IMG/VR virus record: IMGVR_UViG_3300032288_002599 | Location: 1 to 35,469 of that record | Reading direction: 5' to 3' (one strand) | Length of the DNA stretch: 35,469 bases | Origin: a virus | Shown here: positions 1 through 35,469 of the stretch, piece after piece | How the letters are laid out: each line of letters starts with the position of its first letter | How positions within the stretch are numbered: position 1 is the stretch's first letter | The notes under the pieces: model-generated | What the model saw: the letters and a program-made list of their open reading frames with translations, nothing else | The model's database searches: none | Told to the model about the DNA's origin: nothing | Program-made: the position numbers and the translations under genes

Positions 1-1697
1 TACCCAATAATGATGGTTATTTGTATATGCATGGCAAGGACAATCAAAAGTATGGTAATTTATGGATTGGTACAGCGATTGCAAATACTGATTTAGTTTT
101 CTTTACTGGTGCCCATAAACAAGCCAATGAAGTTGCAAGAATTGAAGATGGTGTTGGTTTATCTTTAAAAATGCCTATCAAATTTGCTGATAACACGATA
201 CAGAACACAGCTGCGGTCACAGCAGCACACTCACAAGTCATTTTCAATCAAGCAAACTCTGCATACAATTTTGCCATTGATGTAAATACTTATGCTGCAG
301 CAATCTATGCACAGTCCAATACACAAAGTAATAGTATAACCGTAATGCAAGGTGTTAACACAACTCAAAACGCTAACATAACCACTGCCAATAACCATGC
401 TTGGGCGGCTTTTGATGTTGCAAATACAAACTCTGGTGACATTACAATACTACAAGGTGTTAATACTACACAGAACACTAATATTACTACAGCCAATAAT
501 CATGCTTGGGCTGCCTTTGATAAAGCAAATAATGCTCTAGCAAATACAACAGGCATATTTGATGGCACATTAACAATTACAGGTGATTTAAATTTTGATG
601 GCAGTCAAACGATTGCATCAACTGATGACCTTTATATTCGTTCAAACGCTGGTATACAAATACAAACAGATAATGGTGGAACTCAAAAACAATTTACGTT
701 TGGTATAGATGGTAATTTAACACTACCAAACTATATTGTATTCCCGGATAATACTGAAATTGGATATAATCCTTCAGCAAGTCCGACCACATTTATGGTT
801 TCGACATCAAATTCGTTTACAATACAATCAGACACACAACAATTTAATTTTGGTACAAATGGATCATTATCGGTACCAGGTGATTTAATCATTAGCGGTA
901 ATGTATTAACTACTGGCACAATTAGTTTAAACAATTCATCTTTTTCCAGCAACACAGTATTTGTTAAGATTACAGCTAGCGATAACTTTGTTACACAGGC
1001 TCCTTCCAATACAAACTATATGTTACACATTACTGGCAAAGCCAATTCTGTAACTCGTGTTGTATTGGATAGTTTTGGTCAAAATACTTACCCACTATTG
1101 TCTGGTCGTATGGGTCGTGGTTCAGCTGCAGCGCCGGCTGCAACAGGCAATAATGATGTATTAATGCGTATTGTTGGTAATGGTTGGACAGGCACAGAGT
1201 TTGCACCATCTAGTCCAGCAAAAATTGATTTTGTGGCTTCAGAAAACTATACAGATTCAGCAAGAGGCTCTCGTATTGAGTTTTGGAATACACCAACAGG
1301 ATCAAACACAACTCAAAAAATTGCTTCGTTTAATGCAAATGAAATTGAATTTACTGGTACAGTTAATCCACAAAAAGGATTCATTTATAATTCAACCATT
1401 TTAGTTGGTGACCAAACGGCATTTACAATTGATTATTCAACAACATCTTTGATTAAAGCCACACTATCAGCAGACTTAACCATATCACATTCAAATTATA
1501 TTCAAGGTAAAGTCGTTGAAGTTTGGTTAACTAATACCAGTGCAAATCCAAGAACAATTACTCATGGCTGTACAGCATTGAATTCTAGTGTTAATTCAAC
1601 AACATTCACAATGTCTGCAACCAGTTCAGCTTACTTGAGGTACTTTAGTATTGATGGTGACAATGCAAATACTTTTGTAACAATCCAATACGCTTAA
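1..1697 (+). CDS. Tail-fibre-like structural protein (5' partial)
   Basis: The reading frame is open to the left edge (first full codon at base 3), so the start lies outside the window; the TTG at 21 is only the first possible start codon in view. Visible parts in order: a short beta segment (YLYMHGKDNQKYGNLWIGT), two copies of a 35-residue repeat built on GVNTTQN and HAWAAFD (351 to about 536), several beta-rich stretches of the 'LTITGDLNFDGSQTI' type, and a C-terminal beta domain (about 1380-1694). The repeats resemble trimeric coiled-coil shaft segments of T4-like fibres. It lies directly before gene 8, where T4 has baseplate genes 6 and 7, but no gp7 features are visible in this part. A virion role is well supported; calling it a tail fibre rather than another baseplate-attached protein is inference. 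There is no S74 chaperone domain. Confidence 0.75.
   Translation, partial: PNNDGYLYMHGKDNQKYGNLWIGTAIANTDLVFFTGAHKQANEVARIEDGVGLSLKMPIKFADNTIQNTAAVTAAHSQVIFNQANSAYNFAIDVNTYAAAIYAQSNTQSNSITVMQGVNTTQNANITTANNHAWAAFDVANTNSGDITILQGVNTTQNTNITTANNHAWAAFDKANNALANTTGIFDGTLTITGDLNFDGSQTIASTDDLYIRSNAGIQIQTDNGGTQKQFTFGIDGNLTLPNYIVFPDNTEIGYNPSASPTTFMVSTSNSFTIQSDTQQFNFGTNGSLSVPGDLIISGNVLTTGTISLNNSSFSSNTVFVKITASDNFVTQAPSNTNYMLHITGKANSVTRVVLDSFGQNTYPLLSGRMGRGSAAAPAATGNNDVLMRIVGNGWTGTEFAPSSPAKIDFVASENYTDSARGSRIEFWNTPTGSNTTQKIASFNANEIEFTGTVNPQKGFIYNSTILVGDQTAFTIDYSTTSLIKATLSADLTISHSNYIQGKVVEVWLTNTSANPRTITHGCTALNSSVNSTTFTMSATSSAYLRYFSIDGDNANTFVTIQYA
351..536 (+). repeat. Two tandem 105-bp coding repeats (35 residues each)
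   Basis: Copies begin at 351 and 456. Both encode GVNTTQNxNITTANN followed by HAWAAFD and an alanine/asparagine-rich spacer. The period of 35 residues equals five heptads, which fits a coiled-coil shaft. Synonymous codons differ between the copies, so the duplication is not recent. Confidence 0.7.
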
Positions 1698-1707
1698 TAA
1701 ATAAATC

Positions 1708-3120
1708 ATGGCAAATTTTACAGCAAACTCATCTCAACTCATATACGGCAGTAAAATATATGAGGTACTACAATACTATTATGCTCCTGCAACCACCTCT
1801 AATGCCACAAACACATTACAGAATGCTCTATATGCGTTTATTGGCCAAGTGGATCCATGGCCAGATGAAGAAGAACCTCCCATGCCAACACAGGATCAAT
1901 ATTCTTTAAAGCAAGTATTCAAGAATATTATCGCTGCCAAAAAGGTAACATCATCTGATATTTCTCCAGTAATACCAAGGCGAGATTGGAAAACCGGTGT
2001 AGTATATGATCAATATTCTGATACAGAGGATATGTTTACGGTTGATGCAAATGGTATACTAACAAAAAATTTCTATGTTCGAAATCGTTTTGATCAAGTG
2101 TTCAAATGTTTAGGAAATGCTAACGGATCACAATCAACTATTGAACCTGAGTTTTTACCTGGTACATTTGACAAATCATTCTTGGTGAAAACAGCAGACG
2201 GTTATAAGTGGAAATTTTTATATACAATCAACATTGGCCAAAAACAAAAATTTTTAGATACAAACTGGATGCCTGTGATTGGTATTGGTCAAAACATTCC
2301 AAATCCAGTTGAAACATTTGCCTCACATGGTGATGTTTCAGTTATTAACATCACAAATACTGGTCGTGGTTATTTTTCTGGTGGTGTAAAAATTACCATT
2401 AATGGTGACGGACAGTTTGCAAATGCTACGGCTAGTGTTAATGCAGCTGGTTATATAACCGATATTGTTATGGCAAATACTGGACAAGGTTACAGTTATG
2501 CTGAAACGGTAATAACAACGGAGGCGGGTTATCCTACACCTAATGTAGTTGCTACTGCGAGTAGTCCTGTATCACCAATAGGAGGTCACGGATTCGATCC
2601 TATATCAGAGTTGGGATGTAATCATGTTATGACGGCTTTAGAATTTAATGGTAGTGAAGGGGGATTAATACCAACCGATATTACCTACAGGCAATTGGGT
2701 ATGATATTGGATCCCTATTCGAAAAGTAATCAAGGAAAACTTATACCATATGCAACTGAAACTGTGTATGACGTAACGACAAGTATTTTGGTATCTTCTG
2801 GATTGGGTTCGTATGATAGTGGCCAAGTGGTGTATCAAGGACCATCTTTGGCAAGAGCAACTTTCAAAGCAAAAATTGTTAGCTTTAATCCAGCAACCAA
2901 TATATTAAAGGTCATAAATATAACAGGAACACCAACTGCAAATGAAGTTCTTGTACAAGAAAGTTTATCATCAGGTCAGGCTATTATTAGAACGTTATTA
3001 CAGGTAACCGATCCTGATTTTATTATCTATTCTGGATATATCACTTATATAGAAAATAGAACAGGAGTTGAACGTAGCGGAGATGCTACTGAACAATTCC
3101 GTGTTGTGTTAAGATTTTAA
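1708..3120 (+). CDS. 8: Baseplate wedge subunit, T4 gp8 homologue
   Basis: Homologue of T4 gp8, a structural protein of the baseplate wedge. Seen: the N-terminal 'SQLIYGSKIYEVLQYYY' region and a 'QVDPWPDEEEPP' segment where T4 gp8 has its 'SEPW' segment; VIPRRDW near residue 91, which is also present in T4 gp8; DGYKWKFLYTIN, matching T4 'DGYVWEYLFEIP'; and a C-terminus 'SGYITYIENRTGVER...FRVVLRF' that parallels T4 'GEMIYMENRPPI...INILFTF'. At 470 residues it is longer than T4 gp8 (about 334). Part of the excess is a glycine/tyrosine beta repeat at about residues 209-275 (TNTGRGY and ANTGQGY units) that also occurs in the next gene. The ATG is 10 bases after the previous stop. A late baseplate role is firm; the function of the insertion is unknown. 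Confidence 0.9.
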   Translation: MANFTANSSQLIYGSKIYEVLQYYYAPATTSNATNTLQNALYAFIGQVDPWPDEEEPPMPTQDQYSLKQVFKNIIAAKKVTSSDISPVIPRRDWKTGVVYDQYSDTEDMFTVDANGILTKNFYVRNRFDQVFKCLGNANGSQSTIEPEFLPGTFDKSFLVKTADGYKWKFLYTINIGQKQKFLDTNWMPVIGIGQNIPNPVETFASHGDVSVINITNTGRGYFSGGVKITINGDGQFANATASVNAAGYITDIVMANTGQGYSYAETVITTEAGYPTPNVVATASSPVSPIGGHGFDPISELGCNHVMTALEFNGSEGGLIPTDITYRQLGMILDPYSKSNQGKLIPYATETVYDVTTSILVSSGLGSYDSGQVVYQGPSLARATFKAKIVSFNPATNILKVINITGTPTANEVLVQESLSSGQAIIRTLLQVTDPDFIIYSGYITYIENRTGVERSGDATEQFRVVLRF

Positions 3121-3132
3121 TGGAAAGAAAAA

Positions 3133-6100
3133 ATGGCACTTAATTTTAATGTAGAACCGTACTATGATGATTTTGATGTAACTAAAAATTACCATCGAAT
3201 TCTTTTTAAGCCAGGGTATTCTGTTCAGGCTCGTGAATTAACACAATCTCAAACCATTCTACAAAATCAAATCACAAGTTTTGCTGATGCAATTTTTGCT
3301 CAGAACACTCCCGTTTCTGGCGGTAAAGTAACAGTTAACCAAAATGTTTATTTTCTAAAGTTAAATGCAACCACGCCGTCTGGATTAACCACAATTGCAG
3401 CATCGTTTGAAAACGGAACAATTTATAGCCAAGATGGTTCAGTTGTTGCAAAGGTAATTGCTTTTGCAGAAGCCACATCAACTTCTATTGGAGTTGACGG
3501 TGATCCACCAACGTTAATGATAACATACATTACCGGCAATAAATTTGGTAGTGGTGACACGATCTATTTAAATGGGTCAAACTATATTGCAACTGTTATC
3601 ACTTCATCTGTTGGTAATGAGGCTACAGGAAAAGGATCCATTGCTTCTATATCGAGAGGTATTTTTTATGTTAAAGGTAATTTTGTAACTGCTTCTGAAG
3701 ATACAGTTATTCTTTCCAAATACAACGAAAATCCTTCTTTAAGAGTAGGTTTAAATGCAACAGAAACAATTATAGATTCTAATGATGACACCACTTTGCT
3801 AGATCCAGCATTAGGTGCTACAAACTATCAAGCTCCTGGAGCCGACCGGTATTTAATTAGTTTATCGTTAGAAACTCGGCCTCTAACATTAGGTGACGAT
3901 GACAATTTTATTGAATTGGTTCGCCTTGCTGAAGGCACCATACAAAAACAAGTTGATGGAACCGTATACTCCGTTATTGATGATTATTTTGCCAAGAGAA
4001 CAAATGATACCAATGGTGACTTCATTGTTAGTGATTATACTTTAACTCCTAAAGCAAACACTAGTGATTCAAATAAATATGATATTGGAATTTCAAAGGG
4101 TGTTTCTTATGTTCGTGGTTACAGATTAGAAAACCAAAGTCCTGTATCATTAACAAATGATCGAGCAAGAACTCAAGATAGTGTATCAAATAATCCAACA
4201 TTTATTGATTATGGAAATTATTTTTTTGTTAATTCGTCCAATGGTGTATTTGATGTAACTACTTTACCTCCTGTTGATTTTCACACGGTAGATAAAACAA
4301 GTATCTCTTTGACAAATGAAAATTCATACAACTCAACTAAAGCAGCCACAGGATATATTAGGAATATGGTTTATTCCAGTACATCCAATACAGCAAATGG
4401 ATCAGCTTACATTTATAAAGCGTATGTTTTTGGAATTCAAAACCAAACCTTAACGGCTAATGTGGCCACCGGTTCAGCAAACAATTCTTACATAACATTA
4501 CCAAGCACAAATCAATTTTCAAATGTGGCAAACGCTTACTACAATGTAACTGTAAGTATTGATAAAGGTACTTCTGCTGGAGATTTTCGTGTAATTACTA
4601 GTTATGATGCCGCTAGTAAAATTGCATATGTTGATAGGCCTTTCACGGTTGCACCAACCACTTCTTCTCAGTTTACATTAAGGTTTGATGTAACTGATAT
4701 AGAAACCATTATTAAAGCAACAGCAGGAACACCATATACTGTTACAGCAAATGCAACAATTGATACATCAAGCAAACAAACAAATGATGTTCTTGCTGAT
4801 ACCGTTCTTCAAAATCCAAATGCGCCTGAGTTATTGTTTAACTTAGGTAATCAATATGTAAGTTATGCAAACAACACTTCATACTTAACAACACAAGTGT
4901 TTAGGAACGTTGCGTTTGGTATTTCTGGTGGAAACATTGTTGCAACATTAACTTTTGGTTCTGCACCTGTTTCTACTCTTTCTTTTTTAGGATCAGGATC
5001 ATTATCAGCCGATGCCGTTTCACAAAACTTTCAAATCATTGTAACAAATCCTGGTTCAAATGCAGGTTTAAGGGCTGGTCAAACACTTCCTTGGAACATT
5101 TTATCTAGAACGTGTTCGATTACTGGTGCAGGTTCTACGGCCACATTTACAACACCAACTAGTGACTTAACTGCATTTACTGGAACAATTATTGCTAAAG
5201 CGTATGTTAAAGCCGGCAACGATACAAGTTATATTATTAAAGCTAAAAATTTAGTAACAGGTAATACAACCGGCGTTAATCTTTCTGGAACAACTGTCAA
5301 CAGTTACAGTTATGTTGACACAACACAAGGTCAAGTGTATATTACTTGGCAAGGTTTGGTTAATCCAGGATCTCCACAAAAATTATACATTACGGATGTA
5401 AAACGAATTGTAAAAATTATTGACACAAAATCTCAAGCAACATTCCCAACAGATGCAATGTTGTCCGACCCATCATATGATATTACCAATAGATTTACGT
5501 TTGATAATGGCCAAAGAGATTCTCATTATGATTTTGCCACAATTACCTTAGGTGTAGGTCAGCCTTCAATTAAAGGTAATTTACTTGTGGTTCTAGATTA
5601 CTATGCAACAACTGGTGGTGATGGTTACTATAGTGTAATGTCATACTTAGCTCCTATTTCTTCTTCACCAGAAAATTATGCTGAAATTCCTTCTTACACC
5701 AGTTCAACTGGTAATCCATATCAATTAAAAGATTGTTTGGATTTTAGACCATCTTTAATTAATGCTCAACCTAATTTTACAATTCGAGCGAGTGCATCCG
5801 GATCAGGTGCCTCAGGTGCTTACATACCTGTTGACCTTTCAATATTTGAATCCAATTATGGTTATTACTTGAGTAGAAAAGATAAACTTATTTTAACTAA
5901 AGATAGGTCTTTTGAAATTATTCAAGGTACTCCTTCGTCAAATCCAATTTCACCTAGTGAGCCTGATGGTGCACTTGTTATTGCAAACTTAACTCATGAC
6001 CCATATACAGCTTACATTCCAGGTGAAGCAACAGGTAAATTGCCAAATCTTTCAATTGAAAGAGTGAAACATAAACGTTGGCAGATGAGAGATATCTCCG

Positions 6101-9100
6101 ATTTAGAGAGCAGAGTTAATAATATCGAATACTATACGGCTCTAAACACTTTGGAAAAAGGTGCTGCATCATTGCAAATTGCTGATGGCAATGGTTTAAA
6201 CCGATTTAAAAATGGTATATTGGTAGATGATTTTTCTAGTTATGCTGCATCTGATATTTCCAATACTGATTATTTGGTTTCTGTTAACCGCAGAACAAAA
6301 CAAATGACAGCAGCACAAGTGGTTAAAAATTTCCCATTACAATCACTATCATTGATATACAATATGGGTCAATTGGATTCCACCAGTGCAAATAATTTAG
6401 GTTATAAAATTACCACTGCCGGTAAATCTAATTTCTTTATGTTGTCTTACACAACAGCCAATGTTATCACTCAACAGATTGCTTCTCGTACAGTTAATTT
6501 AAACCCATTTGCTGTATCATTAAATTCAGGTGTAATGGATTTAACTCCTCCAATGGACAATTGGGTTGATACCGAAAAAGCTCCTGATTTATTAATTGTT
6601 GATCCAAATTTACAAGTATATCGTGCAAGTGATCAAGTTAATGTGTTGCAAGTTGGTGATTGGAAAACAACAGTAGCCACCACAACAGATAGGGTAATTG
6701 CTTCTGGAAGAAACTGGAGAGTAAATCAGGTTACAACTTATACAGAACAACAACAAAAAACCATATTAGGTAAATATGATAAACTCAACTCCAGTTACCT
6801 AGAAACATCTGGATACATTACTGATGTTAGTGTTCTACCATACATTCGCCAACAGTTTTTACAATTTAATACTTATGGAATGTTGGTTAACACCGATGTG
6901 AGTGCCTATTTTGATGGTATTTTAGTTGACAAATATATCCGTAAACCAAATATTATAGAATTAACAAACGTTAGTGGATCATTTGTTGATGGTGATATTA
7001 TTGGAGTATTTGCTGGTGGTAACTTTACACCTTATGCTAAAATAGTTTCTTATTATGTTAATCCACAAAACTCAAATGTTCGTTTGTATGTTTTAACTTT
7101 AGAAGGAGTTACATTTAATTCTGGTGTAACATTACAGAATGCCAAATTCAATACATCTGGTCAATACCAATCATCTACAGCCAGTGGTGTAATTTCTTCT
7201 TACACTAGTGTATCTGGAGTATTAAGAAGCGCAAACTCAACAACATCAATCCAGTTGTCTGCTGCATCATCAAACACCGACATTTATACTGGCCAAACTT
7301 TATATGTTATTAGTGGTTCTGGTGCAGGACAATCTGCTGTGGTTAGTGCATACAACACAACCACAAAAACAGCAACTTTGGCAACGGGAGTTGGTGCAGC
7401 TGCAAATGACATCTACTCTGTTGGAAAACTAACAACCAATGAGGTTGGTATGTTATCTGGTATTTTTGCTTTGCCTGGTTCTACATTCCATACAGGTCAA
7501 AGAACTTTCAGAGTAGACAATCGAATTGCAGGTAATATAGGTTCAGAAACAACATTCTCTGAAGCCACATTCCATGCTTCTGGTTTACAAACAACCAAAC
7601 AAGGTGTAAATTATGCTTCTTCAATTGATTCAGCAAAAAATACATTTACACAAACACAAACCAAAACAAATGTAAGTAGTTATAATTATACAACTGTGTG
7701 GGATCCAGTAGCACAAACATTTATTATTGATAAAGATAATTATCCAAACGGTTGTTTTATAGATTCAATTAAAGTTTTCTTTGCCACCAAACCTTCTACT
7801 GGATATGCACCTGTGACCTTATCAATTGTTGGTACAGTTAATGGATATCCTGGCGGAGAAACTTTGGATCACTCACAGGTAACTTTAACAGCTGAACACA
7901 TAAAAACATCCAGTGAACCACATTATTTAAATCCTAATACATATACAGTATTTAAATTTCCAACACCGGTTTATTTGGAACCAAATAAATTGTATGCATT
8001 CATAATAAAATGTCCTACATCAAATGAATATACAATTTACACGGCACAAAATGGTGACATAGCAATTTCTTCATCAGTTAAAAATTTACCAATTGATCCT
8101 ACACCAGCGACAACAACAAAAATTAACTCGGCACCTTATGTTGGTTCATTATTTGTATCACAAAATTCTCAAACATGGACAGCCGATCAAAATGAATCTA
8201 TGATGTTTGTGGTTGAACGTTGTGTATTTGATGTTGGTACTCAGCCACAAATACAATTTGTTGTACCTAAAAAATTACCTAGTAGAAAAATTGTTGGTCA
8301 AGAAATAGAATATTATTTAAATGCTAACTCCATTTCAAATACAATAACATCTTTTGAGAATACAGATATTTCTGTTGATGCTTTTAATATTTCAACAACA
8401 GATTTTATACCAGGTACAACTGCTTTGGGTTATCAATATGCTTCAACAGTAAAATCATCATATGCCGGTGCACCTACTGTAAGTGTAACTCCTGGTAAAT
8501 TTGGTACGCCAACTTACGATGACATATATTTGAATGATGGTTTGGGACAACGTGTATTAGATGCAAATTCAAATACATCGTTCTCTTTATTTGCAACAAT
8601 GACATCTGTAAATGATGCAGTTTCTCCTGTAATTTCTGATGATGGTTTGAGTGTGTATTCCGTAACATGGAACATTAACAACCTTGGATTATCAAATAAT
8701 ATTATAACAGTTGTTTCTGGTGGAACAGGATACAATGCACAAACAGTTTCCGTAACCGTAAATTCTACTGATGGTTATGGTTCAGGTGCAACTGCGATAG
8801 CCAATGTTGTTGGTGGCATCATTGATAGTGTTTACATTACCAATGCTGGTTCTGGTTATGTAACTACTCCCACAATGACAATAACAGATAATGCAACTCG
8901 TTCTGGTAATGCCAATGCTTCTGTTATTCTTGCTGGTGAAACTTCTAAATCTGGTGGTAATGCATTAGCCAGATATTTTACCAAGAAAGTTGTATTGAAC
9001 CAAGGTTTTGATTCTGGTGATTTAAGAGTTTACTTTACTGCTTATCGTCCAGTCAATACAAATATATACGTATACTATAAAATACTTTCTCGAAATGATA

Positions 9101-9378
9101 CACAAAAATTTGAAGAAGGTACATGGCAATTAATGACACTAATTAACAATAGTGATTCATTATATTCCCAAACACGAGATGATACATATGAGTTTGTTGC
9201 TGCTCCAGGAACATTAGGCAAAGCACAAAATTATGTTTCATATACTAGTGACGTAACAAATCAAACGTATAACAACTTTAGTCAATTTGCTATTAAAGTT
9301 GTTTTATCCACAACAGATAACACATTTGTACCATATCTTTCGGACATTCGTGCTATCGCTTTACCATCGGCGGTTTAA
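3133..9378 (+). CDS. Very large DUF4815-type baseplate/tail structural protein
   Basis: A 2081-residue protein, the largest in the window. Its N-terminus (YYDDFDVTKNYHRILFKPG, then QARELTQSQTILQNQI) is the hallmark of DUF4815 proteins, which sit next to gene 8 in many marine T4-like phages. The C-terminus ends in a beta domain (FSQFAIKVVLST, then PYLSDIRAIALP). Inserted modules include a 'SGSGAGQSAVVSAYN' beta unit at about residues 1366-1436, also found in the beta-helix gene at 15706, and a GxGY beta repeat at about 1857-1935, also found in gp8. No signal peptide or membrane segment is visible. The start follows the purine-rich GGAAAG at 3122. From its position I infer a baseplate or fibre-attachment role like that of the T4 gp9-gp11 region, but no T4 homology is visible. 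Confidence 0.8.
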   Translation: MALNFNVEPYYDDFDVTKNYHRILFKPGYSVQARELTQSQTILQNQITSFADAIFAQNTPVSGGKVTVNQNVYFLKLNATTPSGLTTIAASFENGTIYSQDGSVVAKVIAFAEATSTSIGVDGDPPTLMITYITGNKFGSGDTIYLNGSNYIATVITSSVGNEATGKGSIASISRGIFYVKGNFVTASEDTVILSKYNENPSLRVGLNATETIIDSNDDTTLLDPALGATNYQAPGADRYLISLSLETRPLTLGDDDNFIELVRLAEGTIQKQVDGTVYSVIDDYFAKRTNDTNGDFIVSDYTLTPKANTSDSNKYDIGISKGVSYVRGYRLENQSPVSLTNDRARTQDSVSNNPTFIDYGNYFFVNSSNGVFDVTTLPPVDFHTVDKTSISLTNENSYNSTKAATGYIRNMVYSSTSNTANGSAYIYKAYVFGIQNQTLTANVATGSANNSYITLPSTNQFSNVANAYYNVTVSIDKGTSAGDFRVITSYDAASKIAYVDRPFTVAPTTSSQFTLRFDVTDIETIIKATAGTPYTVTANATIDTSSKQTNDVLADTVLQNPNAPELLFNLGNQYVSYANNTSYLTTQVFRNVAFGISGGNIVATLTFGSAPVSTLSFLGSGSLSADAVSQNFQIIVTNPGSNAGLRAGQTLPWNILSRTCSITGAGSTATFTTPTSDLTAFTGTIIAKAYVKAGNDTSYIIKAKNLVTGNTTGVNLSGTTVNSYSYVDTTQGQVYITWQGLVNPGSPQKLYITDVKRIVKIIDTKSQATFPTDAMLSDPSYDITNRFTFDNGQRDSHYDFATITLGVGQPSIKGNLLVVLDYYATTGGDGYYSVMSYLAPISSSPENYAEIPSYTSSTGNPYQLKDCLDFRPSLINAQPNFTIRASASGSGASGAYIPVDLSIFESNYGYYLSRKDKLILTKDRSFEIIQGTPSSNPISPSEPDGALVIANLTHDPYTAYIPGEATGKLPNLSIERVKHKRWQMRDISDLESRVNNIEYYTALNTLEKGAASLQIADGNGLNRFKNGILVDDFSSYAASDISNTDYLVSVNRRTKQMTAAQVVKNFPLQSLSLIYNMGQLDSTSANNLGYKITTAGKSNFFMLSYTTANVITQQIASRTVNLNPFAVSLNSGVMDLTPPMDNWVDTEKAPDLLIVDPNLQVYRASDQVNVLQVGDWKTTVATTTDRVIASGRNWRVNQVTTYTEQQQKTILGKYDKLNSSYLETSGYITDVSVLPYIRQQFLQFNTYGMLVNTDVSAYFDGILVDKYIRKPNIIELTNVSGSFVDGDIIGVFAGGNFTPYAKIVSYYVNPQNSNVRLYVLTLEGVTFNSGVTLQNAKFNTSGQYQSSTASGVISSYTSVSGVLRSANSTTSIQLSAASSNTDIYTGQTLYVISGSGAGQSAVVSAYNTTTKTATLATGVGAAANDIYSVGKLTTNEVGMLSGIFALPGSTFHTGQRTFRVDNRIAGNIGSETTFSEATFHASGLQTTKQGVNYASSIDSAKNTFTQTQTKTNVSSYNYTTVWDPVAQTFIIDKDNYPNGCFIDSIKVFFATKPSTGYAPVTLSIVGTVNGYPGGETLDHSQVTLTAEHIKTSSEPHYLNPNTYTVFKFPTPVYLEPNKLYAFIIKCPTSNEYTIYTAQNGDIAISSSVKNLPIDPTPATTTKINSAPYVGSLFVSQNSQTWTADQNESMMFVVERCVFDVGTQPQIQFVVPKKLPSRKIVGQEIEYYLNANSISNTITSFENTDISVDAFNISTTDFIPGTTALGYQYASTVKSSYAGAPTVSVTPGKFGTPTYDDIYLNDGLGQRVLDANSNTSFSLFATMTSVNDAVSPVISDDGLSVYSVTWNINNLGLSNNIITVVSGGTGYNAQTVSVTVNSTDGYGSGATAIANVVGGIIDSVYITNAGSGYVTTPTMTITDNATRSGNANASVILAGETSKSGGNALARYFTKKVVLNQGFDSGDLRVYFTAYRPVNTNIYVYYKILSRNDTQKFEEGTWQLMTLINNSDSLYSQTRDDTYEFVAAPGTLGKAQNYVSYTSDVTNQTYNNFSQFAIKVVLSTTDNTFVPYLSDIRAIALPSAV

Positions 9379-9379
9379 T

Positions 9380-9598
9380 ATGTTAGTTAAAGTAACTGGT
9401 ACAACTTTTGTAAGAGATACTAAAACAATGGCTTTAATCAACCAAGATACAGCTGGTTTGGATGATTACAACTTTAAAAAACAATTAATGGGAAGCCAAA
9501 AACAAGAAATAAATATCATTAAAAATGAAATTAATGAAGTAAAAGATGACATCAAAATGATTAAACAAATGTTACTTCAGTTATCGTCCGGGAAATAA
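9380..9598 (+). CDS. Small coiled-coil phage protein (72 aa)
   Basis: The ATG at 9380 is chosen because it follows the previous stop (9376-9378) by one base; an in-frame upstream candidate at 9287 would lie inside the 2081-residue gene. The N-terminal half (VKVTGTTFVRDTKTMALINQD) resembles a small protein found in the same place in many T4-like cyanophages and relatives (a 'VRD-x-x-x-x-A-I-I-N' core). The C-terminal half, about residues 36-68, is a charged heptad-like helix (QEINIIKNEINEVKDDIKMIKQMLLQL) typical of a short oligomerising coiled coil. The function is not established. Its place between the large baseplate protein and a fibre gene suggests a small virion or assembly component. Confidence 0.8.
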   Translation: MLVKVTGTTFVRDTKTMALINQDTAGLDDYNFKKQLMGSQKQEINIIKNEINEVKDDIKMIKQMLLQLSSGK

Positions 9599-9600
9599 TA

Positions 9601-11811
9601 ATGGCTAATACCGTATCAGTTTTAAACTTCACAAATACCTTTGGTGACCTTCTGGCCCAACAGAATATTATTGCAAAAGAATTAAACAATCTTGGTGCCA
9701 ATAATTACACAAAGGATAGTGGAACATTATATGTTAGTGGTATTGGTACAGGTTTATCTGTAACCAATACAGCAGCTTTTGGTGCAGCAGTTATTTCTAC
9801 AACATTATCGGTTGGCGGTGATTCAACTTTACTTGCAAACGTTTATTTAAATGCTCCTGGTTTTGCATTACAAGTTGCAAACAATGCAATCATACACAAA
9901 CAAATAATTACTGATAATATTACAGCAAATACATTAGTAAGGTCGTCAACTCTTAATATTACAGATATTGCACGAGTTAATAATTTAACATCAAACAATG
10001 TTGTTTTAACTTCAACATTAAACACTACTGGTTCAGCTTGGGTTAATAATTTAAAAGCCAATTCTGCTGTGACGGCTCCTTATGTTGTTGCAACGACACG
10101 AGGAGTTTTTGAGGATATCACTGCAAACAACCAAATAACAACAACATATTTAAATGTAACTACCAATGTTATTTCTGATTTAAATGTAACTACTGATGTT
10201 CGAGGCAGAGATTTCTTTGGTCGAGTTGGAACATTTGATAGTTTTGTTGTTGGATCAATGACCGTAGCTGGAAATTTTGTAGTTAGTGCACCAACCATTT
10301 ATTCCTCTAATACTTTTGTATTGAATGCTGGTGCCGGTGCAGGTCAAACAAGTACATTAGGTGTTGATCGGGGTATTAGTGGTGCAAATGCTTCATTCCG
10401 TTGGAATGAATCTTTAAAATATTGGGAAACACTTGATGTACAAAATGGCCAGCACTTTAGAGTGTTGACCAATATGCATTTAAGTAATTCAACAATGTTG
10501 AATGATTCTTTAAATGTGGCTACGTCAGCAGCTTTGTTTGATTTACAAACACAAGTACGAGCAAATACAAACACATTTACTTCAAACGTAAACACGTTAA
10601 CAACCAATTTGGCGGCCGCAAATAATTATTCTCACACATCATTCTCACGAGCCAACACATCAGCAAACGTATTTACTGGTACAACCGGTTCTTCAGCAAA
10701 TGCTACCAACGGAAGAATGACTTTAAGTAGTAATAATGGAGTTGTAATTTCGGCAACAGGAAATACACTATTCATAAACACTCCGCAAGAACTAACCACT
10801 CTTTCCAATCCTTCATTCAATAGTATTTTTAATTTAGGTAATCCTCTTTCTGTTGATAATGGTGGTATAGGTGCATCTGATAAAGTTCAAGGTTTAATTA
10901 ACTTATTACCATCTACTGTTGGTGTAGCAAATGGATCTGTATTGGCCGCTAACGCCAACACAATATATTGGACAACTCGTGGACCATTCTTTGCCAATAA
11001 CTTAACATTTACACCATTTGGTAGTATTACTCAGAATACCATTCAATTGGCCGTACAAGACCTTGAAACAAGAAAAGCAACTATTGCTAGTCCGACATTG
11101 ACAGGAACTCCTGCAGCACCAACTGCAACCACCAATACAAATACAACACAAATTGCAACTACTGCTTTTGTTAATTCATCAATAGATTCGGTACTAAATT
11201 CTACAACTACCAAAAATATTAGTATTTCTGGTAATTCTGGTACAGTTACCAATGGTGTATATACAAATGGTTCTTATACCAATCCATCATGGATTATTTC
11301 TTTAGCTTCAACAAAGATTACAGGTTCAATACCTGGAGCTAACATTAGTGGATCTATACCAGGAACTGCTGCTGGTTTAACGAATTATACAATCAATCAA
11401 AGCCTTGCAAACACATCGGATGTTCAATTTAGATCAATTGGTGTTGGTACTGCACCAGACACAGCAAATACAGGTTCAATTCGTGCAATCCACAATATCA
11501 CCGCCTACTATTCAGATGACAGATTAAAAACACGCTTAGGTTCTATTGAAAATGCTTTGGATAAAGTAATGTCCTTAACTGGTTTCTACCATGAAGCCAA
11601 TGAAACTGCTCAAGCATTAGGTTATACTCCTGTTCGTGAAGTTGGTGTTTCAGCTCAAGATGTCCAAAGAGTTATGCCTGAAGTTGTTGCACCGGCACCT
11701 ATTGATCCACAATATATGACAGTACGATATGAAAGAATGGTTCCTCTATTAATAGAGGCCATAAAAGAATTAAAAACTGAAGTGGATTTATTAAAATCCA
11801 AGAAAAACTAA
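9601..11811 (+). CDS. Tail fibre with C-terminal S74 intramolecular chaperone domain
   Basis: A 736-residue fibre. The C-terminal ~100 residues (from about 634) carry the peptidase S74 / intramolecular chaperone signature YYSDDRLKT, followed by 'VGVSAQDVQRVMPEVV' and a terminal helix. In this family the domain helps trimeric beta fibres fold and then cuts itself off. The Ser at residue 638 and the Lys five residues later (643) match the Ser-Lys pair described for endosialidase chaperones, so cleavage just before Ser638 is predicted. Upstream are many beta-strand repeats, a module near residues 255-280 (GISGANASFRWNESLKYWE) and the tail-fibre repeat 'LTGTPAAPTATTNTNTTQ' near 500. The N-terminus (NTVSVLNFTNTFGDLLAQQN) is probably the attachment end. 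It starts three bases after the preceding stop. Confidence 0.9.
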   Translation: MANTVSVLNFTNTFGDLLAQQNIIAKELNNLGANNYTKDSGTLYVSGIGTGLSVTNTAAFGAAVISTTLSVGGDSTLLANVYLNAPGFALQVANNAIIHKQIITDNITANTLVRSSTLNITDIARVNNLTSNNVVLTSTLNTTGSAWVNNLKANSAVTAPYVVATTRGVFEDITANNQITTTYLNVTTNVISDLNVTTDVRGRDFFGRVGTFDSFVVGSMTVAGNFVVSAPTIYSSNTFVLNAGAGAGQTSTLGVDRGISGANASFRWNESLKYWETLDVQNGQHFRVLTNMHLSNSTMLNDSLNVATSAALFDLQTQVRANTNTFTSNVNTLTTNLAAANNYSHTSFSRANTSANVFTGTTGSSANATNGRMTLSSNNGVVISATGNTLFINTPQELTTLSNPSFNSIFNLGNPLSVDNGGIGASDKVQGLINLLPSTVGVANGSVLAANANTIYWTTRGPFFANNLTFTPFGSITQNTIQLAVQDLETRKATIASPTLTGTPAAPTATTNTNTTQIATTAFVNSSIDSVLNSTTTKNISISGNSGTVTNGVYTNGSYTNPSWIISLASTKITGSIPGANISGSIPGTAAGLTNYTINQSLANTSDVQFRSIGVGTAPDTANTGSIRAIHNITAYYSDDRLKTRLGSIENALDKVMSLTGFYHEANETAQALGYTPVREVGVSAQDVQRVMPEVVAPAPIDPQYMTVRYERMVPLLIEAIKELKTEVDLLKSKKN

Positions 11812-11835
11812 AACTAAATACCAATAGGATAAAGA

Positions 11836-12177
11836 ATGCCAGCCGGTTATCAAGATTTATTTTTAGAACAAGGTACAACCTTCACAACGACTATCACTTT
11901 AGATGATGTTGATGGTGTGCCTTATGATTTGACTGGTATGGCGGCAAAAGGACAAATAAGAAGGTCTTATTATTCAGCTAATGCTACTGCTACTTTTATT
12001 GTGAATATTCCCACTCCGTCAGAAGGTGGTATTATTTTAAATCTAGCTGCAAACACAACAGCCAATATTGCAGCAGGTAGATATGTATATGATGTGGCAA
12101 TTAAAGATGCTGCTAACACTATTACTAGGGTTTTGGAGGGTACTGTTAGCGTTCTTCCACAAGTAACTAGGTTTTAA
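11836..12177 (+). CDS. Small Ig-like / baseplate-upper-protein-like structural protein
   Basis: A 113-residue all-beta protein. The pattern 'LEQGTTFTTTITLDDVDGVP', then DLTGMAAKGQIRRSYYS, and a late 'AGRYVYDVAIKD' is typical of small immunoglobulin-like domains of phage baseplates and fibres that open with 'QG-x-T/D-x-x' and a 'D-L-T-G-x-x-A-x-x-Q-I-R' strand. There is no signal peptide or enzyme motif. It begins 24 bases after the S74 fibre gene, with AGGAT upstream as a Shine-Dalgarno sequence and a weak late-promoter-like CTAAATA in the gap. Such proteins are probably virion components bound to the baseplate; the exact role is unknown. Confidence 0.7.
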   Translation: MPAGYQDLFLEQGTTFTTTITLDDVDGVPYDLTGMAAKGQIRRSYYSANATATFIVNIPTPSEGGIILNLAANTTANIAAGRYVYDVAIKDAANTITRVLEGTVSVLPQVTRF

Positions 12178-12179
12178 AG

Positions 12180-12404
12180 ATGCCAGGACAAACAATAGGC
12201 ACAGTCAATGTGCAAGTTAATACTCAGAAAACCAGTTCGGTCAGGTCAATTGCCTATGGTGGTAGAACATTAAAGAGTGCCACAGACCTGTCAATAACGG
12301 GTGCGGCTGATGGAGATGTTGTGGTATATGAAGCCGATACAAATTCATTTAGATTGGCTCCAGTTTCTGGTGCTGCAGCTAGTTTAGATGCTGGAGAGTT
12401 CTGA
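12180..12404 (+). CDS. Small structural protein ending in DAGEF
   Basis: A 74-residue protein with no family I can name. Most of it looks beta-rich (IGTVNVQVNTQ; SIAYGGRTLKSATDLSITGA). The segment 'GDVVVYEADTNSFRLAP' resembles the linker 'D-x-L-x-Y-D-x-x-x-x-x-W-x-P' of phage fibre N-termini, as in the gene at 18038 (NDVLIYDSAAPGGRRWIP). The last residues, LDAGEF, are a variant of the DGGxF C-terminus found in the next three long genes. The start is two bases after the previous stop, and the stop TGA overlaps the next start by one base (TGATG), so translation is probably coupled. A virion role is inferred from context. Confidence 0.65.
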   Translation: MPGQTIGTVNVQVNTQKTSSVRSIAYGGRTLKSATDLSITGAADGDVVVYEADTNSFRLAPVSGAAASLDAGEF

Positions 12405-12640
12405 TGGCCAATACAACCATACAGATACTCCGTTCATATGCAAATACAAGGCCATCCAATTTAGATGATGGTGAATTGGCATACTCCTTTGTATCCAATA
12501 CGTTTTTTATTGGTGACAGAGATGGTAAAATAATCACGGTTGGTGGTCTAACCACTACGGAAAATGCAGCAAATACAGTAGTTCTTAGGGATCAAAACGG
12601 TAATATTAATGTTGCAACCATAGACGGTGGAAATTTCTAA
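12404..12640 (+). CDS. Small fibre-anchor-like protein ending in DGGNF
   Basis: A 78-residue protein whose N-terminus (MANTTIQILRSYANTRPSNL, then DDGELAYSFVSNTFFIGD) is closely similar to the first 50 residues of the 595-residue fibre at 12686 and the 163-residue protein at 15188. This 'IxLxRS...P-x-x-L-x-x-G-E-L-A-Y-S' unit resembles the N-terminal module of many phage fibres and of the major tropism determinant fold. It is therefore an anchor module with almost no fibre body: after NVGG-like and TTENAANTVVLRDQNGN segments it ends in IDGGNF. It overlaps the previous stop by one base. It may be a stand-alone cap, an adaptor or a shortened fibre; which is unknown. Confidence 0.7.
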   Translation: MANTTIQILRSYANTRPSNLDDGELAYSFVSNTFFIGDRDGKIITVGGLTTTENAANTVVLRDQNGNINVATIDGGNF

Positions 12641-12643
12641 ATA
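12637..12643 (+). promoter_or_regulatory. Weak late-promoter-like CTAAATA element
   Basis: CTAAATA overlaps the stop codon of the 78-residue gene and lies 42 bases before the next start. It differs at one base from the ATAAATA core of T4-type late promoters. The same heptamer occurs in the gaps at 11814 and 30843. This is a weak call; composition alone could give it in AT-rich gaps. Confidence 0.25.
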
Positions 12644-12685
12644 GTAGTAGTGGAACAACTAGCCTAATAATAATAAGGAAAAAAA

Positions 12686-14473
12686 ATGGCAAATACAAAT
12701 ATTTTAATCAAACGTTCATCGAGCACAGGACGTCCAAGTTCGCTTGCTGCTGGTGAATTAGCCTACTCGTATCAATCAAACACATTATTCTTAGGTACTG
12801 CCGCAGGTAACGGTGCTATCAACGTTGGTGGTATATACTACACTCAAGCCATTGATAATGCCACTGCTGCTGCTACTCCCGATACACTAGTTAAACGAGA
12901 TGCCACAGGCAACGCTTCGTTTAATTTCATTACTGCCAACATTATTGGTACTATTCAAGGTACTGCAAATGCTGCAAATCAGTTACAAACCTCTAGAGAT
13001 TTTTCTATTTCCGGTAGTGACATTACTGCTAGTGCTGTAAGTTTTAATGGTACAGGTAACGTAACACTAAATGCTTCACTCAATGCTGTTCCTGGTTTAT
13101 CTGCTGGATCATACGGTTCTTCCACTGCAATTCCAGTTGTTACTGTTGCTGCTAACGGTCGTGTTATATCAATCTCAACAGAATCAATTTCGACAACATT
13201 TAACCTTGCTGGTGATTCTGGTACAACAAGTATTGATGGTGGCGAAACACTATACGTGGTTGGTGGTGCTGGTATCACTTCAGCAATTTCTGCAAACACA
13301 ATTACACTAGATGTTGACACAACTGTTGTTCGTTCCAATACAGCAATCACAAGTCAAACAATTGATGGTAACGTCACAATTTCTGGTAACTTAACAGTTC
13401 AAGGCACGCATACAACAGTTAACACATCCACATTGAATGTTGCCGATCCATTAATCATTTTAGCTTCAAATAATACCTCTGATGCAGTTGATATTGGTTT
13501 TGCAAGTCATTATACAGATGGTAGTAGTGTTGCAAGACATACTGGTATCTTCCGTGATGCTGGTACAAAAGAATACCACATATTTGATGGATACACTCCT
13601 GAATTAACTGGTAATAGCATTGATGTTGCTAATGCATCTTTCAACCATGCAAACGTTAATGTTGGTTTTATTAAATCCAATGGTATTAATTTAAATACAC
13701 ACATTCAAGGCCTTTATAACCTTGCCAATACAACATCTACAACAGCAAGTAATGCAAATGCTAACACCATTTACACACAAGGTGTAGACGCAACTCAAAA
13801 TACAAATATTACTCATGCTGATACAAAGGCACAAGCCGCTTTTGATAAGGCAAACAATGCTGTAGTAGCATCTACTGACTTTACTTTTGGTCAGATGGTG
13901 GTTGCAGATGGTACAGATTCACTAAAGAGCCTTGCTAACGCTTCTTACACATTAACCGGTTCTTTATCTGCTTCTAAAACAATCACATCACTCACAGTTG
14001 ATGCTTATGGTCGTGTAACTGCTGCCACTGGTGCTGATATTGCAATCGATACTTCTGCAATTACTTCTGGCACATTAGGTGTTGAAAGAGGCGGTACAGG
14101 TCAATCTTCATTTACAACAGGTGCAATTCTTGTTGGTAATGGTTCAGGTGGTTTACAGACTCTTGCTAACTCAACGTACACAGCAACTGGTACTGGTGCC
14201 GCCAACAATACAGTATCTTCGTTAAGTGTTGATGCTTATGGTCGTGTAACAGCTGCAACGTTCTCCGCAATCTCTGGTCTAACAGTTGGCCAAGGCGGTA
14301 CAGGTCGTTCAACATTTACCACAAACGGTATCATATATGGTAATTCTACAGATGGTCAACTAGTAACTGCTGCCGCAGGTACTTCTGATCAAACATGGAG
14401 TAATCAGATTCTCACCGTTACAAATGCTGGTGTTCCAGTTTGGTCTACTGCTTTGGATGGCGGTACATTCTAA
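12686..14473 (+). CDS. Tail fibre protein ending in DGGTF
   Basis: A 595-residue fibre. In order: an N-terminal anchor module (NILIKRSSSTGRPSSL, GELAYSYQSN; residues 1-50), beta repeats, a widely shared module at about 234-307 (GNLTVQGTHTTVNTS, DPLIILASNN, FRDAGTKEYHIFDGYTPEL), a coiled-coil unit (GVDATQNTNITHADTKAQAA) near 370-395, and two 'VERGGTGQSSFTTGAI' / 'VGQGGTGRSTFTTNGI' units in the last 130 residues, common in phage tail fibres. The C-terminus is LDGGTF. No S74 chaperone is present. The start is preceded by AAGGAAAAAAA. It is probably trimeric; the shared anchor suggests it docks at the same baseplate site as its paralogues, but this is inferred. Confidence 0.85.
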   Translation: MANTNILIKRSSSTGRPSSLAAGELAYSYQSNTLFLGTAAGNGAINVGGIYYTQAIDNATAAATPDTLVKRDATGNASFNFITANIIGTIQGTANAANQLQTSRDFSISGSDITASAVSFNGTGNVTLNASLNAVPGLSAGSYGSSTAIPVVTVAANGRVISISTESISTTFNLAGDSGTTSIDGGETLYVVGGAGITSAISANTITLDVDTTVVRSNTAITSQTIDGNVTISGNLTVQGTHTTVNTSTLNVADPLIILASNNTSDAVDIGFASHYTDGSSVARHTGIFRDAGTKEYHIFDGYTPELTGNSIDVANASFNHANVNVGFIKSNGINLNTHIQGLYNLANTTSTTASNANANTIYTQGVDATQNTNITHADTKAQAAFDKANNAVVASTDFTFGQMVVADGTDSLKSLANASYTLTGSLSASKTITSLTVDAYGRVTAATGADIAIDTSAITSGTLGVERGGTGQSSFTTGAILVGNGSGGLQTLANSTYTATGTGAANNTVSSLSVDAYGRVTAATFSAISGLTVGQGGTGRSTFTTNGIIYGNSTDGQLVTAAAGTSDQTWSNQILTVTNAGVPVWSTALDGGTF

Positions 14474-14505
14474 AGTAGTTTTATAATCTATATTATTTTT
14501 TATGT

Positions 14506-14523
14506 GGCCACCTTCGGGTGGCC
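14506..14523 (+). other. CUUCGG-loop intercistronic RNA hairpin
   Basis: GGCCACC (14506-14512), loop TTCG, GGTGGCC (14517-14523) form a perfect 7-bp, mostly G-C stem closed by C(UUCG)G, an exceptionally stable RNA tetraloop. It lies in the longest gene gap (14474-14543), 20 bases before the next start. No U run follows it (CAACAATTT), so it is a poor classical terminator in this orientation. CUUCGG hairpins are known from intercistronic regions of T4 transcripts. A role in mRNA end protection, partial termination or translation control is inferred. Confidence 0.85.
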
Positions 14524-14543
14524 CAACAATTTAGGAGTTTGAA

Positions 14544-15182
14544 ATGGGAAATGAAAAGTTTGTTAATTATTATATTGAAAATTTAATCGCCACAATGAAT
14601 GATTGTTTGATTCGAAACATATCATTACAAGTAAACGAAAGAATTAGTAAAGAAGCAATTGAGGATCAAGCTAAAGTAATTGAAGATTTAAAAGATACTA
14701 TTGGTTCTTTACAAAAAGAAAACCAATCTATACAAGATAATAAACAGGTCTCTGACCAAGAAAAATATCAAAATTTAGAAAATAGTATTAAAGAACATTT
14801 AGATAACATTAAAGGACTAAATGAACGAATTGCTGAAGCCGACAAACTTAAAAATGAATATGAAAATGTAAAGCATCAGGTTCAACACGTTGATACGTTC
14901 AGAAACGAACTAACAAAAACCCGTGAAGAATTTGATAGAAGTAAAAATGAATATGAAAATAAAATTAAACAATTATCCAATGAGTCAGAAACAAAGCTTA
15001 AAGAATTAACGGGTAATTATGAAAATAAAATTAAAGAATTAACTGATAAAATTGACTATTTACAATTAACTCCTGCCAAAAGAAAAAAGTTAGATGATGA
15101 TAAAGTGAGTGTAACACCGATAGAAAATACTCTTGAAGTGTTTACTAAATCCGATATAACAAAGGATGGCGGAAGTTTTTAA
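14544..15182 (+). CDS. Coiled-coil structural protein ending in DGGSF
   Basis: A 212-residue, highly charged protein. Residues 1-30 (NEKFVNYYIENLIATMNDCL) form a distinct N-terminal helix. From about residue 35 to 175 it is a nearly continuous heptad coiled coil rich in Lys, Glu, Asn and Leu, with 'YENKIKQLSNESETKLKEL' and 'YENKIKELTDKIDYLQL' as internal near-repeats. A basic stretch (PAKRKKLDDD) and the C-terminus TKDGGSF follow. Similar proteins starting 'E-F-V-N-x-Y-I-E' with a T-M-N-D motif occur in other T4-like marine phages; their function is not known to me. AGGAG at 14533-14537 is a good Shine-Dalgarno sequence. It is translated downstream of the CUUCGG hairpin. Its C-terminal motif links it to its fibre neighbours. 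Confidence 0.8.
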   Translation: MGNEKFVNYYIENLIATMNDCLIRNISLQVNERISKEAIEDQAKVIEDLKDTIGSLQKENQSIQDNKQVSDQEKYQNLENSIKEHLDNIKGLNERIAEADKLKNEYENVKHQVQHVDTFRNELTKTREEFDRSKNEYENKIKQLSNESETKLKELTGNYENKIKELTDKIDYLQLTPAKRKKLDDDKVSVTPIENTLEVFTKSDITKDGGSF

Positions 15183-15187
15183 GGTAA

Positions 15188-15679
15188 ATGGCAAATACAA
15201 CATTACAGTTAAAGAAATCAGGACAATCAGGTAACGTACCATCTTCACTATCTTTCGGTGAGTTGGCGTTAAACTATGCTGATGGTAGATTATACTACAA
15301 GCACGCTAACAATTCTATTGCTAGTATTTCTACTGGTTCTCCCACACAGTCATTTGCCACAATCAATGCTAATTCATCTTTAATATTAGCAACCTCCCCC
15401 ACAGATACTTTATCAATTATTCCTGGTAATAATATTACCATAACAACGGATACATTTGGTAAATCAATTATCATCAATTCAACAGCCGCAGGCGTTGGAG
15501 ATTCGATTGACGATTATGCTAGAACCAAAGCCAACTCAGCCAATGTTCTAGCACAAGCCGCTTTTGATAGAGCCAATAGTGGAACAGGAACTTATATAAT
15601 AACTGGTGCTCAATATGTGGATCATGGTTGGATACCTCAGACACCAGGTCCAATATTATTCGATTACGGAACACTATAA
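15188..15679 (+). CDS. Short fibre-like protein with anchor module
   Basis: A 163-residue protein. It starts with the anchor module (NTTLQLKKSGQSGNVPSSL, FGELALNYADGRLYYK) seen in the genes at 12404 and 12686. A beta-rich stretch follows, then one coiled-coil unit 'ANVLAQAAFDRANSG' near residues 117-133 and a short C-terminal segment (QYVDHGWIPQTPGPI) ending FDYGTL. That ending has the same length and some likeness to the DGGxF ends of the previous genes, but lacks the two glycines and the final Phe. It may be a short fibre or an adaptor. Its stop codon lies inside the late-promoter element at 15675. Confidence 0.7.
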   Translation: MANTTLQLKKSGQSGNVPSSLSFGELALNYADGRLYYKHANNSIASISTGSPTQSFATINANSSLILATSPTDTLSIIPGNNITITTDTFGKSIIINSTAAGVGDSIDDYARTKANSANVLAQAAFDRANSGTGTYIITGAQYVDHGWIPQTPGPILFDYGTL

Positions 15680-15682
15680 ATA
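15675..15682 (+). promoter_or_regulatory. T4-type late promoter TATAAATA
   Basis: An exact TATAAATA, the consensus late promoter of T4 and close to that of T4-like cyanophages (recognised by the phage sigma gp55 with the gp45 clamp in T4). It overlaps the stop of the preceding gene and leaves 23 bases before the ATG at 15706, enough for a short leader. Probably starts transcription of the beta-helix fibre and the genes after it. Confidence 0.65.
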
Positions 15683-15705
15683 ACACTATATAATTTGGAA
15701 AAAAT

Positions 15706-17685
15706 ATGGCAGCTAATAATTCTACTATAGTTCAGATTCGTAGAGGTACTACGGCACAAACAGCATCATTTACTGGTGCTTTGGCCGAAATTACGGTAGA
15801 TACGGATCAAAAAACAATTGTTGTTCATGATGGTGTAACACTCGGTGGTACACCACTTTCAACTAAAGCATTTACACAAGCTGCTTTTGATGCAGCCAAT
15901 TCAGCAACAGGTACAGTAGGTGCTTTAGCATATACTCATGCAAATGCAGCCTTTGATAAAGCCAATTCGGCAACCAACTTAGCACAAGCCGCTTTCAATG
16001 CAGCCAATACTGCAACTGGTACTGTAGGTGCTCTTGCATATGATAAAGCAAATGCAGCTTATGATTTTGCCAATACGATTGCTCTTGGTGCGGTTGCCAA
16101 TGTTTCATTAACACGTTCTAATACTGCCTCTGGTGCAATACCAGCAGTCAATACTTTAAAACCAGGTGAACCTTCTATCAATTTAAATGATGGAAGAATG
16201 TTTATTCAATTAAACAATGGTCAAATTATTGATATATCATCCACACCAACAGGTAATACGTGGTATGCATCAATGAATGGCAATGACAACTTTAAAGGTG
16301 ATACACCTAGTTCTGCAAAGAGAACGATTCGAGCAGCTGTAGCCGCCTCACAACCAGGTGATTCTGTTGTAGTTAGTTCAGGAACATATACAGAAATTAC
16401 ACCAATTATTATTCCACAAAATGTTCAAGTACAAGGTTCTGGTGAAAGAACTTGTGTTATTAAACCACAAACCACTTCTAATAATGTTTTCTATGTAAAC
16501 AATAATAGTTATGTTACTGGATTTAAATTTGTAGATTATACTGGCGCAGCAGTTTCTTTTCCAACACCAGCATTAGAAACAGGCACAGCACAAGCAGGTG
16601 GTGCAAACACAATTACATTAAATTCTGGTGCTTCCATTTATACCGATTACTATAAAAATATGGCTGTTTCGATTACGAGTGGTACAGGATCAGGACAATC
16701 AGCTAATATTATTTCTTATAATGGTACAACAAAAGTAGCTACTGTAGATGCCAACTGGTCAACACAACCAACCAGTTCTTCTGTATACTCATTAGAAATA
16801 CCACTTAGAAATTCTCCGGCAGCTGCCAACTCCAGATATACCACATACATTACTGGTAGTCCATACATCTATAATAGTTCTTCAATTACAACAACAGGAA
16901 CAGGCATTAGGATCGATGGAGATTTGGCGACAGGCAACAAGAGTATTATCTCTGCACAATTCACCCAAGTCAATTCTGGTGGTACAGGCATACACGTATT
17001 GAATGATGGTTACACTCAGTTGGTTTCCATTTATGGCATCTTCTGTGATACGGCATTCTTAGCTGAATCTGGTGGTACTGCTTCAATGGGTAACTGTAAC
17101 GTTAACTTTGGTAATAGAGGTTTAGTTGCCAATGGTAAAGGCAAGCTTGCCATGTCTGCAACTTTGGATGTAACAAGTGTTGAAGCCGCCTTTACGATGA
17201 ATCTAAATAGTGTTACAGCAAACAGCACTTTAGGTATTACAGCAACAATTCCATATGCAGGTTTAATTATGAAAATAGATGGTGACGATCCCGATAATTA
17301 TTATTCTGTTGTTGAAGCAACACCATTAAGTGGTGGCGTAACAACAGTATCATTTCAACAACAAATTTTGAATTCATTTAATAGTGGTACAACAGTTAGT
17401 TTTTATCAGCAAAGTCAATTGAGAGCATCAGCTCAAACGTTTGAATATGTTGGTGCTGGCACATCAATTAATGCATTGCCTAAATTAGGTGGTGTCGCTA
17501 ACGTGACTGCTCAAATTATTGGAATAGGTGAAGGCGCTGTGTTTGCTACTTCGACCGACCAAAGCGGTAACTTTGTTGTATCTGATTTAACAATTAATCA
17601 ATCAACATCCACAATTTCAGGAAGAACTTTTACAAAGAGTCTTTTTGCTGAACTGACTCCATACATACTTGCTCTAGAGGGTTAA
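15706..17685 (+). CDS. Tail fibre/tailspike-like protein with right-handed beta-helix
   Basis: A 659-residue protein. Residues 1-55 (STIVQIRRGTTAQTASFTGA, then VDTDQKTIVVHDGVTLGG) match the N-terminal domain type of the major tropism determinant, an attachment module. Residues about 57-123 are alanine-rich coiled-coil repeats (AQAAFDAANSATGTVGALAY and a near copy). From about 184, 'WYASMNGNDNFKGDTPSSA' and 'AAVAASQPGDSVVVSSGTY' open a pectate-lyase-like, DUF1565-type right-handed beta-helix running to about 470. It contains an inserted beta unit (297-365) that also occurs in the 2081-residue protein. The C-terminal part ends in a beta region. Such helices can bind or cleave surface polysaccharide, but I see no catalytic residues I can assign. 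It follows the TATAAATA promoter. Confidence 0.8.
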   Translation: MAANNSTIVQIRRGTTAQTASFTGALAEITVDTDQKTIVVHDGVTLGGTPLSTKAFTQAAFDAANSATGTVGALAYTHANAAFDKANSATNLAQAAFNAANTATGTVGALAYDKANAAYDFANTIALGAVANVSLTRSNTASGAIPAVNTLKPGEPSINLNDGRMFIQLNNGQIIDISSTPTGNTWYASMNGNDNFKGDTPSSAKRTIRAAVAASQPGDSVVVSSGTYTEITPIIIPQNVQVQGSGERTCVIKPQTTSNNVFYVNNNSYVTGFKFVDYTGAAVSFPTPALETGTAQAGGANTITLNSGASIYTDYYKNMAVSITSGTGSGQSANIISYNGTTKVATVDANWSTQPTSSSVYSLEIPLRNSPAAANSRYTTYITGSPYIYNSSSITTTGTGIRIDGDLATGNKSIISAQFTQVNSGGTGIHVLNDGYTQLVSIYGIFCDTAFLAESGGTASMGNCNVNFGNRGLVANGKGKLAMSATLDVTSVEAAFTMNLNSVTANSTLGITATIPYAGLIMKIDGDDPDNYYSVVEATPLSGGVTTVSFQQQILNSFNSGTTVSFYQQSQLRASAQTFEYVGAGTSINALPKLGGVANVTAQIIGIGEGAVFATSTDQSGNFVVSDLTINQSTSTISGRTFTKSLFAELTPYILALEG

Positions 17686-17689
17686 TAAA

Positions 17690-18031
17690 ATGGCAACACA
17701 AATTCCATTAAATACATTTAAAACAACAACGGCTAACGTTACTACATCAACAACAACGGTATACACCACACCTGCTGGTGTGACCACAGTTATTTTGTTG
17801 GCACAAGTATCAAACATTGATGCAACAAATTCAGTAACAATTTCGGCCAATCATGTTCGTGGAAGTAATGCCACATCAATTGTTAAAAATACAATTATAC
17901 CAATTACTGATGCAACAAATCTATTACTTGGTAAATTAATATTACAAACTGGTGATTCATTCAGCATTACAGCTGATGCCAACAACAGAGCACAATTACT
18001 ATTATCTTATCTCGAAACCGCTAACGCTTAA
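17690..18031 (+). CDS. Small beta-sandwich structural protein
   Basis: A 113-residue protein with a 'TTTVYTTPAGVTTVILLAQVSN' core and a following 'LLLGKLILQTGDSFSITADA' segment. The 109-residue gene at 23765 has the same plan ('TTVYTVPSLTSTVLSTVTVCN', 'NDTVSLTLGITLAATDVL'), so the two are paralogues. The fold is predicted to be a small beta sandwich, common as a free-standing gene near T4-like fibres. It is four bases after the beta-helix gene and probably co-translated. Role unknown; a capping or decorating protein is a guess. Confidence 0.65.
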   Translation: MATQIPLNTFKTTTANVTTSTTTVYTTPAGVTTVILLAQVSNIDATNSVTISANHVRGSNATSIVKNTIIPITDATNLLLGKLILQTGDSFSITADANNRAQLLLSYLETANA

Positions 18032-18037
18032 TAAACT

Positions 18038-18976
18038 ATGCCTAACAACCTTAAATTAATCAGCGGCCGTGTAGCAGTTACTCCTGCAGCAAACGTTGCA
18101 GCTGACCGATATCAATATTTGGATTTAAGTTCTGCGGAACCAAATCTTGGCACAGCCAATGTTAATGATGTATTAATTTATGATAGTGCTGCTCCTGGTG
18201 GAAGAAGATGGATACCACAAGGTGATATTCGTGGTTCTATAGGTGAATCGGCCTTTGTTCAAGCAAACACAGCTTCTGCAAATACATTATATCTTTCTGG
18301 TGTTGACTTAACACAGAATACAAATATTACTCACGCTGACACCAAAGCACAGGCAGCATTTGATAAAGCCAATACAGGACTTTCTACATCTGGTGGTTCA
18401 ATTACTGGTTCGTTAAACGTAACACAAGATTTGGCTGTCACAGGTAACTTAACTGTATTGGGCACCACAACAACAATCAATACAGCTTCATTTACAGTTA
18501 ATGATTCTTTAATAACATTAGGTGTAGGAAATTATACTTCTGATTTATTGGACATTGGCATCAGCGCACACTATAATGACGGCACCAATGCTCATACAGG
18601 TTTCATTAGAGACCATGGAACAAAAGAATGGTATGTATTTAAAGGTTATACACCTGAACTTGGTGCAAATAATAATATTAATATCAATGATGCTTCATTT
18701 GCTAAAGCAAACGTTCATGCGGATTATTTTAAAGGTAACGTAGCGTTTCCTGATGGTACAGTTCAAGCGACAGCAATTAATTTAAGAATGACCGGAAGTC
18801 CTACTGCGCCAACCAGTCCAACAGTTGGTGATTTGTGGTACGACACAGATTATGATGTATTGATGCGTTATACATATGATGGTACCTCAAATAATTGGAT
18901 CGATATCACAGGACCAACAATCGGCAGGTCAACATATATTAGACCAACATATCTAATATCAGCTAATGTGTCATAA
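18038..18976 (+). CDS. Fibre-shaft protein paired with the glycine-rich adhesin at 18986
   Basis: A 312-residue protein. The N-terminus (NNLKLISGRVAVTPAANVAA, then NDVLIYDSAAPGGRRWIPQG) is a fibre attachment type different from the FPLSPANNQ type of later shafts. Residues 83-113 are a coiled-coil unit (QNTNITHADTKAQAAFDKAN). Residues 126-208 are the shared module (GNLTVLGTTTTINTASF, HTGFIRDHGTKEWYVFKGYT). The C-terminus (254-292) is 'PTVGDLWYDTDYDVLMRYTY' followed by SNNWIDITGP, then the first strand of an Ig-like domain, cut by TAA at 18974. The rest of that domain starts the next gene in the same frame. In the paralogue at 25560 the two parts are one protein. Confidence 0.8.
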   Translation: MPNNLKLISGRVAVTPAANVAADRYQYLDLSSAEPNLGTANVNDVLIYDSAAPGGRRWIPQGDIRGSIGESAFVQANTASANTLYLSGVDLTQNTNITHADTKAQAAFDKANTGLSTSGGSITGSLNVTQDLAVTGNLTVLGTTTTINTASFTVNDSLITLGVGNYTSDLLDIGISAHYNDGTNAHTGFIRDHGTKEWYVFKGYTPELGANNNININDASFAKANVHADYFKGNVAFPDGTVQATAINLRMTGSPTAPTSPTVGDLWYDTDYDVLMRYTYDGTSNNWIDITGPTIGRSTYIRPTYLISANVS

Positions 18977-18991
18977 GGATTAAAAATGCCA
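18974..18991 (+). promoter_or_regulatory. Fused stop / Shine-Dalgarno / start, in frame
   Basis: TAAGGATTAAAAATGCCA: the stop TAA is part of the ribosome-binding site (TAAGGA) and the next ATG follows nine bases later, in the same frame. The identical 18 bases recur at 21227-21244. This favours termination followed by re-initiation; rare read-through would make a shaft-adhesin fusion. Confidence 0.6.
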
Positions 18992-20032
18992 GTTAATGAA
19001 TCAAATACAATTCAATATACGGTAGTAACCAGCAGAGTGCCTGATGGAACAACTTTGTATTGGAAAACAACCGGCAATACTACTAATTCGGATATCGTAG
19101 GTGGTAATACTGGTTCTATTACTATTAATAATAATCGTGCTGTGTTTAATGTTGCTCTTATAGCAGATGTAGACACAGATGGAACCAAAACATTGGGTAT
19201 CAATTTACTAACAGGTTCAATAAATGGAACAAGTGTAACAAGCACCCCAACACCTATTATTGTTAATGATACTTCACAGGCACCAGTACCTTATAATGTG
19301 AATTATTTATTGGTGGCTGGAGGGGGCGGCGGTGGCACTGCTGGTGGTGGCGGCGGCGGTGGATACCGCACGGGAACTTTAGCTGTTTATAGTGGAACTC
19401 CATACACTGTTACTGTTGGTGCTGGTGGAGCATTTAATGGTGATAATGGATCCAATTCTGTTTTTGGTTCTGCTACATCCATTGGTGGTGGTGCAGGCGG
19501 TGTTCCGTATGGTGGAACTGGCAGTAATGGTGGTTCAGGTGGTGGAGGATCAGGAGGTGGAAGTAATCCTGGCGGTGCCGGCGGAAACGGAACACCAGGA
19601 CAAGGTAATCCTGGCGGAGTAGGTGGATCTGGTACTTTTGGCGGTGGTGGTGGCGGTGGTGCCGGTGCTCCCGGTACTGGAGCTGCACCATCCAAAGCAG
19701 GCAATGGAGGTAATGGTTTGTATTATCCGGTTGCCGGCACATACTTTAGTGGTGGAGGTGCTGGACCGGCAGGTAGTCCTACTCAACCAGCTGGAACTCC
19801 TGGCCTCGGCGGCGGCGCACCCGCATCAGGACCATATCCAACCAATGTAGGAGCAATAAACACCGGTGGTGGCGGAACTGGTTTTGGTCCAGGTGCAGCC
19901 GGTAGCGGAATAGTTATTTTAAGTATACCAATTGCATCATATCCAGGTTCAGCACCAGGAGCAAGTAGCTCTTATCCAACGGGATCAGAACAGATTTTAA
20001 TTTATACAAGCTCGAGCACTTATACTGCTTAA
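18986..20032 (+). CDS. Glycine-rich adhesin-like fibre-tip protein, copy 1
   Basis: A 348-residue protein. Residues 1-100 form an Ig-like domain (NTIQYTVVTSRVPDGTTLYW, SGSITINNNRAVFNV-type strands) lacking its first strand, which ends the upstream gene. Residues 105-315 are a glycine-rich domain opening with 'YLLVAGGGGGGTAGGGG' and containing many GGxG runs. The end is 'IVILSIPIASYPGSAPGA' then YTSSSTYTA. Glycine-rich domains of this kind resemble the polyglycine-helix tips of T4-like gp38 adhesins, but direct homology to gp38 cannot be judged by eye. The same C-terminus recurs in the copies at 21239, 24094 and 28637. Likely a receptor-binding fibre tip; this is inferred from context and composition. 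Confidence 0.75.
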   Translation: MPVNESNTIQYTVVTSRVPDGTTLYWKTTGNTTNSDIVGGNTGSITINNNRAVFNVALIADVDTDGTKTLGINLLTGSINGTSVTSTPTPIIVNDTSQAPVPYNVNYLLVAGGGGGGTAGGGGGGGYRTGTLAVYSGTPYTVTVGAGGAFNGDNGSNSVFGSATSIGGGAGGVPYGGTGSNGGSGGGGSGGGSNPGGAGGNGTPGQGNPGGVGGSGTFGGGGGGGAGAPGTGAAPSKAGNGGNGLYYPVAGTYFSGGGAGPAGSPTQPAGTPGLGGGAPASGPYPTNVGAINTGGGGTGFGPGAAGSGIVILSIPIASYPGSAPGASSSYPTGSEQILIYTSSSTYTA

Positions 20033-20059
20033 TTTTTTTAACAAAAGGAGAAGTAAAAA

Positions 20060-20422
20060 ATGGCGCATTTTGCAAAAGTAGAAAATGGAATAGTAACGCA
20101 AGTTATTGTTATTGAGCAGGATGTTTTGAACACAGGACATTGGGGTGATCCAGCTTCTTGGGTGCAAACATCTTATAATACACATGGCGGTGTTCATGCT
20201 AATGGTGGAACTCCATTACGTAAAAACTTTGCTGGTATTGGTTACACATACGATGCTGGTCGTGATGCTTTTATTCCACCAAAACCATATGCTTCATGGG
20301 TATTAAATGAGAGCTCTTGCTTATGGGAAGCTCCAACACCAATGCCTGTAGAAGAAGGTAAAATATTTGTTTGGGATGAAGATACAACTTCATGGATAGA
20401 ATTCGTTCCACCAACAGAATAA
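20060..20422 (+). CDS. Conserved T4-like phage protein (MAHFAKV family), unknown role
   Basis: A 120-residue protein starting MAHFAKVENGIVTQVIVI, with 'WVQTSYNTHGGVHANGG', 'RKNFAGIGYTYDAGRDAF', 'PPKPYASWVLNE' and 'FVWDEDTTSWIEF'. Small proteins with exactly these landmarks are frequent in marine T4-like phages, alone or fused to others, usually without an assigned function; they are often close to fibre genes. The Trp-rich repeats 'W-x-L-x-E-x-x-x-x-W' and 'W-D-E-x-x-x-x-W' look like small beta-hairpin units. AGGAG at 20046-20050 is a strong Shine-Dalgarno sequence. It interrupts the shaft/adhesin order between the first two pairs, suggesting a role in fibre assembly or in the virion. Confidence 0.75.
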   Translation: MAHFAKVENGIVTQVIVIEQDVLNTGHWGDPASWVQTSYNTHGGVHANGGTPLRKNFAGIGYTYDAGRDAFIPPKPYASWVLNESSCLWEAPTPMPVEEGKIFVWDEDTTSWIEFVPPTE

Positions 20423-20449
20423 ACAATATAATACACTTAGGAATATTTC

Positions 20450-21229
20450 ATGTCATTTCCATTAGCACCAGCAAATAATCAAATAGCATTAGTAAATGGT
20501 ATTGAATACTATTGGCTCGCCAGTAAAGGTGCATGGTATCGATATGGTGATTCAACAGCTAATGTAATTACAGCAAATACATTTCAAGCTCTAAGTTCTA
20601 TTATATTTCCTGATGGCACATCTCAAACAACTGCTGCAACAGGTATTGATTCGTATGCTAGAACTACTGCAAATACCAACAGCAATAACATTACTATTAT
20701 TCAAGGTGTAGATACTACTCAAAACACAAATATAACCACGGCAACTAATGCAGCACAAGCTGCTTTTGCTCAAGCAAATGCGACTGCTGGTGGATTGATA
20801 TCAGCGAACAGTAGATTGACTATTGCTGAAGGTGTAGATGTGGATCAAAACACTCGCATGAGTATTATTGAAGGTGTAGATACTACACAAAACACCAGAA
20901 TAACTATTGTTGAAGGTGTCGATACTGCTCAGAATAGCCGTATGACAATTATTGAAGGTGTAGATACTTGGCAGAACACACAGATTACTGCCGCAAGTGC
21001 ATTAGCACAAGGAGCATTTGCAAGAGCAAACTCTGGTGCCAGAGCAACATCAAGTAATACAACACCTACAGGTAATACTGTTGGTGATTTATGGTTAAGT
21101 TTAACAGATGAAACATTGTATATGTATTCATACGATGGTACATCCAATAATTGGATCGATATTTCTGGACCAATATTAATATCAACTAATATTGTTGTGC
21201 AATACACCATCACAGCTAACGTAGTATAA
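20450..21229 (+). CDS. Fibre-shaft protein with tandem 14-residue coiled-coil repeats
   Basis: A 259-residue protein. Residues 1-32 (SFPLAPANNQIALVNGIEYY then GAWYRYG) are an N-terminal anchor shared with the shafts at 22432 and 26960. A short beta segment (SSIIFPDGTSQTTAA) follows. Residues about 83-180 are coiled coil, including four perfect-length 14-residue repeats (IIEGVDTTQNTRIT type). The C-terminus is 'TVGDLWLSLTDETLYMYSY' and SNNWIDISGP, then one Ig strand ended by TAA. The remaining Ig domain begins the next gene in the same frame, as at 18976. Probably a trimeric shaft whose tip is the neighbouring glycine-rich protein (inferred). Confidence 0.8.
   Translation: MSFPLAPANNQIALVNGIEYYWLASKGAWYRYGDSTANVITANTFQALSSIIFPDGTSQTTAATGIDSYARTTANTNSNNITIIQGVDTTQNTNITTATNAAQAAFAQANATAGGLISANSRLTIAEGVDVDQNTRMSIIEGVDTTQNTRITIVEGVDTAQNSRMTIIEGVDTWQNTQITAASALAQGAFARANSGARATSSNTTPTGNTVGDLWLSLTDETLYMYSYDGTSNNWIDISGPILISTNIVVQYTITANVV
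20822..20989 (+). repeat. Four tandem 42-bp coding repeats
   Basis: Units start at 20822, 20864, 20906 and 20948, with no insertions or deletions. Each encodes 14 residues on the plan I-x-E-G-V-D-x-x-Q-N-x-x-x-x, two heptads of a coiled coil. A fifth related unit (IIQGVDTTQNTNIT) starts at 20696. Units differ at several codons. Copy number could change by recombination and alter fibre length. Confidence 0.85.
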
Positions 21230-21244
21230 GGATTAAAAATGCCA
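21227..21244 (+). promoter_or_regulatory. Fused stop / Shine-Dalgarno / start, in frame
   Basis: The same 18 bases as at 18974-18991 (TAAGGATTAAAAATGCCA), again with the downstream gene in the upstream frame. The stop is part of the TAAGGA ribosome-binding site. Confidence 0.6.
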
Positions 21245-22402
21245 TTAAATGAATCAGTTTCAAACACTACAGTACAATATACAGTAACTACAACTAATAC
21301 GGCTGATGGCACCGTATTATATTGGAAAACTACAGGTACTACTGCAAACTCTGATATTGTAGGTGGTAATACTGGTACAATTACTATCACAAATAATAGA
21401 GCTTTAATTAATGTTACCGTTAGAGCAGATTCGAACACAGATGGAACTAAAACTTTAGGAATTTCACTATCAACAGGATCATTAACTGGACCAGTTGCAG
21501 CAAATACAGCAAGTTTTATTGAAGTTTTAGACACTTCACAACCACCAGAACCATACTCAATAGATTATTTGGTTGTAGCAGGCGGAGGAGGCGGAGGTGA
21601 CTCCGGATACGGTGGTGGCGGAGGTGGTGGTGCTGGAGGAATGAAAATTGGAACTATTACAGTTTTACCTAATTTCTCATACATTCTCAATGTTGGTGCT
21701 GGAGGTGTAGGAGGTATTGGTACTGGAAGTGTAGGAACTAGTGGATTTAGTAGTAATATTTCTAGTCCAGCTCCCGGATTTACAGCAGTTACTACAACCG
21801 GTGGTGGATCCGGTGGAGCGGCTATCGCACCATTCAATTTTCAACAAGCTACAGGTGTGCCCGGTGGATCTGGTGGTGGTGGTTCGAATACATTTAATCC
21901 TTGGACCGGGGCTCCAGGTGGTAGTGGAATTCCCGGTCAAGGTAATCCAGGAGGTAGTGGAACGGCAGTGCCGGTGGGGCCAGCAATTTACACGGGAGCA
22001 GGTGGTGGCGGCGGTGCTGGAACGGCTGGTACTAATGCAGTTGCTCCTCAACCTACAGGTCCTGGAGCTACTGGAGGAAACGGTTTAACTTGGACATATA
22101 CTGGACCAGAAACATATTATGCCGGTGGTGGCGCTGGTAGTGGCGGTGGTAATGGAGGAAATGGTGGTGGCGGTAATTGTCCAGTACCAACCGGTCAAGC
22201 ATCGCCAGGAACTTCTGGATCTGGTGGAGGTGGAGCCGGAGGTTTTCCGGGTGGTGGTGCAGGTGGTTCAGGTGTAGTTATATTAGCAATACCTACACCA
22301 AAATATCCTGGTTCAGCTCCAGGTGCTACAGTATCAACACCACCTGCGGCACCAGGAAGAACAGTATTAACATATACAAGCTCAGGCACTTATACTGCTT
22401 AA
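21239..22402 (+). CDS. Glycine-rich adhesin-like fibre-tip protein, copy 2
   Basis: A 387-residue paralogue of the gene at 18986. Residues 1-105 are the same Ig-like domain missing its first strand (TVQYTVTTTNTADGTVLYW; GNTGTITITNNRALINVTV). Residues about 110-340 are glycine-rich, opening 'YLVVAGGGGGGDSGYGGGG'. The C-terminus is 'VVILAIPTPKYPGSAPGA' then TVLTYTSSGTYTA, nearly identical to copies 24094 and 28637. The glycine-rich core differs from other copies in loop content and length while both ends are conserved, the pattern expected if the core is the variable receptor-contact part. Function as an adhesin is inferred, not shown. Confidence 0.75.
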   Translation: MPLNESVSNTTVQYTVTTTNTADGTVLYWKTTGTTANSDIVGGNTGTITITNNRALINVTVRADSNTDGTKTLGISLSTGSLTGPVAANTASFIEVLDTSQPPEPYSIDYLVVAGGGGGGDSGYGGGGGGGAGGMKIGTITVLPNFSYILNVGAGGVGGIGTGSVGTSGFSSNISSPAPGFTAVTTTGGGSGGAAIAPFNFQQATGVPGGSGGGGSNTFNPWTGAPGGSGIPGQGNPGGSGTAVPVGPAIYTGAGGGGGAGTAGTNAVAPQPTGPGATGGNGLTWTYTGPETYYAGGGAGSGGGNGGNGGGGNCPVPTGQASPGTSGSGGGGAGGFPGGGAGGSGVVILAIPTPKYPGSAPGATVSTPPAAPGRTVLTYTSSGTYTA

Positions 22403-22408
22403 TAAATA
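22401..22408 (+). promoter_or_regulatory. Candidate late promoter AATAAATA
   Basis: Matches the NATAAATA form of T4-like late promoters; it leaves 23 bases before the ATG at 22432, the same gap as the exact promoter at 15675. It overlaps the stop of the upstream gene. The shorter consensus also occurs inside genes here (for example near 4075), so this is a moderate call. Confidence 0.4.
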
Positions 22409-22431
22409 TAGAATAAATTTAGGAATATTAC

Positions 22432-23754
22432 ATGCCATTCCCATTATCACCAGCAAATAATCAAACTGCTCTAGTTAACGGCATTGTTTATCAATGGAAT
22501 AATGCACTCGGAGTTTGGAAAAGAAACGGCTCAATTAACTCTGCATCAATTGGCCAATTACTTTTAACTTCTGCACAACAATCCACAACAAACGGATCAG
22601 GAACTTTAATTGTTTCTGGTGGTGCTGGTATTACTGGTAATGTTTACGCTGGTGGACTTTATATTACCGGTTCTGCCAACGGTATTACATTTGCGGATGG
22701 TTCAGTACAAACATCTGCTGGTGCTTCAGCAGCCACAGGTGATGCAGCATTTGCTCAAGCTAACGCATCTAATCAATTAGCAAACACGGCATATGCTCAA
22801 GCAAATTCAGCCTTTGCTCAGGCAAATGCAGCCAATCAATATGCCAACTCAGCGTTTGCACAAGCTAATGCGGCTAATCAATATGCTAATTCAGCATTTG
22901 CAAAAGCAAATACAGTAGCCAATGATTTAGCAAATTTTAGTTCTTTGTTTGCTGGTATTGAAGCAACACAAAATACCAGAATTAGTAATGCTGAAGCACA
23001 AACACAAGCCGCATTTGATAAAGCCAACTCAGCAAACGTTTTAGCACAAGCTGCATTCAACACAGCGAACACCAAATTTAATACTTCTGGTGGTACAATA
23101 ACAGGAGATACAGTAGTAACAGGAAACTTAACGGTTACTGGTACACAATTTTATGCTAACACAGTTAATTTAACTGTTGTTGATAATATCATTACTTTAA
23201 ATTCCAATGTAACAGGTGCACCTTCATTGAGTGCTGGTATTGAAGTTAATAGAGGATCGTCCACAAATACTAAGTTGCTTTGGTCTGAGGCCAATACATC
23301 ATGGGAATTTACCAACAACGGAACAACATACGACAAGATTGCTGGACTAACATATGTTCAAGCGGCATTTGATAAAGCAAATACTGCTGAAGGTTCTATT
23401 GGTGTTGCTGCGTTTGATAAAGCCAATTCAGCAAACGTATTAGCACAGGCAGCATTTGATAAAGCAAATACATCATCAGCAGTATTAACTTCTACTGTTG
23501 ATACTTACACAGGTGATGGTTCAAATACAGCATATACATTATCAACAACACCAGCAACAATTAATTATACAACTGCTGTAGTTGGCGGTGTTACACAACC
23601 ACGTTCAGCTTACTCAGTTATTGGTACAACACTTACATTTACTTCTGCACCAGCCAATAATCAAATTATAGAAGTAACCACAATTGGTACATCCAATACC
23701 ACACTATATACAGTTAACAATATTATTAGTCCATTCTTATTGATGGGCGCTTAA
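22432..23754 (+). CDS. Fibre-shaft protein, FPLSPANNQ anchor type
   Basis: A 440-residue protein. The anchor (PFPLSPANNQTALVNGIVYQ, GVWKRNG) fills residues 1-32. A beta segment (GGLYITGSANGITFADGSV) and a long alanine/asparagine coiled coil with 14-residue repeats (AFAQANAANQYANS; about 105-165) follow. A shared module occupies about 231-300 (GNLTVTGTQFYANT, SNTKLLW-like NTKLLWSEANTSWEFTNNG), resembling the segment in the S74 fibre at 9601. More AQAAFDKAN units follow, then a C-terminal beta domain (VDTYTGDGSNTAYTLSTTP to EVTTIG), present three times in the shaft at 26960. Downstream is a small beta protein and then a glycine-rich adhesin. Virion shaft role is well supported by composition and context. 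Confidence 0.8.
   Translation: MPFPLSPANNQTALVNGIVYQWNNALGVWKRNGSINSASIGQLLLTSAQQSTTNGSGTLIVSGGAGITGNVYAGGLYITGSANGITFADGSVQTSAGASAATGDAAFAQANASNQLANTAYAQANSAFAQANAANQYANSAFAQANAANQYANSAFAKANTVANDLANFSSLFAGIEATQNTRISNAEAQTQAAFDKANSANVLAQAAFNTANTKFNTSGGTITGDTVVTGNLTVTGTQFYANTVNLTVVDNIITLNSNVTGAPSLSAGIEVNRGSSTNTKLLWSEANTSWEFTNNGTTYDKIAGLTYVQAAFDKANTAEGSIGVAAFDKANSANVLAQAAFDKANTSSAVLTSTVDTYTGDGSNTAYTLSTTPATINYTTAVVGGVTQPRSAYSVIGTTLTFTSAPANNQIIEVTTIGTSNTTLYTVNNIISPFLLMGA
22747..22893 (+). repeat. 42-bp coding repeats with a 21-bp half unit
   Basis: Full units at 22747-22788, 22810-22851 and 22852-22893 encode AFAQANAxNQxANx-type 14-residue repeats; between the first two lies a 21-bp half unit (22789-22809, AYAQANS). 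A single-heptad unit supports the view that length changes in heptad steps, keeping the coiled coil in register. Confidence 0.75.
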
Positions 23755-23764
23755 AGGAAATAAA

Positions 23765-24094
23765 ATGCCAATAACATATAAAGTTTTAGGACAAATTAAC
23801 CCAACTGCACACACAGCAACGACTGTATATACTGTGCCTTCTTTGACTAGCACCGTGTTGAGTACTGTTACTGTATGTAATCAAAGTGCCAATACAGCCA
23901 CTTTTAGGTTGGCTGTTCGTCCATCAGGTGAAACACTTGCAGCTAAACATTATATTAATTTTGATACTCCTGTTCCAGGTAATGATACTGTTTCGTTAAC
24001 ACTTGGTATTACATTGGCCGCAACAGATGTTCTTACTGCCAATGCAAACACTTCTTCTGTAAGCATCAATGCGTTTGGTAGTGAGATTAGTTAA
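23765..24094 (+). CDS. Small beta-sandwich structural protein, paralogue of 17690
   Basis: A 109-residue protein with 'TATTVYTVPSLTSTVLSTVT' then VCNQSANTATFRLAVRPSG and 'NDTVSLTLGITLAATDVL'. It shares its plan with the 113-residue protein at 17690, and proteins of this type are frequent beside fibres in T4-like phages. It starts 10 bases after the shaft gene, with AAAGGA upstream. Its TAA stop overlaps the start of the following adhesin gene by one base (TAATG), so the two are probably translationally coupled. Role unknown; its tight coupling suggests it acts with, or is made in fixed ratio to, that adhesin. Confidence 0.7.
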   Translation: MPITYKVLGQINPTAHTATTVYTVPSLTSTVLSTVTVCNQSANTATFRLAVRPSGETLAAKHYINFDTPVPGNDTVSLTLGITLAATDVLTANANTSSVSINAFGSEIS

Positions 24095-25527
24095 TGGCAA
24101 TCACAACAGCAAGCCAATCTCAGATAGGACAAGAAACAGCCAAAAATAGTCAGATTGTTACAACATCTGTAAGGCTGATTAATTCTGGTGCATCTACAGG
24201 TCCTGCTATTACATCCGTTATCGTAACAGATAGTGAATACAATAATTTAGATGATACAGCTGCTGCAACAAGTAATTCATATATTCGAATCCTTGGCACA
24301 GGTTTTCAATCAACGGCCAATGTGTTTCTCAATGGTACTATGGTACCAAAAGCCAATGTTACATTTGTAAGTTCTACTGAATTGCGTGCTGTATTGCCTG
24401 TTTCAAATACAGGAAATTATGCGGTATCAGTTTACAATTCAAACTCATCTGGTTCATTGTATTCTAGTTCATTTGTTATTTCAACCATGCCACAATGGTT
24501 AACATCAGCGACCTTGGCGAATGTAAGTATCGGTTTAGCTTTCTCAACCACATTATCAGCCACATCCGATTCAAATGTAACATATACAAACACTTCGATA
24601 TTACCTGCTGGTACGACATTATTATCCAATGGATATTTTTATGGCACCATATCAGGTAATACAACAACATATTCGTTTGATGTTAAAGCAACAGATGCTG
24701 AAAATCAGGATACAATAAGAACGTTTAGTTTAACTACAGTACTGCCATCATTTACGGCAGAATATCTAGTTATAGCTGGTGGCGGTGGTGGCGGTTCTAA
24801 TCAAGTAGGTGGTGGTGGCGGAGCTGGCGGATTATTATCAGGAAGTACATCATTAACAAGTGGTACTTCATATCCCATTACTGTTGGTGGTGGCGGAGCA
24901 GTAAATACCAATGGAAATCAAAGTAGTTTTGCTGGAATTAATTCTACGGGGGGCGGAGGAGGCAGTTCAAGTAATGGCGGAGCAGGACAACCAGGTGGAT
25001 CTGGCGGCGGCGGCTCGGGCGGAACAGTTGGACCGTCGGGGAACCCAACTGGAGGTCCGGGAGGTTCTTCTACTCCAGGACAAGGAAACGGCGGTGGCGG
25101 CGGCGGAAACGCATCGGTGCCATTGGGAAATTGGGGTGGTGGTGGTGGTGGTGGTGGCCGAGGTGGCAGCGGTACACCTGGAGGTAATGCGACCCCTAGT
25201 TCAGCAACAGGTGGGCCAGGCGGTGCTGGTTCCACTTGGCCATTTACAGGATCAACCTACGCCGGCGGCGGCGGTGGAACAGGCACAGGCCCACAACAAG
25301 GATCTGGCGGTTCTGGCGGAGGAGGACCAGCATTTAATCCAGGAAGTAACAATACTGGTGGTGGCGGTGGCGGTCAGTCCGGAGCTGGCGGATCTGGTGT
25401 GGTCATATTGGCTGTCCCTACTCCTAACTATCCAGGTTCAGCTCCAGGTGCGACAGTAACAACGCCACCAGCAGCACCAGGAAAAACAGTATTAACATTT
25501 ACAAGTTCTGGTACATACACAGCTTAA
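24094..25527 (+). CDS. Glycine-rich adhesin-like protein with IPT/TIG-like domain, copy 3
   Basis: A 477-residue protein of a second adhesin type. Residues about 30-125 look like an IPT/TIG Ig domain (SYIRILGTGFQSTANVFLNG, then TELRAVLPVSNTGNYAV). Residues 130-225 look like a 'putative Ig' domain of the cadherin-like class (AFSTTLSATSDSNVTYTN; YGTISGNTTTYSFDVKATD). Residues about 226-430 are glycine-rich from 'YLVIAGGGGGGSNQVGGGG'. The end is 'VVILAVPTPNYPGSAPGA' and TVLTFTSSGTYTA, as in copies 2 and 5. The stem therefore differs from copies 1, 2 and 4 while the tip is shared: a clear domain swap. The start overlaps the previous stop (TAATG). Confidence 0.75.
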   Translation: MAITTASQSQIGQETAKNSQIVTTSVRLINSGASTGPAITSVIVTDSEYNNLDDTAAATSNSYIRILGTGFQSTANVFLNGTMVPKANVTFVSSTELRAVLPVSNTGNYAVSVYNSNSSGSLYSSSFVISTMPQWLTSATLANVSIGLAFSTTLSATSDSNVTYTNTSILPAGTTLLSNGYFYGTISGNTTTYSFDVKATDAENQDTIRTFSLTTVLPSFTAEYLVIAGGGGGGSNQVGGGGGAGGLLSGSTSLTSGTSYPITVGGGGAVNTNGNQSSFAGINSTGGGGGSSSNGGAGQPGGSGGGGSGGTVGPSGNPTGGPGGSSTPGQGNGGGGGGNASVPLGNWGGGGGGGGRGGSGTPGGNATPSSATGGPGGAGSTWPFTGSTYAGGGGGTGTGPQQGSGGSGGGGPAFNPGSNNTGGGGGGQSGAGGSGVVILAVPTPNYPGSAPGATVTTPPAAPGKTVLTFTSSGTYTA

Positions 25528-25533
25528 TAAATA
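25526..25533 (+). promoter_or_regulatory. Candidate late promoter AATAAATA
   Basis: NATAAATA match at the stop of the preceding gene, 26 bases before the ATG at 25560; similar placement to those at 15675 and 22401. Moderate support only, because the element is AT-rich. Confidence 0.35.
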
Positions 25534-25559
25534 ATAGAATAAGAATAAAAGGTTTTTAA

Positions 25560-26939
25560 ATGCCAATATTAAAGATACAACCAAACGCAATCAGTAACAC
25601 AGAAAGCTTTGTGTTTGGTAATGTTACTGCTACTTCAATTACTGCTAATGGTGTAAACCTTGGCACTGCTGTCGCTGAAGCTTTTGTGTTGGCCAACAAT
25701 GCAGGAAAATCAACCACATCAGATACGGCACCATTAAATCCAAAAGTTGGTGATACTTGGTTTGATACAGTAACAAACGTTTTACTTCGTTACACCAATG
25801 ATGGTGTAAGCAATAACTGGATCGATATCTCTGGCCCACAAAATGCTGGATACATCTATCAAACATATGCGATTACACCAAATACCTCAACAATTAATGA
25901 AACTACCGGTAACACAGTAATCTATAACATCACAACAACCAATGTTGCTGATAATACAGTATTGTATTGGACAAATTCTGGTACAACCGTAGCATCCGAT
26001 TTTAATGATTCTGTAAGTAATGGTTCTGTTACTATTATTAATAATTCTGCAACAATTAGAAGGTCTTTAATTGCTGATTTAACAACAGAAACAACAGAAA
26101 CAATCACATTAAGTTTAAGAACTGGTTCAAATACAGGACCAGTTGTTGCAGTAGCTACAACTGTTACAGTTGGAGATACATCAATTACTCCTGCTTTCTA
26201 TTCAGTAGAATACCTTGTGGTTGGTGGTGGAGGAGCTTCTGGTCAATATGGTGGTGGAGGCGGCGCTGGTGGTTATTTGACAGGCACTATGAATTTAACC
26301 ACATTAAATCTTTATCCAATTACTATTGGTGCTGGCGGCACTTCAGCTGTAGCATATTCAGGAGGTAATACAGTATTTCAAGGTGCCAATACAATTACCG
26401 CCTTTGGTGGCGGAGCAGGAAGCAGTTCTAATGGTGGTGCATATGACGGAGGATCAGGTGGTGGTGGATATAGTCGTGGTGGAACTGGCGTTGTTGGCCA
26501 AGGAAATAATGGTTCTTCCGGCACATATTCTCAAGGTTTCGTTGCCGGTGGAGCTGGTGGAGCTGGAGCTGCAGGAGGATATCCTCCGGGTGGAAATGCA
26601 GGATTTCCAGGTGTTGCAGGTATTGGATTACAATGGTTGAACGGAACTTATTATGCTGGAGGTGGAGGTACACAAGGTGCATATGGTTATCAAACAGGTC
26701 AAGGTGGATTAGGTGGTGGAGGCACAGGCTCAAATGGAGCACCTAACACTGGTGGTGGAGGAGGATCTGGAAATAATAGTGTCAATTATTCTGGCGGTAG
26801 TGGTATTGTAATCATTCGTTATTTAACCGGAGCAACAGATAGTGGTGGAAATCCAATTAATCCATCTGGTGGAACATCATCAACATCAGGTTCATATACT
26901 TATCACACATTTACGACTTCATCAACACTCACAGCTTAA
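25560..26939 (+). CDS. Fused shaft-linker and glycine-rich adhesin, copy 4
   Basis: A 459-residue protein that joins in one chain what the pairs at 18038/18986 and 20450/21239 split in two. Residues 1-35 (PILKIQPNAISNTESFVFGN) are a distinct start. Residues about 56-95 are the linker 'PKVGDTWFDTVTNVLLRYTN' with SNNWIDISGP. Residues about 100-212 are a complete Ig-like domain (TYAITPNTSTINE, then YNITTTNVADNTVLYWTNSG). The glycine-rich domain (about 215-415) opens 'YLVVGGGGASGQYGGGGGAGG'-like. The C-terminus differs from the other copies (IVIIRYLTGATDSGGNP, TTSSTLTA). There is no coiled-coil shaft, so it may bind a shaft made by another gene. Adhesin role inferred. Confidence 0.75.
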   Translation: MPILKIQPNAISNTESFVFGNVTATSITANGVNLGTAVAEAFVLANNAGKSTTSDTAPLNPKVGDTWFDTVTNVLLRYTNDGVSNNWIDISGPQNAGYIYQTYAITPNTSTINETTGNTVIYNITTTNVADNTVLYWTNSGTTVASDFNDSVSNGSVTIINNSATIRRSLIADLTTETTETITLSLRTGSNTGPVVAVATTVTVGDTSITPAFYSVEYLVVGGGGASGQYGGGGGAGGYLTGTMNLTTLNLYPITIGAGGTSAVAYSGGNTVFQGANTITAFGGGAGSSSNGGAYDGGSGGGGYSRGGTGVVGQGNNGSSGTYSQGFVAGGAGGAGAAGGYPPGGNAGFPGVAGIGLQWLNGTYYAGGGGTQGAYGYQTGQGGLGGGGTGSNGAPNTGGGGGSGNNSVNYSGGSGIVIIRYLTGATDSGGNPINPSGGTSSTSGSYTYHTFTTSSTLTA

Positions 26940-26959
26940 ATTAAATAGGTAAAACATAA

Positions 26960-28627
26960 ATGTCTTTTCCATTATCACCAGCAAATAATCAAGTTACGCT
27001 TGAGAATGGTATATCATATACCTATAATGCATCAAGAGGTGCATGGTTTAGGACACCTGCAACCGCACTTGCATCACTCACAAGTAACACATTTACTGTT
27101 CTAAATTCTATTATATTTGCTGATGGTACTTCACAAACATCAGCAGCAAGTCCAACCGATTCATATGCCAGAACAACTGCTAATACAGCAACTAATAATA
27201 TTACAATTATTCAAGGTGTAAACACAACACAGAATACTCGTATGAGTATTATTGAAGGTGTAAATACTACACAAAATACTAACATAACAAATGCTGATAC
27301 CAAAGCACAAGCTGCTTTTGATAAAGCAAACACATCAATCACCACATCTGGTGGTTCAATTATTGGATCACTCAATGTATCACAAAATCTAACAGTATCA
27401 GGCAATTTATCTGTTTTAGGAACAACCACATCAATCAATACACAACAGTATGAAGTAGTTGATCCAATGATTAAATTGGCTATAGGAAATTATACAACAG
27501 ATCAAATAGACATTGGTTTTGCTGGTCATTATAACGATGGCGCCAATGCTCATACCGGTTTAGTTCGTGATTTTGCAACAAAAGATTATTTTTTATTTCA
27601 AGGTTATACACCAGAATTATCAGGCAATAATAACATTGATATTAATCATGCTTCTTTTGCAACTGCAAATTTAAGAGCCTCATTACTTAGAGGTAATGTA
27701 ATTGCTACAACAGTCAATATTGATGGCAAAGACCAAACATCTGTTGATGCAACACAGAATACCAGAATAACTATTGCTGAAGGTGTTGATGTTGGTCAAA
27801 ACACTAGAATGTCCATCATTGAAGGCGTTGATGCAACACAGAACACTAACATTACCGCAGCAGATGCCAAAGCACAAGCAGCCTTTAATAAAGCAAATGA
27901 TGCTTTTACATTAGCTAATACTGCAAATGCTGCAGCAAGTTCAGGTGGCGGAACTATTTCTGGTACATTCACCACGTACATTGATAAATTTACAGGTAAC
28001 GGAAGTCAAACACAATTTACATTATCCACAACACCTGATAGTGAAAACCAAACAATGGTGTTTTTAAATGGTGTATACCAAAATAAAGATACGTATAGTG
28101 TTTCTGGTGCCAATGTTGTTTTTACGGATACAGCAACTGCAAATGATACAATAGAAGTTACTACGTTTGTAAAAGTAATAAATGTTGATAGTTCAATGTA
28201 TAGAACAAGAATATATCAAGGTGACGGATCAACCACAACCTTCACGATATCTTCTGGTTACACTGCAAATACAATTTTATTATTTAATAACGGTGTTGCA
28301 CAATTCCCTGTTGATGATTACACAGTAAGTGGTACAACATTAACATATGTATTACCACCAGGATCGGATGAAACAATCCAAATTCGTGAGTTGCCAATAA
28401 ACACTTTGGTGCCAGCAACTCAAGCTTTGATGCGTAGATATACAGCAAACGGTGTTCAAACACAATTTACTGTAACTTCTGGTCAAACAGCAAACTCTAT
28501 GTTTGTATATGAAAATGGTATCTGCCAAGTACCTATTAATGATTACACAGTAAGTGGTACAATATTAACATTTACAACTGCACCGATAGCCAACGTGGTT
28601 GTTCAAATTAGAGAATTATCGATTTAA
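26960..28627 (+). CDS. Fibre-shaft protein with triplicated C-terminal beta domain
   Basis: A 555-residue protein. Anchor SFPLSPANNQVTLENGISY and GAWFRTP at residues 1-32. Coiled-coil repeats (IIEGVNTTQNTNIT types) at about 70-125 and 255-320. The shared module at about 132-215 (GNLSVLGTTTSINTQQY, GLVRDFATKDYFLFQGYT). Then three tandem copies of a beta domain at about 336-400, 413-477 and 490-553, each opening with a 'T-G-N-G-x-x-T-x-F-T' strand and containing 'x-x-N-G-V-x-Q' and 'Y-x-V-S-G-x-x-L-T-F' (for example GNGSQTQFTLS, GDGSTTTFTIS, ANGVQTQFTVT). One copy of this domain ends the shaft at 22432. The next gene, an adhesin, starts nine bases after the stop. Confidence 0.8.
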   Translation: MSFPLSPANNQVTLENGISYTYNASRGAWFRTPATALASLTSNTFTVLNSIIFADGTSQTSAASPTDSYARTTANTATNNITIIQGVNTTQNTRMSIIEGVNTTQNTNITNADTKAQAAFDKANTSITTSGGSIIGSLNVSQNLTVSGNLSVLGTTTSINTQQYEVVDPMIKLAIGNYTTDQIDIGFAGHYNDGANAHTGLVRDFATKDYFLFQGYTPELSGNNNIDINHASFATANLRASLLRGNVIATTVNIDGKDQTSVDATQNTRITIAEGVDVGQNTRMSIIEGVDATQNTNITAADAKAQAAFNKANDAFTLANTANAAASSGGGTISGTFTTYIDKFTGNGSQTQFTLSTTPDSENQTMVFLNGVYQNKDTYSVSGANVVFTDTATANDTIEVTTFVKVINVDSSMYRTRIYQGDGSTTTFTISSGYTANTILLFNNGVAQFPVDDYTVSGTTLTYVLPPGSDETIQIRELPINTLVPATQALMRRYTANGVQTQFTVTSGQTANSMFVYENGICQVPINDYTVSGTILTFTTAPIANVVVQIRELSI

Positions 28628-28636
28628 GGATAAAAA

Positions 28637-30205
28637 ATGCCGTTTACACAGATAACAACATCCAATCTAGACAATACAATCAGTACAAAATTAGCAGCTG
28701 CTGAAGCAGCCAATGCTGCCGTTGCAAACATTGTTTCGTTAGCAATTAGTAGTGTACAGATTGCAGATGGTTCATACAATGTTTTGGATGATACAGCAGC
28801 CAATACTGGTGGCGGTTATTTGGTTATTAACGGAACAGGTTTTACAAATCAGTGCGTTGTAATTGTTGGTACAACGAATGCTACTAGTACCACATTTGCA
28901 AACACAAAGCAACTAAGAGCTCAAGTTCCAGCTTTATCAGCAGCAACTTATCCTGTTTATGTTACAGATACCGTAACTGGTGCAACAGCAACAAAAATTA
29001 ATGGATTAACTTTTAGTTCTTTTCCTGTGTGGGGAACTGCAACTGCATTAGCTAATGTTCTTAGTAATACTGTATTTTCAACCACATTAAGTGCAAACTC
29101 TGATTCTTCTGTAACTTATTCTAATACCACAATATTGCCTACAGGCACAACTTTATTATCCAATGGATATTTTTATGGTAACATTTCTGTTGGTTCAGCA
29201 ACAACTTATTCATTTGATGTTAAAGCTTCAGATGCTGAATTACAGGATCAAACTAAAACATTTAGTTTATCGGCTATAACGGCGGCTCCTTATTCAATTA
29301 ATTATTTAATGGTAGCTGGAGGTGGTGGCGGAGGCGGCACACAAGGTCCTGGATCAGGCGGTGGTGGCGGCGGTGCCGGAGGATTATTATCTGGATCCAC
29401 CACATTCCTTGCTGGAACACCCTATACTATTACTGTCGGTGCCGGCGGTAATGGTGGCGCAAGTACACCTGGCACATCAGGCACTTCGAGTTTTATAAGT
29501 GACGGAGTTACAGCAATAGCTGTTGCAGTAGGCGGTGGATATGGAGCTACACAAACACCAGGTGCTGGTCCTGGTGCTTTAGGTTATGGCGCTAATGGTG
29601 GTTCAGGTGGTGGTGGAGCGGGCACTCCTGGTAATGGATATAGTCCTAATGCAGGAGGTGTAGGCGGTTATGCAACAGGATCTCCTGGAGTTCATGGTAT
29701 AGCTGGCCCACAAGGATATCCAGGAAGTTCAGCTGTACCAGGTCCAGGCACTAACCCTGTGGCTGGTGGTGGTGCTGGTGGTGGTGCTGGTGGTGCAGCA
29801 ACGAATGCAGTAGGAATTGATTTTAATACAACTCCAGCTGGATCAGGTCCTGGTGGCACCGGCGGCGTAGGAGCCATATGGCCATTTACTGGACCTTCAG
29901 TATACTATGCAGGTGGTGGTGGCGGTGGAAAATTTTATTTTGGTGGCGGCAACGGCTCCGGAGGAAATGGAGGTGGTGCACCTGGCGGTAATGCAATTGC
30001 CGGAACAACAAATCGTGGTGGTGGCGGTGGAGGTGGTGGATACCCAAATAGTGGAGGAGCAGGTGGATCCGGTGTAGTTATAATAGCTATACCCACACCA
30101 AGTTATCCAGGTTCAGCGCCACCGGCGGCCTCAGTAACAACACCGCCAGCAGCACCAGGAAAAACAGTATTAACATATACCAGTTCTGGTACATTTATAG
30201 CTTAA
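28637..30205 (+). CDS. Glycine-rich adhesin-like protein with IPT/TIG-like domain, copy 5
   Basis: A 522-residue paralogue of the gene at 24094. The N-terminal ~30 residues (PFTQITTSNLDNTISTKLAA) may be the docking end. IPT/TIG-like domain about 32-125 (GGYLVINGTGFTNQCVVIVG), cadherin-like Ig about 130-218 (VFSTTLSANSDSSVTYSNTT), glycine-rich domain about 220-475 opening 'YLMVAGGGGGGGTQGPGSGG', and the conserved end 'VVIIAIPTPSYPGSAPPA' then TVLTYTSSGTFIA. It follows the triplicated-domain shaft by nine bases after TAAGGA; the frame is the same but a second in-frame TAA lies in the gap. Its glycine-rich core is the longest of the five. Receptor binding is inferred. Confidence 0.75.
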   Translation: MPFTQITTSNLDNTISTKLAAAEAANAAVANIVSLAISSVQIADGSYNVLDDTAANTGGGYLVINGTGFTNQCVVIVGTTNATSTTFANTKQLRAQVPALSAATYPVYVTDTVTGATATKINGLTFSSFPVWGTATALANVLSNTVFSTTLSANSDSSVTYSNTTILPTGTTLLSNGYFYGNISVGSATTYSFDVKASDAELQDQTKTFSLSAITAAPYSINYLMVAGGGGGGGTQGPGSGGGGGGAGGLLSGSTTFLAGTPYTITVGAGGNGGASTPGTSGTSSFISDGVTAIAVAVGGGYGATQTPGAGPGALGYGANGGSGGGGAGTPGNGYSPNAGGVGGYATGSPGVHGIAGPQGYPGSSAVPGPGTNPVAGGGAGGGAGGAATNAVGIDFNTTPAGSGPGGTGGVGAIWPFTGPSVYYAGGGGGGKFYFGGGNGSGGNGGGAPGGNAIAGTTNRGGGGGGGGYPNSGGAGGSGVVIIAIPTPSYPGSAPPAASVTTPPAAPGKTVLTYTSSGTFIA

Positions 30206-30230
30206 AACAATACAAAATAAATAAAACACC

Positions 30231-30842
30231 ATGGCAAAAATAACAGCAAATAACATTCAAGCAGGTTCAATTACAGCATCTAGTTTATCTGCCACACTTG
30301 TTAGTAGTATATCTTCTGCAAGTGAATCTGGAACTAAAGCTCAAGATGCTTTTGATAGAGCCAATTCAGCCAACGTTTTAGCGCAATCGGCTTTTGATGC
30401 AGCCAACACAGTATCACCATTGGATTCTTTTTCAAGGCAAACCGCTAATGCGGCTTTTGTTCAAGCCAATACGGGAACAGCATTAGCTCAATCAGCTTTT
30501 AATGCAGCCAATACAGTATCACGTTTTATTAATTTAAATATGCCTGGAACTTTAAATGTTCCATTCACAGGAACATCTCGATATTATCCTACACAAACAA
30601 TTACTTTAGGCACCGTATATGCAAATTTGAGTGCAAGTCCGTCAGCAAACCTACAATTTGTTATATTGAAAAATGGTGCCAACATAGGCAATTCTTTTAT
30701 AATTACTACCAGTAGTCCAATTATGACTCCTGTTGTATTATCTGGTGTTAATTTAACAACAAGCGACTATTTAACTGTAAATTTATTGGGTTCCGATATT
30801 ACAGCAGCAGATTTATGGGTTAGAATATCATATTCCCAATAA
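30231..30842 (+). CDS. Short fibre-like protein with coiled-coil repeats
   Basis: A 203-residue protein. Residues 1-30 (AKITANNIQAGSITASSLSA) look like a short N-terminal beta segment. Residues about 36-97 are coiled-coil units of the family used in the large fibres (AQDAFDRANSANVLAQSAFD and AFVQANTGTALAQSAFNAAN). Residues 98-203 are an all-beta domain with 'TLNVPFTGTSRYYPTQTITL' and a C-terminal 'ADLWVRISYSQ' typical of a small jelly-roll-like fibre knob. It starts 25 bases after the last adhesin. It may be a short tail fibre or spike. No enzyme motif is visible. Confidence 0.7.
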   Translation: MAKITANNIQAGSITASSLSATLVSSISSASESGTKAQDAFDRANSANVLAQSAFDAANTVSPLDSFSRQTANAAFVQANTGTALAQSAFNAANTVSRFINLNMPGTLNVPFTGTSRYYPTQTITLGTVYANLSASPSANLQFVILKNGANIGNSFIITTSSPIMTPVVLSGVNLTTSDYLTVNLLGSDITAADLWVRISYSQ

Positions 30843-30849
30843 CTAAATA
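30843..30849 (+). promoter_or_regulatory. Weak late-promoter-like CTAAATA element
   Basis: CTAAATAC overlaps the stop of the gene at 30231 and lies 23 bases before the ATG at 30873, the usual spacing here. An overlapping AATAAATA (30854-30861) matches the shorter consensus better but sits only 11 bases from the ATG. One of the two may be a late promoter. Confidence 0.3.
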
Positions 30850-30872
30850 CGTAAATAAATAAGGTAAACAAA

Positions 30873-31202
30873 ATGAATAAATCATATTTACGACAAATTT
30901 TTGGTCATGCCAATTTTGGTTATGGTTATCGTTATATTGGAGAGATTCCTAGTAATGTTAATATTTCAGAATTTGTAACTTCACAATATGTAAAACTTTC
31001 TGGAGATAATAAATCTTCAACAATAGTTTCTTGGTCCAATATGTACAATTGTGCATTTTTATATACACCAAATTTAAATGAATCAATTGTTTCAGAGTTT
31101 CAACTTATTGATGATTTAATTCCTCTGCCAGCACCGGTAGAACCTGAAGTTGTAGAAGAACAGCCTAGTGCTAATACGGATTCAGAAATTGTTCCAGAAT
31201 AA
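30873..31202 (+). CDS. Unrecognised small protein with acidic Pro/Glu tail
   Basis: A 109-residue protein with no family I recognise. The N-terminal half is aromatic (LRQIFGHANFGYGYRYIGEI). The middle (VKLSGDNKSSTIVSWSNMY) looks beta-like. The last ~30 residues are acidic and proline-rich (PAPVEPEVVEEQP, then NTDSEIVPE) and probably disordered. The acidic tail is unlike the neutral, Thr/Ser/Asn-rich neighbours. No signal peptide or membrane helix is visible. It begins a set of four unrecognised genes that ends at gene 13. It could be a virion component or an assembly factor; there is no direct evidence for either. Confidence 0.65.
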   Translation: MNKSYLRQIFGHANFGYGYRYIGEIPSNVNISEFVTSQYVKLSGDNKSSTIVSWSNMYNCAFLYTPNLNESIVSEFQLIDDLIPLPAPVEPEVVEEQPSANTDSEIVPE

Positions 31203-31218
31203 AAAATAGGATAAAAAA

Positions 31219-32103
31219 ATGCTAGTTAGATATAGAATGACAGCCAATACAACATATGCAAATATGGTATCTGATGTTTATAAAATTGTTAGTGGAACCG
31301 CCAGTAATGTGGCATCATTGAGTGCAAACACAGATCAAAGCAATACAATATTTTTTGGAACATATCCCTCAAGTTATGTTTCTGTAGCAAATACTGCAAG
31401 TAATACTTTTGCTAAAATTCACAGCACAGTTGGCAGCAAAACACATTATATTCGATTAAATTGGGATAATGCCAATCAAAAATTAAGCAGCATAGCTTTA
31501 GCTCAATCATATGTTTCTGCCAACGATACATTGATTAATAGTGCAACTTTATCAACCGAAGTAAGCGTGGTAAATTATGTTAATACAAATGTAGGTATTG
31601 ATATTGTTGTTAGTCCACAGATGATATACATTGGTCAAGGAGGGAATGCACAGTGTGGTGTTTTTGATATTGGCCATAATGGAGTAACCAGAGTTTTTAC
31701 AGATAGTATGTTAACAATGTTATTGGATTTGTCTATTTCGGCTACAAATGAATTTGTACAAACCGAGTTGACTGGAGCTTCTGGTGCTTTAATGCCTTAT
31801 ACACAAAATCTTTATAGAGGCGCAACAATTCCATATACATACAGTTATGACACTTTAAGTTATGGTTCAGCAACACCATATCTTGTTACGAATAATCCTA
31901 TTAGAAAAATTAATACTGATGGAAGCGTAAGTATTTTTGAAAATCCAGCTTGGATAACTAATACTACAACTGGATATACATTAAGTGTGGTTTATGGTTT
32001 ATATAAATTACCTAGAGGCGCTTATGCTGGTAATCAAACTTATGTTGATGGAACAGGATTACGCAGATTAACAACCAATGATTTTTCATTACTAACCTAT
32101 TAA
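31219..32103 (+). CDS. Unrecognised structural-type protein (294 aa)
   Basis: I do not recognise a family. The composition (Thr, Ser, Asn, Ala, Tyr) is that of a virion protein. The N-terminal 100 residues (LVRYRMTANTTYANMVSDVY; THYIRLNWDNANQKLSSIAL) look beta-rich. The C-terminal part is richer in Tyr and Pro (TQNLYRGATIPYTYSYDTL). There is no coiled-coil repeat, glycine-rich region, signal peptide or membrane segment. AGGAT lies upstream. It is followed after nine bases by the 534-residue gene, again with a stop inside a TAAGGA ribosome-binding site, so the two are likely co-expressed and may interact. It sits where T4 has wac and gene 12, but no similarity to those is visible. Confidence 0.7.
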   Translation: MLVRYRMTANTTYANMVSDVYKIVSGTASNVASLSANTDQSNTIFFGTYPSSYVSVANTASNTFAKIHSTVGSKTHYIRLNWDNANQKLSSIALAQSYVSANDTLINSATLSTEVSVVNYVNTNVGIDIVVSPQMIYIGQGGNAQCGVFDIGHNGVTRVFTDSMLTMLLDLSISATNEFVQTELTGASGALMPYTQNLYRGATIPYTYSYDTLSYGSATPYLVTNNPIRKINTDGSVSIFENPAWITNTTTGYTLSVVYGLYKLPRGAYAGNQTYVDGTGLRRLTTNDFSLLTY

Positions 32104-32112
32104 GGATTCAAT

Positions 32113-33717
32113 ATGATAGTTTCTTTCGATCCAGCCATTTCTGGTGGCGCTTATGCAGCCGCTAATACGGAAGCTTATTACATTAACTTTTTACGCTGCG
32201 TTACTGCAATTGCAACGGCAAATGCGGGCACAACCAGTTTAACCGTTAATCCATATTTAACAACTAGTACCGTAGACGGTACCAAAAATTGTATCCTTAG
32301 TATTATTGCCAATACTGAAGCTGGAGGATGGAACACAAGTAATACTACACATTCAATTCCTACTTATCCAGCCTCTTTTACTGCAATGGCTTCTATGAAT
32401 ACCTTTGCACTAATGTATAAAGCAGATTTTTGGAACTCCTCTGGCAAAGCTGCTATGCCTTTTAATAAAATGACATTTCATGCGATTGGTCATAATACTA
32501 CAGGCAATGATAGTAGGTGGAATGGAAGAATAACTCCGGCTCCGTTAACTAATTGGACCGCTAATGGCGGTCAAATAATGATGACATTTGGTTGTAATGA
32601 TAGTCAAAATGCTTCAGGAAATTATACACCAACATGGAGCGGAACCACTCCAAATCAACAAACAACCAGCTTTACAAATAATGCTTACCACTCAACTGTA
32701 GTTCCAACTCATAATTCAGATAGTACCACTACTGTTTTTGCAAATCCATCATCCGGATTTAATTTAGGTAGTGCAGCAAACGTTACTTATACAATGGCGG
32801 TTACTAAAGATTATTGTATAATATGGGAAAATGTTCGAACCCACAGTTACATTAATGGATATTCAACTGGTTATTCAGCAAGATATTCCACCAATAGTTA
32901 TAAATTATTTGGATCAATTATGTATGGTGGATTTAGAACAACACAACCGTGGGAAGATGCCATAAACCATAATCCACCTTGGGTAGCTTGGACTGTGCAT
33001 CATTGTGATCCTACTAACAGTGTTGCATATCCTTGGAGTATAGGTATTTTTCAGTATCCAGAATATGGCCTGGCAACACCAGTGAATCCATCAACAACAC
33101 CGGCGGTAATGCCGGCACCAGGAATTGCTGCGTCATTACCGCAATATGCTCCTTTTGGGTTAGTCGCTCAAGCACCAAATGCAATAGCTGCGTACATGGC
33201 CACCATAAGTGATGTAGGAGAGGCTTCCACAACATCAACACGATATGTAAATTTTCCAACTTATGTGTATCATAGAAATTTACCTTTTATAAATATGTGT
33301 TCAATTAGTGGTGTTGGTTTAAATAGTGCAGCAGGCAAAACAGACGTATGGTCTACCTCTGCCGGTAGTTATGGTCAAACTGAGTGGGAACTAGCAACTC
33401 CTGTTTTTTACCATAGACAAAAGAAAAATTCTAATCAATCAGCTTTAAATAATTCTGTAACTCACAATCCAAATTTACCAACAATTGATCCAACCACAGG
33501 TACATTTGTTCCTGGAGCATATCCTGTAAACATTTCAAGAACCAAAACCGGATCTTGGAACAATGGTGGTATTTGTAAAGGAATCTACAAAAGTTTAACT
33601 TTACCAATTAATACAATGAAATTATATTTTTCGGACAACCAAACATTTACTGTTAATGGTGAAGAATATATGCCAATTGTGTTTAATGAAGATATGTATT
33701 TAATCAGAAAAGCCTAG
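32113..33717 (+). CDS. Unrecognised large virion-type protein (534 aa)
   Basis: I do not recognise a family. It is richer in Trp, His, Met and Cys than the fibre genes: 'MTFHAIGHNTTGNDSRWNG', 'DYCIIWENVRTHSYINGY', 'PPWVAWTVHHCDPTNSVAYP'. A proline/alanine-rich stretch lies near residues 315-360. The C-terminus (GGICKGIYKSLTLPINTMKL, then FTVNGEEYMPIVFNEDMYLI) forms a compact beta end like those of other phage structural proteins. There is no coiled-coil repeat. The spaced histidines could bind metal or be catalytic, but I cannot match them to a known motif. It pairs with the 294-residue gene (nine-base gap). Likely virion-associated; an enzyme acting on the host surface is possible but unsupported. 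Confidence 0.7.
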   Translation: MIVSFDPAISGGAYAAANTEAYYINFLRCVTAIATANAGTTSLTVNPYLTTSTVDGTKNCILSIIANTEAGGWNTSNTTHSIPTYPASFTAMASMNTFALMYKADFWNSSGKAAMPFNKMTFHAIGHNTTGNDSRWNGRITPAPLTNWTANGGQIMMTFGCNDSQNASGNYTPTWSGTTPNQQTTSFTNNAYHSTVVPTHNSDSTTTVFANPSSGFNLGSAANVTYTMAVTKDYCIIWENVRTHSYINGYSTGYSARYSTNSYKLFGSIMYGGFRTTQPWEDAINHNPPWVAWTVHHCDPTNSVAYPWSIGIFQYPEYGLATPVNPSTTPAVMPAPGIAASLPQYAPFGLVAQAPNAIAAYMATISDVGEASTTSTRYVNFPTYVYHRNLPFINMCSISGVGLNSAAGKTDVWSTSAGSYGQTEWELATPVFYHRQKKNSNQSALNNSVTHNPNLPTIDPTTGTFVPGAYPVNISRTKTGSWNNGGICKGIYKSLTLPINTMKLYFSDNQTFTVNGEEYMPIVFNEDMYLIRKA

Positions 33718-33744
33718 TTTTGTTAATTAGAAATAGACCATAAA

Positions 33745-34026
33745 ATGGCCAATACAATTACAGTATCAGCAAGACTAGGATTTTCTCCAAATGCTAATGT
33801 TGGATACGCAGTAGCACCATACATAGATCAATATATTAATGTGGGTGATTTTTTGGATTCAAGTAATATTGGTACCAACATTACTATGCAGTCTTTTTCA
33901 TCGCAAACGGTTCCATCAACTGAAATAACTTATGAAAGTGTTCCTGTGGTAACGTATGTTGTTACGGATGGATCTCCCATTATATTGGTAAGTGTATTCA
34001 ATACTCAATATTGGTCAACCTCTTAA
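33745..34026 (+). CDS. Unrecognised small beta-rich protein (93 aa)
   Basis: A 93-residue protein with no family I can name. Sequence such as 'NTITVSARLGFSPNANVGYA', 'QYINVGDFLDSSNIGTNITM' and 'VPVVTYVVTDGSPIILVSVF' predicts mainly beta strands. It ends with QYWSTS. The upstream spacer (33718-33744) has only a weak ribosome-binding site. It is the last gene before the late promoter of the neck operon. Probably a small virion protein, by context only. Confidence 0.6.
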   Translation: MANTITVSARLGFSPNANVGYAVAPYIDQYINVGDFLDSSNIGTNITMQSFSSQTVPSTEITYESVPVVTYVVTDGSPIILVSVFNTQYWSTS

Positions 34027-34048
34027 TTAATCAACTAAAAACTCATGG

Positions 34049-34056
34049 TATAAATA
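34049..34056 (+). promoter_or_regulatory. T4-type late promoter TATAAATA upstream of gene 13
   Basis: An exact TATAAATA, 20 bases before the gene 13 ATG, with a good Shine-Dalgarno sequence (AGGAG, 34066-34070) between. This is the expected layout of a T4-like late promoter with a short leader, and would start the neck and downstream head/tail operon. Confidence 0.75.
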
Positions 34057-34076
34057 CCTGAATATAGGAGATTATT

Positions 34077-34844
34077 ATGCCGGCTGTAACAGATAGAAAA
34101 ACATTCAAGGACTATTGCCTTCGCAGGTTAGGCTTTCCCGTTATCGACATTAACGTGGATGAAGATCAAATAGAAGATCGCATTGACGATGCGCTCCAAT
34201 ATTGGCAAGATTACCATTTTGATGGACTTCAAAAATTTTATTATGTTAAAGCAATAACTCAAACTGATATTGACCAAAAATACATCGATTTAAGTAATGT
34301 TCAAGATTCTTCTAATAATAAATTAGATATTGTTGGTATTTCTCGTATATTCCCTATTCAAGATTCCCAAGCGTCCATTAGTATGTTTGACCTAAGATAT
34401 CAGTTACGATTAAATGAACTCTATGACTTTACATCTGCATCATATGTTAACTATACACTAACATTACAACATCTACGTTCATTAGAACTTATGTTTTCTG
34501 GTGAAGTGCCGATTCGTTTCCAACGCCATATGCAAAAGCTGTATATTGATTGGGCATGGGGTGCATCACAGGCACCTAAAATTGTTGTTGCTGAATGTTA
34601 TGCTAATATTGACCCTACTGTTTACAACAGAGTTTGGAATGACCGTTGGATGAAAGAATACACCACGGCATTAATCAAAAGAACATGGGGTAATAACTTA
34701 AAGAAGTTTAATAATCTACAGTTGCCTGGTGGTGTAACATTAAATGGTGATAAAATCTATGAAGAAGCTGTTGGTGAAATTGAAAAGTTAGAAACCGAAA
34801 TGCAAAACGAATATGGTGCACCATTAGAATGGTTTATGAACTAA
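34077..34844 (+). CDS. 13: Neck protein, T4 gp13 homologue
   Basis: A 255-residue homologue of T4 gp13, which with gp14 forms the neck joining head to tail after DNA packaging. Landmarks: 'FKDYCLRRLGFPVIDINVDE' followed by QIEDRIDDALQYW and YHFDG, the typical opening of gp13 proteins ('LRRLG-x-P', 'D-Q-I-x-D-x-I-x-x-A-L', 'YHFDG'). Further on are 'PIRFQRHMQKLYIDWAWG' and 'WMKEYTTALIKRTWGNNLKK'. It is somewhat shorter than T4 gp13 (about 309 residues), as in other environmental T4-like phages. It is preceded by a late promoter and AGGAG, and followed after one base by gene 14, exactly as in T4. Confidence 0.9.
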   Translation: MPAVTDRKTFKDYCLRRLGFPVIDINVDEDQIEDRIDDALQYWQDYHFDGLQKFYYVKAITQTDIDQKYIDLSNVQDSSNNKLDIVGISRIFPIQDSQASISMFDLRYQLRLNELYDFTSASYVNYTLTLQHLRSLELMFSGEVPIRFQRHMQKLYIDWAWGASQAPKIVVAECYANIDPTVYNRVWNDRWMKEYTTALIKRTWGNNLKKFNNLQLPGGVTLNGDKIYEEAVGEIEKLETEMQNEYGAPLEWFMN

Positions 34845-34845
34845 C

Positions 34846-35469
34846 ATGGCAACTTCAGTTTATTTTAACAACTATAACTCTGTAGCCGAACAACGAGTTT
34901 TAGAGGATCTAATTGTTGAGTCCATAAAAATTATGGGCTTTGATGGTTACTATTTACCAAACGATAACGATATTGCTCGTGATTTATTGTTTGGTGAAGA
35001 TCCAGTTAAAAAATTTCAATCAGCATTTCCATTAGAACTTTATCTTTCCAATTCATTAGACTATGATGGCGAAAAAGAATTCTTTTCTAAGTTTGGTTTA
35101 GAAATTAAAAACAATGTTAATGTAATTGTTTCTAAAAGGTCATTTCAACAAAGAGTTCCACAAAATGTATTTCAAAGACCTCGTGAAGGTGATTTGATTT
35201 ATGTTCCTTTTTTAAATGGTACAGGTGAATTGTATGAAATTAAATTTGCAGACCAAGATAAAGATTTTCACACACTAGGTAGACGTGTGCCTTATTTTTA
35301 TGAATTACAATTAGAGAAATTCAAATTCTCACATGAACTCATCAGCACAGGTGTTCAAGAGATTGATGATGCTGGAACATTTTCTTCTTACACCATTCAA
35401 CTCAATGTTGCTGCTGGTACAGGCACATATCAAAATAAAGAAATTGTTTATCAAGCACTTGATAGTACA
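34846..35469 (+). CDS. 14: Neck protein, T4 gp14 homologue (3' partial)
   Basis: The ATG at 34846 is one base after the gp13 stop. The frame stays open for 208 codons to the window edge, so the C-terminus is missing (T4 gp14 is about 256 residues). The start (ATSVYFNNYNSVAEQRVLED, then ESIKIMGFDGYYLP) and the sections 'NDNDIARDLLFGEDPVKKF', 'FFSKFGLEIKNNVNVIVSK' and 'RPREGDLIYVPF' are typical of gp14 neck proteins. It acts with gp13 at the portal vertex in closing the neck. Adjacency to gene 13 and the T4 gene order strengthen the call. Confidence 0.88.
   Translation, partial: MATSVYFNNYNSVAEQRVLEDLIVESIKIMGFDGYYLPNDNDIARDLLFGEDPVKKFQSAFPLELYLSNSLDYDGEKEFFSKFGLEIKNNVNVIVSKRSFQQRVPQNVFQRPREGDLIYVPFLNGTGELYEIKFADQDKDFHTLGRRVPYFYELQLEKFKFSHELISTGVQEIDDAGTFSSYTIQLNVAAGTGTYQNKEIVYQALDST

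Follow-up and report, generated by a model that had tools for sequence, protein, structure and literature searches.

Phages with several adhesins are already known, as is the swapping of fibre tips. The gp37-gp38 system of T2, S16 and PP01 pairs a shaft gene with a separate tip adhesin that has glycine-rich motifs and a variable receptor-binding part (PMC12892980). Each of these phages carries a single adhesin, S16 gp38 joins gp37 via short helices and a hydrophobic platform, and a swap to RCC1 or laminin-G (LamG) folds has not been described for the system. Gp24 of the myocyanophage Pam3 (PDB 7YFW, 7YPX), a lone fibre protein that forms trimers, is accompanied by a TFA-like chaperone and belongs to no array, provides a precedent for a C-terminal glycine-rich receptor-binding domain (PMC9608196). 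Tandem paralogous tips are documented in the Vequintavirinae, where three RCC1 paralogues of coliphage W70 were all detected by virion proteomics (PMC11370258); these tips are of one fold only, and common stems have not been demonstrated for them. CBA120, phiK64-1 and RaK2 display several receptor-binding proteins per virion and undergo modular domain swapping (PMC10253068), the proteins being separate and mostly enzymatic tailspikes in branching complexes. In the freshwater cyanophage S-SRM01, an RCC1 gene immediately follows a gp37-like distal fibre gene and further RCC1 genes lie nearby; they are annotated just as RCC1, in a record without a match to TIG or Calx-beta stems.

The locus described here lies in a window of 35,469 nt (the whole stretch of DNA analysed; IMG/VR record IMGVR_UViG_3300032288_002599) that covers part of the genome of a T4-like myovirus, uncultured and infecting bacteria, and that gave no match in a near-identity search against annotated phages. 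Four shaft genes and five genes with glycine-rich tips occupy positions 18038-30205, all of them intact and on the same (+) strand, and the nine reading frames are those listed in the preliminary description of this DNA. Shaft 1 (18038-18976) is followed by adhesin 1 (stem 18986-19285, tip 19286-20032) and shaft 2 (20450-21229) by adhesin 2 (stem 21239-21547, tip 21548-22402), with a small conserved gene between the two units (20060-20422; phrog_7759, E 5e-35, a family of unknown function). Shaft 3 (22432-23754) is separated from adhesin 3 (stem 24094-24750, tip 24751-25527) by a small phrog_1276 gene (23765-24094) with a homologue at 17690-18031. Adhesin 4 (25560-26192 for shaft end and stem, tip 26193-26939) comes without a dedicated shaft gene and holds a short shaft end at its N-terminus, and shaft 4 (26960-28627) precedes adhesin 5 (stem 28637-29287, tip 29288-30205). 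The mainly shaft-then-adhesin order described earlier is direct in copies 1, 2 and 5, is interrupted by the small gene in copy 3 and is altered in copy 4. The conserved C-terminus is a tail common to copies 1, 2, 3 and 5 that is absent from copy 4. Two stem types are indeed present, Calx-beta-like in copies 1, 2 and 4 and putatively TIG plus Ig in copies 3 and 5, but they do not strictly alternate, the real order being Calx-beta, Calx-beta, TIG, Calx-beta, TIG.

The glycine-rich domain attributed to all five adhesins was recovered in each as Pfam PF21722 (Gly_rich_2) above the curated cut-off (27.2-77.1 bits against 24.3; E 2.3e-13, 2.2e-13, 2.6e-21 and 6e-10 for copies 1, 2, 4 and 5), and all five match phrog_2295 (E 5e-30 to 6e-36). 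Shaft 1 (phrog_1699 and phrog_8745) and shaft 4 (phrog_18673, E 7e-10; also DUF4183) match tail-fibre families, while shafts 2 and 3 were identified chiefly from common repeats and N-termini, that of shaft 3 being common to shafts 2 and 4; shaft 3 also matches tail-fibre family phrog_4242 weakly. We use the label Calx-beta-like because no Pfam Calx-beta model matched in the window at E up to 0.1. Copy 4, whose complete stem is encoded in a single gene, was modelled with AF2, and in Foldseek the model matched NCX1/CALX CBD1 (TMt up to 0.62); the stem fold of copies 1 and 2 is assigned by homology only. With regard to the polyglycine II sandwich of gp38-type adhesins, the C-terminal domain of copy 4 was modelled confidently, with no gp38 entry among the 50 PDB matches listed. 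PF01833 (TIG) and PF05345 (putative Ig) are clear in relatives homologous to copies 3 and 5 (L089_12919 above cut-off), and within the window the TIG signal appears only in copy 5, as a weak TIG_SUH match (E 0.015). When the stems were searched against proteins of isolates, a fibre of a Pelagibacter podophage was the one weak match, and the Calx-beta stem had no match; the glycine-rich copy 4 was also unmatched among isolates. Copies 1, 2 and 5 have the gp38-type gene order, a separate adhesin directly after its shaft gene. In place of the N-terminal helical attachment domain of gp38, however, the window adhesins carry a Calx-beta or TIG-Ig stem, and for this reason we do not file them as gp38.

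Comparison with IMG/VR relatives shows that the tips borne by homologous stems belong to three folds that are unrelated to one another, namely glycine-rich, RCC1 beta-propeller and laminin-G lectin. At the border between stem and tip, DNA homology is lost within about 55 nt, and it is regained directly past the stop codon of the tip. Homology between adhesin 1 and the RCC1-tipped L089 and L090 extends to 19275-19276, and with L089 it starts again at 20043; for adhesin 2 against relatives it extends to 21493-21550 and starts again at 22401, for adhesin 4 against L089 it extends to 26183 and starts again at 26944, and for adhesin 5 against RCC1-tipped relatives it extends to 29268-29273. The stem of copy 4 is 74% identical to that of the RCC1-tipped L089_7008, the stem of copy 5 nests among RCC1-bearing stems (L172_1033 and L097_16476, support 100/99), and L009 bears a LamG-like tip at the adhesin 5 position. 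The stem trees require at least 10 changes of tip class for the TIG type and at least 5 for the Calx-beta type. Whole units also come and go: losses are seen in L097, where the N-terminus of copy 4 is fused onto a shaft-4-type C-terminus, and in L095 and L089, where the N-terminus of shaft 1 is joined with the C-terminus of shaft 2. At the level of sequence, the array, its stem/tip modularity, the replacement of tips and the change in copy number are all evident, and the idea of several exchangeable tips in tandem is well supported by related genomes, which differ by gain and loss of copies and by replacement of tips on conserved stems. That the fold of the tip changes between close relatives is a point beyond the preliminary description.

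We read these genes as distal tail-fibre units with matched stems and shaft ends and recombining tip cassettes, which are probably expressed from a common late transcript and shown side by side on the virion, a reading that we hold with a probability of roughly two in three. Each unit would consist of a shaft rich in repeats and a conserved stem, either Calx-beta or TIG-Ig, docked to the C-terminus of the shaft, and the stem would present a C-terminal, putatively receptor-binding tip. Shaft end and stem would behave as a matched plug and socket. The tip would form a cassette that runs from the stem to where the following gene begins, so that homologous recombination at these flanks, the presumed route of change, could replace a tip with one of the same or of an unrelated fold, copy tips between units and delete or fuse units. 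The use of the same mounts with differently shaped tips suggests a plug-in system for altering or widening the range of cells that are bound. Fold turnover across an array on fixed stems looks new, as does the split stem discussed below, and the system would show multi-receptor fibre construction in uncultured T4-like aquatic phages and the wholesale replacement of a receptor-binding fold without fibre redesign. The stem with its paired shaft end would constitute a natural site, defined by its sequence, at which tip modules attach, and host-range turnover in environmental myoviruses should be testable by relating tip class to host.

Co-display of the five units, probable from genome organization and from the precedent of W70, would endow each virion with multiple receptor specificities. 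A T4-type late promoter-like motif (TATAAATA, exact match) lies at 15675-15682 (+), upstream of the whole region and 31 nt upstream of the gene at 15706, and recurs at 34049-34056 (+), 28 nt upstream of the neck gene at 34077; it is found in the 60 nt upstream of neck genes in 16 of 53 relatives, against an expectation of about 0.0055 per 60 nt. No clear internal terminator was found on the coding strand of the region, where terminator-like sites are only slightly above shuffles and sigma-70 promoter-like sites not clearly so. With a single orientation of the units, these data favour simultaneous display, one of two possibilities raised earlier, and the five units are probably co-transcribed late. 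Under the other, a single tip would be used at once and the remaining ones would form a silent or switchable store. Tail switching through inversion or diversity-generating elements (DGR) occurs in several phages and prophages, and the conserved flanks of the many paralogous tips could allow them to recombine. Nonetheless, every unit is intact and on one strand, each tip gene is an open frame, in most cases preceded by a Shine-Dalgarno-like site, and the late motif stands upstream of them all. Moreover, a search of 12 records, several of which are fragments, revealed no reverse transcriptase and no invertase, integrase, serine recombinase or tyrosine recombinase. A switch within the phage is thus unlikely, and the notion of a store of swappable tips fits better as evolutionary exchange between genomes.

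In copies 1 and 2 the plug may be literal, since the Calx-beta domain is split over two genes: its first strand (A) ends the shaft gene (..PTYLISANVS in shaft 1, ..VQYTITANVV in shaft 2), and the stem of the following adhesin lacks it. In copy 4, strand A (residues 102-107) lies within the same gene as the rest of the stem, and residues 16-110 align to residues 220-312 of shaft 1 (47%, E 1e-17). Both junctions (18974-18988 and 21227-21241, +) read TAA-GGATTAAAA-ATG, with a 9-nt in-frame spacer and a Shine-Dalgarno-like AAGGA, and among 10 such junctions the spacing is always the same and the sequence nearly identical. The C-terminus of the shaft agrees with the stem type in 10 of 10 and 8 of 8 cases with none crossed, the ..QIRELSI end of shaft 4 going with TIG stems, whereas shaft N-termini are variable. 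Judged from sequence, the domain is split and shaft and stem are coupled; attachment may then proceed by strand complementation, on which an AF2 model of shaft 2 read through into adhesin 2 was uninformative, being of low confidence at the junction (pLDDT 47). An equally unlikely rival to that of a silent store is that the two genes yield one protein, with read-through of TAA giving a minor shaft-adhesin fusion, or that they are the meaningless remains of a decayed one. In each of the 10 junctions the spacer preserves the reading frame and contains no stop codon; strand A is absent from the adhesin half, and natural fusions exist in copy 4 and L089_7008. Against this, each junction has its AAGGA-type ribosome site and ATG, and spacers of 9-10 nt are also found elsewhere in the genome, some of them at TIG junctions where the spacer holds an in-frame stop. 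The retention of the junction across stems that have diverged down to 45% identity argues against decay, and read-through is not favoured as the main product. The split stem, too, was not part of the preliminary description.

It is more improbable still that the glycine-rich, RCC1 and LamG domains serve the fibre as structure or decoration rather than as receptor-binding tips. In favour of this rival, sequence ties the tips only weakly to a phage tip of known structure, the PDB profile match to Pam3 being weak and composition-biased (E 0.003, bias 56 bits). Yet the domains are C-terminal and the most exchanged portion of the units, LamG and propeller folds commonly bind, and glycine-rich domains are distal in Pam3 gp24 and in the gp38 of S16 and PP01, the latter binding OmpC. 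That the array merges units of different phages during metagenome assembly is highly improbable, for although paralogous repeats assemble poorly and the window is linear and incomplete, comparable arrays of five to seven tips with the same flanking genes occur on contigs obtained independently from other samples.

Tips also tend to be alike within a genome. The same fold is shared in 71 of 82 pairs (shuffle mean 32, maximum 55), a count slightly raised by the near-duplicate pairs L161/L167 and L179/L199, and in the window clade alone the uniformity was equalled in 20 of 10,000 shuffles. The shuffles take no account of shared ancestry. A tentative extension, to which we grant somewhat less than even odds, is that the stems form a universal socket: fixed mounts would take whole folds as plug-ins, a new fold would spread across the array, and the shaft strand would complete the Calx-beta domain. 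The tips of a virion would then differ in specificity but belong to one fold class, and the class could be changed array-wide. Strict uniformity is rejected by six clusters with mixed folds (the L097 cluster, L095, L180/L205, L201, L230 and L237). Recent copying as its sole cause is also rejected for RCC1 tips, since only 8 of 29 have their closest tip in their own genome. In the window, the nearest relative of each tip is another window tip (5 of 5), across stem types; adhesin 3 has a stem 78% identical to that of L097_13490 (support 100/100), and its tip is closest to that of adhesin 2, not to that of this stem orthologue.

The tandem array of fibre shafts and glycine-rich adhesins claimed by the preliminary description (positions 18038-30205 of the window) is real, with every open reading frame at the position reported for it: shafts 1-4 start at 18038, 20450, 22432 and 26960, and adhesin copies 1-5, each a stem followed by a C-terminal tip, at 18986, 21239, 24094, 25560 and 28637. 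The glycine-rich domain PF21722 scores above its Pfam cut-off in all five adhesins, which also match a single PHROG of unknown function; one stem is common to copies 1, 2 and 4, and another to copies 3 and 5. For copy 4, AlphaFold2 gives a mostly confident model from about residue 100 to the end (ten-residue block means mostly 80-96, a few 63-78), in which the stem matches Calx-beta domains from NCX1 and CALX. The stem of copies 3 and 5 is assigned as TIG plus a putative Ig, both domains scoring above cut-off in relatives. Small genes matching phrog_1276 lie ahead of shaft 1 (17690-18031) and between shaft 3 and adhesin 3 (23765-24094). The linear record, present only as a fragment of 35,469 bases, has a T4-like myovirus gene content, including a baseplate wedge (phrog_438) at 1708, a phrog_358 protein of 2,081 aa at 3133, a fibre at 9601 that resembles distal subunits of long tail fibres, and the neck protein Ad2 at 34077; the gene listed at 9287-9598, a phrog_473 match, overlaps the preceding gene as listed and likely starts at 9380. 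By neck protein, the closest isolates are Caulobacter phage Cr30 (49%) and Stenotrophomonas phage DLP_6 (47%), and phages of Sinorhizobium and Methylophilales match at 44%.

A larger finding than the array itself is that its tips, judged from sequence comparison, behave as whole-fold cassettes on conserved stems. About 230 viral loci were retrieved from IMG/VR with the neck protein, one adhesin and both stems as queries. Two relatives, L089 and L090, mostly share 78-92% amino-acid identity with the window in the genes upstream of the array and keep its shafts and stems, and all tips found in them (seven in L089; two in L090, whose contig ends there) are RCC1 beta-propellers. TIG stems also bear RCC1 tips in L016 and L011, with neck proteins 93 and 99% identical to that of the window, and in L009, with an identical neck protein (100%), the last tip ends in LamG-like sequence and is directly followed, as in the window, by the same downstream gene. 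Pfam places RCC1, LamG_3 and Gly_rich_2 tips on these stems in representative relatives. In comparisons with RCC1-tipped relatives, nucleotide homology to the window ends at 19275-19286, 21493-21550, 26183 and 29268-29273, the stems ending at 19285, 21547, 26192 and 29287, and restarts at 20043, 22401 and 26944, adjoining tip stop codons; hence, the tip is the replaced piece. The TIG stem tree requires at least 10 tip-class changes, grouping the copy 5 stem with two RCC1-bearing stems (support 100/99) and that of copy 3 with a stem from L097 that bears a glycine-rich tip (100/100). The Calx-beta tree pairs copy 4 with the RCC1-tipped gene L089_7008 (74% identical) at modest support (86/74). 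In L091, the last 42 or so residues of three tips (11126-11254, 15941-16066 and 19365-19490) are 65-90% identical to the copy 2 tail, against 49% for the phrog_358 core protein, a sign of horizontal tip exchange. L014 and L017 (1-9960), which share 98 and 91% neck-protein identity with the window, have a wholly different set of adsorption genes in place of the array.

Tips tend to be uniform within a genome. Tip class agrees in 71 of 82 within-cluster pairs, drawn from the 20 contig clusters that have at least two tips, whereas 10,000 stem-stratified shuffles average 32 and never exceed 55; the shuffles ignore shared ancestry, and a few near-duplicate orthologues are counted twice. The uniformity persists when every cluster is weighted once, and in the window's clade alone the observed value is reached in 20 of 10,000 shuffles; six clusters have mixed classes. 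Each of the five window tips has its nearest counterpart among the other four (54-62%), across unrelated stems. Copy 3 is no exception; its stem orthologue in L097 bears a different glycine-rich tip. The pattern suggests that tips have been copied from unit to unit. Of 29 RCC1 tips, only 8 have their closest match in the same genome (2.6 expected), so part of the uniformity must come from selection, block import or assembly constraint.

Shafts and stems, in turn, are coupled. Shaft ends of the form NV[SAV] precede split Calx-beta stems (10/10) and IRE[LM]xx ends precede TIG stems (8/8), with no crossed pairs (Fisher 2.3e-5, uncorrected for ancestry), a pattern that would be maintained if every shaft docks physically with the adhesin belonging to it. 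Shaft N-termini are independent of stem type, and shafts thus recombine upstream of the paired end. A copy 4 N-terminus fused with a shaft-4-type C-terminus in L097, and shaft 1 joined with a shaft-2-type end in L095 and L089, look like unit loss by recombination, of uncertain direction. In copy 4 the first Calx-beta strand (residues 102-107, TYAITP region) lies within the same chain; its counterpart in copies 1 and 2 (PTYLISANVS, VQYTITANVV) forms the end of the shaft gene, and the adhesin starts after it. The Calx-beta stem is apparently completed in part by the shaft, and we infer attachment by strand complementation. Alternatively, read-through might join the two chains, given that all ten split junctions found consist of TAA, nine in-frame nucleotides (GGAYTARRA) and ATG; this frame may stem from fixed ribosome-site spacing, making read-through possible but not required, and the predicted fold of the joined chain was uninformative. 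No description of a fibre stem divided over a shaft gene and an adhesin gene was found in the open-licence literature.

The T4 late-promoter motif TATAAATA lies 31 nt upstream of gene 15706 and 28 nt upstream of the neck gene, and within 60 nt upstream of the neck gene in 16 of 53 relatives (0.0055 expected each). Terminator-like sites on the coding strand are few and all within coding sequence. Together these features fit joint late transcription of all units. Co-display of the tips is probable. Searches of 12 records, some of them fragments, turned up neither a reverse transcriptase nor a site-specific recombinase. The glycine-rich tips of gp38 (PMC12892980) and Pam3 gp24 (PMC9608196) are receptor-binding and sit at fibre ends, although the sequence link from Pam3 gp24 to the window's tips is weak and composition-biased. 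Coliphage W70 has three tandem RCC1 proteins, every one detected in virions (PMC11370258), S-SRM01 carries an RCC1 gene directly 3' of a distal fibre gene, and branched phages with multiple receptor-binding proteins have already been described (PMC10253068); array-wide fold exchange over fixed stems was not found described in the open-licence literature. Arrays of such tips recur: ahead of the neck gene, the more remote relatives L033, L039 and L057 have six to seven glycine-rich genes in tandem. Their N-termini differ from those in the window, some being collagen-like, and no separate shaft genes were seen.

Downstream of the array, no PHROG matches genes 30873, 31219 or 32113, yet all three are present in L009; L015 has 32113 as well, together with the adjoining 33745. 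With recurrence in relatives at 50-91% identity, the genes of 30873-33717 may form a further variable host-contact module. Between tips and neck gene, L011 (2171-8099) and L016 (3833-9641) carry sulfotransferase/glycosyltransferase-, methyltransferase- and UDP-galactopyranose mutase-like genes (assigned by eye, without profiles), which the window lacks; a similar set lies near the RCC1 genes of S-SRM01.
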